Assembly (NCBI RefSeq): GCF_008107445.1
Contig: NZ_VSLD01000002.1
Coordinates: 372,001 to 436,000 of the forward strand
Reading direction: 5' to 3'
Length of the DNA: 64,000 bases
Origin: Arthrobacter echini
GTDB taxonomy: Bacteria; Actinomycetota; Actinomycetes; Actinomycetales; Micrococcaceae
Program-made: the position numbers and the translations under genes
Part shown: positions 1 to 64,000 of the stretch, piece by piece
Layout of the letters: each line of letters begins with the position of its first letter
Numbering within the stretch: position 1 is the first letter of the stretch
The notes under the pieces: model-generated
The model's input: only the letters and a program-made list of their open reading frames with translations
Database searches by the model: none
Told to the model about the DNA's origin: nothing

Positions 1-148
1 CCACGGTGATGCGGGACATGCCCGCCACCTCGGTCGGTCCGACGGCGAGGGAGTTGATGTTGAACGCGCGGCGTGCAAAGAGGCTCGCCACGCGGGTCAG
101 GACGCCGGGAACGTCCTCGACGAGCACGGAGAGAGTGTGGCGTGCCAT
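1..148 (-). CDS. ilvN: Acetolactate synthase small (regulatory) subunit, 3' part outside window
   Basis: This is the N-terminal part (49 codons) of the ACT-domain regulatory subunit that gives acetolactate synthase its valine feedback control in isoleucine, valine and leucine synthesis. The visible protein starts [20 protein letters not shown] and continues with a [14 protein letters not shown] stretch, which is the first ACT strand-helix unit of IlvN/IlvH. The gene starts 2 bases after the ilvB stop codon, so it is translated from the same transcript. The rest of the gene, and perhaps ilvC, would lie beyond base 1. Identity is secure from the motif and the position behind ilvB; the C-terminal domain cannot be judged. 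Confidence 0.95.
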
Positions 149-150
149 GG

Positions 151-2049
151 TCAGTCCTCCTCTTCCCAGGTGGGTGTCATACCGCGGGCAATCTGGATGA
201 GGTCGTTGCTGACGCCCGAGGGGACCATGGGCCACACCATCGAATCGCGGCTCACCACGAAGTCGATCACCACCGGGCGGTCGTTGATGGCCAGCGCCTG
301 CTGGATGGTCGCGTCGATGTCCTCGTCGCGTTCACAGCGCAGACCCACGCACCCGTAGGCGTCCGCGAGCTTCACGAAGTCGGGAACACGCCTCGTGTCG
401 TGCCCGGTGTTCAGATCCGTGTTGGAGTAGCGGCCCTCGTAGAAGAGGGTCTGCCACTGCCGCACCATCCCGAGGGAGGAGTTGTTGATCACTGCCACCT
501 TGATGGGGATGTTGTTGATCACGCAGGTGGCGAGCTCCTGGTTGGTCATCTGGAAGCAGCCGTCGCCGTCGATGGCCCAGACCACGCGATCCGGGTCGCC
601 CACCTTGGCGCCCATCGCCGCGGGGACCGAGTACCCCATGGTGCCCAGGCCCCCGGAGTTGAGCCAGGAGTGCGGGCGCTCGTACTGGATGAACTGCGCG
701 GCCCACATCTGGTGCTGGCCCACTCCGGAGACGAAGACGCCCTCCGGTCCGGTGAGCTCGCCGATGCGCTTGATGACCTGCTGCGGTGCCGACAGGCCGT
801 CGTCGGGCTGCGTGAAGCCGACCGGGTAGGTGGCCTGCAGGCGGGAGATGGTCTTCCACCACGCGGAGATGTCCGGACGTCCCTGGGTCTCGAACGCACT
901 GCGCACCGCCCCCGTCAGTTCGGGGATGATCTCCTTGACGGAACCGACGATCGGCACGTCGGCGAGGCGGTTCTTGGAGATCTCCGCAGGATCGATGTCC
1001 GCGTGGATCACCTTCGCATTCGGGGCGAAGCTGGAGAGCACCCCGGTGACGCGGTCGTCGAAGCGCGCACCGAGGGTGATCAGCAGATCCGACTGCTGAA
1101 GTGCCGTGACGGCGGAGACCGAACCGTGCATGCCGGGCATCCCCACGTGCTGCTCGTGCGAATCCGGGAACACGCCCCGCGCCATCAGCGTGGTCACTAC
1201 CGGAGCGCCGACGAGTTCGGCGAGCTCCAGGAGTTCTGCCGAGGCGTGTGCCTTGAGGCAGCCACCACCCACGTAGAGCACGGGGCGCTGGGCCTCGGCG
1301 ATGAGGCGGGCGGCCTCCCGGACCTGCTTGGCATGACCGCGGAGCACCGGACGGTAGCCCGGGAGCTCGATCTTCGGCGGCCAGGAGAACGTCGTCTGGG
1401 CCTGCTGGGCGTCCTTGGCGATATCGACGAGGACGGGTCCGGGACGCCCCGTGGTGGCGATGTGGAAGGCCTCGGCGAGTACCCGGGGGATGTCACGCGC
1501 GTCGGTCACCAGATAGGAGTGCTTGGTGATCGGCATGGTGATGCCGACGATGTCCGCCTCCTGGAACGCGTCGGAGCCGATGAAGGCGCTGGAGACCTGG
1601 CCGGTGATGGCGACCATGGGCACCGAATCCATGTGGGCGTCCGCCAGGGCCGTGACCAGGTTCGTGGCACCCGGGCCGGACGTCACGATACACACGCCCG
1701 GACGGCCTGTGACCATGGCATAACCCTGGGCCGCGTGACCGGCGCCCTGTTCGTGCCGCACGAGGATGTGGCGCAGCTTGGTGGAGGCCAGGAGCGGATC
1801 GTAGGTGGGAAGGATGGCTCCCCCCGGAAGGCCGAAGACGTCGTCGACACCGAGTTCCTCGAGGGACCTCACGATCGCCGCCGATCCGAGCATCGGGGTG
1901 GGAGCGACGACGGCGTTGGGGCCACGGACGGCGCCGGCCGGCACGACCTTTGCGGTGTCCCGCACCGGAATCGCATCCCGTTCGGGCGCTGCCGGAGGTG
2001 CTGGCCGTGCTGCCAGCAGTGCTGGGCTGATGGGCGATCCCTTGGACAT
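151..2049 (-). CDS. ilvB: Acetolactate synthase large (catalytic) subunit
   Basis: Catalytic ThDP/FAD subunit (632 aa) that condenses two pyruvates to acetolactate, or pyruvate plus 2-oxobutyrate to acetohydroxybutyrate, in branched-chain amino acid synthesis. Visible marks are an N-terminal ThDP pyrimidine domain with FGLPGGA and the catalytic Glu in [14 protein letters not shown], a central FAD-type domain with [11 protein letters not shown], and a C-terminal ThDP-Mg site [14 protein letters not shown] followed by INN. About 50 N-terminal residues rich in Ala and Pro precede the conserved part, which is common in actinobacterial copies. The ATG at 2049 has the upstream purine run GAAGGAAG. 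Upstream lie the leader peptide and attenuator (2144-2298), so expression is probably tuned by charged branched-chain tRNAs. ilvN follows at once. Confidence 0.97.
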
Positions 2050-2143
2050 CTGGAACTTCCTTCGGAAAAAGGTGCTGCCTTGCTACTGCTCTGACTGCGG
2101 ACGTACATCCACGCGATGGGGTTTGTCGACAGATCGTGTCAAC

Positions 2144-2182
2144 AAAAAAACCCCTCGGCCCGGTGGGGCTTGGTGAGGGGTT
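2144..2182 (-). terminator. Rho-independent attenuator terminator in the ilvB leader
   Basis: On the minus strand AACCCCTC (2182-2175) pairs with GAGGGGTT (2156-2149), and a run of seven T residues follows (2150-2144). This intrinsic terminator lies between the leader peptide stop (2215) and the ilvB start (2049), so it can only stop transcription before ilvB. Such a layout is the hallmark of amino-acid attenuation. The competing antiterminator fold was not worked out. Confidence 0.85.
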
Positions 2183-2214
2183 GCGCGTGGCTCGAGTCGT
2201 CTACCGGACGGGGC

Positions 2215-2262
2215 TCAGACCACGCGCTGGGTAAGAATGACGACTACGGATACGGGCTGCAT
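2215..2262 (-). CDS. ilvB leader peptide (attenuator), 15 aa
   Basis: A 16-codon reading frame on the minus strand encodes MQPVSVVVILTQRVV and then stops with TGA. Eight of 15 residues are branched-chain (six Val, one Ile, one Leu), including the run VVVIL. Its stop codon is about 33 bases upstream of the terminator hairpin at 2149-2182, and the frame sits just behind a promoter-like sequence. Known ilv leader peptides in actinobacteria and enterobacteria work the same way: a ribosome stalling on Val/Ile/Leu codons prevents the terminator from forming, so ilvBN is transcribed only when charged tRNAs are scarce. There is no clear Shine-Dalgarno and the predicted transcript starts close to the ATG, so translation is probably leaderless. 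The function is inferred from arrangement and composition, which are both very specific. Confidence 0.85.
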   Translation of the reverse strand: MQPVSVVVILTQRVV

Positions 2263-2268
2263 ATCTGT

Positions 2269-2298
2269 AGTGTCCCCGCCCCAGGGAAACAGTGTCAA
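2269..2298 (-). promoter_or_regulatory. Promoter of the ilvB leader transcript
   Basis: Minus strand: a perfect -35 TTGACA (2298-2293), an 18-base spacer and a -10-like GACACT (2274-2269). Transcription would start within a few bases of the leader peptide ATG at 2262. The -35 box is strong evidence; the -10 box matches only the conserved A and final T. Confidence 0.6.
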
Positions 2299-2336
2299 CC
2301 GCCTCCCCTGGTCGTCTCACGATGTGGGACGAATTA

Positions 2337-2362
2337 GTCCGGTTAGTGGACACTAACCGGAC
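2337..2362 (-). terminator. Perfect 12-bp inverted repeat after ilvD
   Basis: GTCCGGTTAGTG (2337-2348), a two-base centre, then its exact complement (2351-2362), beginning 8 bases after the ilvD stop. It could end ilvD transcription before the ilvB promoter. No T tract follows, so it may be a Rho-assisted terminator or a protein-binding palindrome instead. Confidence 0.5.
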
Positions 2363-2369
2363 CATCCCG

Positions 2370-4073
2370 CTAGCCCGTATAGGCGCCGGTCGACGCCGAA
2401 TGCACCAGCTTGGCGTACTTGCCGAGTACTCCCTTGGTATAGCGCGCGGGCAGTGGCTCCCAGCCCTCCCTGCGCCGGGCGAGCTCGGACTCGTCGACCA
2501 GGAGGTCGAAGCTCTTCGCTGCGATGTCGACCCGGATGCGGTCACCGTCGCGCACGAAGGCGATGGGCCCGCCGTCCACCGCCTCCGGTGCCACGTGCCC
2601 GATGCACAGGCCCGTGGTGCCGCCCGAGAAGCGGCCGTCGGTGAGCAGGAGGACATCCTTGCCGAGGCCGGCGCCCTTGATGGCCCCGGTGATGGCGAGC
2701 ATCTCGCGCATGCCCGGTCCACCCTTGGGCCCCTCGTAGCGGATCACGACGACGTCGCCGGCGCGGATCCCGCCGGCGTCGAGGGCGTCGAGGGCGCCCT
2801 GCTCACGCTCGAAGACGCGGGCCGTCCCCTCGAAGACGTCGGCGTCGAAGCCTGCGCTCTTGACCACGGCGCCCTCCGGGGCGAGCGAGCCGTGCAGGAT
2901 GGTGATCCCGCCGGTCTTGTGCAGCGGATTGTCGAGGGCCCGCAGGATCTTGCCGTCGAGATCCGGCGGGTCGATCTCCGCGAGGTTCTCCGCGACCGTC
3001 TTCCCGGTGACGGTGAGGCAGTCGCCATGGATCAGGCCGGCGTCGAGCAGGGCCTTCATGATCACCGGGACGCCGCCCACCTTGTCGACGTCGAACATCA
3101 CGTAGCGGCCGAAGGGCTTCAGATCGCCGAGGTGCGGGATGCGATCCCCGATACGGGTGAAGTCGTCGAGGGTGAGCTCCACCTCCGCCTCACGGGCGAT
3201 CGCGAGCAGGTGCAGGACGGCGTTCGTGGAGCCACCGAAGGCCATGGTGACGGCGATGGCGTTCTCGAAGGCCTTCTTGGTCATGATGTCGCGGGCGGTG
3301 ATCCCCAGTCGCAGCAGATTGACGACCGCCTCGCCGGACTTGCGGGCGAACAGGTCGCGACGCCGATCGGCCGAGGGCGGAGCCGCCGAACCGGGCAGCG
3401 ACATGCCGAGGGCCTCGCCGATGCACGCCATGGTGTTCGCGGTGTACATACCGCCGCACGCGCCCTCGCCGGGGCAGATGGCGCGCTCGATGCTGTCGAG
3501 GTCCTTCAGACTCATGGTGCCCGCAGCACACGCGCCGACGGCCTCGAAGGCGTCGATCAGCGTGACCTCCTTCTCCGTGCCGTCCTCGAGCTTGGCGAAG
3601 CCGGGCATGATGGTCCCGGCATAGAGGAACACGGAGGCCAGATCGAGACGCGCGGCGGCCATGAGCATGCCCGGCAGCGATTTGTCGCATCCCGCGAGGA
3701 GCACGGAGCCGTCGATACGCTCGGCCTCCATGACGGTCTCCACAGAATCGGCGATGACCTCCCGGGAGACGAGGGAGAAGTGCATGCCCTCGTGACCCAT
3801 GGAGATGCCGTCGGAGACCGATATGGTGCCGAACTGCATGGGGAAGCCTCCCCCTGCATGCACACCCTCCTTGGCGCCCTGGGCCAGTCGGTTGAGCGAG
3901 AGATTGCAGGGCGTGATCTCGTTCCAGGAACTCGCCACACCGACCTGCGGCTTCGCGAAGTCGTCGTCGCCCATCCCCACCGCTCGGAACATGCCTCGGG
4001 CGGGGGCCGCATGGATACCGTCCGTGACGGTACGGCTTCTGGGCTTGATATCCGGGGTCGTCTCCACACTCAT
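2370..4073 (-). CDS. ilvD: Dihydroxy-acid dehydratase
   Basis: Fe-S dehydratase (567 aa) that converts 2,3-dihydroxy-3-methylvalerate and 2,3-dihydroxyisovalerate to the 2-keto acids, the step after IlvC. The IlvD/Edd signature is seen in [16 protein letters not shown] (cluster Cys), in [15 protein letters not shown] with further Cys, and near the C-terminus in [15 protein letters not shown] and the GD-RIRVDI stretch. Length is normal for the family. The ATG at 4073 is chosen because [19 protein letters not shown] is the usual N-terminus and a TAGACT -10 box (4086-4081) sits 7 bases upstream, so the mRNA is probably leaderless. It points the same way as ilvB but is separated from it by a hairpin and a new promoter, so it is probably a separate transcript. 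Confidence 0.97.
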
Positions 4074-4080
4074 GAGGGAG

Positions 4081-4086
4081 AGTCTA
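4081..4086 (-). promoter_or_regulatory. -10 box of ilvD (leaderless)
   Basis: TAGACT on the minus strand, 7 bases before the ATG at 4073. The same box-to-start distance recurs at many genes in this window. No good -35 was found. Confidence 0.55.
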
Positions 4087-4252
4087 GGCCGTTGCCGCAG
4101 GCCCCTTTTGCTCTGTGACCCTCCTGTTACAGCCGGTGCACCCTCCGGTACAGTGTGGATCTCGCGGGCTTTCCCGACCCGCCTGCCGGACGTAGCGCGA
4201 TCGGTTCCCCTGCCGGAACCGGACCGACAGCCTCCTAGCGAAGCGGCGTGAC

Positions 4253-4717
4253 ATGACTCCCGAACAGCACGATGAACCGACACGACCGCTCGAGGGCGGA
4301 CAGGAACTGAAGGACGCCTTCCGGCTCGTGTTCGACGGACAGATCCCCAATTACGGCGACTACAACCTCGTGGTCGCGTCCTCCCGCGGTGGCGGCGCCG
4401 ACGGGTCGGGACCCCGGACTGCCTTCGTGGTGGGCTACCGCTGGAAGCCCGCCGAACTCATGATCGCGCCCACACACCTCGCCGGTATCACCGGAGCCGG
4501 CGTCCCCGCGGAAGTGAACATGACCAATCTCGCCCACGCGCTCCAGTGGGAGGACGGGAGCTACGAGGTGGGCACGAACGTGGGACGCATCTTCCGGTTC
4601 AGCCTTGAGCCCGAACCGGTGCTCGCGGTCGGACCCGGCGCTCCCCTGCGGCTCGCGCAGTCCGACGACGTCGTCGACTTCTCGGCCTTCATGGAGGCCT
4701 TCATCGCGAGGGCTTGA
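4253..4717 (+). CDS. Conserved-looking hypothetical protein, 154 aa
   Basis: I do not recognise this family. The protein is soluble, with no signal peptide or membrane segment. Visible stretches include [20 protein letters not shown] near residue 25, [16 protein letters not shown] around residue 60, and an acidic-to-hydrophobic C-terminus ending [12 protein letters not shown]. Codon use is typical high-GC coding with G/C third positions, and the frame is open from a plausible ATG to TGA, which supports a real gene. It diverges from ilvD and runs head-on into the dehydrogenase gene at 4701-5735, with the last 17 bases of the two genes overlapping. No Shine-Dalgarno is obvious. Nothing in the context suggests a role. 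Confidence 0.7.
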
Positions 4718-5735
4718 GGGTCCGACCGGCCGAGCGCCGGCCCCAGGGGCCCTGCTGCACCAGGTTGAGCGGTTCCCCGCCCTCCCCGAGCACGCTGATC
4801 TGGCGGCGGAGCAGCGCGAGGATGCGGGGCGGGAACGCCGCCGTGTTCCCACCGTTGTGTGGGGTGATGATGGCCCCTGGAGCACTCCACAGCGGGTGGC
4901 CCGCGGGTAGGGGCTCCGGATCGACGACGTCGAGGGCGGCCCGCAGGCGACCCGAGACCACCTCGCGGGTCAGGGCCTCGGTGTCGACGACTGCCCCGCG
5001 GGCCACATTGACCACGAGGGCGCCGTCGGGCAGTGCGGCGAGGACGTCCCGGCCGACGAGTCCGTGCGTCGACTCCGTCAGCGGCGTGATGACGATCACG
5101 ACGTCGTGGTGCGGAGCGAGGTCGACCAGTTCGGTACCTGCATGGACATGCCCCTGGTGATCGTCGCGGGCAGTGCCGCCCACCCGCGTGAGGACGGTGT
5201 CGAAGGTCTCGAGCCGCCTGCCGATCTCGGCACCGATGCCCCCCACTCCCACGAGCAGCACCCGCCGGTCCGCCAGGCCCGGGTAGCGGGCACTGCGCCA
5301 GACGCCGTCGGACTGCTGCCGCACGGCGTCGTCGATCCCCCGCAGCGAGGCCAGGGCCAGCCCGACGGCCAGCTCAGCTGTGGCAGCGGCGTGAACTCCC
5401 GCGGCGGTCGCGATCGCGACATCCGGGCCCACGAGATCGACCACCCCGTCATAGCCCGTCGACTGCGTGTGGACCAGCTTCAGCCCGGTCGCCCCGGCGA
5501 AGGCTCCGGCCAGGTCGGGCTGGTGCGTCGGAGGCAGGACGACGGCGTCCCCCGCATACGGCAGGACGGCGGCGTCGAGTTCGGAGGGATCGACGCCGTC
5601 GGGCACATCCTGGAAGTCCCAGAACACCACGTCGACGTTCGGCGAGGCATCGGCCAGTGCATCCATGAGCTCGGTGGTCGGAACGCTGAGGGTGCGTACT
5701 GGTCGGTGATCCGCTGCCGGCTCTGGAGGCGTCAT
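4701..5735 (-). CDS. D-isomer-specific 2-hydroxyacid dehydrogenase
   Basis: NAD(P)-dependent oxidoreductase (344 aa) of the D-2-hydroxyacid dehydrogenase family, which interconverts 2-keto acids and D-2-hydroxy acids. The nucleotide-binding motif is GVGGIGAEIG (about residue 165). The catalytic triad is visible as Arg in VNVARGAVVD, Glu in DVVDPEPLPAGHPLW and His in IITPHNGGN. The sequence resembles glyoxylate/hydroxypyruvate reductases and putative phosphoglycerate dehydrogenases, but the true substrate cannot be set. A -10 box TAGGCT (5747-5742) lies 6 bases before the ATG, so the message is probably leaderless. It is convergent with, and overlaps by 17 bases, the hypothetical gene at 4253-4717. 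Confidence 0.88.
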   Translation of the reverse strand: MTPPEPAADHRPVRTLSVPTTELMDALADASPNVDVVFWDFQDVPDGVDPSELDAAVLPYAGDAVVLPPTHQPDLAGAFAGATGLKLVHTQSTGYDGVVDLVGPDVAIATAAGVHAAATAELAVGLALASLRGIDDAVRQQSDGVWRSARYPGLADRRVLLVGVGGIGAEIGRRLETFDTVLTRVGGTARDDHQGHVHAGTELVDLAPHHDVVIVITPLTESTHGLVGRDVLAALPDGALVVNVARGAVVDTEALTREVVSGRLRAALDVVDPEPLPAGHPLWSAPGAIITPHNGGNTAAFPPRILALLRRQISVLGEGGEPLNLVQQGPWGRRSAGRTLKPSR

Positions 5736-5741
5736 GCCGCC

Positions 5742-5747
5742 AGCCTA
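5742..5747 (-). promoter_or_regulatory. -10 box of the 2-hydroxyacid dehydrogenase gene
   Basis: TAGGCT on the minus strand with a 6-base gap to the ATG at 5735, giving a leaderless arrangement. Confidence 0.5.
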
Positions 5748-5905
5748 GTGCGTCCGTTCCTTGCGGCGTTCAGCTTCGGCGAGCCGGTCCCGGGCGTGCG
5801 CGGGGAGCAGCCTCTCACCGAGTTTCATGATTCAGCACAGGTGCTGGTAATGTTCAGTGCTGTTGCGGATTGCCGACCGGGTGAAATCGGGAGGGAAAAC
5901 GCTAC

Positions 5906-5978
5906 GCACCTCTAGCTCAATTGGCAGAGCAATTGACTCTTAATCAATGGGTTTCGGGTTCAAGTCCCGAGGGGTGCA
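5906..5978 (+). tRNA. tRNA-Lys (anticodon CUU)
   Basis: A 73-base cloverleaf. The acceptor arm GCACCTC pairs with GGGGTGC (one G-T pair). The anticodon stem ATTGA/TCAAT encloses the loop CTCTTAA with CTT at 5939-5941. The T-arm contains GGGTTCAAGTCCC. The discriminator is A and CCA is not encoded. Confidence 0.97.
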
Positions 5979-5986
5979 CTTCGATT

Positions 5987-6033
5987 CCCCGTTCGCCAGG
6001 TCTCGCCGCCTGACGGACGGGGTTTCGTTTTGT
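5987..6033 (+). terminator. Intrinsic terminator of tRNA-Lys
   Basis: A 14-base arm (5987-6000) pairs with 6009-6022 with one mismatch and one G-U pair around an 8-base loop. It is followed by the T-rich tract TTTCGTTTTG. It begins 9 bases after the tRNA. Confidence 0.75.
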
Positions 6034-6065
6034 CCGGCACTCTCCCCGCCCGCGTCACCGGAGCC

Positions 6066-6071
6066 TACGAT
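6066..6071 (+). promoter_or_regulatory. -10 box of the one-TM protein gene
   Basis: TACGAT, followed after 6 bases by the GTG at 6078. It supports that GTG as the start of a leaderless message. Confidence 0.5.
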
Positions 6072-6077
6072 GGTGCC

Positions 6078-6812
6078 GTGAACGCATTCTTCGCCTTCGC
6101 CACAGAATTCTGGTGGCTCGTCTTCCCGCTGTCGGGCCTGTGGTTCGCCTTCGGGTCCTCCTGGTCGGAGGCTACCGAACGCCGTCATCGCCGGAAGGTG
6201 GAGATCTACCGACTCAAGCATCCGGGCGCTGCCCCTGCACCGATCGAGCAGCGACGCGAGCCGTCGGGGAAGAAATCCGGCAGGAAGACGGCCGACCGGT
6301 CAGGGACTGATCGGGCCGTACGGGTTGTCGAAGCGATGCACGACGACGTCGACCGCAGGTGGCTCTCCTATGAGCTCGACGCCGCGAAGCTGATCGACTA
6401 CCCCACCATGACCGACGTCCGGGAGCCGCTGACCGTCGCGTTCCTGAGGGCCAAACGCGAGGCCGATGCCCTCCGACCACAGGACGCAGCAGACCTGGAT
6501 GCCGAGGATCTGGTTGCCTACCGCGCCGCGGTCACGTCCTACGGGGTTGCCTTCCAGGTCGCCGAGACCGAGGCCCGTCGCGTCAGGGCCAGCGGTTTCA
6601 CCGCGGAGGAGCGGGCCCGCCTGGACACTGCTCGCAAGCTCGTCACCGTGGCCGTCGACGACGCCGCCACCGCAGCCGAGCGGCAGTCCGCGTACCGCAG
6701 GGCGCGCCGCGAACTGGACGGACTGATCGTCCTTCCCGAGGCGACGATCGACTCCCTCGAGCAAAGCGTTGCCGGGGCCATCGGCCCACGGCGGGGGTCA
6801 TCGCCGGCCTGA
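6078..6812 (+). CDS. Single-pass membrane protein with helical cytoplasmic part, unknown function
   Basis: The protein is 244 aa from the GTG at 6078. This start is preferred over an in-frame ATG 48 bases upstream because TACGAT lies 6 bases before it and the upstream codons encode no conserved-looking sequence. Residues about 2-25 (FFAFATEFWWLVFPLSGLWF) form one membrane segment. A basic, proline-rich linker follows (about 40-80). The rest is charged and probably helical, rich in Ala, Arg, Asp and Glu, with repeated AxxARR-type patterns. No catalytic motif is visible and I do not recognise the family. It lies directly after tRNA-Lys and its terminator, and is convergent with the exporter at 6836. 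Confidence 0.75.
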   Translation: MNAFFAFATEFWWLVFPLSGLWFAFGSSWSEATERRHRRKVEIYRLKHPGAAPAPIEQRREPSGKKSGRKTADRSGTDRAVRVVEAMHDDVDRRWLSYELDAAKLIDYPTMTDVREPLTVAFLRAKREADALRPQDAADLDAEDLVAYRAAVTSYGVAFQVAETEARRVRASGFTAEERARLDTARKLVTVAVDDAATAAERQSAYRRARRELDGLIVLPEATIDSLEQSVAGAIGPRRGSSPA

Positions 6813-6835
6813 CGGCGGTACCTGGAGATACCGCG

Positions 6836-8272
6836 TCAGTCCGGTGGATCCGCTGCGTCGCGGACGAGGACGAAGGCTGTCGTGGCGCTGAGCAACGCGA
6901 GTCCTGCGCCGACCCAGGCCGCGGCCGCGAAACCGGCCAGGAGATCGTCGGCGGAACCGATGAGGACGAGTCCGAGGAAGGCGGTGGCCACGAGGCCCGC
7001 TATGCGCGAGATGGCATTGTTCACTCCCGAGGCAACCCCGGTGTAGCGCTGCCCCACACTGTTGAGCACGGCCGTGGTCAAGGGAGCCACGGAGGTGGCC
7101 ATCCCGAGGGCGAGGACGACGAGCCCCGGGAAGATGTGCCGCCAATAGTCGACGTCCGTCGACGGGACAGCCGAGAACAGCAGGAAACCGCCGGCGACCA
7201 GGCAGGATCCGACCGACAGCAGTGTCCTCGTGCCGAATCGTTCCGACAGTGTCCCACCGGCGAAGCGTGAGAGGAGGAACATCAGGAGCGGGAAGGGAAG
7301 GATCGCCGCTCCGGCCTGCGTGGCGGAGTAGCCGACCTCCTCGATCAGTACGTAGGGCAGGAGCACCAGGAGCCCGCCGAGGGCGGCATAGAGGAAGAAC
7401 GTCAGGATCGACAGGCCCGAGAAGGTGGGGTTGGTGAACAGCACCAGCGGGGTCATGGCCGCATCGCCGAGCCGATGTTCGACGACGATGAACCCGGCGA
7501 GGAGGAGAAGCCCCGACCCCAGCGCGAACCAGACCAGGCCGGTCATGCCGCGGTCCGGGAGTGCGATCAGCGCCCAGATCAGCGCAAAGAGACCCACGCC
7601 GGACATGATGGCACCCGTCCAGTCCAGGGCTGAGGTCTCCCCGGCATCGGCCCGGCTCTCACGCACCGACCGGTACGCGACGCCCAGGGCGATCAGCGAG
7701 AGCGGCACCATCAGCACGAACGCCCACCGCCATCCGGCGACGTCGACGATCACTCCGCCGAGGAGTGGTGCCACGGCGCCGGCTGCCGCACCGGCGGCGG
7801 CCCAGGTGCCGATCGCGGCACCTCGTGCGCGTCCCGAGAAGGCGTCGGCCAGGATCGCCAGGGACGTCGGAGCCAGCATCGCGGCGCCCACGCCTTCGAG
7901 GACCCGTCCGAGCAGCAGCACCGGGAAGCTCCATGCCACCGCGCAGAGAATGCACGCGACGGCGAAGATCACCAGCCCTGCCAGGAAGATCCGCCGTCGC
8001 CCGTACTTGTCGCCCAGAGCACCACCGATGAGCACGAGCGCACCCAGCGGCAACAGATAGGCGTTGACGACCCACTGCGCCCCGGTCACTCCTGCGTCGA
8101 ACTCCTGCTGGATCTGCGGCAGGGCCACATTGATGATCGATCCGACCACGAACGCCAAACTGGAACCCAGGATCGTGGCAATCAGGGTTCCACGTTTGTT
8201 CAGGCCGTCCGGCTGCTGGACCTCCACGGCGACGGCGCCCCCTGTGCACGGGACGGGAAGTGTGTTGCTCAT
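6836..8272 (-). CDS. MFS exporter, DHA2 (EmrB/QacA-like) family
   Basis: Proton-driven multidrug-type exporter of the major facilitator superfamily (478 aa), predicted in the cytoplasmic membrane. About 12-14 hydrophobic segments are visible. Motif A is GGALGDKYGRRRIF after TM2. A VNAYLLPLGALVLIGG stretch (TM2) and LLGRVLEGVGAAMLAPTSLA (TM4 region) are typical of the drug:H+ antiporter-2 branch. The C-terminal half carries SGVNNAISRIAGLVATAFLG, also typical of DHA2. The start has a strong ribosome site (GGGAGGAGC). A candidate promoter (8432-8460) would leave a 5' leader of about 150 bases. There is no adjacent TetR or MarR regulator. Substrate unknown. Confidence 0.9.
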   Translation of the reverse strand: MSNTLPVPCTGGAVAVEVQQPDGLNKRGTLIATILGSSLAFVVGSIINVALPQIQQEFDAGVTGAQWVVNAYLLPLGALVLIGGALGDKYGRRRIFLAGLVIFAVACILCAVAWSFPVLLLGRVLEGVGAAMLAPTSLAILADAFSGRARGAAIGTWAAAGAAAGAVAPLLGGVIVDVAGWRWAFVLMVPLSLIALGVAYRSVRESRADAGETSALDWTGAIMSGVGLFALIWALIALPDRGMTGLVWFALGSGLLLLAGFIVVEHRLGDAAMTPLVLFTNPTFSGLSILTFFLYAALGGLLVLLPYVLIEEVGYSATQAGAAILPFPLLMFLLSRFAGGTLSERFGTRTLLSVGSCLVAGGFLLFSAVPSTDVDYWRHIFPGLVVLALGMATSVAPLTTAVLNSVGQRYTGVASGVNNAISRIAGLVATAFLGLVLIGSADDLLAGFAAAAWVGAGLALLSATTAFVLVRDAADPPD

Positions 8273-8431
8273 GTGTTGCTCCTCCCGGTTCCGCTGAGGG
8301 TGCTTGGAGGCGTCGACGACGTCCCGCGATGAATTTCGCGCTGCCCGACAGCCCTGGGTCTCGACCCGGAGCTTGCCGGCCCCGGCAGCATCTCATCCTC
8401 GTGCGGTCCGAGGATCGAACCGCCACTTCTC

Positions 8432-8460
8432 AGTATCATCGCCCTCCGTCTGGACCACAA
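8432..8460 (-). promoter_or_regulatory. Candidate promoter of the DHA2 exporter
   Basis: Minus strand: -35 TTGTGG (8460-8455), exact 17-base spacer, -10 GATACT (8437-8432). It lies in the 302-base gene-free stretch 8273-8574 between the PucR-type gene and the exporter. Apart from this and the exporter's ribosome site I see no other structure in that stretch. Confidence 0.4.
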
Positions 8461-8574
8461 CGTGACCGGGAGGTCGTGCGGCACCACTGTGCGTAAGGTG
8501 CCGAGCATTCCAGTCCAACCCCTTCCGTCAATGGCACAACAGTGCGGGTGCCGGCAGTGGGCTCCGGGCCAGGT

Positions 8575-9789
8575 TCACGCCCAGGCGACGACGAGCCGTG
8601 CGGCCTGCACCGGCACCGCCAGGTCGATGCCGGTCAGCGCGGAGAAGCGCCGCATCCGGTTCATCAGCGTATTCCGGTGGCAGAACAACGACTCGGCAGA
8701 GGCTGCGATGCTACCGGTGGCCACATAGGCGCGGGCGGTCTCGACCAGCCGCTCCCGTTCCACCTGCCCGCATCCGGCCAGCGCCGCATCGACGTCGGCC
8801 GCCAGCCTGATGCCGTCGGCCCCCAGCCGGGACCTGGCGAGCCGGGCCCAGTCGGTCTGCAGGCGCAGGGCTGTGTCATCGGCCTCGGTCGCCAGGCGGG
8901 CGAGCTCGAGAGCCAGTTCGCCGGCGTCATGCAGGCCGGTGAGGCCCACGACGTCGTCGACGAGGCCGCAGCGCAGGGCGGCACTCCGTTCTCCGAGATC
9001 GTGCAGCGCAGCTCCCGGCTGCGCGTCGGTGGGCCAGAAGGCCAGCAGCGCGTCGGCGAAGGGGTGGGTGAACACCTCGGCGCCGCGGCGTGCGGCGAGG
9101 GCGATGCTCACCCGGAGGGCACCGGCGTTCTCCCCGGCGGCGACGGCCACCGACAGGCGTTGGTCCGCCCCGAGGCCGAGTGCGGTGGCGGCCCGCTCGA
9201 CGACGGTCGCGGATGCAGCGCTCACTCCGAAGAGGGATGCGACCAGTCCCTGTCGCACTGATGAGGCTTCGGTGGTCATCCGCTGACGTTCGGCGATATA
9301 GGCGCCCTGCGTCTGGCTGGCGTACGCGTCGACCACCTGCCACACGGTGTCTGCCCGTGCGACGAGCAGCGGGGCGTCGTCGGGTCCGGACAGGGCCATC
9401 AGTGCGTCCCAGAGGACAGAGAAATCGAGGCGGATGGCCGTCATCAGCGCATCGACGGGGATGTCGGCGCGCGCACGGGACACCCCGACGTCCGTGGCGA
9501 TGTCCAGCTTGATGCTGCGCAGTTCCTCCGAATCCGCTGGAGCGCCCGAGGGATGGGTGGAACGGAGGCTACGGATCAAGGCCTCGAAGGATTGCTCGCC
9601 CGTACGGCGGATCTCGGCGGCCGGCAGCTGGGCATCCCTGTAGTGGGGCAGGCGGAGGACACGCGAGAGGAATTCGTCCGTCAGCGCTTCCACCCTGAGC
9701 CCGTCGAGCAGGGTGTTCCAGCGCGTGGAGTCGGGTTCCGCAGCCACGACATTGCTTCTCACAATCCGCGGCCCCAGTGCAGAGATCAT
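8575..9789 (-). CDS. PucR/CdaR-type transcriptional regulator
   Basis: Transcription factor (404 aa) with a C-terminal PucR-family helix-turn-helix. The hallmark is near residues 370-400: SLFCHRNTLMNRMRRFSALT followed by a hydrophobic tail. The N-terminal about 150 residues form a helical sensor-like region, and a GGDEF-like (PucR) middle segment follows. Such regulators control purine/allantoin, sugar-acid or amino acid catabolic genes. It diverges from the operon at 9941-15918 and is the likely regulator. The ATG at 9789 has a TAAACT -10 box 6 bases upstream (leaderless), and a palindrome at 9801-9816 adjoins that box, so autoregulation is probable. Assignment of ligand is not possible. Confidence 0.85.
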   Translation of the reverse strand: MISALGPRIVRSNVVAAEPDSTRWNTLLDGLRVEALTDEFLSRVLRLPHYRDAQLPAAEIRRTGEQSFEALIRSLRSTHPSGAPADSEELRSIKLDIATDVGVSRARADIPVDALMTAIRLDFSVLWDALMALSGPDDAPLLVARADTVWQVVDAYASQTQGAYIAERQRMTTEASSVRQGLVASLFGVSAASATVVERAATALGLGADQRLSVAVAAGENAGALRVSIALAARRGAEVFTHPFADALLAFWPTDAQPGAALHDLGERSAALRCGLVDDVVGLTGLHDAGELALELARLATEADDTALRLQTDWARLARSRLGADGIRLAADVDAALAGCGQVERERLVETARAYVATGSIAASAESLFCHRNTLMNRMRRFSALTGIDLAVPVQAARLVVAWA

Positions 9790-9795
9790 GATGCC

Positions 9796-9801
9796 AGTTT
9801 A
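9796..9801 (-). promoter_or_regulatory. -10 box of the PucR-type regulator gene
   Basis: TAAACT on the minus strand, 6 bases before the ATG at 9789. It shares base 9801 with the palindrome at 9801-9816. Confidence 0.5.
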
Positions 9802-9816
9802 TGTGCTTTTGCACAT
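9801..9816. promoter_or_regulatory. Candidate operator of the PucR-type regulator
   Basis: Inverted repeat ATGTGC-TTTT-GCACAT in the 151-base region between the divergent regulator and transporter genes. It adjoins the regulator's -10 box on the promoter-proximal side, a position where a bound protein would block regulator transcription. The binding protein is inferred from position. Confidence 0.5.
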
Positions 9817-9940
9817 GGCGCGCAGCTAAACCCGTACGGAACGCCCCTTGGGGTGACGCCCCTCACACTGGGAGACTGATGGGTATCACGGGCACGGCAC
9901 CCTTGCCGTCCTGCCCCGAGCACCAGTGTGGAGGCACTAC

Positions 9941-11263
9941 ATGACCCAGTCAACGAACCTCGAAGCGGGCGCGACACACCAGGTCACCGACAAGGAGGCC
10001 ACCAAGGTCGCCATCGGCGCCCTCGTCGGTACCGCTATGGAGTGGTACGACTTCTTCCTCTTCAGTGCCGCCGCGGCGCTCATCTTCAACGTCCACTACT
10101 TCACCAACGAGAATGCCACGGCTGCCGCGATGGCCTCTTTCGCGACCTTCGGTGTGGGCCTGGTGGCCCGGCCCCTCGGCGGCATGTTCTTCGGCGCGAT
10201 GGGCGACAGGATCGGTCGGCGCAAGACCCTCATGATCACGATCGTGGGCATCGGTGTCATCACCGGACTGATCGGGCTGCTACCCGACTACGCGGCAATC
10301 GGGGTTGCTGCACCCATCCTGTTGGTTCTGCTGCGCATCTTCCAGGGATTGTTCGTCGGTGGTGAATGGTCCGGGGCCATGACGATCGTGGTGGAGAACG
10401 CCCCACTGAAGCGGCGGGCCCGCTACGCCGCCCTGCCGCAGATCGGCTCGCCGATCGGCACCATCCTCTCCTCCGGCGGTTTCTTCCTGGCAACGCTGTA
10501 CTTCTCGCAGGAGTCCTTCACCTCCTTCGGCTGGCGTATCCCGTTCCTGGCTGCCTTCCCGATGCTCCTGCTGGCCCTGTACATCCGTTCACGGCTGGAC
10601 GAATCCCCGGTCTTCACGGAGTTGATGGAGGCCGGAGCCACGGAGAAGGCCCCGATCCGCACCGTCCTCACGCAGAGCTGGAAGCACATCATCGTCGGTA
10701 TGGCCGCCGCCCTGCTGGGCGTGGGGGGCTTCTACCTGGTCACCGCGTTCATGGTCTACTACGGCACGACCGTCCTGGGATACAGCGCGTCGCTGATGTT
10801 GCTGTCAACGATCATCGCCGCCGTCGTCGAGATCCCGGTGCTGCTCATCGGCGGACGACTGGGTGAACGCTTCGGCGGCAGCAAGGTCATCATCTACGGA
10901 GGGCTGCTCTCCGCGGTCGTTGCCGTGCCGGCATTCCTCCTGGTCGCCAGCGGCAACGAGGTGCTGGTGGTCCTGGGTGTGGTCGTGGCCGTGGCAACGC
11001 TGTCCCTTCCGTACGCCGCATCAGGCACCGTGCTGACCGGGCTGTTCCCTGCGTCCACCCGCTACACCGGTGTGGGGTTCTCCCAGAACGTGGCTGGCAT
11101 GCTCTCCGGGTTCATCCCACTGCTGGCGGTCAGCGTCACCGCGGCTGCCGACGAGCACTGGTGGCCCGCAGCCGTCATCCTCATCGTGCTGTCGCTGTTC
11201 ACCGCCGTCGCCGGATACCTCGCACCGCGCATGAGCGTCGACCTGCCCGGCTTCAAGCACTAA
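9941..11263 (+). CDS. MFS importer, metabolite:H+ symporter (MHS) family
   Basis: Predicted 12-TM proton symporter (440 aa) related to ShiA, ProP and KgtP, which import small organic acids and zwitterions. Family marks are GTAMEWYDFFLFSAAA at TM1, RPLGGMFFGAMGDRIGRRKT (motif A) after TM2, LRIFQGLFVGGEWSGA (TM4) and RIPFLAAFPMLLLALYIR followed by ESPVF. The ATG at 9941 is chosen because GGAGG lies at 9930-9934 with a 6-base gap; an ATG 15 bases upstream has no such site. It is the first gene of an operon: the ThDP enzyme gene starts 10 bases after its stop. It probably brings in the compound broken down by the next three enzymes. Confidence 0.92.
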   Translation: MTQSTNLEAGATHQVTDKEATKVAIGALVGTAMEWYDFFLFSAAAALIFNVHYFTNENATAAAMASFATFGVGLVARPLGGMFFGAMGDRIGRRKTLMITIVGIGVITGLIGLLPDYAAIGVAAPILLVLLRIFQGLFVGGEWSGAMTIVVENAPLKRRARYAALPQIGSPIGTILSSGGFFLATLYFSQESFTSFGWRIPFLAAFPMLLLALYIRSRLDESPVFTELMEAGATEKAPIRTVLTQSWKHIIVGMAAALLGVGGFYLVTAFMVYYGTTVLGYSASLMLLSTIIAAVVEIPVLLIGGRLGERFGGSKVIIYGGLLSAVVAVPAFLLVASGNEVLVVLGVVVAVATLSLPYAASGTVLTGLFPASTRYTGVGFSQNVAGMLSGFIPLLAVSVTAAADEHWWPAAVILIVLSLFTAVAGYLAPRMSVDLPGFKH

Positions 11264-11273
11264 GGGGGCCCGC

Positions 11274-12944
11274 ATGAGCATCTCCGCAGGTCACCTGCTC
11301 GTCCGCCAGCTCGAGGCCCAGGGCGTGGCCCGCGTCTACTCCCTGCCCGGGGAGAGCTTCCTGGACGTCCTCGACGGGTTGCACGATTCACCGATCAGCA
11401 CCATAGTCGCCCGCCACGAGGGCGGCGCAGGATTCATGGCACTGGCCGAAGCCCGATTGACCGGCGTCCCCGGCATCGTCATGGTCACCCGTGGCCCGGG
11501 CGCTGCGAACGCGATGATCGCCGTGCACACTGCCTGGCAGGACGCCACGCCCCTGGTGCTCTTCGTCGGTCTCATCCCGGTGGCCGACCGCGGACGCGAC
11601 TCCTTCCAGGAGTTCAGCCTGGAGGGCTGGTTCGGCACCACCGCCAAGCGGGTCATCGTGCTCGACGACGAACACCGCGCTGCCGAGGTGGTGGCCGAGG
11701 CCCTGCACGCGGCTTCCTCCGGCCGGCCCGGGCCCGTGGTCGTGGGACTGCCCGAGGACGTGCTGGTGCGCAGAACCGGATCCGGGCCCGTGGCCCCGCG
11801 TCCGGTACCTGCACCGTCCCCCGACGCAGCGGCCGTCGACGAACTCGCCGCCCGGCTGGCCGCCGCCGAACGGCCCCTCGTCATCGCGGGGGGCGAGGGC
11901 TGGATCGACGCGGTCGGGAGCACGGACGCCGGGACAGCCCTGGCCGCATGGGCGGAGGCGGCACACGTCCCGGTGGCCGCCGACTGGCGCGCGCACGACG
12001 CCGTCCCGCACACCTCCGGCGCCTGGGCAGGCTACCTGGGCTACTACCGTTCCGACGCGCTTGCCGACAGCGTGGCGCAGGCCGATCTGCTGGTCTTCGC
12101 CGGCTGCGGTCGCTCCGACGTCCCCTCCGACGGGTACACGCTCGGCCTCGAGGCGCAGACCGTCGTCGTCCTGCCCGACCCGAACGCGGCCACCCATGCC
12201 GGTCGGATCGACCAACAGCTCGTGGCCACGCCGGCCTCGTTCACCGCCGCTCTGCCTCATCCGGGAGCCGCCCGTGGATCCCGCGGCCCCGGCTGGATGG
12301 ACAAGCTCGCAGCGGCCCAGCGCCGCTTCGCCACACCCGTCCCCGAGGAACCGGCCACCGGCGTCGACCTCTCCGTGGCCTTCGGTCTGCTGGAGCAGAA
12401 GCTGCCCGCGGACCGCATCGTCACGTACGGATCCGGCAACACCACGCTCTGGGGCCACCGGTTTCTCACGCACGCCGGGCCGGGCACCCTGGTCGGCCCA
12501 CGCAACGGCGCCATGGGTGTCTCGGTCCCCGCGGCCGTCGCCGCCTCGTTGATCCACCCGGACCGGGTGATCGTGGCGGTCTGCGGCGACGGAGATTTCC
12601 TGATGAACGGCCAGGAGCTCGCCGTCGCGCTCGCCCATCGCTCTGCCCCGCTGATCGTCGTGGTGGACAACGGGGTGTTCGCCACGATCGTTCAGCATCA
12701 GGAGAGGCACTACCCCGGTCGTCCGTCGGGCACGGCCATGGCCAATCCCGAGTTCGCCGCACTGGTCCGCAGCTTCGGCGGTCACGGTGAGGACGTGCGC
12801 ACCACCGCCGACGTCGGCGGCGCCCTCGACCGCGCGCTCGATGCCGTCTCGGTCCGACGGGTGCCGGCCCTCGTGCACCTGCGCGTCGACCCGACGACCA
12901 TGCCACCCTCGACGGCACCTCGTCCCGAGGAGCCGCCCGCATGA
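11274..12944 (+). CDS. Thiamine diphosphate-dependent enzyme (acetolactate synthase/decarboxylase-like)
   Basis: ThDP enzyme (556 aa) of the acetolactate synthase/benzoylformate decarboxylase superfamily, acting on a C-C bond next to a carbonyl. Its order is an N-terminal pyrimidine domain with the Glu in YSLPGESFLDVL, a central domain (about 190-330), and a C-terminal ThDP-Mg motif GDGDFLMNGQELAVALAHRS...VVDNGVF. It is not the biosynthetic synthase: ilvB is elsewhere in the window, no small subunit follows, and the residues after RGPG differ. Sitting between a transporter and two amidohydrolase genes points to a catabolic decarboxylase, lyase or hydrolase. Its stop overlaps the next start by 4 bases (ATGA), so it is translationally coupled. 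Substrate unknown. Confidence 0.88.
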   Translation: MSISAGHLLVRQLEAQGVARVYSLPGESFLDVLDGLHDSPISTIVARHEGGAGFMALAEARLTGVPGIVMVTRGPGAANAMIAVHTAWQDATPLVLFVGLIPVADRGRDSFQEFSLEGWFGTTAKRVIVLDDEHRAAEVVAEALHAASSGRPGPVVVGLPEDVLVRRTGSGPVAPRPVPAPSPDAAAVDELAARLAAAERPLVIAGGEGWIDAVGSTDAGTALAAWAEAAHVPVAADWRAHDAVPHTSGAWAGYLGYYRSDALADSVAQADLLVFAGCGRSDVPSDGYTLGLEAQTVVVLPDPNAATHAGRIDQQLVATPASFTAALPHPGAARGSRGPGWMDKLAAAQRRFATPVPEEPATGVDLSVAFGLLEQKLPADRIVTYGSGNTTLWGHRFLTHAGPGTLVGPRNGAMGVSVPAAVAASLIHPDRVIVAVCGDGDFLMNGQELAVALAHRSAPLIVVVDNGVFATIVQHQERHYPGRPSGTAMANPEFAALVRSFGGHGEDVRTTADVGGALDRALDAVSVRRVPALVHLRVDPTTMPPSTAPRPEEPPA

Positions 12945-14635
12945 ACCTGGACCTGATCCTGCGCGGCGCCCACATCATCACCCTCGAGGACGAGCGCCCC
13001 CGCGCCCACGCCATCGGCATCCTGCACGGGCGGATCGCAGGCTTCGACGACGAGCTCGCCGGTTGCACCGCCACCGCCGAGCTCGACCTGGCCGGCGCCA
13101 CGATCGTGCCCGGGTTCATCGACGCCCACTGCCACACCACCTGGTGGGGACTCGGACTGGAGTCGGTGGACCTGCAGCACGCCCGCGGCCTGGATGAGCT
13201 CTACATCCTGCTGGAGGCCGAGACCGCCCGGCTCGAGGATCTCGGGGGCGCGGACGCGTGGCTGCACGGCACCGGGTTCAACCACGAACACCACGGCGGA
13301 GCCTTCCCGGACATCGCCCGCCTCGATGCGATCACCGGGAACCGGCCACTCTATCTGCGCCACGTCTCCGGCCATCAGGCGATCACGAACACTGCCACGC
13401 TGGCCCTGGCCGGCGCGCTGGAGCCGGGGTTCGAGGACCCGGTGGGCGGTGCCGTCGTCCGCGACGCGCACGGCCGCCCCACCGGCGTCGTCGAGGAGGC
13501 AGCCCAGGGACTCGTGCAGTCGCTGCTGCTGCCCTACTCCCGTGAGGTGATCGTCGACGCACTCGACGCGGCGACCGCCCGCTACGCGATGGAGGGCATC
13601 ACGAGCTTCACCGAGGCCGGCATCGCGGCCGGGTGGATCGGCCACAGCCCGCTGGAGGTCGACGCCTATCAGCACGCCCGCCGCACCGGCCGCCTCCACG
13701 CCCGTGCCCAGCTGATGCCCACCCTCGACGCCCTGCACGAGGTCACGGGCCACACCGAGGACCTCCACGGGTCCACCGGCCGCGGCCTGGACCTAGGCCT
13801 CGGTGCCGGGTTCGGCGACGACTGGGTCTCGCTCGGCCCGGTGAAGGTGTTCCTGGACGGTTCGCTGCTCGGCGCCACCGCAGCCGTCACCGAGGACTTC
13901 TGCGGCCACCCGCACAATCACGGCTATCTGCTCGATGACGCCGCCAGCTACCGCGAGAAGGTCACCGCCGCGTACCGCGCCGGCTGGCCGATCGCCCTGC
14001 ACGCCATCGGCGACGCGGCGATCGACCTCGCCCTGGAGATCGTCATCGGCTGCCAGGAGGCATACGGGCACAATCCGCTGCCCAATCGGATCGAACACTT
14101 CGGTATCGCGCGGCCGGATCAGGTCGTCCTCGCCGCAGATCACAGCATCGCGGTCACCCCGCAAGCCGCCTTCATCGGCCCGCTCGGGGACCAGATGGCC
14201 CAGCTCGTGGGCCCCGACCGCGAGGGCTGGCTCTACCGCGGGCGCACCATCGTCGACGCCGGCGGGATACTCGCCGGCTCCTCCGATCTCCCGGTCTCCG
14301 ACAACAGTGTCCGCCGTGGCCTGCAGGCCTGGGTCGACCGCCGCACCTCCACGGGCCGCGTCCTGGGAGGAGTGCACGACGACGGCACCCCCCTCGAGGG
14401 CCTCTCTCCCGAGGAGGCGCTGCGCGCCTACACCTGCTGGGCCGCCGCCGCCACCGGCACCGCGGAGGACAAGGGCACCCTGCGCACCGGCAAGCTCGCC
14501 GACCTCGTCGTCCTCTCCGGTTCGCCGCTGGACGTGCCGGACATCGCCGCCCTCGACGTCCTGGCCACGATCGTCGGCGGCCGCTTCACCCATACCACCT
14601 TCATCCCCGACCTCCCGAAGGGAACCCCAGCATGA
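12941..14635 (+). CDS. YtcJ-type metal-dependent amidohydrolase
   Basis: Amidohydrolase (564 aa) of the amidohydrolase-3/YtcJ group, hydrolysing C-N bonds in amides, imides or N-acyl compounds. Metal and catalytic residues are visible in order: HxH in GFIDAHCHTTWWG (near residue 60), His in IALHAIGDAAIDLAL, His in NRIEHFGIARPDQ, and Asp in AGSSDLPVSDNSV. The C-terminal beta-sandwich portion ends GKLADLVVLSG, as usual. It overlaps both neighbours by 4 bases and so is coupled with the ThDP enzyme and the M20 hydrolase. The YtcJ group is poorly characterised, so the substrate is open; the operon suggests an amide, imide or ureido compound. Confidence 0.9.
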   Translation: MNLDLILRGAHIITLEDERPRAHAIGILHGRIAGFDDELAGCTATAELDLAGATIVPGFIDAHCHTTWWGLGLESVDLQHARGLDELYILLEAETARLEDLGGADAWLHGTGFNHEHHGGAFPDIARLDAITGNRPLYLRHVSGHQAITNTATLALAGALEPGFEDPVGGAVVRDAHGRPTGVVEEAAQGLVQSLLLPYSREVIVDALDAATARYAMEGITSFTEAGIAAGWIGHSPLEVDAYQHARRTGRLHARAQLMPTLDALHEVTGHTEDLHGSTGRGLDLGLGAGFGDDWVSLGPVKVFLDGSLLGATAAVTEDFCGHPHNHGYLLDDAASYREKVTAAYRAGWPIALHAIGDAAIDLALEIVIGCQEAYGHNPLPNRIEHFGIARPDQVVLAADHSIAVTPQAAFIGPLGDQMAQLVGPDREGWLYRGRTIVDAGGILAGSSDLPVSDNSVRRGLQAWVDRRTSTGRVLGGVHDDGTPLEGLSPEEALRAYTCWAAAATGTAEDKGTLRTGKLADLVVLSGSPLDVPDIAALDVLATIVGGRFTHTTFIPDLPKGTPA

Positions 14636-15918
14636 GTCTTGCAACGACCCGGCCCACCGACTCCGAGGACGCCGCCGCGGCTGCGCGCGCCTTCCTCGCC
14701 GATTTCCGCTCGATGAGCACGTTCGGAGCCACCATGGGTGGAGGGGTGGACCGCCAGGCCGGCACGGCGGCCGATGGGCAGACGCGGAACTGGTTCCGCG
14801 GCCTCGTGGAGGGCCACGGCTTCGAGGTCCGCTACGACGCCGTCGGCAATCAGTTCGCGCTGCTCGAACTCGTTCCCGGGGCGCCCTACGTGGCAATGGG
14901 CTCCCACCTCGATTCCCAGCCGCTGGGCGGGCGCTTCGACGGCGCCTACGGCGTGCTCGCGGCGGCACATGCGGCCATCCGCCTCCAGGGCACGCCGGCC
15001 ACCGCACTGCCACCGGTCTTCAACATCGCTGTCATCAACTGGTTCAACGAGGAGGGCTGCCGGTTCAAGCCCTCGCTGATGGGCAGTGCCGTGTTCACCG
15101 GCAAGCTCACCGCCGAGCAGGTCCTCGCCACCACCGACCCGCACGGCACCACGGTGCGTGAGGCGCTGGAGTCGATCGGCACCGTGGGCGACTTCAGCCT
15201 GGACGTCGCCGCCTACCTGGAGATCCACATCGAACAGGGGCGTTCGCTGGAGGACCACGGGCTCACCATCGGTCTGGTCGAATCCACCTGGGGTGCGAAC
15301 AAGTACGAGTTCGTCGTGCACGGCGAGCAGGCGCACACCGGCGCCACCGTCATCGCCGATCGCCACGATGCCCTGCTCGGCGCATCGCTGCTGGTGGCCG
15401 CGGCCCGCGACATCGCCGACGATTTCTCCACGGACGAGCACGCGGTCATCACCTCGTGTGGCGAGTTCACGGTGTTCCCGAACTCGCCCGTCGTGGTGGC
15501 CAGCCGCGTGGACCTGCTCGTCGATCTACGCAGCACCGACCCCGATGTGCTCTCCGCGGCCGATGCCGAACTCCACCGGCGGGTCGCGGCCATCGAGGAG
15601 CGCGCCGACGTCTCGATCGAGCGGGGCGCCGAGCACATCTGGGCATCGAAGGCCTATGACGCCTCCGGCATGGTGCTGGCCGCCGCAGCGGCAGAGGAAC
15701 TGGGCCTGACCCACGGGACCGTCCGCACCCTGGCGGGCCACGACTCGACGAACATGAAGGACATCGTCCCTACGATCATGCTCTTCGTCCCGAGCGTGGA
15801 GGGTATCTCCCACAACGAGAAGGAGCTCACCAGCGACGAGGACATGCTCGCCGGCGTCGACCTGTTCACCGATCTGCTCCGGCGCGTCGTCGCCGGCGAC
15901 TTCGTCCCAGGTGACTAG
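14632..15918 (+). CDS. M20-family Zn hydrolase: N-carbamoyl-L-amino acid hydrolase / allantoate amidohydrolase type
   Basis: Two-metal amidase (428 aa) of the hydantoinase/carbamoylase branch of family M20 (AmaB, allantoate amidohydrolase, beta-ureidopropionase). Visible residues: His and Asp in MGSHLDSQPLGGRFDGAYG, Glu-Glu in NWFNEEGCRF, His in YLEIHIEQGRSLE, the dimerisation-domain His in EQAHTGATV, and the late signature AGHDSTNM and GISHNEKE. All are intact. It is last in the four-gene operon and overlaps the preceding stop by 4 bases. It probably removes a carbamoyl or formyl group, releasing ammonia and CO2. Exact substrate cannot be told from sequence. A convergent hairpin follows. Confidence 0.92.
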   Translation: MSLATTRPTDSEDAAAAARAFLADFRSMSTFGATMGGGVDRQAGTAADGQTRNWFRGLVEGHGFEVRYDAVGNQFALLELVPGAPYVAMGSHLDSQPLGGRFDGAYGVLAAAHAAIRLQGTPATALPPVFNIAVINWFNEEGCRFKPSLMGSAVFTGKLTAEQVLATTDPHGTTVREALESIGTVGDFSLDVAAYLEIHIEQGRSLEDHGLTIGLVESTWGANKYEFVVHGEQAHTGATVIADRHDALLGASLLVAAARDIADDFSTDEHAVITSCGEFTVFPNSPVVVASRVDLLVDLRSTDPDVLSAADAELHRRVAAIEERADVSIERGAEHIWASKAYDASGMVLAAAAAEELGLTHGTVRTLAGHDSTNMKDIVPTIMLFVPSVEGISHNEKELTSDEDMLAGVDLFTDLLRRVVAGDFVPGD

Positions 15919-15955
15919 CCGGTCCGCGGTCGGGTCCTCCCGACAAAGGCTCGCC

Positions 15956-15989
15956 GACGGTGGCGGTCCTCGGCCGGACCACCACCGTC
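15956..15989. terminator. Hairpin between convergent genes
   Basis: A 14-base arm (15956-15969) pairs with 15976-15989 with one mismatch around a 6-base loop. It lies between the stops of the M20 hydrolase (15918) and the DUF2795 gene (16004), so it can serve both strands. There is no long T tract. Confidence 0.6.
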
Positions 15990-16003
15990 AGTGGGAAGAA
16001 CTC

Positions 16004-16192
16004 CTAGTTCGAGGCGTCCTTGTTCACGTCCGCCGGTGAGTCGAACTGGCGGTCGGGAAGCCCCTGGAGGGTCTCCATGACCGACGGGTCCGCACCGTTG
16101 TCCTTGGCGTGCTTCACGAGATCGTCCCTGGACGCCGGGTACTCCATGCCGCCCAGCGCCTTCTGCAGGTCGATCGGGCTCGGATCTGCCAT
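16004..16192 (-). CDS. DUF2795 family small protein
   Basis: A 62-aa acidic protein starting MADPSPIDLQKALGGMEYPA, with KHAKDNGADPSVMETLQGLP and DRQFDSPADVNKD near the end. This is the usual pattern of actinobacterial DUF2795 proteins. The start has a strong Shine-Dalgarno (GAAGGAG). Function is unknown. It lies downstream of the glycosyltransferase gene in the same direction with a 59-base gap. Confidence 0.85.
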   Translation of the reverse strand: MADPSPIDLQKALGGMEYPASRDDLVKHAKDNGADPSVMETLQGLPDRQFDSPADVNKDASN

Positions 16193-16251
16193 GTGGTGCT
16201 CCTTCGTGTCGGTTCCATCTCCTGCAGGTGCTCCCGGGCGGAGCACCTTCT

Positions 16252-17115
16252 TCACTGACCCAGGATCACCCGGGCAGCGTCTGTGCCACGGTCCGTCACC
16301 GTGGTGGGCGCCTCGAGATGCACGGCACCCGACGGGATGATGCCGGCGCCACCGAAGCGCTCCATGACGCGCCACTGCACCGCGACGTCCTCCCCCGCAT
16401 GCTCGGCCGGCAATCGGTCCCAGAAGTCGAACCCGCCGACGTCGAGCAGAGCCTGCCGGTCGAACAGGACGCAGCCGCCCACCCAGGCCACGCGGTAGAG
16501 CCGCCACTCGCCCGGAGGGATGGCGAGCTCCAAGGCGGCATGGGCAAGATTCGCGGCGTTGTGCAGCGGCCAGCGCTCGAAGCCCTCGGTGCCCTCACGG
16601 ATCCGCTCCGGGGTCACCACGTCGTCGGGCCACAGACTCAGCGTGGTCCGTTCGTCGGGCCGGCTGTCGTCGAGATAGGACAGTCCCTGGACGGCGGAGC
16701 CGATGAAACCGCAGCCCGCCCGGCGCAGTGCCCGGCTCATCCGCTCCAGCGACCCCGGCTCCAGCCAGACGTCGTTGTCGAGGAAGAGGACGGACGGCGC
16801 ACTCGCCAGGGAGAGGAGGAAACTGCGCTGCTCGGCCAGTCCGCGACGGGGCAGATGCCTCTCGAGCTGCACGGTGCGGCCCTGGGCCCGCAGGACCCGG
16901 ACCATGGCCCGTACCGCCGACTGGTCGAAGGGCAGGTCATCGCCCTCGCTCTGGTCGCTCACGACGACGCGGAAGGGCACACCCTCCTGGGCCGCGAGCC
17001 CGGACAGGGTGACGGCCAGTTCCCCGGGCCGCCCGTAGGACGGGATCAGCACGTCGACGAGCGGTTCGCGCCCCGGCTCCCCGGAGGCCCACTGGCCGGA
17101 CGAGCGGGGCGTCAC
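16252..17115 (-). CDS. Glycosyltransferase family 2
   Basis: Inverting GT-A glycosyltransferase (287 aa). The nucleotide-binding start is DVLIPSYGRPGELAVTLSGL (from residue 20), and the metal-binding acidic motif is VLFLDNDVWLEPGSLE (near residue 105). A later WVGGCVLFDRQALLDVGGFD stretch is the typical acceptor-domain signature of family 2. There is no membrane segment, so it is probably cytosolic or peripheral. It overlaps the hldE-like gene at 17112-18683 by 4 bases (ATGA), which places it in the heptose locus, and it probably adds a sugar to the same glycan. Donor and acceptor are unknown. Confidence 0.9.
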   Translation of the reverse strand: MTPRSSGQWASGEPGREPLVDVLIPSYGRPGELAVTLSGLAAQEGVPFRVVVSDQSEGDDLPFDQSAVRAMVRVLRAQGRTVQLERHLPRRGLAEQRSFLLSLASAPSVLFLDNDVWLEPGSLERMSRALRRAGCGFIGSAVQGLSYLDDSRPDERTTLSLWPDDVVTPERIREGTEGFERWPLHNAANLAHAALELAIPPGEWRLYRVAWVGGCVLFDRQALLDVGGFDFWDRLPAEHAGEDVAVQWRVMERFGGAGIIPSGAVHLEAPTTVTDRGTDAARVILGQ

Positions 17116-18683
17116 TGGGCATCATCGATCGTGGGCAGAGGCACGGGCAGCGACCGGATCCGGCGCACGACCGCCGCGGTGGAGCGCTCGGGCACATAGT
17201 CGAGGATGCTGACCCGACCGCCATTGGCCTCCACACTGGGGGTCTCCTCCAGCATCTGCGCCGTGTAGTCGCCGCCCTTGGCGTAGACGTCCGGCTTCAG
17301 GAGGTCGATGAGCGGCACGAGGGTGTCGGTGCTGAACACGCTGACGTAGTCCACGCAGCTCAGGGACGCGATGATCCCGGCGCGGTCGGCGATGGGGTTG
17401 ATGGGCCGGTCCGGACCCTTGAGGCGGCGCACGCCGTCGTCGTCGTTCAGCGCCACCACGAGGACGTCGCCGAGCTGCTTCGCCTGATTGAGATAGCGCG
17501 TGTGCCCGCGGTGCAGCACGTCGAAGCAGCCGTTGGTGAGCACGATCCGCTTGCCGTCCGCGCGGTCCTCCTCGACCCTGCGCACCAGTTCCGCGGTGGT
17601 GAGCGCCGTGTCCGCGAACGACTGCAGATGCCGCGTGAGATCCGCCGTCGTGCACACGGAGGTGCCGGGCCGGTGCACGACGACGTCGGCGGCGGCCTGC
17701 GCCAGATCGAGGCTCGTGGACAGTGGCAGGCCGGCGGCGCGAGCAGCCGTGAGACTCGCGACGAACGTGTCCCCCGCGCCGGACGCCTGCTTCTCGTCGG
17801 CCGGTCTGGCCCAGGTCCGGTGGTCCTCGCCGTCCCGGCCGAGCAGCACGGTGCCGTCGCGATCGAGGGTCACGACGACGGCGCCCGCTCCGGTGGCCGC
17901 CAACAGCTCGTCGCGCCGCGCCGCCACGCGGCCTGCGCGGTCGGACCGGGGATCGAGGCGCAGGTCGAGGACGGCCGCCGCCTCCTGCGCGTTGGGCGTG
18001 ACGATGTCCGGCCGGAGCGCGGACCAGGCTGCGGTGTCGTGCGCGTCGACGACCACCAGCAGATCCGGGTCGCGCGTCGTCACGCCGCTGAGCGCCTCGC
18101 GGACCGTGGCATCGAGGAGTCCCGTGCCGTAGTCGCAGACGACGACGGCGTCGCAGCCCGCCACGGCTGCGGGGATCCGTTCCGCCAGCAGGTCGACGGC
18201 CGCCGTCGGAGGCTCCTCGTGCGTGTCGTCGATCCGGAGCATCACCTGGCCGGCACCGACGATCCGGTACTTGGTGGTCGTGGCGACCCGCTCGTCCTGC
18301 AGCAGGTCCGCGGTGCCCACCCCGGCCTCCTCGAGGATCGCCCGGAGCCGGTCCCCGGCATCGTCCGCCCCGATCACCCCGCACATGCGCACCCTCGCCC
18401 CGAGGGCAGCGAGATTCATGGCGGTGTTGGCGGCCCCGCCCGCGGCATAGTCGCGCCGCCGGATGTCGACCACGGGCGCCGGTGCCTCCCGGCACAGGCG
18501 CTCGATCGTGCCGCTCCACCAGCCGTCGAGGATGGCATCGCCGACCACGGTCACGAGCGGTGCCTCGGCGGCGATCGCCGCCGGGACCCAGGCGGCCGGA
18601 CCGCGCACCTCCGAAAGATCACCGGACAGGTCCCCGGGCGGCGTGCCCGCCGGTGAGCCCGTGCCGCCCTGCGCGCCTGACAT
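17112..18683 (-). CDS. hldE: Bifunctional heptose 7-phosphate kinase / heptose 1-phosphate adenylyltransferase (copy 1)
   Basis: Two-domain HldE (523 aa). Residues about 40-345 are a PfkB-type kinase with GDAILDGWWSG, the sugar-binding GGAANTAMN motif and the catalytic ASGAGDTF. Residues about 385-520 are a nucleotidyltransferase with NGCFDVLHRGHTRYL (HxGH) and KGGDYT. The kinase makes D-glycero-beta-D-manno-heptose 1,7-bisphosphate. After GmhB removes the 7-phosphate, the second domain makes ADP-heptose. Compared with the Escherichia coli enzyme it has about 35 extra N-terminal residues rich in Gly and Pro. It follows the aldehyde dehydrogenase gene with a one-base stop/start overlap (TGATG) and is coupled to the family-2 glycosyltransferase. 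The kinase pocket motifs look canonical, unlike copy 2. Confidence 0.92.
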   Translation of the reverse strand: MSGAQGGTGSPAGTPPGDLSGDLSEVRGPAAWVPAAIAAEAPLVTVVGDAILDGWWSGTIERLCREAPAPVVDIRRRDYAAGGAANTAMNLAALGARVRMCGVIGADDAGDRLRAILEEAGVGTADLLQDERVATTTKYRIVGAGQVMLRIDDTHEEPPTAAVDLLAERIPAAVAGCDAVVVCDYGTGLLDATVREALSGVTTRDPDLLVVVDAHDTAAWSALRPDIVTPNAQEAAAVLDLRLDPRSDRAGRVAARRDELLAATGAGAVVVTLDRDGTVLLGRDGEDHRTWARPADEKQASGAGDTFVASLTAARAAGLPLSTSLDLAQAAADVVVHRPGTSVCTTADLTRHLQSFADTALTTAELVRRVEEDRADGKRIVLTNGCFDVLHRGHTRYLNQAKQLGDVLVVALNDDDGVRRLKGPDRPINPIADRAGIIASLSCVDYVSVFSTDTLVPLIDLLKPDVYAKGGDYTAQMLEETPSVEANGGRVSILDYVPERSTAAVVRRIRSLPVPLPTIDDAQ

Positions 18684-20092
18684 CAGGCGCCCTGCTGCGG
18701 GGAACTGATGTGGACCACCTTCACGAGGGCGAACTCGTCGAGCAGCTCAGGTCCGTAGCCGAAGCCTGCGCCGCTGATCCCCCGCGGCTGTGCGGAGCCG
18801 CCGGGAGCGCCGCCGAACACGGCGTTCACCTTGACGGTGCCGACCGCGAGCGCGGCGATGGCCTGCTGGGCGTGGGCGATGCTTCCCGTCAGGACGGAGG
18901 CCGCAAGACCGTAGGGGCCGGCTGCGGCGAGTCGGAGTCCCTCCTCGAAGCTCTCGACGACGGTCACCGGGGCCACGGGGCCGAAGGTCTCCTGGCTCAT
19001 CACGGTCATGGCGTCGGTGCACCCCGTGAGGACGGTGGGCGGGTAGTGGGAGCCGGGGCCTGTCGGTGTGGCACCACCGGCGAGGCACTGCGCTCCCTGG
19101 TGGATGGCGTCGCTGACGTGCGCCTGGACGGCGTCGCGCATGCGGCCGTCGACGAGCGGCGGGAAGGTACCGCTGGCGCTGCGGGTCTGCGCCTCGCCGG
19201 CCAGGGCGGTGAGGAAGGGTTCGGCGATGTCCCTGTGCACGTAGATGCGCTCCACGGAGGTGCAGATCTGGCCGGCGTTGGCGAAGGCGCCGAGTGCCGC
19301 CTGCGCCGCGGCCCAGGCGGGGTCGACGTCGGCGTCGACGATGAGCGGATCGTTGCCGCCGTTCTCGCGGATCACGTGTGAACCGGTGACGGAGGCGGCG
19401 CGGGCGATACTGGCACCGGCAGCGCTCGAGCCCACGTGCGCGATGACGTCGGCCCCCGTCTGCTCGGTGAGCATGCGGCCCACGGCTGCAGCTCCGGTGA
19501 GGGTGGTCAGTACGCCGTCGGGGAAGGAGGACTGCAGGAGCCGCCCGAGGAGCTCACCCACGTGCGGGCAGCGTTCGCTGGGCTTGTGGATCACGGTGTT
19601 CCCCGTGACGAGGGCCGCTCCGATGAGCCCGACGGCAACGGCCACCGGGTCGTTCCACGGGGTCAGGAGGACGGCCACCCCGCGCGCCTCGGCGACGGTG
19701 TAGTCGGTGGCGGTGACTGCCCCGCGCAGGCTGAGCCCGCGGTGCACCGGGCCCAGCTCGGCGTACTGCTCGAGCGTGGAGATCGCCGCCTCGATCCCGC
19801 CGAGCGAGTCGCCGAGCGGCTTACCGGTCTCGCGGGTGTTCAGCTCGGCCAGTTCCCGCGCGCCCCCACGCAGTGCGTCCGCTGCACGGCGCAACGCGGC
19901 CCCTCGTTCGGCCGGAGGGGTGGCGGCCCAGGAGGGCTGCGCCGCGCGCGCCGAACCCAGAGCCGCAGTGACCTCGTCCTGCGTCGCGCAGCGAAGACTG
20001 CCGACCTCGCTGCCGTCTGCCGGGTTCCGGATGTCGATGGACTGCTCGTCCTGCTCGGCTCGTGGCGTGTGCACCTGGGCGTCGATGGACAT
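18683..20092 (-). CDS. Aldehyde dehydrogenase family protein
   Basis: NAD(P)-dependent aldehyde dehydrogenase (469 aa). The catalytic Glu is in VIRENGGNDPL (near residue 240) and the nucleophile Cys is in NAGQICTSVERIYVH (near residue 277). The Rossmann part has VLLTPWNDPVAVAVGLIGAAL and GNTVIHKPSERCP, and ETFGPVAPVTVV is near the C-terminus. ATG 20092 is chosen for its GAGGAG site. It is first in the three-gene unit with hldE copy 1 and the family-2 glycosyltransferase, and is divergent from a GT9 gene. An aldehyde dehydrogenase is not part of the known ADP-heptose route; it may act on the sugar, on a lipid aldehyde, or simply share the promoter. Confidence 0.9.
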   Translation of the reverse strand: MSIDAQVHTPRAEQDEQSIDIRNPADGSEVGSLRCATQDEVTAALGSARAAQPSWAATPPAERGAALRRAADALRGGARELAELNTRETGKPLGDSLGGIEAAISTLEQYAELGPVHRGLSLRGAVTATDYTVAEARGVAVLLTPWNDPVAVAVGLIGAALVTGNTVIHKPSERCPHVGELLGRLLQSSFPDGVLTTLTGAAAVGRMLTEQTGADVIAHVGSSAAGASIARAASVTGSHVIRENGGNDPLIVDADVDPAWAAAQAALGAFANAGQICTSVERIYVHRDIAEPFLTALAGEAQTRSASGTFPPLVDGRMRDAVQAHVSDAIHQGAQCLAGGATPTGPGSHYPPTVLTGCTDAMTVMSQETFGPVAPVTVVESFEEGLRLAAAGPYGLAASVLTGSIAHAQQAIAALAVGTVKVNAVFGGAPGGSAQPRGISGAGFGYGPELLDEFALVKVVHISSPQQGA

Positions 20093-20298
20093 TGTGCTCC
20101 TCGGGATTCGATCCGTCCTGCAGCGGCCGCGTCGCCCTGCACGTCTACTGGTCTCGTACCCAGCTTCCGCCCGTTCACACAGTCGTGCCCCCGATATCTC
20201 GGGGCGTCCCGGTGCCTCCCGCGCACCTAGCATGGGGGCGGGGGCTCTGCGTCCCCACACCGCTACCAGCACCAGCACCAGGAACGGGGACGCACGGC

Positions 20299-21453
20299 AT
20301 GCAGCACCCAGAGACCACGGCCGAGTTCGGCGGGCGCCAGGACACCGCGAGGGCCGTGGGCCCGCTGCTCGCCCCGTTCGAGGACGTCCACAGGATCGCG
20401 GTGCTGCGCGGCGGGGGGCTGGGGGATCTCATGTTCGCCCTTCCGGCCATCACCGCGCTCCACGCCCGCTACCCGGAGGCATCGATCACCCTGCTCGGGA
20501 TGCCCGCCCATGCGGCCCTGCTGGACGGCAGGCCCGGCCCCGTCTCGGAGGTGCTGGAGCTGCCGGTCCACGAGGGTGTGCGGCCCGGCGAGGCGGACCC
20601 CGCCGCCGTGGACCGGTTCTTCGCCGGGGTCCGTGGATCCTTCGATCTGGCGGTGCAGCTGCACGGGGGCGGGAGGAACTCCAATCCCTTCCTCCTACGC
20701 CTCGCCGCGCCCCACACCGTCGGTACGCGTACTCCTGATGCTGCGGCGCTGGAGCGGACCATTCCGTACGCCTACTACCAGCACGAGGTGTTCCGTGCCC
20801 TCGAGGTCGTGGGCCTGGCAGGCGCTGCGCCCGTCGATCTCGAGGCACGGCTGCAGCTCACACCGGGCGACGCCGAACGGGCGAGGCGGCTCGTGGGACC
20901 GGGGCCGGTGGTGGCGCTGCACCCGGGGGCCACGGATCCCAGGCGCCGCTGGCCGTCGTCGTCGTTCGCCGAGGTGGCCGTGCGTGCCGCGACCGACGGC
21001 TGCGAGGTGGTGGTGGTCGGTGATGCCTCGGATGTGCCGGCGGCCGAGGAGATCGTCCGGCGGGCCCTCGGGGCGGCACCGGCAGCATCGGTCCGCTCCC
21101 TGGCAGGCCGACTGGAGCTCGGCGAACTGCTGGGGGTGCTGGAGGCCAGCGCCGTCGTGGTCGGCAACGACAGCGGGCCCAGGCACCTGGCGCAGGCCCT
21201 GGGCACACCGACGGTGGGCGTCTTCTGGATCGGCAACATGATCAACGCCGGACCAGTGGGCCGCACACTGCACCGCGTGCACTTCTCCTGGGTGACGCAC
21301 TGTGCCACGTGCGGCGCCGATCTGCGCCAGGTGGGCTGGACGGCGGAGCGCTGCGAGCACGATGACCCGCTCGTCGCCTCCGTCCAGCCCGACGCCGTCT
21401 ACGCGGACGTGGCGGAACTCAGGGCCACGAGCCTTCTTCTGCGTGGGCGATGA
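20299..21453 (+). CDS. Glycosyltransferase family 9 (heptosyltransferase-like), copy 1
   Basis: GT-B glycosyltransferase (384 aa) of family 9, the family of the ADP-heptose:LPS heptosyltransferases WaaC/WaaF. The N-domain has RIAVLRGGGLGDLMFALPAI and LAVQLHGGGRNSNPFLLRL. The C-domain has VVALHPGATDPRRRWP and VVGNDSGPRHLAQALGTPTV, which are the donor-site signatures. A C-terminal cysteine group (CATCG...CEHD) resembles the Cys-rich loop of heptosyltransferases. The start is chosen because homology begins soon after it; the ribosome site (AGGAACGGGG) is only fair. It is divergent from the aldehyde dehydrogenase gene. Its 3' end overlaps the convergent SDR gene by 35 bases. Confidence 0.88.
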   Translation: MQHPETTAEFGGRQDTARAVGPLLAPFEDVHRIAVLRGGGLGDLMFALPAITALHARYPEASITLLGMPAHAALLDGRPGPVSEVLELPVHEGVRPGEADPAAVDRFFAGVRGSFDLAVQLHGGGRNSNPFLLRLAAPHTVGTRTPDAAALERTIPYAYYQHEVFRALEVVGLAGAAPVDLEARLQLTPGDAERARRLVGPGPVVALHPGATDPRRRWPSSSFAEVAVRAATDGCEVVVVGDASDVPAAEEIVRRALGAAPAASVRSLAGRLELGELLGVLEASAVVVGNDSGPRHLAQALGTPTVGVFWIGNMINAGPVGRTLHRVHFSWVTHCATCGADLRQVGWTAERCEHDDPLVASVQPDAVYADVAELRATSLLLRGR

Positions 21454-22132
21454 CCATCTCGCGGATCTCGCAGCTCTTCGGCTGCGAGAGGGCGAACAGG
21501 ATGGCCTCGGCGACGCGCTCCGGATCGTTGAGGCGCGAGTCGTCCTGCGGCTTGTACTGCTCGTCCCGATCGTCGAAGAACCTGGTCTTCATGCCGCCGG
21601 GGATGATGGTCGTCACGCCCATCTGACCGGCGGTCTCCGCCGCGAGGGCCTGCGAGAAACCCATGACCCCGAACTTGGAGGCGCAGTAGGCCGTCGCGTC
21701 GCCCACGGCCTTGATGCCGAGGGTCGAGGCGATCGTGATGACACGGCCGCGGGACTGCTTCAGGTACGGCAGCGCCGCACGCGCCGTCGAGGCGGTGCCC
21801 ATCAGATTCACCCCGATGACCTTCTCCCACTCATCGGCTGCAACGGTGTCCAGGGCTCCGCAGCGGTCTATCCCCGCCGCGGTGACCACGGCGTCGAGGC
21901 CGTCGAGCATCTCGGCCGCTGCGGTGACCGCCGCCTCGACCGCCCCGCGGTCGGCGACGTCCACCTCGAAGGCCTTCACGCCGCTGACCCGGCTGATGTC
22001 GCGGTCCAGCACGACGGCGGTCCCGCCGGCCGCGATGACGCCCTGGACGATCGCGGCGCCGAGGCCGGAGCCTCCGCCGGTCACCAGGACGCGCCCGGGG
22101 TTGAAGCTGGTGGCAGGGGTGTTCTCTGTCAT
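21419..22132 (-). CDS. Short-chain dehydrogenase/reductase (classical SDR)
   Basis: NAD(P)-dependent oxidoreductase (237 aa). The cofactor motif is TGGGSGLG near residue 18. The catalytic residues are in ITIASTLG (Ser) and AYCASKFG (Tyr-x3-Lys). Length and motifs are those of classical SDRs, not of the extended HldD epimerase, which is over 300 aa. The start has GAAGGGAA. It lies 55 bases after hldE copy 2 in the same direction and so may be the last gene of the heptose operon. A role in modifying the heptose or its carrier is possible but only inferred. It overlaps the GT9 gene on the other strand by 35 bases. Confidence 0.88.
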   Translation of the reverse strand: MTENTPATSFNPGRVLVTGGGSGLGAAIVQGVIAAGGTAVVLDRDISRVSGVKAFEVDVADRGAVEAAVTAAAEMLDGLDAVVTAAGIDRCGALDTVAADEWEKVIGVNLMGTASTARAALPYLKQSRGRVITIASTLGIKAVGDATAYCASKFGVMGFSQALAAETAGQMGVTTIIPGGMKTRFFDDRDEQYKPQDDSRLNDPERVAEAILFALSQPKSCEIREMVIAHAEEGSWP

Positions 22133-22187
22133 GGTGTTCCCTTCGTTGAGTGTGTCCGGACGGACCGGACGAGGATCTGCGGCCGGC

Positions 22188-23555
22188 TCAGCCCACGCGG
22201 GCGAGGGCAGCTGCGAGTTTCGTGGTGGAGCGTGCGGGGATATAGGGCACGGTGACGGTCCTGCCACCCCAGCTGCTCATCAGCGCTGCCTCCGGAAGGT
22301 CCTGCGCAGCGTAGTCGCCGCCCTTGACCCAGATGTCCGGCTGCAGCCGGGCGATCACGCTCTCGGGCGTCGACTCGGCGAACAGGAGCACGGCGTCGAC
22401 GCACTCGAGTGCGGTCAGCAGCTCGGCGCGGTCGTCCTGTTTGATGATGGGCCGGTGCTCCCCCTTCAGCCCGCGCACGGAGTCGTCGGAGTTCAGGCAG
22501 ACGATGAGGCAGTCGCCGAGCTGCCGTGCCGCGGCGAGCGTCCGGGCGTGCCCGGCGTGGAGGAGATCGAAGCACCCGCCGGTCGCGACCACGGTGCCGC
22601 CCGTCGCACGCGTCCGTCGTACCACTTCCAGGGCGTCGAGACCCTCCACCGGCAGCTGCAGCGGCGCGGCTCCCTGCCCGCTGCCGAGCGCGGCGAGACC
22701 GCCGAGGCCGAGGAAGAAGGCTGCAGCCTCGGTTGCCTGCCGTGCCGCGGCATCGACCGCGGCCCCCTCGGCGAGCCCGACGGCGAGCGCGACGGCGAAA
22801 CGGTCACCGGCGCCGCACGGATCCGCTGCGTCCACGCGCGGTGCGGGAATGACCTGCGGCAGCAGTCCCGGTGCGGCCACGAGGGCGCCGTGGTCGCCCA
22901 TCGTGACGATCACGGCTCCGCTCCCCCAGGTCTCCAGCAGGACTTCGGCCGCTGCCGCAGCGGCCGAGGTCCCGGAGCCCTGAACGCCCGCGAACCGCAG
23001 GGCCTCCCTGAGATTGGGCGTCACGGCGGCGACGCCCGGCACGGGCCGGGCGCCGAGCGGGTGGGGGTCCCAGATCACAGGGGTGGATCCGGCAAGCGCC
23101 GCCAGGCGGGCCCTCAGCTCGGCATTGGCCAGGACACCGCGACCGTAGTCCGCCGCGATGATCGCGTCCGCGCCGGTCAGCGCTGCGAGCATCCCGTCGG
23201 TACACTCCGGCGCCGGGGGCGGTGCGCAGCCCTCGTCGAAGCGCACCACCGCCTGGCCCGAGGCACGGATGCGCGTCTTCACGGGTGTCGGGGCTCCCGA
23301 GGGGCCCGCGACGACGTCGATGCCATCGAGCTCGGCTCGCAGGAGCCCCGCGGCGTCGTCGTCCCCGAGGACCGTCACGAGGACGGCCTCGTGCCCCTCG
23401 CTCTGGATCATGCGCGCCACGAGGCCCGCGCCGCCCGGTCGACGCCGTACCGCGTCGACCTCGACCACGGGCACGGGCGCGTCCGGCGAGAGCCGCCCGG
23501 CCCCTCCGGAGAGATCCGTGTCGAGCAGCACGTCCCCCACCACCACGATCCTCAT
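22188..23555 (-). CDS. Bifunctional HldE-like kinase/adenylyltransferase (copy 2, altered kinase pocket)
   Basis: Two-domain HldE homologue (455 aa). The PfkB kinase domain spans 1-310, with GDVLLDTDLSGGAGRLSPDA and the catalytic DPCGAGDRF. The nucleotidyltransferase spans about 325-450, with TGGCFDLLHAGHARTL (HxGH), HRPIIKQDDRAELL and VKGGDYAAQDLP. The kinase motif that reads GGAANxAMN in E. coli HldE and in copy 1 reads GGAGLVARM here, so two Asn of the sugar pocket are replaced. The kinase may therefore use another sugar phosphate or be weak, while the transferase domain looks intact. It starts 4 bases inside the end of gmhA (ATGA) with a GGGAGGAG site, so it is coupled to the heptose genes. 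Confidence 0.88.
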   Translation of the reverse strand: MRIVVVGDVLLDTDLSGGAGRLSPDAPVPVVEVDAVRRRPGGAGLVARMIQSEGHEAVLVTVLGDDDAAGLLRAELDGIDVVAGPSGAPTPVKTRIRASGQAVVRFDEGCAPPPAPECTDGMLAALTGADAIIAADYGRGVLANAELRARLAALAGSTPVIWDPHPLGARPVPGVAAVTPNLREALRFAGVQGSGTSAAAAAAEVLLETWGSGAVIVTMGDHGALVAAPGLLPQVIPAPRVDAADPCGAGDRFAVALAVGLAEGAAVDAAARQATEAAAFFLGLGGLAALGSGQGAAPLQLPVEGLDALEVVRRTRATGGTVVATGGCFDLLHAGHARTLAAARQLGDCLIVCLNSDDSVRGLKGEHRPIIKQDDRAELLTALECVDAVLLFAESTPESVIARLQPDIWVKGGDYAAQDLPEAALMSSWGGRTVTVPYIPARSTTKLAAALARVG

Positions 23556-24235
23556 CGCTGCTCCTCCCGGCGGCGGAGCACCGCCGCGTCGAAGGCGCGG
23601 CAGAGCGCGTGCAGGGCGATCAGGTGCCCCTCCTGGGCGCTGGCCGAGACGGCATCGATCGCCACCGAGGAGTCCACGCACTCGGTGAGCGGATTGGGAC
23701 CCGCACCCGTCAGCGCCCACGTGGTGATACCCGCTGCCCGGGCCGTTTCCGCCGCCCGCAGCAGATTGGGGCTCCTGCCACTGGTGCTGAAGAGCATGAG
23801 GATGTCCCCCTCGCGGCCGTGTGCGCGCACCTGGCGGGCGAACAGCTGCTCGAAGCCGTAGTCGTTGGCGATCGCGGTGACCGCGGAGCTCTCCGCGTGC
23901 AGGGAGATGGCCGAGAACGGCTCCCGCTCGCCGTCGAAGCGGCCCACCAGCTCGGCCGTCAGGTGCTGCGCCTCCGCCGCGGAGCCTCCGTTGCCGGCGG
24001 CGAGCAGTCGCTGACCTGCCATGAGGCGGGTGGCCAGCTCGAGTCCCCACCCAGCAAGCGTCCCGGCGTTCCGGGACAGCGAATCCAGGGCCGGAGTCAG
24101 CGCCCGCAGATGCTCCAGGACGAGGCGCTCCGAGTCCTCGAGCGAGGCGTCGAAGGTCTCGACGGGGTCCGGCAGGCCGTTTCCCGTGCGTGCCTCGATG
24201 TCCGACATTTCCGTGGTCGACAGTTCCGTGGTCAC
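23552..24235 (-). CDS. gmhA: Sedoheptulose 7-phosphate isomerase
   Basis: SIS-domain isomerase (227 aa) converting sedoheptulose 7-phosphate to D-glycero-D-manno-heptose 7-phosphate, the first committed step of heptose synthesis. GmhA marks are [20 protein letters not shown] with the metal His and Glu, [14 protein letters not shown], the phosphate-binding [12 protein letters not shown], and the late [13 protein letters not shown] with further ligands. The GTG at 24235 is chosen: it overlaps the previous stop by 4 bases (GTGA) and has GGGAGG upstream. An ATG 27 bases further in is possible. The N-terminus is about 30 residues longer than in E. coli. It stands between a GT4 gene and hldE copy 2. 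Confidence 0.93.
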
Positions 24236-25521
24236 AGTGCCCGGCCTCCCGTGCTCTCGAGTGGGCGCGCGGTACGTTGCTGCGCCGTGCTCGGACGGGG
24301 CGCCGTCGTGCCGAGTGCGGCAAGATACGCCGTCTCCGTGTCGGCGGCGATCCTGTCCCAGGAGTAGCGCGCCAGCACCCGCTGGTAGCCGTTCTCGCCG
24401 AGCTCGCGGGCCCTGGCCGGATCGGCGAGGAGGGCGGCGATCGCCGCGGCGATGGCGGGAGCATCCTGCGGCGGTGCGTGGAGTCCGGTGGTGCCGTCGA
24501 CCACGGTGTCCACCAGGCCTCCCACCGCCGCGGCGACAACGGGTACGCCGCACGCCATGGCCTCGAGCGGGACGATCCCGAACGGTTCGTACCAGGGCGC
24601 GCACACGACGGCGTCGGCACTCCGGAGCACCGCCGGCAGCTTCACCCGGGACACCTGGCCGCGCAGGACCACGCGGTCGGCGACATCGAGGTCCGCGGCC
24701 AGGGTCATCAGCCGCTGTGCCTCGGGATCGTCCTGCAGGCCGGCCGAATTACCCGCGCCGCCCACGATCACGAGCTCGACGTCGTTCCGTCCGAGCTCGG
24801 TGAGTGCGCGCAGCGCGCGGATGACCAGATCCATGCCCTTGCGCGGCACGAGCCGGCCCACGCTGACGATCCGGTGCGTCCGGTTCCGCTCCTCCACGGG
24901 GCCGAGGGGGGTGAAGAGGTCCAGGTCGACGCCGCAGGGGGCGATGGAGACCCTTCGGCCCGGCACTCCCATCGCCGCGAGCTCGAACACCTCGTCCGAG
25001 CAGGTGGCCACCACGTGGTCCGCGCTGCGGCCCACCATCGCCTCGAGGGAGATCCGCTCCGGCGGACTGGTGTCCTCGACGCCCTGATGACGCCGCTTGA
25101 CCGTCCCGAGCGCGTGGAAGGTCTGAACCACCCGCACCGATCGGCCTGCGTGTCCGGCGCGGCGGGCGGCATCGAGCGCCGCGAGGCCGGACATCCAGAA
25201 GTGGCCGTGGACGATATCGGGCACATCCTGGCCCCAGTCGGCGACGATGCCGTCGGCGAGCGCCCCCATGTACGGCAGCAGGAGGTCCTTGGCGACCGCA
25301 CGGGCCGGGCCGGCATCGATATGGACCACCTCCAGCCCCGGATCCGTGCGGACCCGGGCGGGCAGGTCCGGATCGTCGCGGCGGGTGTAGACGGTGACGT
25401 CGTGTCCCCGGCGCGCGAGTGCCAGGGACAGCTCGGCGACATGGACGTTCTGGCCACCGGCGTCGACGCCTCCGAGGGCCGCGAGCGGGCTCGCGTGTTC
25501 GGACACCATGGATATCCTCAC
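24232..25521 (-). CDS. Glycosyltransferase family 4 (glycosyltransferase group 1)
   Basis: Retaining GT-B glycosyltransferase (429 aa). The acceptor-domain start has a [19 protein letters not shown] stretch like that of MshA and sucrose-phosphate-synthase-type enzymes. Also seen are [30 protein letters not shown] and the donor-site E-x7-E in [18 protein letters not shown]. No membrane segment is visible. It is embedded in the heptose operon, overlapping both neighbours by 4 bases. It therefore probably elongates the same glycan; a role in mycothiol synthesis (MshA) was considered, but the context argues against it. Confidence 0.9.
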
Positions 25522-26519
25522 GGTGCTCTCCTTTCAGTGACGAGCAGTCCTCGCAGCCGGGACGCCTCCTCGTCGAGGACCCCGTCCCAGTCGGACAGGA
25601 ACCGCGCGAGTCCGTACCGGGAGAGGGCTGCCTCTCGTGCCACGAGGCCGCGCGTGCGTGCCTCGTCCGGATCCTCGATCAGTCGGGCCGCAGCACGCAG
25701 GAGGTCCGCGACGCTGGTCGAGACGGCGCCTGCGCCTGGGGGTACGGCCCGGGCGGCCTCGGTGGTGGCGAGCACCAGGACCGGGAGCCCCACGTGCATG
25801 GCCTCCAGGAGGGACAGTCCCAGCGAGGTCCAGCGCAGCGGATGGACATAGGCCCGCGAGCGTCCCAGCCTCGCGTGGAGCTGCTTCGTCGGGAGGTCCC
25901 CGCCGATGCGCAGCTCGCCCGGTCCGAGATCCAGGGCGTCGGCGAGGGTGTCGGTGCCCATACCGAAGACCTCGAGGGGTGCGACGCCGGCGAAGCGCGG
26001 CAACAGGTCGGTCCCTGTGATCCGGCCACGCCGGACCGGCTCGTTGATCACGAGCGCGAGCTGCTGCAGGTCCCCGGAGTAGAGATAGCCGGGATCCACG
26101 ATGCCGTGCTCGATCACGATGGTCCGGGCACGGCCGCTGTCCCAGAAGAGGTCATTGAAGTGCGTGACGTGGACCACGGGGATGTCCGTCCGGTCCGCCA
26201 GCGGGTGCACGGTGCCCACGATGTCGCGGCGCGGCGTGTTGTGCTCCACGAACACCGCCGGCAGGTCCGTCCCGGGCGTACGCCCGAGCAGCCGCTCGCA
26301 CTCCGCGATCTCCTCCACGCGCTGGAGGACCACGACGTCGATGTCGGCGTCCGCGAGGTCCCCGGGAGCGACCTCGATGACGCTCTCCGGCCAGTCGCGA
26401 CCGGCCCGTCCGAGTCCCCACGGACCCCCGTCGGGCCCGGTGGGAAGCACATAGGTGTGCCGACCCCTGACGAAGGCGTCGGTCCACCCTCCGTGGACGT
26501 GCCAGAGCAGGATCCTCAT
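25518..26519 (-). CDS. Glycosyltransferase, GT-B type, of the heptose operon
   Basis: A 333-aa protein starting [19 protein letters not shown]. It has [12 protein letters not shown] in the first half and the donor-side signatures [21 protein letters not shown] and [15 protein letters not shown] in the second. The spacing and the late [10 protein letters not shown] motif match family 4-like glycosyltransferases, although the classical E-x7-E is altered (TSLGLSLLE has only the last Glu). It overlaps the genes on both sides by 4 bases and is part of the gmhB-to-hldE transcript. Family membership is fairly sure; donor and acceptor are unknown. The missing first Glu could mean a changed donor. Confidence 0.8.
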
Positions 26520-27628
26520 TGCTTTCCCCTCGTCTGTCTGCGGCCGTCGCTGCGGCCGATACTGCGGCGCGAGCCGAGTGATGAGATGCCGGAACCGAGC
26601 CGGAGGACGGCGTCGACCACGTCCTCGGGCGAGACGTTCGACAGGCACGGGTGTCCCTGCACGGGGCAGATCCGGGCCCGCGTGAGCGCGCAGGCGGCGT
26701 CCTGGTCCCCGAGCAGTTCCACGGGGACCTTGTACGGCGCCCAGCGGACGGCCGGGACCACGGGCGAGAACAGGCACACCACGGGGGTGCCCACGGCAGC
26801 GGCCAGATGCGCCGGCCCGGTGTTGCCCGTGATGACCACCGTGGCGCCCGCCAGGACGGTTCCCAGGGTGTCCAGATCCGTCCTGCCGCCGAGATCCCGG
26901 CCCTCCGGACCCGCCACGGTCGAGGTAAGGCCGGTCTCGCCGGGGCCCCCCGTGACCACCACGCGGAAGCCCGCGGCGGTGAGGAGTTCCACGGCGGCGG
27001 CGTGGTGCAGGGGCGGCCAGGCGCGGGCGGGAACGGCGGCGCCGGGGTGCACCACCACGTAGGGACCCTCGCCCACGAGGTCCCGCAGCTCCGAGGGGTC
27101 CGGCCGCGGGGTGACCTGCAGTCTCCCGTCGTCGCCGTCCGGCAGGGCATACCCCGCGGCCTCGGCAATTCCCAGCGCCCGCTCCGCCTCCGGCTGGTCC
27201 TCGGGGAAGTCCTCCCCGGGCCTGATGCGCACGTCCAGGAGGGATCCGGCGTAGTCCACGGAGGCGCCGGAGATACGCCGGACTCCCGAGAGGCGCAGCA
27301 GGAGGGCGAGCGGCAGCGGCGACTGGTGGAAGGAGGTCAGGATCACGGCCTCGTCCACTTCGAGCGCCTCCACCGAGTCCTGCAGTTCGGCGATCAACTC
27401 CGGCGTCGCGTCGGGCGCGGGGTCCACGATCCAGGGAGCGGACCAGGTCACGACGTCGGCCACACCGGGCAGCAGTCGGCCAGCGGCGGCGCCCTGCGGT
27501 CCGCACAGGAGGACGACGTCGTTGGGCGAGTCCCCGTGGTCCCCCGCCGCGATGGCCCGCACCGCCGGTCCGGCGAGCAACACGTCACCGGCGCTGTCCA
27601 GGCGTGCGACCAGCACGCGGCGCCTCAT
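26516..27628 (-). CDS. Glycosyltransferase family 9 (heptosyltransferase-like), copy 2
   Basis: GT9 enzyme (370 aa), WaaC/WaaF-like. It begins RVLVARLDSAGDVLLAGPAV (nucleotide-sugar/acceptor loop). It has VVVHPGAAVPARAWPP and ITGNTGPAHLAAAVGTPVV, where the His and Gly-rich loop bind the ADP-heptose phosphates, and then a Cys-rich stretch CALTRARICPVQGHPCL that closely matches the C..C..GH..C pattern of true heptosyltransferases. This is the best heptosyltransferase candidate of the three GT9 copies. It overlaps gmhB by 4 bases at its start and the next glycosyltransferase by 4 bases at its stop. The acceptor is unknown since no LPS is expected. Confidence 0.9.
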   Translation of the reverse strand: MRRRVLVARLDSAGDVLLAGPAVRAIAAGDHGDSPNDVVLLCGPQGAAAGRLLPGVADVVTWSAPWIVDPAPDATPELIAELQDSVEALEVDEAVILTSFHQSPLPLALLLRLSGVRRISGASVDYAGSLLDVRIRPGEDFPEDQPEAERALGIAEAAGYALPDGDDGRLQVTPRPDPSELRDLVGEGPYVVVHPGAAVPARAWPPLHHAAAVELLTAAGFRVVVTGGPGETGLTSTVAGPEGRDLGGRTDLDTLGTVLAGATVVITGNTGPAHLAAAVGTPVVCLFSPVVPAVRWAPYKVPVELLGDQDAACALTRARICPVQGHPCLSNVSPEDVVDAVLRLGSGISSLGSRRSIGRSDGRRQTRGKQ

Positions 27629-28173
27629 GAGGTCCCCTCCCACAGCAGAGCCACGGCCTCGGCGAGGCTCCCCGCGACGGCGGGGGCCGCACGGATCTCC
27701 TCCTCGAGGGTCACCACGGTCGGGACGAGCACTGCTCGCGCCCCGGCGGCGGCGGCGGCTCCCATATCGGCCCCGATGTCGCCGATGACGGCGACCTCGG
27801 ACGGGGCCAGACCCAGTCGCTCGCTCGCGGACAGGATCATGCCCGGCTCGGGTTTGCGGCACCGGCAGCCGTCCTCCGGTCCGTGGGGGCAGACCTCCCA
27901 GAGGTCGAACGGGCCGAGCAGCTCCTCGACCTCCGCATTGACGGCGTCGACCTGCTCCCGGGTGAGGAGGCCGCGGGCGATCCCGGACTGGTTGGTGACG
28001 ACGCCGAGGCGCACGCCGTCCGCGCGCAACCGGTCGAGGACGTTCCGCGCACCGGGCATGGGCTCCACCAGCGAGGGATCCCCGTTGTACGGGACGTCCC
28101 GGACGATGGTCCCGTCCCGGTCGAACAGGACGGCACGCGGGGCGGTCCGCGGAAGTCCGGGTGAGAAGTCCAT
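27625..28173 (-). CDS. gmhB: D,D-heptose 1,7-bisphosphate 7-phosphatase
   Basis: HAD-family phosphatase (182 aa) that removes the 7-phosphate from heptose 1,7-bisphosphate. Motif I is VLFDRDGTIV, with nucleophile and acid Asp. Motif II is VVTNQSGIARG. The GmhB zinc loop CPHGPEDGCRCRKP carries C-x-H and C-x-C ligands, and motif III/IV is KPEPG...VIGDIGADM. It matches GmhB rather than histidinol phosphatase (HisB-N) because of the operon. First gene of a seven-gene minus-strand unit (gmhB, GT9, GT, GT4, gmhA, hldE-like, SDR) and divergent from GT9 copy 3. No good Shine-Dalgarno is seen, so a leaderless start is likely. Confidence 0.93.
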   Translation of the reverse strand: MDFSPGLPRTAPRAVLFDRDGTIVRDVPYNGDPSLVEPMPGARNVLDRLRADGVRLGVVTNQSGIARGLLTREQVDAVNAEVEELLGPFDLWEVCPHGPEDGCRCRKPEPGMILSASERLGLAPSEVAVIGDIGADMGAAAAAGARAVLVPTVVTLEEEIRAAPAVAGSLAEAVALLWEGTS

Positions 28174-28298
28174 ACAGGCTTAGTGCCCGGGAAGGAGCAG
28201 TACTAAACACTTCGCGGTGAACTTCTTCTGACCACCACCGTTCCCCCGGCGCGAAGACCCCGCAGCCACCCACCCGGACCTCTGGCAGGATGAACCGC

Positions 28299-29330
28299 AT
28301 GACCTCCGAGGGCACCGCCGCGACCACCCGCGACCGTCCGTCGTCCGCACCGGCCAGCGGGTCCGCACGCGACCGTCCGGTTCCGCCCTCGACTCCTGCG
28401 CCCGACGGCCGCCCGGAGCTCCTCGCCCTCCGTGCCCTGAAGCTCGGTGATCTCCTCGTGGCCGTCCCGGCCCTCCGTGGCCTGCGCCGCGCCTTCCCGG
28501 AACACCGGATCCTGTACGCGGCCCAGGAGTGGCTGCGACCCGTCGTCGGCCTGATCGACGCGATCGACGACCTCCTGCCCACCCACGGGCTGGACGCCCC
28601 CCTCCCGGTGGAGCACGGGCGGATCGACATCGCAGTGAATCTGCACGGCAACGGCGCCCAGAGTCGGGGACGGCTCGGCGAGATCGGTGCGCACCGGCGC
28701 CTTGGCCACCGCTCGCCCGGCTGGGACGGTCCGGTCTGGCGCCCCGGCGTCCACGAGCGGGAGCGCTGGGCGTCCCTGGTGGCCTGGCACGGTGCGCCGG
28801 CGGACCCGCTGGACTGCCGACTCGGGCTGCCCGCCGTGACGAGCCCGGTGCCCGGGGCCGTCGTCGTGCATGTGGGTGCCGCGTACGGCAGCAGGCTGTG
28901 GCCCGTCGAACGGTTCGCGGCAGTCGCCCAGCGTCTTGCCGCCTCCGGACACCGCGTTGTGTTCACCGGCAGCGACGGCGAGCGCGCACGGGCCCTCGCC
29001 GTCGCCGATGCCGCCGGGCTGCCCGAGGAGACCGTCGCTGCCGGGAAGCTGCCACTCGACCGGTTCGCCGCGCTCATCGCGGGCGCGGAGCTGGTGGTCT
29101 CGGCCGATACGGGTGCCGCTCATCTCGCCTCGGCCTACGCCCGGCCGTCGGTCGTGCTGTTCGGGCCGGCGCCCGTGACCGAGTGGGGCCCCCCACCGGG
29201 CCCCCATACCGTCCTGACCGATGCCTCGGTACGCCTCGGCGACACCTTCTCCCCGACGCCCGATCCCGCCCTGCTGGCTGTCACGGTGGACCAGGTACTG
29301 GCTGCAGCCGCGGCCCACGGCATCGCGTAG
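28299..29330 (+). CDS. Glycosyltransferase family 9 (heptosyltransferase-like), copy 3
   Basis: GT9 enzyme (343 aa). After about 40 low-complexity residues rich in Ser, Pro and Arg come LLALRALKLGDLLVAVPAL, DIAVNLHGNGAQSRGRL, VVVHVGAAYGSRLWPVERFA and VSADTGAAHLASAYARPSVV, the family signatures. It lacks the C-terminal Cys loop of copy 2. The ATG at 28299 has AGGA 8 bases upstream; an in-frame ATG at 28290 is an alternative. It diverges from gmhB across about 125 bases, so the two transcripts may share control. Confidence 0.88.
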   Translation: MTSEGTAATTRDRPSSAPASGSARDRPVPPSTPAPDGRPELLALRALKLGDLLVAVPALRGLRRAFPEHRILYAAQEWLRPVVGLIDAIDDLLPTHGLDAPLPVEHGRIDIAVNLHGNGAQSRGRLGEIGAHRRLGHRSPGWDGPVWRPGVHERERWASLVAWHGAPADPLDCRLGLPAVTSPVPGAVVVHVGAAYGSRLWPVERFAAVAQRLAASGHRVVFTGSDGERARALAVADAAGLPEETVAAGKLPLDRFAALIAGAELVVSADTGAAHLASAYARPSVVLFGPAPVTEWGPPPGPHTVLTDASVRLGDTFSPTPDPALLAVTVDQVLAAAAAHGIA

Positions 29331-29357
29331 CCGAGCCTGCCCCGACCGCCGAGCGGT

Positions 29358-30233
29358 TCACCCCGTCCGGCCCGGCGCCCGGGACGACCCTGCGGCCGGA
29401 TGGGGCTGGGCGGGCGAGCTGAGCAGGGTCTTCTGCAGTCTGACGAGGATCCGTGAGAGGGCCCGGGAAACCTGCATCTGCGACATCCCCAGCGCGTCCG
29501 CGATCACCTGCTGCGTCTGCTCCATGAAATACCGGCGATAGAGCAGTTCCTTCTCGCTCGGACCGAGGTCGTTCACGGCACCCCGCAGCGAGATCATGTC
29601 GTCACTGCGATCCGTACCGCTCGCTTCGACGGCCAGCGTCTCAGCCCAGCCCAGACCCTCGGACTCGGCGTCGAGCGATTCCGGACGGAGGCTGGAGTGG
29701 GACGCCTGCGCCTCGAGGATCCTGGCCTCCGCATGACCCAGTTCCAGGCCCAGTTCCCGGGTCGTCGCTTCACGACCGAATCGCTGTGCCAGTGCCGGTG
29801 CGGCCCTGGCTATCTCGGTGCGCAGGTCCTGGATCTCCCGCGGCGGACGGATCACCCAGCACGAGTCCCGCAGGTACCGCTTGATCTCGCCGTTGATCGT
29901 CGGAACGGCGAAGGACGCGAACGGGACACCGCGCGCAGGATCGAAGCGCTGCACGGCCTTGATGAGCCCCAGGTACGCCACCTGGCGGATGTCGGAGGCC
30001 TCCGGGCCCGACGACGCGAAGGACCGCGCCACGGACTCGGCAATGTCCATATGACGCAGGGCGATGTCGTCCTGCAACGCTGCTGTCAGCCGCGCTCCCG
30101 GCCGAGCGGCTGTCCCCGGGGTGACCCCGTGAGAGCCGGAGCAGTCAGCGGCGGCGCTGCCGGATATCTCGCCCCGCACCTGGGGTACGGCGGAACTCTG
30201 CGTGCGACGCTGCGTCGCCGGAAGAACACTCAC
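29358..30233 (-). CDS. RNA polymerase sigma factor, SigB/SigF (group 3) family
   Basis: Alternative sigma factor (about 291 aa). Region 2 reads IRQVAYLGLIKAVQRFDPARG and VPFASFAVPTINGEIKRYLRD, followed by WVIRPPREIQDL. Region 3 follows. Region 4.2 is the helix-turn-helix QQVIADALGMSQMQVSRALS. It resembles general-stress and sporulation-type sigma factors of actinobacteria. No anti-sigma (RsbW) or anti-anti-sigma gene is adjacent, which is unusual. Start is uncertain: GTG 30233 is chosen, giving about 60 residues before region 2, but GGGGAG is too close for a normal ribosome site. An upstream ATG at 30347 is possible. Confidence 0.85.
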   Translation of the reverse strand: MSVLPATQRRTQSSAVPQVRGEISGSAAADCSGSHGVTPGTAARPGARLTAALQDDIALRHMDIAESVARSFASSGPEASDIRQVAYLGLIKAVQRFDPARGVPFASFAVPTINGEIKRYLRDSCWVIRPPREIQDLRTEIARAAPALAQRFGREATTRELGLELGHAEARILEAQASHSSLRPESLDAESEGLGWAETLAVEASGTDRSDDMISLRGAVNDLGPSEKELLYRRYFMEQTQQVIADALGMSQMQVSRALSRILVRLQKTLLSSPAQPHPAAGSSRAPGRTG

Positions 30234-30374
30234 GCTCCCCAACAAAACAGCAGACTGATCGATCCGCAACAGTGAACATGGACGGAGCCGCTTTCCTCCA
30301 CGGGCTTCCCTTCGGGCTGCGAGCACGCTATGGCAACGGACTGCCACCCGTCATCCCGGTCCCCGGACCGGGTC

Positions 30375-30881
30375 TCAGCCGGGGACGGTGGCAGGGCCCG
30401 AGGCCGTGGGCCCGTCGGGTGCCGTGCCTGGGTCGGACGCCGGGCCGGGGACTTCCCGCTTCCATCGGGATGCTCCGAGCTCACCGATGATGGCCTGCAG
30501 ATGTCCCCGCAGTTCCTCGGACACCAGGGCGCCTCCGCTCACGAGGGTCTGCTCGATGTCGTCGGCGGCGTCGAGCACCTGCCGCCCCGTGGCGGAGAGG
30601 GACACCGAGTGCGAGCGCCGGTCGAGGTCGTTCGGCACGCGCAGCACGCATCCCCTGGACTCCAGATGGGAGAGGGTCTTGCCCATGGTCTGGGCCTGCA
30701 CCCGGACGCTATGCGCAAGCGTGGCCTGGGTCATGGCGCCCTGCTCCGCGAGCACCCCCAGCGCGATCACACCGGCGTGGGTCACCCCGAGGTGGTTCAG
30801 CCGTTCCATCCACGCATGTTCCACCAGGCGGGCCGCGGTGGTCAGCAGGCGGCCCGTGGTCCACTGATCCAGATTGCGCAT
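30375..30881 (-). CDS. MarR-family transcriptional regulator
   Basis: Winged-helix regulator (168 aa). Recognition helix region: MTQATLAHSVRVQAQTMGKTLSHLESRGCV; wing: VPNDLDRRSHSVSLSATG, the typical D-R-R motif of MarR. The C-terminal 30 residues are Pro/Ala/Gly-rich and probably disordered. ATG 30881 follows GAGGAAGG with a good gap and is preferred over the TTG 6 bases upstream. It diverges from the peroxiredoxin gene at 31045, so control of that gene, perhaps in response to oxidants, is plausible. No Cys typical of OhrR is near the N-terminus, but one Cys is present at GCVLRV. Confidence 0.88.
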   Translation of the reverse strand: MRNLDQWTTGRLLTTAARLVEHAWMERLNHLGVTHAGVIALGVLAEQGAMTQATLAHSVRVQAQTMGKTLSHLESRGCVLRVPNDLDRRSHSVSLSATGRQVLDAADDIEQTLVSGGALVSEELRGHLQAIIGELGASRWKREVPGPASDPGTAPDGPTASGPATVPG

Positions 30882-31044
30882 GGCCAACCTTCCTCTCGCT
30901 CGCAGAGCTGCAGCTCAGGCACCGGAGCTGAGATCAATGATAGCTAGGCTGTACCCTCTGATTGCCGACCACTTCCTTCTCCGATCCCTTTCCGACCGGA
31001 GAAGGAGTCCCGCGGCGGCGAACCATCGATCCTCAGGAGCAGGC

Positions 31045-31518
31045 ATGACGCAGCAACTGGACCAGGGCGCCACGGCGCCCGATTTCACGCTCCCCGATGC
31101 GCAGGGCAACCCTGTGACGCTGTCCTCCTTCAGGGGCGGCGATGTGATCGTGTACTTCTACCCCGCGGCTGCCACACCCGGGTGCACCACGCAGGCCTGC
31201 GATTTCCGCGACAACCTCGCCTCGCTCGGCGCAGCCGGCTTCACCGTCCTCGGGATCTCGCCCGATCCGGTGGAGAAGCTCGCCGACTTCGTGGAGCAGG
31301 AGGCGCTGACCTTCCCCCTGCTCTCGGACGAGGACCACGGGGTAGCGGCGGCCTACGGCGCCTGGGGGGAGAAGAAGAACTACGGGAAGACCTACGAGGG
31401 ACTCATCCGGTCCACCGTGGTGATCGACGCCGAGGGAACTATCTCGCTGGCCCAGTACAATGTGCGGGCCACCGGTCACGTGGCGAAGCTCCGACGGGAC
31501 CTCGGGATCGACCGGTAG
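31045..31518 (+). CDS. bcp: Thiol peroxidase, bacterioferritin comigratory protein family
   Basis: Atypical 2-Cys or 1-Cys peroxiredoxin (157 aa) that reduces hydrogen peroxide and organic peroxides with thioredoxin. Typical Bcp marks are APDFTLPDAQGNPVTLSSF, the active site YFYPAAATPGCTTQACDFRD with the peroxidatic Cys and a second Cys four residues later, and SPDPVEKLADF. RSTVVIDAEGTI and the C-terminal GHVAKLRRDLG are also usual. The ATG has GGAGC upstream. Divergent from the MarR gene. The intergenic region holds a TAGGCT -10-like box at 30945-30950, which would leave a leader of nearly 90 bases. Confidence 0.95.
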   Translation: MTQQLDQGATAPDFTLPDAQGNPVTLSSFRGGDVIVYFYPAAATPGCTTQACDFRDNLASLGAAGFTVLGISPDPVEKLADFVEQEALTFPLLSDEDHGVAAAYGAWGEKKNYGKTYEGLIRSTVVIDAEGTISLAQYNVRATGHVAKLRRDLGIDR

Positions 31519-31587
31519 CCGTCGTGCCGCCGCTGCGGTGGCGCTAGAGTGACACCAGGAAGATGCCCCTGTTCTGCAGGCATCGAG

Positions 31588-31669
<82 letters not shown>

Positions 31670-31867
31670 CAACAGGATCAGCCGGCCGGAGTCCCCGTGT
31701 GGATCCGGCGCCGGGACCGGGCGAACGCTTTCTTCGATTTCCCCACCTGCCTACCCATCCGCCTCCCTGGTTCGACCGAATGACCTCTGAGACATCGACA
31801 CGATGTGTTCCACCCCACGGCACCGACCGCAGGCACCCGCCCGGTCACATCTACGGAGGATATTCCC

Positions 31868-32572
31868 ATGGCAGTCATCCAGCGCAGGAACCTTTCGATC
31901 CTCGGGATCGCAGCAGTATCGATGTTCGGTCTCGCAGCCTGCGGCGGCGGCGACGAGGCGTCGTCCGAGCCCAGCGAGAGCAGCATGGCCAGCGAGAGCA
32001 GCATGGCCAGCGAGAGCGCCGAGGCCAGCATGGCCCCGTCGGCCTCCAGTGACGCGATGATGGATCCCGCGGCGAACCTCGTGGGCCCCGGATGCGAGGA
32101 CTACGCAGCCGAGGTGCCCGACGGCGAAGGCTCGGTTGCCGGAATGGCCCTGGACCCGGTGGCCACCGCTGCCTCGAACAACCCCATCCTGACGCAGCTC
32201 ACGGCAGCTGTCTCCGGCGGGATCAACCCCGATGTCGATCTGGGCGACACGCTCAACAGCGGCGAGTACACCGTCTTCGCCCCGGTCGACGAGGCGTTCG
32301 AGGCACTGCCCGCCGAGACCGTCGAGGGACTCAAGACGGATACCGAGGGACTCACCAGCATCCTCACGTACCACGTGGTCGAGGGCAAGATGCAGCCCGC
32401 CGACATCGAGGGCACCACCCAGACCTCGCTCCAGGGCGGCGAGCTCGAGATCAGCGGCTCCGGCGACGAGCTCATGGTCAACGACGCCAATGTCATCTGC
32501 GGCGGCGTCCAGACCGCCAATGCCGTCGTGTACCTGATCGACACGGTGCTCTCGGTTCCCGCCGAGTCGTAG
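31868..32572 (+). CDS. Fasciclin-domain lipoprotein
   Basis: Surface lipoprotein (234 aa). A signal sequence ends in the lipobox LAAC (Cys near residue 25). A low-complexity Ser/Glu/Met/Ala linker with the repeat SESSMA follows (about 35-60). One fasciclin (FAS1) domain follows from about residue 90, with the motifs [20 protein letters not shown] (H1 region) and [11 protein letters not shown] (the YH motif), ending [17 protein letters not shown]1 lipoproteins of actinobacteria (MPB70/MPB83 type) are linked to adhesion and cell-wall roles. Strong ribosome site GGAGG. It stands alone between tRNA-Leu and tandem terminators. Confidence 0.93.
31973..32017 (+). repeat. 18-bp tandem repeat in the fasciclin lipoprotein linker
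   Basis: Two and a half exact copies of AGCGAGAGCAGCATGGCC, coding for Ser-Glu-Ser-Ser-Met-Ala, in the linker between lipid anchor and FAS1 domain. Copy number may vary between strains. Confidence 0.85.
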
Positions 32573-32574
32573 CA

Positions 32575-32617
32575 CGGACCGTCCTGGTCCGGCCCTCCAT
32601 GTGGTCCAGGACGTCCG
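32575..32617 (+). terminator. First hairpin after the fasciclin gene
   Basis: 32575-32587 pairs with 32606-32617 (12 pairs, one bulged base), beginning 3 bases after the stop codon. Confidence 0.5.
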
Positions 32618-32620
32618 GAC

Positions 32621-32656
32621 AGGCCCCCTCACCCTCGCGGGGAGGGGGCCTGTTCC
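32621..32656 (+). terminator. Second hairpin (intrinsic terminator) after the fasciclin gene
   Basis: AGGCCCCCTC (32621-32630) pairs perfectly with GAGGGGGCCT (32642-32651), with a few T residues following. Together with the previous hairpin it forms a tandem terminator. Confidence 0.7.
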
Positions 32657-32747
32657 ATGTCCGGCGAGCGACGCGCCGTCGGGGAACGGACAGGACGATC
32701 ACCTACACTTGGGGCTTCATCCACCCGGCCCATCGGAGATCCCGCCT

Positions 32748-34463
32748 GTGAACACTGCCGCCGCGCGCCGCCCCGGTCGCCGGAGCCCCGCCGGAGTCCG
32801 CTCCCTCGCCGTCGCGCTGGCAGCCTGCCTCACCCTGGTCTCCTGTACCGCGCCGGAGGAGGCACCGCAGCCGGTCAAGAGCAGCACGGTGGTGGAGGAC
32901 GACCCGGGGACCTTCCGCTTCGGCACGGCCGCGGACCCGCGGACCCTCGATCCGGCACTCGCCATCGACACCGAGTCCTACCGCGTGACCCGCCAGCTGA
33001 TGCAGGGACTGGTGGGGATCGATCCCGTCACCTCCGAGCCGGTTCCCCTCCTCGCGGAGTCCTGGACCGAACAGGACAGCGGCCGCGCCTACCACTTCAC
33101 CCTGAGGGAGGACGTCGTCTTCCACGACGGGCAGCCCTTCAACGCCGCCGCGGTGTGTGCCAACTTCGAGCGCTGGTACACCATGCCGCCCTCCGACCAC
33201 CTCGACCGGTCGCGGCTGCCGTTCAAGGACGTCTTCAGGGCCTTCTCGGACCAGCCGGAGCTGAGCCTGTACGAGGGGTGCACGGTGACGTCGGAGTACA
33301 CCCTGACGCTGCAGCTCGCACGGCAGATCACCTCGCTGATCCCCGCGCTGGCGGCACCGGCCTTCGCCCTCGGCTCGCCGGCCGCGCTCACCTCCGATCA
33401 GGCCAACGAGCTCAGCCACAGCAGGAGCGGCACGTTCATCTCCAGATTCGGGGCCGCGCCCGTCGGCACCGGCCCGTTCGAACTCGTCCGCTGGGAGGCG
33501 GGCGAGGTGGAGCTGAAGTCCTTCGCGAACTACTGGGGCGAAGCCGGGGACGTGGACCGTGTCGTCTTCACCACCATCACGGACGCAGGAGCGCGCGCAC
33601 GGGCCCTCACCTCGGGGCGCATCGACGGGTACGACTTCGTCTCGGTGGACAGCGCGGTGGACCTCGCCCGCAACGGTGTCCAGTTCCTTCAGCGTGATCC
33701 CTACTCGGTGCTCTACCTCGGGCTGAACCAGGATTTCCCCGGCGTGGACGACGTCCTCTTCCGGCGGGCCGTGGCCCACGCGATCGACAAGAGGGCGCTG
33801 ATCGACGGCCGGTTCCTGGACGGTACGAAGCCGGCCCGCTCCTTCCTGCCCGAGAAGCTCGGGATCAGCACGGAGGACGTCACCACCTACGGATACAACC
33901 CTGCACGCGCCAAGGACCTCCTGGAGCAGGCCGGCTACGACGGCGAGGAGCTCCCCTTCTACTACCCGCGCTCCGTCTCCCGTCCGTATTTGCCCGCGCC
34001 CGAGAAGGCCTACGCCGAACTGAGCCGCCAACTCGTGGAGGCGGGCTTCAACATCAGGCCCGTGCCGATCGAGTGGAGCGAGGGGTACGTCGACGCCGTC
34101 CAGCGTCCCGGCGACCGCGCCTTCCACCTCCTGGGCTGGAGCGGCACCTACCAGGACCCGGACAATTTCCTCGGGGCCCTCTTCGGCAGCACCAGCGCCG
34201 AGTTCGCCTACGACGACTCCCAATTGGAGAGCAAGATCACCCGGGCAGGCAGCCTCCCTGCCGGGCAGGAGCGATCCGATGCCTACGCGGACATCAGCGC
34301 ACAGCTCTCGGAGCGGATTCCGGCCGTGCCGCTGGTGCTGCCCATCTCCGCCCTGGCCATGAGCCCCCGCGTGGTGAGCTATCCCGTGAGCCCGGTGATG
34401 AACGAGGTCTTCAACCGGATCGATCTGGCCGACGTGGAGGCGGACGGCAGGCGCTCGGGCTGA
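32748..34463 (+). CDS. ABC transporter substrate-binding lipoprotein (SBP_bac_5, peptide/nickel type)
   Basis: Extracytoplasmic binding protein (571 aa) for oligopeptides or related solutes. The signal peptide ends in the lipobox LVSC (Cys near residue 33). The mature part has the family-5 signatures FRFGTAADPRTLDPALAID, LLAESWTEQDSGRAYHFTLR and FHDGQPFNAAAVCANFE, then GTGPFELVRWEAGE and RRAVAHAIDKRALIDGRFLDG. GTG 32748 has GGAG 8 bases upstream. No permease or ATPase gene is adjacent; the gene ends 99 bases before mqo. So it is an orphan binding protein that must share a transporter encoded elsewhere. Ligand unknown. Confidence 0.92.
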   Translation: MNTAAARRPGRRSPAGVRSLAVALAACLTLVSCTAPEEAPQPVKSSTVVEDDPGTFRFGTAADPRTLDPALAIDTESYRVTRQLMQGLVGIDPVTSEPVPLLAESWTEQDSGRAYHFTLREDVVFHDGQPFNAAAVCANFERWYTMPPSDHLDRSRLPFKDVFRAFSDQPELSLYEGCTVTSEYTLTLQLARQITSLIPALAAPAFALGSPAALTSDQANELSHSRSGTFISRFGAAPVGTGPFELVRWEAGEVELKSFANYWGEAGDVDRVVFTTITDAGARARALTSGRIDGYDFVSVDSAVDLARNGVQFLQRDPYSVLYLGLNQDFPGVDDVLFRRAVAHAIDKRALIDGRFLDGTKPARSFLPEKLGISTEDVTTYGYNPARAKDLLEQAGYDGEELPFYYPRSVSRPYLPAPEKAYAELSRQLVEAGFNIRPVPIEWSEGYVDAVQRPGDRAFHLLGWSGTYQDPDNFLGALFGSTSAEFAYDDSQLESKITRAGSLPAGQERSDAYADISAQLSERIPAVPLVLPISALAMSPRVVSYPVSPVMNEVFNRIDLADVEADGRRSG

Positions 34464-34562
34464 CCCCGGCGTGGCGGCCCTGACGACCACGGAAGGAATT
34501 TATAGATCGTCACCAGCAGACGTTAGGCTGTGGCTGCTAGCACCACGTGACTGGAGACTCCG

Positions 34563-36056
34563 TTGATCAAGAACACGCAGGGAACACCCGCCAGGACCAC
34601 CGACGTCGTCCTGATCGGCGGCGGAATCATGAGCGCAACGCTCGGATCCTTGCTCCGGCAGCTCCAGCCCGACTGGGACATCTCGCTGTTCGAACGGCTC
34701 GACGTCGTCGGCCTCGAGAGCTCCGACCCCTGGAACAATGCCGGCACGGGCCACTCGGCTCTGTGTGAGCTGAACTACTCGCCCGCCGGGCCCGGCGGTT
34801 CCGTGGACCCGGCCAAGGCCGTCGCCATCAACGAGCAGTTCCAGGTCTCGCGCCAGTTCTGGACCCACATGGTGTCCGAGGGACACGTGGGCGATCCGCG
34901 GACGTTCATCAATCAGGTACCCCACATGAGCTTCGTCTGGGGCCAGGCGAATGCGGACTACCTGCGCAGGCGCCACGAGGCCCTGAAGCCGCAACCGCTC
35001 TTCGACACGATGGAGTTCAGCGAGGACCAGGACACCATCGCCGGCTGGACCCCGCTGCTGATGAAGGGACGCAACCCGTCCCAGCCGGTCGCCGCGTCGC
35101 GCGTCGAGGGTGGCACCGACGTCGACTTCGGCTCGCTCACGCGGCAGCTGACCGGGTATCTCGAGGGCACGGGCGTGAACCTCCACTTCGGTTTCGACGT
35201 GCTCGACGTGGAGCGCGCCTCCGATGGCCGCTGGGACGTCAAGGTCAAGGACAGGGCCTCCGGCGAGGTCAGCACCGTCACAACGAAGTTCGTCTTCATC
35301 GGCGCCGGGGGCGGCGCCCTGCACCTGCTCCAGCGCAGCGGCATCCCGGAGGGCCGGGGATTCGCCGGATTCCCGGTCTCGGGCCAGTTCCTGCGCTGCA
35401 CCGATCCCGCGATCGTCGACCAGCACGACGCGAAGGTCTACGGACAGGCCTCGGTCGGCGCTCCCCCCATGTCCGTCCCGCACCTGGACACGCGGTTCGT
35501 CAAGGGAGAGCGCTCACTTCTCTTCGGGCCCTACGCCGGCTTCTCCACGAAGTTCCTCAAGCAGGGCTCCTACCTCGATCTCCCGGCGTCGATCCGTCCG
35601 TCCAATCTTGTCCCGATGCTCGCCGTGGCCAAGGACAACATGTCCCTGACCAAGTACCTCATCACCGAGGTCCTGAAGAACCGGGAGGCGAAGAACGAGG
35701 CACTCAACGAATTCCTTCCCTCCGCGGACGGCGATAAATGGGAACTGATCTCTGCCGGCCAGCGTGTACAGGTCATCAAGAAGGCTCCGAAGAAGGGCGG
35801 TGTGCTTCAGTTCGGTACCGAGGTGATCACCTCCTCCGACGGCACGGTGGGAGCCCTCCTCGGCGCTTCTCCCGGAGCGTCCACGGCCGCCCCGATCATG
35901 GTGGAACTGCTCGAGCGCTGCTTCCCCGCCAACTTCTCCGGGTGGGAGCCAAAGCTCAAGGAGATGCTCCCGGGCTACGGGGTCGAGCTCAACGAGAATC
36001 CGGGCCTCGCCTCCGAGGTCCGGTCACTGACCGATTCGGTCCTGAAACTCAAGTAA
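34563..36056 (+). CDS. mqo: Malate:quinone oxidoreductase
   Basis: FAD-dependent peripheral membrane enzyme (497 aa) oxidising malate to oxaloacetate with electrons passed to menaquinone; it works in the citric acid cycle. The dinucleotide site [14 protein letters not shown] is near residue 17. The Mqo-specific [45 protein letters not shown] and [19 protein letters not shown] are all present, and length is normal. The start codon is TTG at 34563 with GGAG 7 bases upstream. It is followed 50 bases later by the RND exporter gene in the same direction. Confidence 0.97.
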
Positions 36057-36106
36057 TCCGCAGCGGAGCCGGCCAGGCCACCGTCAGCACCTAAGGCAGG
36101 TTCCCC

Positions 36107-39100
36107 TTGTTCCGTCTGGCCCGGCTCTCCCTAGCCAATCGCGCCCTCATCGCGCTCATCACCATCCTGGCGTCCGTCTTCGGCGTCATCACGCTCGGGT
36201 CCCTCAAGCAGGAACTTATTCCGTCCCTGGAGTTCCCGCAGATCACCGTGCTCTCCACGGTGACCGGCGCGTCTCCCGAGTACCTCGACCGGCAGGTCAG
36301 CGAGCCCCTGGAGGCGGCCCTGAGCGGCGTGGAGGGTCTCGAATCCTCGTCCTCGACCTCCCGCACCAGTGTCTCCACCATCAGTCTGGTCTTCACCTAC
36401 GGGACAGATCTGGACCGCGCCCGCGCACAGGTGGACCGGGCCATCTCCGCCGTCCGACCAGCCCTTCCTGACGGCGTCGAACCCCAGTCGCTCGCGGGCA
36501 GTGTGAGCGATCTGCCGATCGTCTTCATGGCAGTGTCCTCCGACGAGTCCCTCAGCGAGTTGAACGGCGATCTGCGGCGTCTGACCGTGCCGCGCCTGCA
36601 GAAGATCGACGGCGTGCGGACCGCAGACATCTCGGGCGGGACCACGCAGCACGTCGCAATCCTGCCGCGGGACGGGGCGCTCGAGGACGCAGGGCTCACG
36701 GTCGCCGACCTCACCAGCACGCTCGAGGACAACGGGGCCCTGTTCCCGGTGGGCACCCTCGAGGACGACCCCCGGTCGCTGACCATCCAGGCGGGCAGCC
36801 AGATCGGCTCGCTCGAGGACATCGAGGCGCTGCCCGTTCTCCCTGCCGCCACCGACACGCCCTCCGGCGACGGCGGATCGCAGGCCCCGGACGCACCGTC
36901 CCTGCCCGGGAGCCCGGGCACCACGACACCCCCGCCATCCGTCCTCCCGTCCGATCCTCCGGCCCCAGCCGCGGGTCCGGTGGTGACCATCGGGTCCATC
37001 GCGGAGGTCTCGCTCACGGATGATGCTCCCACCTCGGTGACACGCACGAACGGTGTGGAGACGCTCGCCCTGACGGTCACGAAGGTACCCGACGGCGACA
37101 CCGTGGAGATCTCCCAGCAGATCACCGAGCTCGTGCCCGAGCTGGAGACCGAGCTCGGCAACGCGGCCGACATCACGGTGGTCTTCGACCAGGCCCCCTT
37201 CATCGAGAAGAGCATCGACGATCTCACCACCGAGGGCATCCTCGGCCTCGGCTTCGCCGTCCTGATCATCCTCGTCTTCCTGCTGTCGGTACGCTCCACG
37301 CTCGTCACCGCGATCTCGATCCCGCTGTCTCTGCTCATCACCTTCATCGGCCTCTACGCCGCAGGCTACTCGCTCAACCTCCTGACCCTCGGCGCGCTGA
37401 CCATTGCCATCGGGCGGGTGGTCGACGACTCGATCGTGGTGATCGAGAACATCAAGCGCCATCTCGGCTACGGGGAGGAGAAGCGGCAGGCGATCCTCAC
37501 GGCGGTACGGGAAGTGGCCGGCGCCATCACCGCGTCGACCCTGACCACGGTGGCCGTCTTCGCCCCGATCGGTTTCGTGGGCGGCCTGGCAGGCGAGCTG
37601 TTCCGGCCCTTCGCTGTCACCACGGGCATCGCGCTGCTGGCCTCACTGGCTGTCTCCCTGACCATCATCCCGGTGCTGGCCTTCTGGATCCTGCCGTGGA
37701 AGGCAGCGGCCCGAAAGGACGCTCCGTCCGCTGCGACGGCCGTCGTCCCGGCGTCGCACCACACGGCACGCCATGCAGCAGGCGCGCAGGAGGACGACTC
37801 GCGCACGGAGACGTCGTCCGAGCGCCCGTCCCTGCTCCAACGGGGCTATCTGCCGATCCTGACCGTGACGCAGCGCCACCCCGTGGTCACCCTCATCAGC
37901 GGGCTGATCGTGCTCGGGGCGACGGCGGCGATGGTCCCGTTCCTGCCGACGAACCTCCTCAGCGGGTCGGGACAGAACAGCTTCTCCATCACCCAGACCT
38001 TGCCGGCAGGTTCGAGCCTGACGACGACGACCGACGCAGCGAGCCGGACGGAGCAGATCCTGGCGGATACGCCGGAGATCCAGGACGTCCAGCTGACGGT
38101 AGGGAACGCCCAGGGTGGTTTCGCCGCCCAGTTCTCGAGCGGGTCCTCCGTGGCGTCCTTCACCGTCATCACCGACGAGGACGCCGATCAGGAATTGCTG
38201 CAGCAGTCGGTCCGCCAGGAGCTCGACGACCTCGAGGGTGCAGGTGAGTTCTCGCTGTCAGGGCAGCAGGGCGGACTGGGGACCTCGAGCACCATCGACG
38301 TCGACATCACCGCATCCGAGCGCGACGATCTCGACGCGGCGAACGCCGCGGTCCTCGAGGGCATGCAGGGCCTCGACGGTGCAGGCGATGTGACGAGCAA
38401 TCTCTCGGCAGCCCAACCGCAGGTGCAGATCGACGTCGACCGCGCGTCCGCCGTGGAGGCCGGACTGACCGAGGGGCAGATCGCCGGACTCCTCGGCGGG
38501 AGCATCAGCCCCATCCCGGCCGGCTCGGTCCGCTTCGATGCCAGCGACTTCCCCGTCCTGGTCGGTGAGGGTACCGAGATCACGAGCCTGGAGCAGCTCC
38601 GCTCACTCCAGCTCCCCACGGCCCGCGGTCCCATCCCGCTGACGGATGTCGCCTCGGTCGAGGAGCTCCAGGTGCCGCTGTCCATCACCAGCTCGAACGG
38701 TGAGCGGACGGCCCGCGTGTCGATCACTCCCGCGAGCGACGACCTCGGCACCCTCACGACCGCGGTGAACGAGCGGCTTGCCGGTATCGACCTGCCGGCC
38801 GGGGCGAGCGCCACCGTCGGTGGCGCCTCCAGTCAGCAGGCGGAATCCTTCGACCAGCTGTTCCTGGCACTGTGGGCCGCCGTCGCGATCGTGTACGTGA
38901 TCATGGTCGCTACCTTCAAGAGCCTCGTACAGCCGCTGATCCTCCTGGTGTCCATCCCGTTCGCCGCCACCGGCGCCATTGCGCTGCTGCTCATCACCGG
39001 GATCCCGCTCGGGCTGCCCTCGCTGATCGGCATGCTGATGCTCGTGGGTATCGTCGTGACGAATGCCATCGTGCTGATCGATCTCATCAACCAGTACCGA

Positions 39101-39439
39101 CTGCCACGTGAGGGCGTCCCGGGCCTGCGGGTGGCCGACGCCATTCGCGAGGGCGCCCGGCGGCGCCTGCGCCCCATCCTCATGACGGCGCTCGCCACCA
39201 TCTTCGCGCTGATCCCGATGGCACTCGGGCTGACCGGCGAGGGCGGCTTCATCTCGCGCCCCCTGGCCGTCGTCGTCATCGGAGGGCTCGTCTCGTCCAC
39301 GGCCCTCACCCTCATCCTCGTCCCGGTGCTGTACCGCCTCGTGGAGGGGCGGCGGGAGACGCGCGCACTGCGACGGAGGGACGGCGATCAGCACCTCGTC
39401 GCGGCAGAATGGGAACCCGACGGCAGAGCAGGGAGGTGA
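36107..39439 (+). CDS. RND-family efflux permease (AcrB/SwrC-like, HAE)
   Basis: Large proton-driven exporter (1110 aa) with about 12 TM segments and two large outer loops. TM1 is LANRALIALITILASVFG. The TM4 proton-relay Asp pair is in GRVVDDSIVVIENIKRHLG (near residue 440). The second half repeats the pattern, with GMLMLVGIVVTNAIVLIDLI. A Pro/Ser/Gly-rich insertion at about residues 243-290 of the first outer loop is unusual. Start is TTG 36107 behind AAGGCAGG. No membrane-fusion partner gene is adjacent, as in the Bacillus SwrC type. A MarR gene follows after 4 bases, so they are co-transcribed. Substrate unknown; drugs, surfactants or lipids are typical. Confidence 0.92.
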   Translation: MFRLARLSLANRALIALITILASVFGVITLGSLKQELIPSLEFPQITVLSTVTGASPEYLDRQVSEPLEAALSGVEGLESSSSTSRTSVSTISLVFTYGTDLDRARAQVDRAISAVRPALPDGVEPQSLAGSVSDLPIVFMAVSSDESLSELNGDLRRLTVPRLQKIDGVRTADISGGTTQHVAILPRDGALEDAGLTVADLTSTLEDNGALFPVGTLEDDPRSLTIQAGSQIGSLEDIEALPVLPAATDTPSGDGGSQAPDAPSLPGSPGTTTPPPSVLPSDPPAPAAGPVVTIGSIAEVSLTDDAPTSVTRTNGVETLALTVTKVPDGDTVEISQQITELVPELETELGNAADITVVFDQAPFIEKSIDDLTTEGILGLGFAVLIILVFLLSVRSTLVTAISIPLSLLITFIGLYAAGYSLNLLTLGALTIAIGRVVDDSIVVIENIKRHLGYGEEKRQAILTAVREVAGAITASTLTTVAVFAPIGFVGGLAGELFRPFAVTTGIALLASLAVSLTIIPVLAFWILPWKAAARKDAPSAATAVVPASHHTARHAAGAQEDDSRTETSSERPSLLQRGYLPILTVTQRHPVVTLISGLIVLGATAAMVPFLPTNLLSGSGQNSFSITQTLPAGSSLTTTTDAASRTEQILADTPEIQDVQLTVGNAQGGFAAQFSSGSSVASFTVITDEDADQELLQQSVRQELDDLEGAGEFSLSGQQGGLGTSSTIDVDITASERDDLDAANAAVLEGMQGLDGAGDVTSNLSAAQPQVQIDVDRASAVEAGLTEGQIAGLLGGSISPIPAGSVRFDASDFPVLVGEGTEITSLEQLRSLQLPTARGPIPLTDVASVEELQVPLSITSSNGERTARVSITPASDDLGTLTTAVNERLAGIDLPAGASATVGGASSQQAESFDQLFLALWAAVAIVYVIMVATFKSLVQPLILLVSIPFAATGAIALLLITGIPLGLPSLIGMLMLVGIVVTNAIVLIDLINQYRLPREGVPGLRVADAIREGARRRLRPILMTALATIFALIPMALGLTGEGGFISRPLAVVVIGGLVSSTALTLILVPVLYRLVEGRRETRALRRRDGDQHLVAAEWEPDGRAGR

Positions 39440-39443
39440 GGGC

Positions 39444-39896
39444 ATGACGGACGATACACCGACCGTGCGCCAGTCGGCGGAGACGTGGGAGTCGCTCTTC
39501 CGCGCGCAGGTCTCGCTCATGCGCCGCATCCGGCAAGATCCCGCCTTCTCGGAACTGCCGATCGCCGAGTACGACGTCCTGTTCAACCTGAGCCGCCGGC
39601 CCAGCGGCTGGACCCGCCTCAACGAGCTCAACGACCACCTGCTGATCAGCCAGCCCAGCCTCAGCAGGATGGTGGATCGGCTCGAGGCGAAGAAGCTGCT
39701 GACCAAGCGGCCGGCGCAGAGTGACCACCGCGGGGTGGAGCTTACCCTGACCGATGCCGGACGGGCCCTGCAGCGGAGGATCGGTTCGGCCCACGTGCAC
39801 CGCATCCGGGAAGTGCTGGCTCCCCTCCTGGACCCTGCCGAAATGGAGGAGCTGAAAGCGCTCACCGACCGGATCAGTGCACGCCTGGGCCGGTGA
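39444..39896 (+). CDS. MarR-family regulator of the RND exporter operon
   Basis: Winged-helix regulator (150 aa). DNA-binding part: NELNDHLLISQPSLSRMVDRLEAKKLLTKR; wing: AQSDHRGVELTLTDAG. It starts 4 bases after the exporter stop with a strong site (GGAGGTGAG). Being in one transcript with the exporter suggests local control, probably repression relieved by an exporter substrate. No Cys sensor is evident. Confidence 0.9.
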   Translation: MTDDTPTVRQSAETWESLFRAQVSLMRRIRQDPAFSELPIAEYDVLFNLSRRPSGWTRLNELNDHLLISQPSLSRMVDRLEAKKLLTKRPAQSDHRGVELTLTDAGRALQRRIGSAHVHRIREVLAPLLDPAEMEELKALTDRISARLGR

Positions 39897-40041
39897 GCCC
39901 GGCCGCCGGATCTTCCGCAACGGCGCCCGCGAAGGCGCCCGCACACTGCCGTACCGGTCCCTATGCTGGTACGGGTGGCGCTCCTCGACGTCGGTCGGGT
40001 GACGTCCCGTCCGGGCAGGGCGGACTGCACGAAAGGGAATC

Positions 40042-40962
40042 ATGAACGACTTCACAGCGGATGCCATCGGCGATCTGACGGGCAGGCGGGTGGTGATCAC
40101 CGGCGCCAACAGCGGGTTGGGTCTGCAGACCGCCATCGGACTCGGGCGCGCCGGCGCAGAGGTGATCCTCGCCTGCCGCGATGAGCAGCGCGGGCGCGAC
40201 GCCGAGAAGCGGGTCCGCGCGGAGACCGGGAGCGACCGTATCGAGATGCGTACCCTCGACCTCGCGAACCTCACCTCGGTCCGCGACTTCGCCGCGGGCT
40301 TCAGCGGTCCGCTCGACCTCCTCGTGAACAACGCCGGCGTCATGGCGACGCCCAGGGCCACGACCACCGACGGCTTCGAGCTCCAGTTCGGCACCAACCA
40401 TCTCGGCCACTTCGCCCTGACGGGTCTGCTGCTCGAACACCTGCGGGAGGCCGGAGCAGCCCGCGTGGTGACCCTCTCGAGCCTGGCCCACAAGCGGGGG
40501 CGGATCAATTTCGACGACCTGCAGTCGAAACGCAGGTACCGGCGCTGGAAGGCCTACGGTCAGAGCAAGATCGCCAATCTCTACTTCATGGTGGAACTCG
40601 ACCGGCGCGCACGGGCCGCGGGATGGGACCTGACCAGTGTTGCCGCCCACCCGGGCATGGCCAACACGAATCTCACGGCCGGCATGAACATCCCCGCCGC
40701 GCTCGACGTGTTCAATGTCTTCTTCCGGCTCGTGACGCAGTCCGATGCCGCAGGTGCCCTGCCGAGCCTGTACGCGGCCACCTCCGATGACGTCCGCGGC
40801 GGAGACTACTACGGACCGTCCGGACCCGGGGAGACCCGCGGTGCGCCGCGCCTGGTGGCTCCGGTGGCGCGCGTCCTCGACCGCGATGTGGCCGTCCGGC
40901 TCTGGAATCGCAGCGTCGAGGCGACCGGCGTCGACTACGCGGCCCTGCAGTCCGCCGTGTGA
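40042..40962 (+). CDS. SDR-family oxidoreductase (retinol-dehydrogenase-like)
   Basis: NAD(P)-dependent oxidoreductase (306 aa). Cofactor motif TGANSGLG near residue 20, NNAG at LLVNNAGVMATP, then Ser in VTLSSLAHKRG and Tyr-x3-Lys in AYGQSKIANLYFM. The DGFELQFGTNHLGHF stretch is typical of the WW-domain oxidoreductase/retinol dehydrogenase-like SDRs common in actinobacteria. Good ribosome site (AAAGGGAA). It is related to, but clearly different from, the SDR at 48908-49822. Substrate unknown. Confidence 0.9.
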   Translation: MNDFTADAIGDLTGRRVVITGANSGLGLQTAIGLGRAGAEVILACRDEQRGRDAEKRVRAETGSDRIEMRTLDLANLTSVRDFAAGFSGPLDLLVNNAGVMATPRATTTDGFELQFGTNHLGHFALTGLLLEHLREAGAARVVTLSSLAHKRGRINFDDLQSKRRYRRWKAYGQSKIANLYFMVELDRRARAAGWDLTSVAAHPGMANTNLTAGMNIPAALDVFNVFFRLVTQSDAAGALPSLYAATSDDVRGGDYYGPSGPGETRGAPRLVAPVARVLDRDVAVRLWNRSVEATGVDYAALQSAV

Positions 40963-41013
40963 CCGGCGGCGTGCCGGGGCTGCGTACGAACGTCGCGGGT
41001 GCGCTCCGCGCCC

Positions 41014-41019
41014 TACGAT
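41014..41019 (+). promoter_or_regulatory. -10 box of the alpha/beta hydrolase gene
   Basis: TACGAT, 6 bases before the ATG at 41026; leaderless arrangement. Confidence 0.5.
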
Positions 41020-41025
41020 GAAGTC

Positions 41026-41823
41026 ATGGATCATCATGCCCTGCACTCCGTCGAGGGGGACGACCCCCAGCTGTCCATCACCCGCAGCGACGCGGGTGCA
41101 CCCAGCATCGCTCCGCCGGTTCTCCTCCTGCACGGCTTCGGCTCGTCGTCGGGGCAGAACTGGGTGGAGACGGGGTGGGTGCGGTTCCTCAATGAGGCCG
41201 GTCGGAACGTGATCATGATCGATCTCCCGGCGCACGGCGGAAGTGCGGCACCTGCTGCTGCGAGTGCCTACGCCCCGAGCCGCCTGCGCGCGGACATCCT
41301 GCAGGTCCTGGCCGACGAGCACGTGCAGCCCGTGCAGGCCGGCGTCGCGACCTCCGGCGTGGATGTCATCGGCTACTCACTCGGAGCGCGCCTGGCGTGG
41401 GAGTTCGGCGCCACCCAGCCGGAGTTCGTCCGGAGGATGGTGCTGGGTGGTCCGGGGACCACGGATCCGCTGGCCGCCTTCGACCTCGAGGCAGCCGAGC
41501 GCTTCCTGGCCGGGGGGCCCGCACCCGAGGACGCCGTCACCTCGGATCTGCTGCGGATGGCCCAGCTCCTCCCCGACAACGATCTACCCTCGCTCCTGGC
41601 GATGATCTCCGCGATCAAGCTGGAACCCTTCGACCCGCGGGACGCCGTGCCGGGCATGCCAGTGCTCCTGGTGGCCGGTGATCGCGACACCTACGCCGTG
41701 GGGATCGAGGATCTCGCGCAGCTCGCACCGGCAGCCGGGACCACGATACTGGCCGGCAGGAACCACACGAACGCGATCACCTCGAGGAGCTTCAAGCAGG
41801 CAGCTCTCCGGTTCCTCACCTGA
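41026..41823 (+). CDS. Alpha/beta hydrolase
   Basis: Soluble alpha/beta-fold hydrolase (265 aa). VLLLHGFGSSSGQNW forms the oxyanion loop. The nucleophile elbow is VIGYSLGARLAWEFG (Ser near residue 117), the Asp is in LLVAGDRDTYA, and the His is in LAGRNHTNAI. The start at 41026 is chosen because a TACGAT -10 box lies 6 bases before it; an in-frame ATG 27 bases upstream overlaps this promoter. Likely an esterase, lipase or dienelactone-type hydrolase; substrate unknown. Confidence 0.9.
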   Translation: MDHHALHSVEGDDPQLSITRSDAGAPSIAPPVLLLHGFGSSSGQNWVETGWVRFLNEAGRNVIMIDLPAHGGSAAPAAASAYAPSRLRADILQVLADEHVQPVQAGVATSGVDVIGYSLGARLAWEFGATQPEFVRRMVLGGPGTTDPLAAFDLEAAERFLAGGPAPEDAVTSDLLRMAQLLPDNDLPSLLAMISAIKLEPFDPRDAVPGMPVLLVAGDRDTYAVGIEDLAQLAPAAGTTILAGRNHTNAITSRSFKQAALRFLT

Positions 41824-41884
41824 GCCCTCGCGTGCTTCCTACCCGACGGGGACCGCGCCGTCGGCACCATTCGTGCTGCGACGC

Positions 41885-42058
41885 CTACTTCCGGGAGTCG
41901 CCCTCGTCCTCTTCCGGTTCGAAGTGGCTGGGCTCATCGCTCGACCCGGCGGCGACGCCGTCCTCACCTGCGGGGATGGTGCCCTCGGGGCCCGCTCCAT
42001 CGGCCCGGTCGTCCTCGGGATCATGGCCCTCGCGGGGCTGTGTCTTGTCGGTACTCAT
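41885..42058 (-). CDS. Small acidic hypothetical protein, 57 aa
   Basis: A short protein, strongly acidic (many Asp/Glu: HDPEDDRADG, FEPEEDEGDSRK), with no hydrophobic segment and probably disordered. The start MSTDKTQ is preceded by a strong GGAGG site, which supports translation. I do not recognise a family. It lies 82 bases downstream of the MFS gene at 42141-43451 on the same strand and converges with the hydrolase. Confidence 0.65.
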   Translation of the reverse strand: MSTDKTQPREGHDPEDDRADGAGPEGTIPAGEDGVAAGSSDEPSHFEPEEDEGDSRK

Positions 42059-42140
42059 GCGTCCTCCTGCGTCGTGGATCGACTCCGATCCTATGCTCCT
42101 ACCCTGGGGATGGACAGCTGTTCTCCGTCCACCGGTGCGG

Positions 42141-43451
42141 TCAGTCCCGGGAGACGTTCCGGAGTGCGAGCGCCGATGCGCCGCCCATGACGAGCAGGGC
42201 TGCTGCTGCCGCTGCGGGTACGATCGCTGCTCCGGACGCACCGGCGCTCTCGGCCAGCAGCCCGGCGAGGGCGGAGCCGAGCGCAGTTCCGGCGACGATC
42301 CCGCTCGCGAGCATCGTCATGACCGTCCCCAGCCTGTTCCCGGGAGCGACCACCGACCCGATCGAGAAGATCGTGACCATCGTGGGGCCCACGAAGATCC
42401 CGAGGACGAACAGGACCACCAGCATGCCGGGGATCCCGCCGGGAAGGGCCAGGACCGTCGCCGCTGCCGTCATCCCGACCGCGGAGGCGATCCACCGGCG
42501 CGTGTGCTCGAAGCGTTCGGACCAGTACGCCACGGACAGGGCCGCGAAGGCCGAGCTGAGCGCCATGGTGGCGTAGATGAGGCCTGCGGACTCCGCAAGA
42601 CCGAATTGGCCGGCGAACGCCGTGAGGAAGGTCTGCAGCGAGCCGAAGAACGTGCCCATCGCGACCATGCCGATGACCGGCAGCAGGACGTGGACGGGAC
42701 GGATACCGCGGGCGGCCGCTCCGCGGTCGTCGTCGGACGGCATCGAGCGGGCATCGCTGTGCAGCACCGTCGGGTGGACGGCGAAGGCGCTGACGAGCGT
42801 GATCGTCAGGACCGCCGCGACGGCGAGCGGTAGCCAGGGAGCGATCAGGCTCGCCAGGATGCCCACGAGCGCCGGCCCGAGGACGAAGGTAAGTTCATCG
42901 GCCGTGCCCTCGTAGGACAGGGCCGTGTCCATGTCGTTGCGTGGACCGCGCCGGGTCATCGCCATCCAGCGCACCCGGGCGAGCGGGCCGATCTGCGGGC
43001 AGGTGAAGCCCATCGCGAAGGATGCTGCCAGGACGACGGCGAGCGAACCAGGGGTGAAGTCGTTCGTCGTCAGGGTCACGGTCACCAGCGTGGCGATGGC
43101 GAGGGCGTTGAGGACCGCCGAGATCAACAGCACGATGCGCTGGCCCCTCCTGTCCGCGAGGAGGCCGAGGAGCGGGGCGCCGAGCGCCGAGCCGAGACCC
43201 ACGGCACCGGCGGCGAACCCTCCGGCGGCGTAGGAGCCGCTGGCGGTCGTCACCAGTGTGAGAGCACCGACGGTGAGCATGGCGAGGGGTAGTCGGGCGA
43301 AGAACCCGATGACCAGGAAGGAGGGGCCTGCGAGACGGGGCAGGACACCGAACTTGCCCAGTGGCGACCTCCGGCTGGCCGTGGTCTGAGCGGCGTGTCC
43401 GTCGGTGGACGAGGAGGGGGCCGGTGTGGCCGGCGAGGGATTCTTGAACAT
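42141..43451 (-). CDS. MFS transporter
   Basis: Membrane transporter (436 aa) with 12 hydrophobic segments after a 30-residue Ser/Pro/Thr-rich N-terminus. The loop after TM2 reads GLLADRRGQRIVLL, a version of motif A. A charged central loop (SDARSMPSDDDRGAAARG) divides the two halves. It resembles actinobacterial MFS proteins of unknown specificity. ATG 43451 is preceded by GGAAAG. Downstream of sbcC on the same strand, separated by an inverted repeat (43474-43499). Confidence 0.87.
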   Translation of the reverse strand: MFKNPSPATPAPSSSTDGHAAQTTASRRSPLGKFGVLPRLAGPSFLVIGFFARLPLAMLTVGALTLVTTASGSYAAGGFAAGAVGLGSALGAPLLGLLADRRGQRIVLLISAVLNALAIATLVTVTLTTNDFTPGSLAVVLAASFAMGFTCPQIGPLARVRWMAMTRRGPRNDMDTALSYEGTADELTFVLGPALVGILASLIAPWLPLAVAAVLTITLVSAFAVHPTVLHSDARSMPSDDDRGAAARGIRPVHVLLPVIGMVAMGTFFGSLQTFLTAFAGQFGLAESAGLIYATMALSSAFAALSVAYWSERFEHTRRWIASAVGMTAAATVLALPGGIPGMLVVLFVLGIFVGPTMVTIFSIGSVVAPGNRLGTVMTMLASGIVAGTALGSALAGLLAESAGASGAAIVPAAAAAALLVMGGASALALRNVSRD

Positions 43452-43473
43452 GGTCTTTCCGGGTGCAGTAAGT

Positions 43474-43499
43474 GCGCATCGTCCCCCCTCCCGATGCGC
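43474..43499. repeat. 8-bp inverted repeat upstream of the MFS gene
   Basis: GCGCATCG (43474-43481) and CGATGCGC (43492-43499) separated by a 10-base pyrimidine run. It lies between the sbcC stop and the MFS start. It could be the sbcC terminator (no T tract) or an operator for the MFS gene. Confidence 0.5.
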
Positions 43500-43520
43500 C
43501 CGACCCGTAACAGACTGAGT

Positions 43521-46500
43521 TTACACGACGGCGGGTTGCCCCACGATGCGCAGCAGTGATCCCTGCCGCCCCTTCACCACCTGGAGCTGGGCGTACACCC
43601 GCTGCTTCAGCTCGGGCACGTGACTCACGAGGCCAACCACGCGGCCGCCGCTGCGGAGACCTTCCAGGGCATCCATGACCTGCTCCAGCGCCTGCTCGTC
43701 GAGGGAGCCGAAACCCTCGTCGATGAAGAGCGTCTCGATATCGAGCCCTCCCGCCTCCTGCTGCACCACATCGGCGAGTCCGAGGGCCAGGGCGAGCGAG
43801 GCCATGAAGGACTCCCCTCCGGACAGGGTGGAGGTGTCACGTCTGTTGCCGGTCCAGCCGTCCACCACGTCGAGTCCCAGACCTGAACGGCGGTTGCCCG
43901 CGCGGGCGTCGCTGTGGACGAGCTGGTAGCGCCCGTCGGACATCTCCAGGAGCCGCTCCGTGGCCGCGGCCGCCACCTGTTCCAGGCGGGAGGCGAGCAC
44001 ATAGGTGGCCAGCGGCATCCTGTAGAGGTTCTCCCCGCCTCCCCGTGCCGTCTCGGCGACAGCTGCAACCAGCGCGGCCTCTTCCCGGAGGGGCTCGACG
44101 ATCCGCTCGAGCCCCTCGAACTCCCGCGTGTACGCCTGGAGCTGCGCCACGGAGTGGGTCAGCACCTCCGCTCCGATTCCTGCCCGCTGCGCGCGGACCC
44201 GGAGATCGTCGGCCTGTTCCGCCGCGACCCGCTCGTCCTCCGCCGTCGGCGCGCGCGAGCCGTCCTGCTCCTCGCCCAGACTGGTGCGGACCGCCTCGTC
44301 GTCCCAGGCTGCATCGAGGCGATGGCCGCGGATCTCGTGCTCCCTGATGGACTGTCCCAGGCGTTCGCGGCGGTCCACGGTCAGCAGTGCGGCGCGGGCC
44401 TCGGCGACGGAGTCGAAACGCTTCTCGCGCAGCGCCTGCTCCAGGTGCTCGGTGGTGTCCGCCCTGTCGGCCAGCGCCCGGGTCACGGCTTCACCGGCAC
44501 GACGAAGCGCCTCGAGATCCTCGGCCGCCCCCTGCACGTCCTCGATCCGCCGGGCCAGGGTCGGTGCCTCGCCGAGCAGGCCCACGACGCGAAGCTCCAG
44601 CTCAGCAGCGAGGTCCGTCAGGGATGCCCGGCGGGTGTCGGCCGTCGCTCGCTCCTCGCGCAGGCCTTCGCGGTCGAGAGTCCGCTGGTCGGCCTCGCGC
44701 GTGAGCTGGTCGATCTGGTCCTCCACCGCAGCACACTCCGTGTGTGCGGTCTCGGCTTCCTGCAGCCGCTGCCGGGCCACTGTGGTTGCCTCCGCTGCGT
44801 CCTCCGGCGAGAGCCCGCCGACCAGCGCGCTGAGCTCCGCGATGTCGAGCAGTGCCCGGTCGCGGACCTCCCGGGCCCCGTGCTGCGCTGCTTCCGCCTC
44901 GTCCTGGCGGCGGCGCGCCGACTGTTCCTCGGCCAGGGTCACCCGATCACCGCCCGACGACGCGACGGGTGCGGGGTGATCGGGGCTTCCACAGACGGGG
45001 CACGGCTCACCGTCCACGAGCCGTTCCGCGAGTTCGTCCGCCGCCTGCTCGAGCCTGAGCTGCAGGGCGGCCAGCCACTGCTCCTTGAGCGCCAGGAAGT
45101 GTGTCGACGCTTCCCGGAAGCGGTCGTCGGCCTCGGTCCTGCGCGCCTGGGCAGCCCGGTGGTCCTGGACGCTCTGCTCGGCGGCGGTGGCGGCTGCGAG
45201 ACCGGTGCGCAGGTGTGTCAGACCGTCGGCGGCACGGCGGAGGGGTTCGAGCCGCTCGATCCCGGCCGCGCGCTGGTGCTGGATCTGCGTCAACGCCGCG
45301 GTCGCATCGCGGATGGCGTCGTCGAGCCCGCTGATCGTGGAGGTCAGAGCGCGGGCCTCCGCGCGGATGCCGAGCAGTCGCTGCTCGTCGGGTAGGGCTG
45401 CCCGGAGGACGGCCAGCGCAGCGGACGAGGCAGCACAGGCCCGGCCGAGTGCGGCGTCGGCAGGTGCACGAATGCTGTCGGCAGCTCCAGGTGCTCCGCC
45501 GGGAACGTCCGGTTCCGCCTCGAGATACTCCGGGACCACCGGATTGTTCCGCGCTCGGTCGAGGGCTGCGGCCTGACCTGCCAGGGCCAGCTGCACGGTC
45601 GCTGCCGCATCGTCGTCCAGGCGGAGCCCCTTGGCGAGCGACTGCGCCCGATCGTGCCGAGCGGCGGCGTCCGTCATTGCCGCGACGTCCGCCGCTCGGC
45701 CCTCGTGGTCGCTCTGCTGCTCGCGGAGCGCGGCGAGCACGCCGTGGTCCCGGCGTCTGCCGCGGAGCGAGGTGAGGACACCGTCGGCGAGCCTGCCCTG
45801 CTCATCGAGTGCGCTGTGCTCCTCGGCCACGCCGTTCCGCCGTTCCGAGAGGTCCGCGGTGAGGGAGCGCATGATGTCCACCCGCTCCTCCGCGGCGTGG
45901 TCCGCGGTCGCGGCGGCTGCTCCGGGTCCGTGGCGCTCCGCCTCGTCGACCGCGCGCTGGAAGAGCTGGCCCAGCCTGGCCTCCTGCCCGGCGACGTCGG
46001 CACCGAGCCGCTGGCTCTGCTCGGCGAACAATCGCTCCAGGACCTCGAACCGCGTTGTCGAGAAGAGTCGCTGCAGGAGCTCCCGGCGGGTGGTGGCGTC
46101 GGCCCGCAGGAACGCCGCGAACTCCCCCTGCGGGAGCATCACCACCTTGGTGAACTGCTCCTTGTCCATACCCAGCACGGAGTGCAGTTCGAGCCCGGCC
46201 TCGTCGTTCCGCGTGGAGCGCTGCACCCAGTCCGCGCCGACGAGTTCGCTCAGCAGCGTGCGTGCCTGCTCGGTGGTGGTGCCGGTCCCGCGCCGCGCCG
46301 GGCGCTGCCAGGCGGGGGACCTGACCACACGGAAGCGGCGGGTGCCGGCGGAGAACTCTAGGGAGACCTCCGGCGCCACCGACTCGGCGGCGTGGTCGCT
46401 CCGGAGCCGCTTGGCGGTCCGCACTCCGGGGACCGAGCCGTACAGGGCGAAGCAGACGGCGTCGAGCACACTCGACTTCCCGGCCCCCGTGGGTCCGTTG

Positions 46501-46598
46501 AGGAGGAACAAGCCCTGGCTGGAGAGTGCGTCGAAATCGACGCCCTGGCGGTCGGCGAAGGGCCCGAAGGCCTGGAGTTCGAGCCGGTGCAGTCTCAC
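43521..46598 (-). CDS. sbcC: DNA double-strand-break repair ATPase SbcC
   Basis: SMC-like ATPase (1025 aa) that with SbcD forms the SbcCD (Rad50-Mre11-like) nuclease acting on hairpins and blocked DNA ends. Walker A is in LLNGPTGAGKSSVLDAV (near residue 38). Long coiled coils flank the zinc hook CPVCGSPDHP near residue 535. The C-terminal lobe has the signature LSGGESFMASLALALGLAD and Walker B in LFIDEGFGSLDE. Start GTG at 46598, 9 bases after the sbcD stop, so the two are co-transcribed. Length is normal. Confidence 0.96.
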   Translation of the reverse strand: MRLHRLELQAFGPFADRQGVDFDALSSQGLFLLNGPTGAGKSSVLDAVCFALYGSVPGVRTAKRLRSDHAAESVAPEVSLEFSAGTRRFRVVRSPAWQRPARRGTGTTTEQARTLLSELVGADWVQRSTRNDEAGLELHSVLGMDKEQFTKVVMLPQGEFAAFLRADATTRRELLQRLFSTTRFEVLERLFAEQSQRLGADVAGQEARLGQLFQRAVDEAERHGPGAAAATADHAAEERVDIMRSLTADLSERRNGVAEEHSALDEQGRLADGVLTSLRGRRRDHGVLAALREQQSDHEGRAADVAAMTDAAARHDRAQSLAKGLRLDDDAAATVQLALAGQAAALDRARNNPVVPEYLEAEPDVPGGAPGAADSIRAPADAALGRACAASSAALAVLRAALPDEQRLLGIRAEARALTSTISGLDDAIRDATAALTQIQHQRAAGIERLEPLRRAADGLTHLRTGLAAATAAEQSVQDHRAAQARRTEADDRFREASTHFLALKEQWLAALQLRLEQAADELAERLVDGEPCPVCGSPDHPAPVASSGGDRVTLAEEQSARRRQDEAEAAQHGAREVRDRALLDIAELSALVGGLSPEDAAEATTVARQRLQEAETAHTECAAVEDQIDQLTREADQRTLDREGLREERATADTRRASLTDLAAELELRVVGLLGEAPTLARRIEDVQGAAEDLEALRRAGEAVTRALADRADTTEHLEQALREKRFDSVAEARAALLTVDRRERLGQSIREHEIRGHRLDAAWDDEAVRTSLGEEQDGSRAPTAEDERVAAEQADDLRVRAQRAGIGAEVLTHSVAQLQAYTREFEGLERIVEPLREEAALVAAVAETARGGGENLYRMPLATYVLASRLEQVAAAATERLLEMSDGRYQLVHSDARAGNRRSGLGLDVVDGWTGNRRDTSTLSGGESFMASLALALGLADVVQQEAGGLDIETLFIDEGFGSLDEQALEQVMDALEGLRSGGRVVGLVSHVPELKQRVYAQLQVVKGRQGSLLRIVGQPAVV

Positions 46599-46607
46599 GG
46601 GTCCGCC

Positions 46608-47771
46608 CTAGCGTTCGTTCGCGAGACTCAGCGCGGTGTCGACCGTCGACCTGACCAGGGCCTGTTCCTCGTCCGAGGCCTTCCTGCCGCGCACGTGCTC
46701 GAGGAAGCCACAGCAGATTTCGGCGTCGTCCCGGGCATCAGCGATCCGCCGGCTGTAGCTCCGTGCGTCCTCCGGGGCGCCGCCCTCCGGGGCGAACGCG
46801 AGCACCAGGGTGTCCGGGAACCTCGCCCTGAGGCGTTCCATGGCTCGCGCCGGCCGTTCGGGATCGGTCAGTGTGATGTGGCAGTAGGCTTCCCGGGCCC
46901 ACTCCAGGTCCTCGCGGACCAGCAGATCCGCCAGGGATCCGCTGAGCACCGCGAGTGCACGGGGCGCGGGCCAGTGGACGGCGTGGATGGTGGAGACACC
47001 GCCGGGCCCGACGTCGAGGAGCCACGCCCCCTTCTGCTGGTGGACCTCGGAGAACGAGTAGGCCAGCGGCGATCCGGAGTAGCGGATGGTCTCGGTCAGT
47101 GTCTGCTGCCCGTGCAGGTGGCCCAGGGCGCTGTAGTCGAAGCCCTCGAAGAGAGCCGGCGGAACGGAGCTCAGGCCCCCGATGGCCAGGTCCCGCTCGC
47201 TGTCCGATCCGCTGCCGCCGGCCGCGAAGCAGTGCGCCATGACGATCGAGACCACGGCCCCGTCGGCGGACCTCGCCTCCAGATCAGCACGGATCCGACG
47301 GAGCGCAGCAGCGGTCACCGCGGTGTGCGTGGCACTGTCCGCCTCCAGGGGCCCGGCCACCACGCGGGGCTCCAGATACGGCACGCCGTAGACGGCCAGC
47401 TCGGCGCCGGGACCGAGGGGAAGGATCACGGGGACGGCGATGTCCTCGATCCGGGTGCGCAGATGCACTCCCCCGCGGGCGAGGATCCGTCCACCGAAGC
47501 CGAGCCTCGTGGCGGAGTCGTGGTTGCCGCTGCTGACCACCACCTGCGCGCCGGCGATCGTCAGGCGTTCCAGGGCCTCGTCGAACAGTGCCACGACGTC
47601 GACGGCGGGCAGGGCGCGGTCGTAGACGTCCCCTGCCACCAGGACAACATCCACCTGCTCCTCGCGCACGGTCTTCTCGAGGCTGTCGACGAAGATCCGC
47701 TGGGCCTCGAGGGTGCCGGTGCCGTGGAACGAACGGCCCAGGTGCCAGTCGGACGTGTGGAGGATCCTCAT
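46608..47771 (-). CDS. sbcD: DNA repair exonuclease SbcD
   Basis: Mre11-type metallophosphoesterase nuclease (387 aa). Metal-binding motifs are all seen in order: HTSDWHLGR, VAGDVYDR, SSGNHDS, MAHCFAAGG, and ALGHLHGQQ. ATG 47771 matches the usual N-terminus MRILHTSDWHLG and has a TAGCGT -10 box (47784-47779) 7 bases upstream, so the transcript is probably leaderless. First gene of sbcD-sbcC and divergent from the ADP-ribosylglycohydrolase-like gene. Confidence 0.96.
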   Translation of the reverse strand: MRILHTSDWHLGRSFHGTGTLEAQRIFVDSLEKTVREEQVDVVLVAGDVYDRALPAVDVVALFDEALERLTIAGAQVVVSSGNHDSATRLGFGGRILARGGVHLRTRIEDIAVPVILPLGPGAELAVYGVPYLEPRVVAGPLEADSATHTAVTAAALRRIRADLEARSADGAVVSIVMAHCFAAGGSGSDSERDLAIGGLSSVPPALFEGFDYSALGHLHGQQTLTETIRYSGSPLAYSFSEVHQQKGAWLLDVGPGGVSTIHAVHWPAPRALAVLSGSLADLLVREDLEWAREAYCHITLTDPERPARAMERLRARFPDTLVLAFAPEGGAPEDARSYSRRIADARDDAEICCGFLEHVRGRKASDEEQALVRSTVDTALSLANER

Positions 47772-47778
47772 GCAGAGC

Positions 47779-47784
47779 ACGCTA
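47779..47784 (-). promoter_or_regulatory. -10 box of sbcD
   Basis: TAGCGT on the minus strand, 7 bases before the sbcD ATG. Confidence 0.45.
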
Positions 47785-47837
47785 CCGCCGCCGGGGGACA
47801 TTACCGGTACCGGCGCCGCCTGCCCGTGCCCGGTCCC

Positions 47838-47843
47838 TAGACT
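47838..47843 (+). promoter_or_regulatory. -10 box of the ADP-ribosylglycohydrolase-like gene
   Basis: TAGACT, 6 bases before the GTG at 47850. It supports that GTG start and a leaderless message. Confidence 0.5.
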
Positions 47844-47849
47844 GGTCGG

Positions 47850-48851
47850 GTGACGAATGACAGCCTCTCCACCAGCACCTCCCCCGCACCCGCCGATCCC
47901 ACGCCCGGGCCGCTCGAATACGAGGACAGGGTGCTGGGCTGCCTCCTCGGGGGTTCGGCCGGCGATGCGTACGGCATGCTCCATGCAGCCGGTCGTGATC
48001 CGGTCGAGGCGCTCCGTGATCCCTCCCTTCTCGCGGTTTCCTCGGCGACCTCCCTGACCCTGTACACCGTCGACGGTCTGGTGGAGGCGCTCGAGTGGGC
48101 CAACGACGGCGTCGCCGCGGACGAGACGGCATGCCTCTGGCTCGCCTACCTGCGCTGGCTCCGGCGCCAGGGAGAGCATCTTCCGCCGCATGCTCCCGCC
48201 CCGCCGGATCGGTGGCTGGACCGGCAGACTGGCCTGCTGACCGAGCAGCAACCCGACCGGGACACGCTGCAGGCCCTCCTCTCGGGCGAGATGGGAACAC
48301 GGTCGCGTCCCCTCGATTCCCGCTCGGCCGGTCCCGGGGCCCTGATCCGCTCGGCGCCCTTCGGGCTCGTCCCGCGGATCCCGGCGAGCATGGCGGAGAG
48401 GCTCACCCTCGACGCCGCGGCGCTGACCCACGGCGCGCAGGAGGCGACGGCGCCCGCCGCCACCTACAGCGCCATCATCCGGGCGCTCGCGATCGACGGG
48501 CAGGATCTCACCGGGGCGCTCGGGAGCGCCGCGGAGACCGGTCCTCCCGCCGCCGGCGCAACGGCAGAGCCGACAGCAGCAGGAACCCTGTATGCCGCCG
48601 TGCAGGGCGTCCTCGCCGGCACGGCAACGAGCACCTCATCGCGGGAGCAGTTCGTCCGCGCCCTGGCCCACACCGTGAAGGCCGATGCGCCCGGCGCCTC
48701 GCCCATCGCCGCATCATCGCTGGCCGGAGGCATCATGGGAGCCCTCCACGGGACGAGCGCCCTGCCCGGCGCCTATCTCTCCTCCTCCGGCACTCCGGAG
48801 ATCGTCCGGGCGGTGGCGCAGACACTCTTCAGACAGACCTCGGGCGCGTGA
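47850..48851 (+). CDS. Degenerate ADP-ribosylglycohydrolase-family protein
   Basis: A 333-aa protein with the fold signature of ADP-ribosylglycohydrolases: YEDRVLGCLLGGSAGDAYGM (near residue 28), TLYTVDGLVEALEW, and SSLAGGIMGALHGTSALP near the C-terminus. Active members bind two Mg ions with Asp residues in a DDTxxTLYT motif and a late GDSDST motif. Here these read SSATSLTLYT and GASPIAAS, so the metal-binding Asp are lost at both sites. It is therefore probably inactive as a hydrolase and may be a binding or regulatory protein. GTG 47850 follows TAGACT by 6 bases. The frame is intact and long, so this is not a recent pseudogene. Confidence 0.82.
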   Translation: MTNDSLSTSTSPAPADPTPGPLEYEDRVLGCLLGGSAGDAYGMLHAAGRDPVEALRDPSLLAVSSATSLTLYTVDGLVEALEWANDGVAADETACLWLAYLRWLRRQGEHLPPHAPAPPDRWLDRQTGLLTEQQPDRDTLQALLSGEMGTRSRPLDSRSAGPGALIRSAPFGLVPRIPASMAERLTLDAAALTHGAQEATAPAATYSAIIRALAIDGQDLTGALGSAAETGPPAAGATAEPTAAGTLYAAVQGVLAGTATSTSSREQFVRALAHTVKADAPGASPIAASSLAGGIMGALHGTSALPGAYLSSSGTPEIVRAVAQTLFRQTSGA

Positions 48852-48894
48852 GGCCGTACCGCACCGGGACACCGCGGCGGGCCGCCACCGGACC

Positions 48895-48900
48895 TAGGGT
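48895..48900 (+). promoter_or_regulatory. -10 box of the SDR gene at 48908
   Basis: TAGGGT, 7 bases before the ATG; the gap GGAGGAC could also serve as a ribosome site. Confidence 0.4.
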
Positions 48901-48907
48901 GGAGGAC

Positions 48908-49822
48908 ATGTGGAACCCCCGTGCCCTCCCCGCACTGTCCGGCCAGCGCATTCTCGTCACGGGCGGCAACGCCGGGCTGGGCTACTTCGCCTGTGAACAA
49001 CTGGCCGGCGCCGGCGCGAGCGTGATCATGGCATCGCGCGGCAAGGAGAAGGCGCTGCGCGCCATCCGCGCCATCCATGACCGCCATCCCGACGCCGAGG
49101 TCACGTTCCAGCGCCTCGACCTGGCCGATCTGTCCTCCGTGCGCAACGCTACCGAGGCCCTCGCAGCGGGCGACGCCGTGACGGGACTGCTCGCGAACGC
49201 CGGGGTGGTGGGGTCAGCGGAACGGCGGACGACGGCGGACGGCTTCGAGCTGCAGCTGGGCACGAATCACCTGGGTCACTACGCGCTGATCGCCGGGCTC
49301 CTGCCCGCACTCACCGACGCCGGGGCGAGGATCGTCCAGCTGGGCAGTATCAGCCACCGCTGGGCCAGGCTCACTCCGACGTCCCTGCAGCCGTCGTCGT
49401 ACCGGAACGCCCGCGCCTACGCGACGTCGAAGCTGGCCGTCACGGCCTTCGGCTTCGAGCTGGCACGTCGCCTGGAGCTGACGGACAGCCGGGCCACGAG
49501 CGTCGTCGCCCATCCCGGGTTCTCACTGGGGATGCTCACTTCCGAGCGCCCCGGAGTCGCGGCCCACAAGGAGGCGCCCCGCTGGCGGCAGCGCGTCATG
49601 GCCACCGTGGCCCAGGGCAAGGACGACGGCGCCTGGCCCCTCGTGCGCGCCGTGACGGACCGGTCCATCCCCAATGGCGCGTACTGCGGGCCCGCCGGCT
49701 GGTTCCAGCTCGCGGGAGAACCCACCCTGGTTCCGGTGAAGCGCCATGCCCGCGACAGTACCGCAGCCTCCCGACTGATCGACCTGTCCGCGGCTCTGAC
49801 CGGCGTCGAGCTCCGCCTCTGA
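48908..49822 (+). CDS. SDR-family oxidoreductase
   Basis: NAD(P)-dependent oxidoreductase (304 aa). Cofactor motif TGGNAGLG near residue 20, ANAG at LLANAGVVG, Ser in VQLGSISHRW, and Tyr-x3-Lys in RAYATSKLAV. It shares the DGFELQLGTNHLGHY stretch with the SDR at 40042, so the two are paralogues of one sub-family. ATG 48908 is supported by GGAGG and an adjacent -10-like box. Convergent with the exonuclease gene. Substrate unknown. Confidence 0.9.
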   Translation: MWNPRALPALSGQRILVTGGNAGLGYFACEQLAGAGASVIMASRGKEKALRAIRAIHDRHPDAEVTFQRLDLADLSSVRNATEALAAGDAVTGLLANAGVVGSAERRTTADGFELQLGTNHLGHYALIAGLLPALTDAGARIVQLGSISHRWARLTPTSLQPSSYRNARAYATSKLAVTAFGFELARRLELTDSRATSVVAHPGFSLGMLTSERPGVAAHKEAPRWRQRVMATVAQGKDDGAWPLVRAVTDRSIPNGAYCGPAGWFQLAGEPTLVPVKRHARDSTAASRLIDLSAALTGVELRL

Positions 49823-49850
49823 TCCTGCTGCCGGGTGGGTGTCGGAACAG

Positions 49851-50843
49851 CTAGGGACGGTGCAGCGGGAAGGATCCCCCGGTGAGGCGCAGGAACTGTT
49901 CCTCCGACAGGACGTCGATCGCGTGACCACGCTCGTTGAGTTCGAGCACGCGGCGGACCTTCCCGGTCACGCGCCCGTGGCGTAGGTCGGAGGCGACGAA
50001 GCCGTCGCCCACCACCAGCACGGTGGTCCGCCGCGTCACCGAACTCGCCGGCTGTGCGCCGAGGCCGGCAACGCGTTCCTTCGCCTGCGGTCGCGGCATG
50101 CCGAGGGACCCGGTGAAGACCACCGTCTGGCCGTAGAGGGGGTGCCGCGGATCGGCCTGCATGTTGGGGAGGGGATTGACGCCCTCCTCCGGCCAGCCCG
50201 CCCAGCCGGCCGCCAAGGACCCGCGACCCAGGGCCGTCCGTGTGGCCTTCGAGAGCTCGTCGACCCCCGGCGCGTACTGCTCGGCCCGCGAGAGCGGCAG
50301 GCTGTGGATCTCGAGGACCTCCTCCACGGAGGCTGCGTCCCACCGGTCCGCGATGTCGATCATGATGCCGGCGCAGGCGCGGGCATCCTCCACCGCGTCG
50401 TGGTGCTTGAGCAGGGGCACTCCGGCCGCTTCCGCGACGAAGGGCAGCGAGTAGGACGGGAGGGTGTAGCTCCGGCGGGAGAGGACCACGGTGCAGGCGT
50501 ATTCCCAGGCCGGACCGGGCAGTGAGGACACCTCCAGCGCGGACCGGATGACGCCGAGATCGAACGCGGCGTTGTGCGCCACGAGGACGTCCGCTCCGAT
50601 GAATCCGCCGATCTCCGGGAAGAGGTCACCGAAGCGCGGAGCATCCCGGACCATCTGCGAGGTGATGCCGTGGATGGCGATGTTCCGGGAATCGAAGTGG
50701 TCGTGGTCCGCGGGTGGCCGCATCAACCAGGAGGCTTCCTCCACGATGCGCCCGTCCCTGACCTTCGTGAGACCGACGGCGCACGGCGAGCCGCGGAAAC
50801 CGTTCGCTGTCTCGAAGTCGATGGCCGTGAACGCGATTCCCAC
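49851..50843 (-). CDS. Exonuclease with C-terminal BRCT domain (DnaQ-like)
   Basis: A 330-aa protein with an N-terminal DEDDh 3'-5' exonuclease domain. Exo I is AIDFETANG, Exo II VLVAHNAAFDLGVI and Exo III LLKHHDAVEDARACA, so all acidic residues and the His are present. The C-terminal about 90 residues form a BRCT domain: GQTVVFTGSLGMPRPQAKERV and TVLVVGD. Such fusions occur as stand-alone DNA polymerase III epsilon-like proteins in actinobacteria and probably act in repair. GTG 50843 has TAAAGT 6 bases upstream and a GGAGG within the gap. Downstream of dedA with a 19-base gap. Confidence 0.92.
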   Translation of the reverse strand: MGIAFTAIDFETANGFRGSPCAVGLTKVRDGRIVEEASWLMRPPADHDHFDSRNIAIHGITSQMVRDAPRFGDLFPEIGGFIGADVLVAHNAAFDLGVIRSALEVSSLPGPAWEYACTVVLSRRSYTLPSYSLPFVAEAAGVPLLKHHDAVEDARACAGIMIDIADRWDAASVEEVLEIHSLPLSRAEQYAPGVDELSKATRTALGRGSLAAGWAGWPEEGVNPLPNMQADPRHPLYGQTVVFTGSLGMPRPQAKERVAGLGAQPASSVTRRTTVLVVGDGFVASDLRHGRVTGKVRRVLELNERGHAIDVLSEEQFLRLTGGSFPLHRP

Positions 50844-50849
50844 GCCTCC

Positions 50850-50855
50850 ACTTTA
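50850..50855 (-). promoter_or_regulatory. -10 box of the exonuclease-BRCT gene
   Basis: TAAAGT on the minus strand, 6 bases before the GTG at 50843. It overlaps the short dedA-exonuclease gap. Confidence 0.4.
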
Positions 50856-50862
50856 CCGCTCA

Positions 50863-51546
50863 TCAGGCGCGCTTCTGCCGGTGCTTACGGATCTTCGAGA
50901 CCACGAAGTAGATCACGAACAGGGCGACGGCGATAATCACGATCCGCTGGAAGATTCCCGCGTACTCCTCGACGACGCTCCAGTTCTCCCCCAGGTAGAA
51001 GCCCGCCAGGACGAAGATCGAGTTCCAGATCAGACTGCCGGCGGTGGTGAGCAGCAGGAACTTGCCCACAGCCATCCTCTCGATTCCGGCCGGGATCGAG
51101 ATCAGGCTCCTGAAGATGGGGATCATCCTCCCGAAGAAGACGGCGCGGTACCCGTGCCGGTCGAACCACGCCTCCACCCTGTCGACGTCCTCGAGGTCCA
51201 CGAGGGGCACCTTCGAGACGAGCCGGCGCATGCGGTCCCTCCCCAGCCAGGCGCCGATGGCGTAGAGCACGAGGGCTCCGACGACCGAGCCCAGGGTGGT
51301 CCAGATGATCGCCTCCGCGAGCGAGAAGTTCCCCCGGCTCGCGGTGAAGCCGGCCAGGGGAAGGATCACCTCGCTGGGCAGCGGCGGGAAGAGATTCTCC
51401 AGCGCGATGGCCAGTCCGGCACCGGGCGCGCCGATGGTCTCCATGAGGTTGACGGCCCAGTCCGCGACACTGCCGAGGGAGGAACTGTCCGACGTCGTCG
51501 TCGCGGTGGCGAGCGGGGCTGCGTCGATGATCTGGGCGATGCTCAC
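50863..51546 (-). CDS. DedA-family membrane protein
   Basis: Integral membrane protein (227 aa) of the DedA/VTT family, now linked to flipping of lipid carriers such as undecaprenyl phosphate and phosphatidylethanolamine. Family motifs: ENLFPPLPSEVILPLAG (near residue 48), LGSVVGALVLYAIGAWLGR, and FFGRMIPIFRSLISIPAGIERM with the conserved Arg residues. Four to five TM segments; basic C-terminus KIRKHRQKRA. Start GTG 51546 follows AAGAGGAAG. It lies 60 bases after rdgB in the same direction. Confidence 0.93.
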   Translation of the reverse strand: MSIAQIIDAAPLATATTTSDSSSLGSVADWAVNLMETIGAPGAGLAIALENLFPPLPSEVILPLAGFTASRGNFSLAEAIIWTTLGSVVGALVLYAIGAWLGRDRMRRLVSKVPLVDLEDVDRVEAWFDRHGYRAVFFGRMIPIFRSLISIPAGIERMAVGKFLLLTTAGSLIWNSIFVLAGFYLGENWSVVEEYAGIFQRIVIIAVALFVIYFVVSKIRKHRQKRA

Positions 51547-51606
51547 GATGTGTCTTCCTCTTCGTCGGTCGTGCAGGACCGACGGTTTGCGGTGGTGGGG
51601 TGGTAC

Positions 51607-52233
51607 TCAGGCGAGTGCGTCGACCAGGTGCGGCAGCAGGGCCCTGAAGGCGATACCCCGGTGGCTGATCGTGTTCTTCTCCTCGGACGAGAGTTCCGCG
51701 CAACTGCGGTCGAGTCCGTGGGGAACGAGGATCGGGTCGTAGCCGAAGCCCCCCGTGCCCCGCGGTGCAGTGAGCAGGTGTCCGCGGAGCCGGCCGGTCT
51801 CGATGGTGCCGCCGCCGTCCGGGTGCGCCAGCGCCGCGGCACATTCGAAGGCGGCGCCGCGCTGTTCCTCCGGGATGTCCGCGAGCTGTGCCAGGAGGAG
51901 GTCCAGATTCGCTGCGTCGTCGCCGTGCCTACCGGCCCACCGTGCCGAGAAGATCCCGGGGGCACCTCCCAGGACGTCCACCGCTAGCCCGGAATCGTCC
52001 GCGACGGCGAGGAGTCCCGTGGCGCGGGCCGTCTGCTCGGCCTTCAGGAGTGCGTTCTCCCGGAAAGTCACTCCGCTCTCGACCACGTCCGGGGCGCCGG
52101 CCGCCGCAGCATCGATGACCTGCGTGTCGACGTCGAGCCCCGGCACCTGCCCGCGCAGCAGGTCACGCAGTTCCCGGAGCTTTCCTGCGTTACGTGTGGC
52201 CAGGACGAGCCGGGGCTGCGGAATGTCAGGCAC
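51607..52233 (-). CDS. rdgB: dITP/XTP pyrophosphatase (HAM1/RdgB)
   Basis: House-cleaning nucleotide phosphatase (208 aa) that hydrolyses dITP, ITP and XTP to the monophosphate. Signature motifs: [18 protein letters not shown] at the N-terminus, [47 protein letters not shown] and [11 protein letters not shown] 52233 is chosen as it gives the family's usual N-terminus; it lies 8 bases inside the end of rph, so translation is coupled to RNase PH. This rph-rdgB order is common in actinobacteria. Confidence 0.96.
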
Positions 52234-53014
52234 CCGGGGAGTCCCGGAGTGCGTCCTGCTGGATCCCGGCGAGCCGCGCCGTCCCCAGGAGCGCGAGGTC
52301 GAGCAGCGCGTCGAGCTCCGCGCGGTCGAAGGGTGCACCCTCGGCTGTGCCCTGGACCTCGACGAAGGTCCCCGAGCCGGTGACCACCACGTTCATGTCC
52401 GTCTCGGCGCGCACGTCCTCGACGTACGGCAGATCGAGCATGGGGATGCCGTCGATGATGCCCACACTGACGGCAGAAACGGTATCTGTCAGGGGCGACG
52501 CCGAGGCGGGGATCAGCTTCTTGTCCTTCGCATAGCTGATGGCGTCCGCAAGGGCCACATAGGCGCCGGTGATCGCTGCCGTCCTGGTGCCGCCGTCGGC
52601 CTGCAGCACGTCGCAGTCGAGCACGATGGTGTTCTCCCCGAGCGCTTTCGTGTCGATGATCGAGCGCAGCGAGCGGCCGATCAGCCGCGAGATCTCGTGG
52701 GTCCTCCCACCTATCTTCCCCTTGACCGACTCGCGATCGGAGCGCGTGTTCGTGGCCCGGGGAAGCATCGCGTACTCCGCGGTCACCCAGCCCGTGCCCC
52801 GGCCCTTGAGCCACCGCGGCACGCCGCTCGTGAAGGACGCCGTGCAGAGCACGCGGGTATTGCCGAACTCGATCAGCGCCGATCCCTCGGCCTGCGTGGA
52901 CCAGCCGCGCGTGATGGTGATGCTGCGCAGCTCGTCCGGCGTCCTGCCGTCCGCGCGCGCTGGGGACGAGGGTGTGGCGCCGGCGGCGTCGGGTGAGGAA
53001 TTCGCGGAAGTCAT
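52226..53014 (-). CDS. rph: Ribonuclease PH
   Basis: Phosphate-dependent 3'-5' exoribonuclease (262 aa) that trims tRNA 3' ends. Marks: [63 protein letters not shown] and [20 protein letters not shown]. There is a 20-residue Ser/Ala-rich N-terminal extension. ATG 53014 has TAGACT (53027-53022) 7 bases upstream, so it is probably leaderless. Overlaps rdgB by 8 bases. Confidence 0.97.
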
Positions 53015-53021
53015 GATTTCC

Positions 53022-53027
53022 AGTCTA
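53022..53027 (-). promoter_or_regulatory. -10 box of rph
   Basis: TAGACT on the minus strand, 7 bases before the ATG at 53014. Confidence 0.5.
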
Positions 53028-53047
53028 GACGCGCAGGGCCGGGGAGC

Positions 53048-53836
53048 TCAGACCTGGTAGGACACACCGGCGACGGCGACGGCGAGCTGGCCGTCGTAGC
53101 TCTGCCGCGCCTCGCCCACAGAGACGTTCGCATCGTTCCACACCGGCAGATGCGTCAGGAGCAGTCGTTTCACGGCAGCCCGCGTGGCGATCTCGCCCGC
53201 ACGCCGCCCGGTCAGGTGTACTCCGGTGATCGCGTCGTCGCGGCCCTCGTGGAACGCTGCCTCGCAGAGGAAGATGTCGGCGTCGCGGGCGGCGTCCACC
53301 ACGCCGTCGCAGGCGTCGGTGTCCCCCGAGTACGTGAGTACCCGGGCCCCGCGGTCGTCCGTCCCCGGGGCCTCCACGCGCAGGGCGTAGGCCTCCTCCT
53401 CCGTATGGAGGACATGGAACGGGGTGACGGTGAACGGCCCCACCGAGACCGCCGTGCGGTCGGACCAGGAGCGGAAGTCGAAGTCCTCGTGCATGCCGGG
53501 ATCCGGATCGAGGCCGTAGGCGCTGGCCATGCGGTCGGCCGTCGCCGCCGGGCCCCACACGGGGATGCGCGGCAGCTCCCAGCCGGCAGGGTCCCAGCGC
53601 ACGGCCACGTGCAACCCGCACAGATCCATGCAGTGGTCGGGGTGGAGATGCGAGAGGAAGATGGCGTCGATCTCCCGCAGGTCGGTGTACCGCTGGAGGG
53701 CTCCCAGCGAGCCGTTGCCGAGATCGAGGAGCACCCGCCAGGTGCGGCCCTCCCACTCCGCGGTCAGCAGATAGCAGGAGGCCGGCGACTGGGGTCCGGG
53801 GAAGGACCCGCTGCAGCCGACGATGGTGAGTTTCAT
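53048..53836 (-). CDS. MBL-fold metallo-hydrolase (RNase Z-like)
   Basis: Metallo-beta-lactamase-fold hydrolase (262 aa). It starts [20 protein letters not shown]. It has the metal motif [15 protein letters not shown] (H-x-H-x-D-H) near residue 60, [10 protein letters not shown] with the Asp ligand near residue 170, and [11 protein letters not shown] with the late His. The arrangement resembles the tRNase Z/ElaC or phosphodiesterase branch. The gene often lies between murI and rph in this group of bacteria. It overlaps the murI stop by 4 bases and so is translated with it. Substrate uncertain. Confidence 0.9.
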
Positions 53837-54744
53837 GCGCGCCGCGATCCTGCGGCGGTGATCATGTCGGGCGTGATGCGCGCGAGGCTGCCGGTGGGGT
53901 ACTGCTCGGCCACGCGGTCCACGTGCTGCACGCTGAGGACCTCCGGCCCCAGGAAGCGCCGGGCGAGTACCTCGAAGTTCGCGGCATCCCCGGTGGCGGC
54001 GAAGCGGTGCGTCCCCGGTCCGGTCCCGGTGCGCTCGAGTCCGTGGGAGATGAGGGCACGGTAGACGTCCTTCGCCGTCTCCTCGGCGCTCGAGACGAGC
54101 GTGACGGCGTCGCCCATGACGTAGGAGATGACACCGGTGAGCAGCGGGTAGTGGGTACAGCCGAGCACGAGGGTGTCCACGTCAGCGGCCTTCAGCGGGG
54201 CGAGGTACTCCTCGGCCGTGCGCAGCAGTTCCGGGCCACCGGTGATACCGGCCTCCACGAACTCCACGAAGGCGGGGCAGGCCACGGACGTGACGTCGAG
54301 GTGGGTCGCGGCGGCAAAGGTGTCGTCGTACGCGCGGGAGCCCACGGTGGCCGTCGTGCCGATGACGCCCACGCGGCCCGAGCGGGTCGAGGCGACGGCC
54401 CGGCGCACCGCCGGCTGGATGACCTCGATCACGGGGATCCCGTAGCTGGCCGTATAGCGTTCGCGCGCGTCGCGCAGGACGGCGGCCGACGCCGAGTTGC
54501 AGGCGATCACGAGGAGCTTCACCCCGGAGTCGACCAGTTCGTCCATGATGGCGAGCGCATTGGCGCGGACCCGCGCGATCGGCAGGGGTCCGTACGGGCC
54601 GTTCGCGGTGTCACCCACGTACATGATGGACTCGTGGGGTAGCTGGTCGATGACGGAGCGCGCCACCGTCAGGCCACCGACGCCGGAGTCGAAGATCCCG
54701 ATGGGCGCCTCACTGCGGTCCACGGTTGCTGGCTCGGAACTCAT
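53833..54744 (-). CDS. murI: Glutamate racemase
   Basis: Cofactor-independent racemase (303 aa) producing D-glutamate for peptidoglycan. Motifs: [29 protein letters not shown], the first catalytic Cys in [11 protein letters not shown], and the second in [14 protein letters not shown] 54744 is chosen; homology starts soon after it, AGAGG lies just upstream, and a TAGTGT -10 box (54758-54753) sits 8 bases away. Coupled to the MBL hydrolase downstream. Confidence 0.96.
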
Positions 54745-54752
54745 GACCTCTG

Positions 54753-54758
54753 ACACTA
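54753..54758 (-). promoter_or_regulatory. -10 box of murI
   Basis: TAGTGT on the minus strand, 8 bases before the ATG at 54744. Confidence 0.4.
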
Positions 54759-54849
54759 GGGCGTGCTGCCGACGAAAACTATTCATCGGTCCGTGGCTTT
54801 TGTCACAGCACCTCGTGGGCCTTATGCGGCGACGAGGGCGCGCGCCGGG

Positions 54850-55425
54850 TCAGCGCTGCAGCTTCGCGGCCTTCAGCATGGCCTGCACGAGCGATTCCTG
54901 CAGCCAGGTGATGAAGTTGTAGACGAGGGCCAGATAGGAGTCCACGTTGTCCACGTCCTTGGAGTCCGCGACGTCGTGGAGGCGCTCGGCGTCCTCCTCC
55001 GTCTCGATGCTCAGGCGGTCAGCGAGGACGAGCCGGACGTCGTTGAGTGCCTGAGCCAGGAGCCGTCCCTGCTCGCCGTTGAGCGTCATGGGACTCGACT
55101 CGATCAGCAGGGCGCTGCCGCGCAGGGCGCCGATCTTCTGCTCGCGCAGGGAACGCTCGGTCAGGCGGCGGAAGGCGAGTGCCTCGTCGTCGTCGCCACG
55201 GATGGCGTCGGGCAGGAGCCGTCGCACGGCGGAATCATCCGGGGCCGTGGCGTCGGCGTCGGCGCCCGACATGCCCACGAGGGCGGCGAGGGGATCGTCG
55301 CTGGGCCCGGTCTCGGGCTCGAGCATGGAGATGACGTCGTCGAGCAGGGCGCCGAGCAGGCGCGCCTCGCCCGGCTCCAGCGCCCCGGTGATGCCGCGTC
55401 GGGTGGACTTGAACGGTTTCGCCAT
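54850..55425 (-). CDS. DUF2017 family protein
   Basis: Soluble, helical, acidic protein (191 aa), starting MAKPFKSTRRGITGALEPGE and ending with a helix SLVQAMLKAAKLQR. Inner stretches LRLVLADRLSI and YLALVYNFITWLQESLV mark DUF2017. The function is unknown, but it is nearly always encoded next to clpS in actinobacteria, as here with an 8-base gap, so it may act with the Clp protease system. Codon use is normal. Confidence 0.88.
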   Translation of the reverse strand: MAKPFKSTRRGITGALEPGEARLLGALLDDVISMLEPETGPSDDPLAALVGMSGADADATAPDDSAVRRLLPDAIRGDDDEALAFRRLTERSLREQKIGALRGSALLIESSPMTLNGEQGRLLAQALNDVRLVLADRLSIETEEDAERLHDVADSKDVDNVDSYLALVYNFITWLQESLVQAMLKAAKLQR

Positions 55426-55433
55426 GGGTCGGT

Positions 55434-55742
55434 CTACTCGCTTCCGGCTTTTTCGAAGGTGGCCCAGAGTCCGTACGAGTGCAGGGCCACCGTGTCCTGC
55501 TCCACCTTCTCGCGTGTGCCCGAGCACACCGCCGAGCGGCCCGCCTCGTGGACCTCGAGCATGAGGGTGCGGGCCTTCGCCTCGCTGTATCCGAAGTACG
55601 TCTGGAACACGAAGCTCACGTAGCTCATCAGGTTCACGGGGTCGTTCCAGACCACCACCACCCACGGCTGGTCCAGATCGGTCTTCTCGGCCGTCCGTAC
55701 CTCTTCCTTCGTATCGGTGCCGATCGCAAAGCCTACTGTCAT
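55434..55742 (-). CDS. clpS: ATP-dependent Clp protease adaptor ClpS
   Basis: N-end-rule adaptor (102 aa) delivering proteins with bulky hydrophobic N-termini to ClpC/ClpA. The substrate-binding pocket residues are seen in VVVWNDPVNLMSYVSFVF (Asn-Asp pair) and LMLEVHEAGRSAV (His). An N-terminal tail of about 25 residues precedes the core. ATG 55742 has TAGACT (55755-55750) 7 bases upstream, so it is probably leaderless. First of the clpS-DUF2017 pair and divergent from pncB. Confidence 0.95.
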   Translation of the reverse strand: MTVGFAIGTDTKEEVRTAEKTDLDQPWVVVVWNDPVNLMSYVSFVFQTYFGYSEAKARTLMLEVHEAGRSAVCSGTREKVEQDTVALHSYGLWATFEKAGSE

Positions 55743-55749
55743 GATCCCA

Positions 55750-55755
55750 AGTCTA
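55750..55755 (-). promoter_or_regulatory. -10 box of clpS
   Basis: TAGACT on the minus strand, 7 bases before the clpS ATG. Confidence 0.5.
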
Positions 55756-55806
55756 GGTCGCATGGACCCCGCCCCGGGCCGACTACGCACACAGCGAAGG
55801 CCCAGC

Positions 55807-55812
55807 TATCGT
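55807..55812 (+). promoter_or_regulatory. -10 box of pncB
   Basis: TATCGT, 7 bases before the GTG at 55820. It decides between this GTG and one 9 bases upstream, which overlaps the box. Confidence 0.45.
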
Positions 55813-55819
55813 GTCAGGA

Positions 55820-57193
55820 GTGACCGACGCCCCGACCACCGCCCTGCCCGACGCCGCGAGTACGGCGCCGCGCATCGCGAAGGCGCCCAACAGCGCACTG
55901 TTCACCGATCAGTACGAACTCACCATGCTGCAGGCGGCCCTGCACTCGGGTGCGGCCCATCGGCGCTCGGTCTTCGAGGCCTTCGCGCGCCGGCTGCCGG
56001 CCGGCCGCCGCTACGGCGTCGTCGCGGGGACGGGACGCCTGCTGGAGGAACTGGCGGCCTTCCGGTTCGAGGACGAGCAGCTCGGCTTCCTCAGCGACCA
56101 GCGGATCGTCGACGACTCGACGCTCGCGTGGCTCGCTGACTTCCACTTCACCGGGTCCATCTCCGGCTACGCCGAGGGCGAGGCCTACTTTCCGCACTCC
56201 CCCATCCTCACGGTGGAGTCCACCTTCGCCGAGGCGTGCATCCTCGAGACCCTCATCCTCTCGATCCTCAACCACGACAGCGCCATCGCCTCGGCCGCCT
56301 CACGCATGAGCGGCGCGGCGGCCGGCCGGCCCTGCATCGAGATGGGCTCACGCCGTACGCACGAGGAGGCCGCGGTCGCCGCGGCCCGGGCAGCCATGAT
56401 CGGCGGCTTCACCAGCTCCTCCAATCTGGAGGCGGGCCGCCGGTACGGCATCCCCACGGTCGGGACCGCCGCCCACTCCTTCACCCTGCTGCACGATTCC
56501 GAGCGGGCCGCCTTCGAGGCGCAGGTGGCCTCGTTCGGCCGCGGCACGTCACTGCTCGTGGACACCTACGACGTCGAGCAGGGCGTGCGCACCGCCGTCG
56601 AGGTAGCCGGGGCCGAGCTCGGAGCCGTCCGTTTGGACTCGGGCGATCTGGTGGCACAGGCGCGCTGGGTGCGCCACCTCCTGGACGAGCTCGGGAACAG
56701 CGGCACCCGGATCGTCGTCACCTCCGATCTCGACGAGTTCGCCATCGGACTGCTGGCCTCAGCCCCGGTGGACTCCTACGGCGTCGGTACCTCGCTGGTC
56801 ACCGGCTCCGGCGCACCGACGGCCGGTATGGTCTACAAGCTCGTGAGCCGACAGGGCGACGACGGCACCTTCGTCCCCGTGGCCAAGGCCGCGAAGAACA
56901 AGGCCTCCGTGGGCGGCCTCAAGCACGCGCTGCGGCGCCTCGACCCCAAGGGCGTGGCACAGGCTGAGGTGGTCGGTATCGGGATCAGCCCCGCCAACGA
57001 CGGAAACGACCGCCCGCTCGTGGAGCAGTTCGTCAAGGACGGTGTGGTCCTCGACGGATGGACGGGGCCGGACGCCGTCGTGCGTGCCGCGGACCGGCAC
57101 GCACGCTCCGTCGCCGAACTGCCCGGAGCGTCACGGCGCCTGCAGCGCGGTGAGCCCGTCATTCCCACCGAGTACGAGGAGGCAGCATCATGA
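55820..57193 (+). CDS. pncB: Nicotinate phosphoribosyltransferase
   Basis: NAD-salvage enzyme (457 aa) joining nicotinate to PRPP to give nicotinate mononucleotide. Motifs: ALFTDQYELTMLQAALHSG near the N-terminus, RRSVFEAFARRLPAGR, the catalytic His loop EMGSRRTHEEAAVAAARAA (near residue 180), TAAHSFTLL, and VRLDSGDLVAQARWVR. GTG 55820 is chosen from its spacing to the TATCGT box. Its stop overlaps the pncA start by 4 bases, so the two salvage steps are coupled. Confidence 0.96.
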   Translation: MTDAPTTALPDAASTAPRIAKAPNSALFTDQYELTMLQAALHSGAAHRRSVFEAFARRLPAGRRYGVVAGTGRLLEELAAFRFEDEQLGFLSDQRIVDDSTLAWLADFHFTGSISGYAEGEAYFPHSPILTVESTFAEACILETLILSILNHDSAIASAASRMSGAAAGRPCIEMGSRRTHEEAAVAAARAAMIGGFTSSSNLEAGRRYGIPTVGTAAHSFTLLHDSERAAFEAQVASFGRGTSLLVDTYDVEQGVRTAVEVAGAELGAVRLDSGDLVAQARWVRHLLDELGNSGTRIVVTSDLDEFAIGLLASAPVDSYGVGTSLVTGSGAPTAGMVYKLVSRQGDDGTFVPVAKAAKNKASVGGLKHALRRLDPKGVAQAEVVGIGISPANDGNDRPLVEQFVKDGVVLDGWTGPDAVVRAADRHARSVAELPGASRRLQRGEPVIPTEYEEAAS

Positions 57194-57813
57194 CACGAGC
57201 ACTGATCATCGTGGACGTCCAGAACGACTTCTGCGAGGGCGGGTCACTCGCGGTCGACGGCGGTGCCCGGGTGGCGGCCGATATCAGCGACCACATCGAC
57301 GAGCAGGCCAGAACCTACGACGTCGTCGTCGCGACCCAGGACTGGCACATCGATCCTGGGGCCCACTTCTCCGAGACCCCCGACTACGTGGACTCCTGGC
57401 CCGTCCACTGCGTGGCCGGCACCCGGGGTGCCGAGTTCCATCCGGATCTCGATGTGGAGAGCATCGACGCCGTGTTCCGCAAGGGTCAGTTCGAGGCGGC
57501 GTACTCCGGCTTCGAGGGGGTCAAGGCGCCCGACGACGAGGTACCGACCGGTGAGCAGAAGCTCGGCGGCGGCTCCGTGGAACCGGCGGAGAGCCCCCTG
57601 ACGCTCGACGACTGGCTACGCGAGCACGAGGTGGACGACGTCGTCGTCGTCGGTCTGGCCACCGACCACTGCGTCCGAGCGACCGCGCTCGATGCCCTGC
57701 AGGCGGGATACTCGGTCTCGGTCCTCACAGCGCTGACGCGTGGCGTCAACGAGAACCGCTCCGAGCAGACCCTGGACGAACTGGAGTCGGCAGGCGCCGA
57801 CCTCGAGCGATGA
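57190..57813 (+). CDS. pncA: Nicotinamidase
   Basis: Cysteine hydrolase (207 aa) converting nicotinamide to nicotinate, which feeds PncB. The catalytic Asp is in IIVDVQNDFCEGG, the metal ligands in TQDWHIDPGAHF, the Lys in RKGQFEAAYSGF and the nucleophile Cys in ATDHCVRATALDAL. All are present. Starts with ATG overlapping the pncB stop. A bidirectional hairpin follows. In related bacteria this enzyme also activates pyrazinamide. Confidence 0.95.
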   Translation: MTRALIIVDVQNDFCEGGSLAVDGGARVAADISDHIDEQARTYDVVVATQDWHIDPGAHFSETPDYVDSWPVHCVAGTRGAEFHPDLDVESIDAVFRKGQFEAAYSGFEGVKAPDDEVPTGEQKLGGGSVEPAESPLTLDDWLREHEVDDVVVVGLATDHCVRATALDALQAGYSVSVLTALTRGVNENRSEQTLDELESAGADLER

Positions 57814-57817
57814 CCGT

Positions 57818-57849
57818 GGTGGTACGGCGTCCTCGGGCGCCGTACCACC
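57818..57849. terminator. Bidirectional hairpin between pncA and the helicase gene
   Basis: GGTGGTACGGCG (57818-57829) pairs perfectly with 57838-57849 around an 8-base loop, in the 43-base gap between convergent stops. Confidence 0.7.
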
Positions 57850-57856
57850 GCGGCTC

Positions 57857-59632
57857 CTACTTCTTGCCGATGAACCAGTCCTGCAGCTTCTGCAGCCGGC
57901 GCTGGAGCTGGTCCTCGTTCGCCTGCGCCACGGCCGGCCCCCCACACTGACGGCGCAGCTCCGTGTGCACCTGCCCGTGGGGCATGCCGGTGCGTGCGGC
58001 CCAGGCGGAGACATTCTTCGCCAGTTGCCCGCGCAGATCGGTGAGCTGCCGGTGGTCCACCACGAGCGGCTCGGTGGCGGGTACCGCCGGAGCGTTCTTC
58101 CGGCGGGACTGCTGTTCGTGCTGGCGCTGGCGCAGCAGCTGGCCCACCTGGTCGGCGTCGAGCAGCCCGGGTATACCGAGGAAGTCGAGCTCCTCCTCGC
58201 CGCCCATCTCTCCGCCGGTCCCGAACTCGCCGCCGTCGAACAGCACCCGGTCGAAGGACGCCTGCGACTCGAGCGCCTCGAACTTCTGCTTGGCCAGTGA
58301 GTCGGAGGCCTTGTCCTCGCGGTTCGCGGCCTCCAGCAGATCGTCCTCGAGCCCGAACCCCTCGTCGTCCTTCTCGGGCCGGTCGAGGGCATGGTCCCGC
58401 TCCACCTCGAGCTGGTTCGCGAGTGCCATCAGATTGGGCACCGAGGGAAGGAAGATCGATGCCGTCTCGCCGCGGCGTCGGGCACGGACGTAGCGGCCCA
58501 CCGCCTGGGCGAAGAACAGCGGCGTCGCCGTCGAGGTGGCGTAGACCCCCACGGCGAGGCGCGGCACGTCGACACCCTCGGAGACCATGCGGACCGCCAC
58601 CATCCAGCGCTTGTCCCCGGAGGAGAACTCCTCGATCTTCGAGGAGGCCTTGGCGTCGTCGGAGAGGATGACCGTGGGGGACTCGCCGGTGATGCGTTTG
58701 AGCTGGCCTGCGTAGGCGCGGGCGTCGTCGTGGTCGGTGGCGATGACCATCCCGCCGGCGTCGTGAACGGTGCGGCGGACCTCCGTCAGCCGTTTGTCCG
58801 CCGCGGCGAGGACCGAGGGGATCCACTCGCCCGCGGGATTCAGCGCAGTCCGCCAGGCCTGAGCGGTGATGTCCTTCGTCACGGCGGCATCGCCCAGCGA
58901 GGCTGCCATCTCCTCGCCGTTGCTGGTGCGCCAGCGCATCTGGCCCGAGTAGGCCATGAACATGACGGGCCTGACCACGTGGTCCTTGAGGGCCTGGCCG
59001 TAGCCGTAGGTGAAGTCGGCCTTCGAACGGCGGATGCCGTCCCGGTCCTCGGCGTATTCCACGAACGGGATGGCGGCGGTGTCGGAGCGGAAGGGCGTGC
59101 CGGTCAGGGCGAGGCGGCGAACGGCGGGATCGAACGCCTCGCGGATGCCGTCACCCCAGGAGAGCGCGTCCCCACCGTGGTGGATCTCGTCGAGGATCAC
59201 GAGCGTGCGGGCGGCCTCGGTCTTGGCACGGTGCAGCATCGGCTTGCTGGCCACCTGCGCGTAGGTCACGGCGACGCCGATGAAGGCTCCGCCGTGGCGA
59301 CCGTCGGCGTTCTTGAAGTTGGGGTCGATCGCGAGTCCCACGCGCGCGGCGGCGTCGGCCCACTGGCGCTTGAGATGGTCGGTGGGTGCCACGATGGTCA
59401 CGCGATTGACGACGCCGCGGTCCACGAGCTCGGTCGCGACGCGCAGGGCGAAGGTCGTCTTGCCCGCACCCGGCGTGGCAACAGCGAGGAAATCGCTCGG
59501 CGAGGAGCGGAAGTACTTCTCCAGGGCCTCGCTCTGCCACTGGCGGAGCTTGGGTGCCGTACCCCAGGCCGCGCGCTCCGGATAGGCGGGCGGCAGGGCT
59601 GCGCCGGCACCGAACAGGGTGTCACTACTCAC
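57857..59632 (-). CDS. DEAD/DEAH-box (SF2) helicase
   Basis: Superfamily 2 helicase (591 aa), Res/XPB-like. Motif I is AVATPGAGKTTFALRV (near residue 50), motif Ia IVAPTDHLKRQWA, motif II LVILDEIHHGGD, motif III LALTGTPFRSD, and motif VI AQAVGRYVRARRRGE. The C-terminal about 200 residues are charged and end WFIGKK. No nuclease or methyltransferase gene is adjacent, so it is not obviously part of a restriction system. GTG 59632 overlaps the upstream MFS stop by 4 bases (GTGA). Probable role in DNA repair or transcription-coupled processes; not certain. Confidence 0.92.
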   Translation of the reverse strand: MSSDTLFGAGAALPPAYPERAAWGTAPKLRQWQSEALEKYFRSSPSDFLAVATPGAGKTTFALRVATELVDRGVVNRVTIVAPTDHLKRQWADAAARVGLAIDPNFKNADGRHGGAFIGVAVTYAQVASKPMLHRAKTEAARTLVILDEIHHGGDALSWGDGIREAFDPAVRRLALTGTPFRSDTAAIPFVEYAEDRDGIRRSKADFTYGYGQALKDHVVRPVMFMAYSGQMRWRTSNGEEMAASLGDAAVTKDITAQAWRTALNPAGEWIPSVLAAADKRLTEVRRTVHDAGGMVIATDHDDARAYAGQLKRITGESPTVILSDDAKASSKIEEFSSGDKRWMVAVRMVSEGVDVPRLAVGVYATSTATPLFFAQAVGRYVRARRRGETASIFLPSVPNLMALANQLEVERDHALDRPEKDDEGFGLEDDLLEAANREDKASDSLAKQKFEALESQASFDRVLFDGGEFGTGGEMGGEEELDFLGIPGLLDADQVGQLLRQRQHEQQSRRKNAPAVPATEPLVVDHRQLTDLRGQLAKNVSAWAARTGMPHGQVHTELRRQCGGPAVAQANEDQLQRRLQKLQDWFIGKK

Positions 59633-61074
59633 GCCGGGACAGTACCTTCCATCGACTTGCTGGGGGTGAGACCGGAGCCGTCAGTACCTGACCCGGCCCC
59701 TCTCAGACCCGAAACTATACCTGCTGCCGTGAACACCCACAGAGCCAGCCAGATCGCAACGAAGGTGGGCACGTGGCCCGGGTTGTCGGCGTCGCGCAGG
59801 AGGGCGAAGAGTGCTCCCGCGCCCGCCGTACCCACCACGCCACCGAGCTGATCGGAGATCTGCAGGGCGGCGGAATTACGGCCCTGCTCGTTCTGCGGCG
59901 AGAGTTTCAGCGTGAGGACCGACGTGCTCGACAGCGTCATGCCCATGGCGAAGCCGGAGCAGGCCCACACCACGATGAGGACACCCAGGGATGCCTCGGC
60001 CGCCGTGGCGAGGGCGAATCCGCCGAGGGAGAGCGAGAGGATGGAGGACCCTGCGACGAGCAGCCACTTGCGGTCGAAATGAACTCGTGCCTGGACGAAC
60101 GACCCCGCACTCCAGCCGACGGCACCGGCGCTCAGGGTGAGGCCTGCCGTCCCCGGATCGATGCCGCGGGACGACACGAGCATGAGCGGGATGAACGCCT
60201 CGGTGCCGAAGAAGGCCACGTTGACCAGACCGCGCGTGGCGATGATGCTGGGCAGGCCACGCGCCAGGGTCATGGTGCCCCGGGGCAGCAGGCCGGGCAG
60301 CACGAGGAGGACGACGGCGATGCCCGCCGCCGCCAGGACGGTGAGCCCCCACACCGTTGCGCCGCTCGGGCTCTCGACGTCCGCCAGTCGGACCACGGCC
60401 CACTGCGCGCCGAACACTCCCCCGGCGAGGGCGAATCCGCGATAGGTCCTGGCCCGGGCGGACCCCGTGTCCGCGGTCTCCAACTGACCGATCCCCCGGG
60501 TGCGGGGCCAGACGACGAGGACGGCGGCCAGCACGATCGGCGCCACCCCGAGGAAGACCCAGCGCCAGCCGAACTGCTCGGTCACGAAGCCGGCGATGAG
60601 TGGTCCGATCAACGCGGGTAGTACCCAGGCGGCGGCGAGCCAGCCGAAGACCACAGGCTGGGCCTGCTGCGGGAAGGAGCGTCCGATCACGACGTACACC
60701 GCCACGATCATGAACCCTCCTCCGAGACCGGACACCGCACGGCCCGCGGTCACGAGCCAGAACTCGGGTGCGATACCCGAGGCGAGGAGCCCGAGGATCA
60801 TCAGTGACATCCCGACACCCAATGCCGGTCCCGGCCCCTTGCGGTCGCACCAGGAGCCCGCGACGACGGTCCCCAGCAGGGAAGCCGTCAGGTACATGGA
60901 GAACGCCAGTCCGTAGCTCGACTCGCCCGAGAGCTCGCGGGCAACGGCCGGCATGGCTGTGACCACGGCCATCGCCTCGAAGGCGGCGCAGGTGATGATG
61001 GCGAGGATGCCGATGGTGAGTGGTCGCAGTTCGGGCGACATGGCTCTAGCGGCGTCGTTCCTGGCCTTCTTCAT
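59629..61074 (-). CDS. MFS transporter
   Basis: Drug-efflux-like transporter (481 aa) with 12-14 TM segments. TM1 is LTIGILAIITCAAFEAMAVV, motif A AGSWCDRKGPGPALGVG, and TM4 AGRAVSGLGGGFMIVAVYVV. A short basic N-terminus precedes TM1. Start is uncertain: ATG 61074 is given; GTG 61134 and ATG 61041 are also in frame and none has a strong ribosome site. Co-transcribed with the helicase gene through a 4-base overlap, an odd pairing. Substrate unknown. Confidence 0.85.
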   Translation of the reverse strand: MKKARNDAARAMSPELRPLTIGILAIITCAAFEAMAVVTAMPAVARELSGESSYGLAFSMYLTASLLGTVVAGSWCDRKGPGPALGVGMSLMILGLLASGIAPEFWLVTAGRAVSGLGGGFMIVAVYVVIGRSFPQQAQPVVFGWLAAAWVLPALIGPLIAGFVTEQFGWRWVFLGVAPIVLAAVLVVWPRTRGIGQLETADTGSARARTYRGFALAGGVFGAQWAVVRLADVESPSGATVWGLTVLAAAGIAVVLLVLPGLLPRGTMTLARGLPSIIATRGLVNVAFFGTEAFIPLMLVSSRGIDPGTAGLTLSAGAVGWSAGSFVQARVHFDRKWLLVAGSSILSLSLGGFALATAAEASLGVLIVVWACSGFAMGMTLSSTSVLTLKLSPQNEQGRNSAALQISDQLGGVVGTAGAGALFALLRDADNPGHVPTFVAIWLALWVFTAAGIVSGLRGAGSGTDGSGLTPSKSMEGTVPA

Positions 61075-61152
61075 GACACCCGGTGTTCTCGTGGTTCTGG
61101 TCGTGTGGTCTTCCGGTCGTACCCCGGCGATCACCTGCGGGTAAGGCCTGAG

Positions 61153-61452
61153 CTACTTCTTCGGGTCGTCCTTGCCCGGCCGGAGTCCACTGTAGATCTC
61201 CTTGCACTCGGGGCACACCGGGAACTTCTCCGGGTCGCGACCGGGGGTCCACACCTTGCCGCAGAGGGCGATCACGGGCTCACCGCTGAAGGCGGACTCC
61301 ATGATCTTCTCCTTACGGACGTAGTGCGCAAAGCGCTCCGCGTCGCCCGGCTCCACCTCCTGCCGGAGTTCCTCGCGTTCGATCGTCGCGGTGGAGCCAC
61401 CGGTACCGGACTCCAGGGGGTCGTTCTCGAAGGGGTCAGCGGGCATAGTCAT
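61153..61452 (-). CDS. DUF3039 family protein
   Basis: Small protein (99 aa) with a zinc-ribbon-like Cys pattern: Cys in VIALCGKVW and a C-x-x-C in FPVCPECKEIYSGL. The first 40 residues are acidic. The stretch ERFAHYVRKEKIMESAFSG is typical of DUF3039, which is conserved in actinobacteria without known function. ATG 61452 has TAGACT (61464-61459) 6 bases upstream, so it is likely leaderless. Confidence 0.9.
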   Translation of the reverse strand: MTMPADPFENDPLESGTGGSTATIEREELRQEVEPGDAERFAHYVRKEKIMESAFSGEPVIALCGKVWTPGRDPEKFPVCPECKEIYSGLRPGKDDPKK

Positions 61453-61458
61453 GAGAGC

Positions 61459-61464
61459 AGTCTA
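61459..61464 (-). promoter_or_regulatory. -10 box of the DUF3039 gene
   Basis: TAGACT on the minus strand, 6 bases before the ATG at 61452. Confidence 0.5.
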
Positions 61465-61604
61465 TCGTCCACATCGGGGTGGCAGAAGTGCGTTCTCCAC
61501 GTCGTCCCGTCCCCGGTGAAGGAAATTATCGGAGTCTTTCATCCCGACTTCCCGATCGGCCCTGCAGCGGCAGAATTGTCAGTGGTGAATGTCACAATGG
61601 GGGC

Positions 61605-62921
61605 ATGAGATCGAACGCGGAGCAATCGGAGGAACTCGAGCGACTTTCCGCTCGGATGATCTCCCTGAGCGCTGGGAAAGCTCGGATCGAGGCGGAGATC
61701 GCCGCCACGACCGAACAATTGCGGGAGCTCTTCGAGGACCGCCTGCTGGATCACACCTTTTCCGCCTCCTCGAGGACGAGTGAGGGGACACGACCGTCCG
61801 CGCGACGGAAGACGAATATCGCCGATCTCACCACGGCGACAGAAATTGCGTGCCTGTTGCGCATCTCGGAGCGGTCGGCACACCGCCTCGTGCAGCACTC
61901 GGCGCTCCTGGTCAATCATCATCCCCGGACACTCGAGGCGTTGCGGAGCGGCGCAATCTCCTGGCAGCACACGTCGACGCTCGTGCACGAGTACTCGGGG
62001 CTGCCGCATCATACTGCTGCACTCGTCGAGGAAAAGCTCCTGCCCCTTGCGGTTTCCACCAGCGTCTCGCGCCTGTCGTACCGCGCGAGGAAGCTCCGGA
62101 CCGAGCTGCATCCCGAGGCACTCGAGGAACGGCGCAGGGACGCATCGCTACGCCGTCGGGTGGACTTCGAGCCGGCCGACGACGCCATGGCATGGCTCCA
62201 TGTACTCCTGGGTGCCTCCGATGCTGCAGCGATAGACGCTCGATTGACCCGACTCGCCCGCACCCTGGAGGATCCTGTGGAGCGACGCACACTTCCCCAA
62301 TTGCGCACAGATGTCCTGACCGACCTCCTCCTCGACGAGCTGGTACGCGAGGAGGAATGCACGTCCGAACCGCCGGGGTCTTCAGGCCCCGCCCGGTCCG
62401 GGAGTCCCGGTCGCGTGGCCGGAAAGGCGGCGTACCATGCGCCGGTGCGGGCGCACATCAACGTCACCGTCCCGGTGCTGACGCTGCTGGGCGTGGATGA
62501 TGCTCCGGCGGATCTCGAGGGCTACGGTCCCATCCCGGCCGACATAGCCCGACGCCTCGCTGCTCACGCTCCATCATTCACGCGGCTCCTCACGCACCCG
62601 GAGACCGGAGCCGTCCTCAGCGTGGGTCGCACCTCGTACACCGTTCCTGCGGACCTGAAGAAGTGGCTACGGGTCCGGGACAGAACATGTCGACATCCGG
62701 GATGTTCGGTTCCCGCGTCGCGATGCGAACTGGACCATACCCGGCCCTGGTCACAGGACGGGCCCACCTCGCACGACAATCTCGCTCACCTGTGCCGCAA
62801 ACACCACATGCTCAAGAGCGAGGGGATCTGGCACTACGAGCAGCGGGACGGCGGGGTGCTGACCGCGACCTCGCCGGCAGGTGCCGTGTATGAATGCGAT
62901 GTCGATCCGCTGCTCGTCTGA
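61605..62921 (+). CDS. DUF222 / HNH endonuclease signature protein
   Basis: A 438-aa protein with an N-terminal DUF222 (13E12-repeat-like) region, including ATEIACLLRISERSAHRLVQ and a long helical part. A C-terminal HNH nuclease motif follows: CRHPGCSVPASRCELDHTRP, then SHDNLAHLCRKHHMLK, with zinc Cys, the catalytic DH, Asn and His. Such genes occur in many copies in actinobacterial genomes, are often strain-variable, and their role is unknown. Codon use is somewhat richer in A/T third positions than in neighbouring genes (AAT, CAT, TTG), which fits a transferable family. Start ATG 61605 with GGGGG just upstream. Confidence 0.9.
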   Translation: MRSNAEQSEELERLSARMISLSAGKARIEAEIAATTEQLRELFEDRLLDHTFSASSRTSEGTRPSARRKTNIADLTTATEIACLLRISERSAHRLVQHSALLVNHHPRTLEALRSGAISWQHTSTLVHEYSGLPHHTAALVEEKLLPLAVSTSVSRLSYRARKLRTELHPEALEERRRDASLRRRVDFEPADDAMAWLHVLLGASDAAAIDARLTRLARTLEDPVERRTLPQLRTDVLTDLLLDELVREEECTSEPPGSSGPARSGSPGRVAGKAAYHAPVRAHINVTVPVLTLLGVDDAPADLEGYGPIPADIARRLAAHAPSFTRLLTHPETGAVLSVGRTSYTVPADLKKWLRVRDRTCRHPGCSVPASRCELDHTRPWSQDGPTSHDNLAHLCRKHHMLKSEGIWHYEQRDGGVLTATSPAGAVYECDVDPLLV

Positions 62922-63045
62922 ACCACTCAAGGGGATCCACGCTCATCTGCGCGGCGGGATGCAGGCTGATGTGCTGCGCAGACACCGGGCGAATCCGGGT
63001 GTCGTCCGCGGCTACATCTCCACCTGTCCCCACCGCCTCCCCCGG

Positions 63046-64000
63046 TCAGCGCGTGGGTGGCTCACACCCGATGCCGGTTGGATTCTCGATGCAGTTCTCG
63101 CTCACGCTGTGGCCCTTCGTCCGCCAGATGCTCATCAGATGGGGCTCGGACACCACGGCTGCTTCGCCGGCAACGGGCTGGAACGGCCCCCCGTCCACCG
63201 AGTAGTCACCAGCGAAGAAGGTCGTCAGCGTCAGATCGAAATCGCCCGTCGAGGCGTACTGATGACTCGTGGGCGTCTGGGTATCGAAGGCGCTGCCGCC
63301 CACCGGACCGCCGGGCACAGGGGTCGTCGCGCTCGTCCCGTCGCCGTAGTTCCACTGATAGGAGACGGGCCTGGCCTTCAGCACGATGGCGGCATCATGG
63401 AAGTCGAAGGCGAATTCCTGCTCCTGCGCTTCGGCGAAAATGTTCGAGTGGGCGTTCCTCAGCCCGAAATTCGATGGCTGCGAGATGATCGTCGCGGCGA
63501 GGACCGGCTGCTTCTGGAACTCCTCGAGTGTGATCACGATCGGCGCCTCCTCCTCGGCGACCGCCGCTCCACCCTCCACAGGTGCAACAGGTGGTTCGCC
63601 GGGATACATGCAGGAGGATCGCCCGGTGGGAGTCTGCGTGGGCGGTTGGACGGTCCGATCCACTTCGATCCAGTTGACCAGGATCCCGCTGTCCTGAGCA
63701 TCGCACTGTGCATTCATCCGTGGGCAGAGGGCAGGGTCCAGATCACTTCCCACACCGGCAGTGCAGGCCCGGACGTAGGTGTAGTCGATGCCGTCGTCCT
63801 GAGGTAGAGCGGCTGGCTGAGCAGGTAGATCGGAGGGTTGATTATGCAGAGGCGTCGACCCGCGCCCTGCGACCTCTGCTCTCGTGACGCTAGACGCATT
63901 GACAAGACCTGCGTCTGAGAATCCTGCTGCCACTTCCCTAGAATCTGCACTGGCAGCGCCAGCTTGGAAGAGCTGAAACATAGTCAACAATAGAACAGTT
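63046..64000 (-). CDS. Secreted PKD-like domain protein, 5' end outside window
   Basis: At least 318 codons are visible to the window edge. The reading frame is still open at base 64000, and its first residues TVLLLTMFQLFQAGAASA look like the hydrophobic core and Ala-x-Ala cleavage site of a signal peptide, so the true start lies beyond the window and an internal ATG at 63981 is not the start. The mature protein is Cys-poor with a few Cys (CTAGVG, LCPRMNAQC). It carries a PKD-type segment with SYQWNYGDGTS and HQYASTGDFDLTLTTFFAG, followed by a C-terminal tail ending IGCEPPTR. Actinobacterial secreted proteins of this kind have unknown roles. It converges with the DUF222/HNH gene. Confidence 0.8.
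   Translation of the reverse strand, partial: TVLLLTMFQLFQAGAASADSREVAAGFSDAGLVNASSVTRAEVAGRGSTPLHNQPSDLPAQPAALPQDDGIDYTYVRACTAGVGSDLDPALCPRMNAQCDAQDSGILVNWIEVDRTVQPPTQTPTGRSSCMYPGEPPVAPVEGGAAVAEEEAPIVITLEEFQKQPVLAATIISQPSNFGLRNAHSNIFAEAQEQEFAFDFHDAAIVLKARPVSYQWNYGDGTSATTPVPGGPVGGSAFDTQTPTSHQYASTGDFDLTLTTFFAGDYSVDGGPFQPVAGEAAVVSEPHLMSIWRTKGHSVSENCIENPTGIGCEPPTR

Follow-up and report, generated by a model that had tools for sequence, protein, structure and literature searches.

What would a soil-type actinobacterium that appears to lack lipopolysaccharide (LPS) do with the genes for making ADP-heptose? The question is raised by a cluster in an Arthrobacter-like genome, within the 64,000-nucleotide stretch of DNA analysed here (the window), that contains gmhA, gmhB, two hldE genes, three GT9 genes, a GT4 gene, a GT2 gene, another GT-B gene, an SDR gene and an aldehyde dehydrogenase (ALDH) gene. 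According to the accessible part of a commentary by the authors of a 2024 study (PMC11461863/PMC11573728), manno-heptose has few known uses, namely LPS and capsule-type cell-wall components, protein heptosylation and natural products such as septacidin, and conserved genes adjoining heptose genes may hint at the role of the sugar.

Gene Content and Layout

The cluster genes were identified by Pfam and NCBIfam profile matches, a search of the genome itself for GT9 genes and sequence matches to the PDB. Every gene named in the initial annotation of this DNA (gmhA, hldE, gmhB, a second hldE, three GT9, GT2, GT4 and GT-B) was recovered by profile, PDB or fold matches. That annotation did not mention the ALDH, the promoter or the sigma factor described below, and its interval (16252 to 29330) ends just before the linked sigma gene at 29358-30347 on the minus strand. 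Two genes that are neither heptose-nucleotide enzymes nor glycosyltransferases lie in the cluster.

18683 to 20092, minus strand: aldehyde dehydrogenase (ALDH; PF00171, 362.6 bits; GQICT and ENGG motifs)
21419 to 22132, minus strand: classical SDR, the final gene of the core run (PF00106, 130 bits; YxxxK motif)

The core run, gmhB-GT9b-GTB-GT4-gmhA-hldE2-SDR, occupies positions 28173 to 21419 on the minus strand, and the description of these seven genes as mostly joined by 4-base overlaps is accurate for five of the six junctions, the exception being a 55-base gap between hldE2 and SDR. A second run, ALDH-hldE1-GT2, is joined by overlaps of 1 and 4 bases. The raw list of open reading frames gives longer frames (662 aa at 25518-27506, 810 aa at 22188-24620 and 531 aa for ALDH); the starts that we infer instead, for GTB (25518-26519), hldE2 (22188-23555) and ALDH (18683-20092, an ATG within a frame open to 20278), fit the domains and the overlaps.

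Predicted Heptose-nucleotide Enzymes

Four genes are predicted to convert sedoheptulose 7-phosphate to ADP-heptose.

17112 to 18683, minus strand: hldE1, the second paralogue, a predicted heptose-7-phosphate kinase/heptose-1-phosphate nucleotidyltransferase (NF008454 HldE, 355.9 bits, cut-off 521; GAGD and HxGH motifs)
22188 to 23555, minus strand: hldE2, the core predicted heptose-7-phosphate kinase/nucleotidyltransferase (NF008454, 280.3 bits, cut-off 521)
23552 to 24235, minus strand: gmhA, a predicted sedoheptulose-7-phosphate isomerase with a GTG start (PDB phosphoheptose isomerases, E 3.4e-35; AQHLTAE and QEGH motifs)
27625 to 28173, minus strand: gmhB, a predicted heptose-1,7-bisphosphate 7-phosphatase heading the core run (NF006506, 120.4 bits, cut-off 178; PDB 4pnh, 2.8e-21; C-x-H...C-x-C site)

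Both hldE products carry PfkB and CTP_transf_like domains with HldE (NF008454) as their best NCBIfam match, the gmhB product is a GmhB-like HAD protein by Pfam and NCBIfam, and the motifs of GmhA, GmhB and HldE, which we take to be catalytic, are all intact. The GmhA residues align with those of solved phosphoheptose isomerases, and K93, R95, R105, D107, GAGD and HxGH of HldE are invariant in 28 aligned rows spanning both paralogues. The best PDB match of the HldE kinase half is the heptose 7-phosphate kinase 4e84, and that of the transferase half is 5x9q, which is deposited as a putative cytidylyltransferase and is presumably HldC. The HldE1, HldE2 and GmhB scores lie below their NCBIfam equivalog cut-offs, and for the nucleotidyltransferase model TIGR02199 (cut-off 181.5) the per-protein scan fell short, at 179.9 and 176.9, while the genome search gave 183.2 and 181.5, barely sufficient.

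These scores, together with an identity of about 35% to Escherichia coli HldE and an Asn in GT9b (see below), are what could be expected had homologues of HldE, GmhA and GT9 been recruited for another phosphorylated sugar. We regard this as very improbable, as all of the activity types are grouped together with their motifs, the GmhA residues follow the isomerases and the two HldE halves find 4e84 and 5x9q as their closest structures. Candidates for every enzyme type between sedoheptulose 7-phosphate and ADP-heptose occur in one genome.

The two HldE paralogues are 36% identical to each other and each about 35% identical to the E. coli enzyme, and a recent duplication was rejected on these values. 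An Arg at the STTR5 position, which the available portions of PMC11461863 and PMC11573728 link to ADP/CDP/UDP promiscuity, occurs in 14 of 15 hldE2 rows and in 5/13 hldE1 rows; the motif (F/L)XXGRSTT is partly matched in the hldE2 rows, with mostly Tyr at position 1 and mostly Ala at position 4.

No HldD scored above cut-off in the genome (best 87.7 against 274.6 bits), so the heptose should remain D,D. An epimerase-family ORF cluster found in 27/80 named loci was considered as a source of HldD, but NCBIfam identified neither of the two scanned members as HldD; this cluster adjoins the sigma gene in locus L108 and is located elsewhere in other loci. LpxC (PF03331) had no match in the genome in a search whose controls were positive in 4/14. 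With undamaged motifs in GmhA, GmhB and HldE and no LpxC in the genome, synthesis of ADP-D,D-heptose outside LPS is well supported as a prediction from the genes, in line with the earlier proposal of an ADP-heptose set in a bacterium without LPS.

Glycosyltransferases

The sugar would be transferred by some of six glycosyltransferases.

16252 to 17115, minus strand: GT2, the last gene of the ALDH-hldE1-GT2 run, overlapping hldE1 by 4 bases (PF00535, 40.6 bits)
20299 to 21453, plus strand: GT9a, divergent from ALDH (PF01075, 101.7 bits; best PDB match WaaF 1psw; GD and NDSG..H motifs)
24232 to 25521, minus strand: GT4, sucrose-phosphate-synthase/MshA-like (best PDB match 6kih (Tll1590), 213.9 bits; 3c4q, 157.8 bits; EPFGxxxLEA motif)
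25518 to 26519, minus strand: GTB, a predicted GT-B-fold glycosyltransferase (AlphaFold2 mean pLDDT 87; best fold match 7qsg, prob 1.00, 17% identity; conserved columns)
26516 to 27628, minus strand: GT9b, the core GT9 (PF01075, 76.3 bits; profile matches to WaaF 1psw, 5.8e-18, and WaaC, 1.3e-15)
28290 to 29330, plus strand: GT9c, divergent from gmhB (PF01075, 80.7 bits; matches to 3tov and WaaF)

Across the 3.16-Mb genome PF01075 finds three GT9 places only, all inside the cluster; GT9b is the one that this search brought to light. GT9a and GT9c contain both the N-terminal GD and the D(T/S)G..H motifs, and GT9b has Asn, in 16/16 aligned rows, where WaaC, WaaF, GT9a and GT9c carry Asp. Three heptosyltransferase-like genes had been proposed; the three GT9 genes stand, with the Asp kept in two of them, and because Asn replaces the GT9 Asp the label is uncertain for GT9b.

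By sequence, GT4 is closest to 6kih, of the sucrose-phosphate synthase type, and then to 3c4q, which we take to be MshA; its NCBIfam MshA match (232.3 bits) falls below the cut-off of 462.5. The modelled fold of GTB is closest to 7qsg, a methylmannose polysaccharide mannosyltransferase, and GTB lacks the first Glu of EX7E, the usual GT4 motif.

Conservation in Other Actinobacteria

The initial annotation had suggested comparing the cluster across genomes, and in this comparison the exact seven-gene core order was found in 61/65 long named loci and, in other families, in 10 of the 18 regions compared. SDR was matched in all 65 long named loci and ALDH in 39 of them; in some lineages ALDH, hldE1, GT9a and GT2 have been added. 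Judged by gene order, the core is an old syntenic block, and its clustering is far beyond chance because order and orientation recur across genera. A Streptomyces counterpart may be SCO6184-6190 of S. coelicolor. The accessible text of two S. coelicolor papers (PMC13011467 and PMC11472566) makes no mention of heptose, SCO618, SCO619 or rfaE, and a literature search of titles and displayed abstracts, with most subscription journals outside its reach, returned no description of this cluster.

Conservation of order across families is unusual for specialised-metabolite clusters. The retention of this cluster in order in several families of the phylum, and a core without aglycone genes, argue against a pathway leading to a small metabolite or natural product that carries heptose, comparable to septacidin in Streptomyces. 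Such a product is improbable in our view, although the consulted sections of PMC11461863 and PMC11573728 list septacidin as one of a small number of uses of NDP-heptose apart from LPS, and SDR and ALDH are enzymes of a tailoring type.

A survey of neighbouring ORFs in relatives listed 60 ORF clusters, and the ten ORFs scanned from eight of these comprise BrkB-like (its cluster in 20/80 loci), MFS and epimerase proteins, three without a Pfam match and, in Micromonospora, a topoisomerase IB and an FAD oxidoreductase. A conserved exporter nearby was therefore rejected as a candidate, as none of the ten belongs to the core and the membrane proteins among them (BrkB-like, MFS) lie outside it. In the cluster itself, Pfam, NCBIfam and PDB matches place none of the 12 genes in a transporter, flippase or membrane-protein family; a crude hydropathy scan, the sole membrane check, gave a peak above 1.6 in 7/12 of the proteins. 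The flippase family PF01943, the one exporter family searched across the genome, had no match there.

The earlier suggestion that the heptose goes to an acceptor such as a cell-wall polymer, a glycolipid or a glycoprotein gains no support from these results. The same pathway could still feed a heptose-containing envelope glycan (a capsule-like polymer, cell-wall glycopolymer or glycolipid) exported by general machinery encoded elsewhere: several glycosyltransferases per operon and lineage-variable accessory genes resemble surface-glycan loci, and in LPS synthesis the acceptors used by GT9 enzymes are in the membrane. Set against the lack of exporter, flippase, polymerase or membrane-protein families in the cluster, the position of BrkB-like and MFS neighbours outside the core and the unmatched flippase, an envelope glycan is possible but doubtful.

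Candidate Promoter and Sigma Factor

Two further features lie around the head of the core run.

28184 to 28208, minus strand: SigB/F-type promoter-like site GTTTAG-N14-GGGCA, 10 bases upstream of gmhB (motif matching)
29358 to 30347, minus strand: SigB/SigF/SigG-family sigma factor, convergent with GT9c (TIGR02980, 194.8 bits, cut-off 234.35)

The motif resembles the Bacillus subtilis SigB consensus quoted in PMC8346170, as far as its available text goes. The C in the -10 of the window (GGGCA) is one base off the published consensus, and this site was missed by our first pattern and matched once the pattern was widened to allow C. With the widened pattern the motif precedes gmhB in 63/77 named loci (shuffled control, 20 rounds: mean 0.8, maximum 2) and is missing from 14; ahead of hldE1, SDR, hldE2, gmhA, GT4, GT9c and the sigma gene there were 0 or 1 match each. 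It was found in 13/19 own-family regions (of 20 regions; one of the 19 too short to judge) and in one of 15 testable regions from other families. A large SigB regulon in the genome itself is unsupported by the pattern, with 7 matches against 6 in the reversed control.

The adjacent sigma gene is the best of three TIGR02980 matches in the genome, yet below the curated cut-off of the family. Among 64 loci, 40 have both promoter and sigma gene, 11 the promoter only, two the sigma gene only and 11 neither, counts for which Fisher values overstate the association because relatives are not independent samples. Among 197 own-family genomes, the sigma gene is present in 47 of the 56 bearing GTB and lies within 15 kb of GTB in 41 of these 47; the exceptions are nine genomes with GTB and no sigma gene and eight with the reverse. 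The adjacent sigma gene is the probable driver of the operon from the putative gmhB promoter. New here are the SigB/F/G-family sigma gene beside the cluster and the predicted SigB-type promoter ahead of gmhB.

A Cytosolic Heptose Oligosaccharide as the Proposed Product

Given the gene content, motifs, synteny, promoter conservation and sigma linkage found here, we lean toward an old actinobacterial ADP-heptose pathway, in this lineage stress-controlled and cytosolic, that leads to a heptose-bearing oligosaccharide. The enzyme activities, use of the promoter, induction by stress, and the product and its location are those that we infer. GmhA would convert sedoheptulose 7-phosphate to D-glycero-D-manno-heptose 7-phosphate, the HldE kinase domain and GmhB would yield heptose 1-phosphate, and the HldE nucleotidyltransferase domain would form ADP-D,D-heptose and perhaps CDP- or UDP-heptose as well. 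The GT9, GT4 and GT-B enzymes may then add heptose and another sugar to a small acceptor in the cytosol, and the core SDR, with ALDH where present, may modify the sugar or aglycone; the oligosaccharide could be free or lipid-bound, a soluble form being slightly favoured. In Arthrobacter-type lineages a SigB/F-type sigma factor would start the operon at GTTTAG-N14-GGGNA ahead of gmhB.

A more speculative extension, which we think rather unlikely, is that the cytosolic heptose glycan is a product of the stress response, turned on by a sigma factor tied to this single cluster and giving NDP-heptose a physiological role in Gram-positive bacteria, and that the two old HldE paralogues (hldE2 NTP-promiscuous, hldE1 less so) feed two activated heptoses into the core and an added branch.

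The seven-gene block is fixed in several actinobacterial families, and the promoter and sigma gene suggest when to seek the product. In relatives the cluster often adjoins a stress-type sigma gene and follows a promoter-like site of the corresponding type, so that a little-understood use of an immune-triggering sugar becomes testable: if our reading holds, deleting one gene and analysing the sugars once would address the role of heptose in bacteria without LPS. The identification of ADP-heptose as a trigger of ALPK1 agrees with the accessible text of PMC11461863 and PMC11573728, and soil and plant-associated actinobacteria might then be makers of ALPK1 agonists.

Comparison with Known Systems

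The cluster shares GmhA, bifunctional HldE, GmhB and GT9-family enzymes with the LPS inner-core branch (GmhA, HldE, GmhB, HldD, WaaC/WaaF), and the first three retain their catalytic motifs. It differs in its two old HldE paralogues, in a genome without LpxC or an HldD above cut-off, and in a single syntenic block that includes GT4, GT-B and SDR. It resembles the SigB/SigF general stress regulons in a SigB/F/G-family sigma factor and a promoter-like motif GTTTAG-N14-GGGNA, whereas here the sigma gene is linked to one biosynthetic cluster. A salt-induced 'ADP-heptose:LPS heptosyltransferase' of Frankia, a single gene in the available part of PMC5563000, was not counted as support. NDP-heptose enzymes outside LPS bacteria have already been published by Tang et al. 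(2024; via the accessible portions of PMC11461863 and PMC11573728), and the pathway described there, as here, lies outside LPS makers. Those portions leave its physiological roles open, to which the present analysis adds the conserved gene neighbourhood and the sigma factor linked to it.

Layout of the cluster

The cluster exists with the gene kinds named in the initial annotation, and the 12 gene models, whose starts are inferred, include gmhA, gmhB, two hldE paralogues and three GT9 genes. A PF01075 profile search of the genome found GT9a, GT9b and GT9c and no other GT9 gene.

Genes of the cluster
16252-17115 (-), GT2
17112-18683 (-), hldE1
18683-20092 (-), ALDH
20299-21453 (+), GT9a
21419-22132 (-), SDR
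22188-23555 (-), hldE2
23552-24235 (-), gmhA
24232-25521 (-), GT4
25518-26519 (-), GTB (GT-B fold)
26516-27628 (-), GT9b
27625-28173 (-), gmhB
28290-29330 (+), GT9c

The seven-gene run from gmhB to SDR (the core) had been described as mostly joined by 4-base overlaps, which holds for five of its six junctions, the last being a 55-base gap. The cluster observation is confirmed and extended. Adjoining the cluster is a catabolic-looking run (9926-15918, +) of an MFS transporter, a thiamine-pyrophosphate enzyme, an amidohydrolase and an M20 peptidase. The long ORFs 32703-34490 (-) and 34500-35483 (-) in the window have no Pfam match and may not be genes.

Conservation of the core

The comparison across relatives proposed in the initial annotation found the exact order gmhB-GT9b-GTB-GT4-gmhA-hldE2-SDR in 61 of 65 long loci from named genomes and in 10 of 18 other-family regions from a phylum draw; the core thus dates far back in the phylum. 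The named loci are the best 80 of at least 584 GTB matches, so that the presence of GTB is a selection effect and gene order is not; the 15 shorter than 20.5 kb were left out of order and content counts. Outside the exact order are L122 (split hldE2 match), L139 (gmhB match absent), L152 (a GT9a label in the place of GT9b) and L154 (rearranged), and among other families L185 (cut by a contig end), L199 (gmhA match absent), L195 (GT9c precedes SDR) and L189, L194, L197, L200 and L201 (rearranged, partial or divergent). GTB matches occur in 48 of 346 drawn phylum genomes at E 1e-10 and in 35 at 1e-60, as counted from the listing.

Best-hit labels among the 65 long loci were GT9c 58, GT9a 46, hldE1 46, sigma 42, ALDH 39 and GT2 16, with a 10-kb flank beyond which far-end genes may go uncounted. 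Twenty regions were chosen from family genomes with HldE matches, and so give no frequency: in the 17 picked with two HldE matches both hldE genes adjoin other cluster genes, and the three picked with one have hldE2 alone plus most of the core. The hldE1/ALDH/GT9a/GT2 part is an addition of some lineages, and in some others ALDH is separated from the core.

Other ORFs recur nearby. A BrkB-like membrane protein forms an ORF cluster in 20 of the 80 named loci (best 80 of at least 584), at a median of about 8 kb from GTB; two members were scanned:
L163:1012-2436 (-), BrkB-like ORF
L117:2110-3255 (-), BrkB-like ORF

Sigma factor and promoter-like motif

Just beyond the reported interval, and adjoining the cluster, lies the top of three family matches in the genome:
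29358-30347 (-), SigB/SigF/SigG-family sigma factor, 194.8 bits vs a curated cut-off of 234.35

Across 197 family genomes, GTB was matched in 56 (E 1e-40), the sigma factor in 55 (E 1e-20) and both in 47, in 41 of which the best sigma match is within 15 kb of GTB; at family level the sigma factor is thus linked to the cluster. Nine genomes have GTB only, among them G060, G069 and G161, whose loci (L051-L053) each carry one hldE and lack the motif described below.

A first pattern, built from the SigB consensus, matched 59 of the 77 stretches upstream of gmhB (each about 260 bases), vs 3.9% of 2000 random stretches, and did not match ahead of gmhB in the window itself. The pattern was then altered by allowing C in the -10 element and fixing GTTT, and only after this change does the window match, with GTTTAG-N14-GGGCA 10 bases upstream of gmhB. 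PMC8346170 gives the B. subtilis SigB consensus as GTTTAA-N12-14-GGG(A/T)A(A/T) and describes G1-3 and A5 of the S. coelicolor -10 element as almost invariant. The altered pattern is found in 63 of 77 named loci, vs a mean of 0.8 and a maximum of 2 in 20 dinucleotide-shuffle rounds; of the 14 loci lacking it, five come from Curtobacterium, three from Amnibacterium and six from elsewhere. It matches 14 of 48 stretches ahead of GT9a, 7 of 47 ahead of ALDH, and 0 or 1 each ahead of GT9c, hldE1, SDR, hldE2, gmhA, GT4 and sigma. The second divergent intergenic stretch in the window (20093-20298, ALDH/GT9a) is unmatched by the first pattern.

Among 64 long loci with gmhB, relatives that are not independent in these promoter and sigma counts, 40 have promoter and sigma factor, 11 the promoter alone, 2 the sigma factor alone and 11 neither. 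The promoter motif and the linkage of the sigma factor to the cluster support the inference that the cluster would be under stress control. A general promoter rule is disfavoured by the motif's presence in just 1 of 15 testable other-family regions and by 7 matches in the organism's own genome vs 6 for a reversed control.

Heptose chemistry and glycosyltransferases

Sequence and structure-match comparison found the motifs of GmhA, GmhB and HldE to be intact. The nearest solved structures are phosphoheptose isomerases for GmhA, and heptose bisphosphate phosphatases for GmhB; HldE is nearest to a heptose 7-phosphate kinase and to 5x9q, whose deposited name is putative cytidylyltransferase. Substrates are assigned by inference, since the HldE and GmhB scores fall short of the curated equivalog cut-offs. 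We consider the case for a predicted ADP-heptose pathway strong. The genome search found no HldD above its cut-off, and D,D-heptose is therefore predicted. Epimerase-family (PF01370) ORFs form a cluster in 27 of the 80 named loci (best 80 of at least 584; e.g. L108:5328-6374 (-) and L150:6792-7814 (-)); the two members scanned as candidate HldD were not HldD by NCBIfam. A search of the genome for LpxC, an LPS marker, gave no match.

GAGD and HxGH are retained in both HldE paralogues, which are old, with 36% identity between the two and about 35% between either one and E. coli HldE. Arg stands at the STTR5 position in 14 of 15 hldE2 rows and 5 of 13 hldE1 rows; of the remaining hldE1 rows six have His there, one has Gln and one lacks the motif.

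The GT9 genes have WaaC, WaaF or 3tov as closest solved structures. GT9b has Asn in 16 of 16 rows where WaaC, WaaF, GT9a and GT9c carry Asp, and may use a different donor. GT4 best matches Tll1590, a sucrose-phosphate synthase (213.9 bits), followed by 3c4q (157.8 bits), which we take to be MshA. The predicted GTB model (mean pLDDT 87) has a fold nearest to GT4-type enzymes, with 7qsg, a methylmannose polysaccharide mannosyltransferase, on top; among the matches listed from named genomes, where own-genome records may be absent, the closest GTB is that of Arthrobacter sp. SX1312 (86%), from which we read the host as an Arthrobacter-like member of the Micrococcaceae.

Product and relation to known systems

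Family searches place all 12 proteins in soluble-enzyme families. A crude hydropathy scan gave 19-residue peaks of 1.05 to 2.04, exceeding 1.6 in seven (ALDH, SDR, GT4, GTB, GT9b, GT9c and hldE2), which we read as buried core segments; in the predicted GTB model, one helix and one strand lie under the peak. The genome has no match to the flippase profile PF01943, which matches 13 of 14 controls. Soluble families and the missing PF01943 match thus favour, without proving, an oligosaccharide predicted to carry heptose and to be built in the cytosol, either free or lipid-borne, over the main rival, an envelope glycan. NDP-heptose enzymes outside LPS bacteria are already published.
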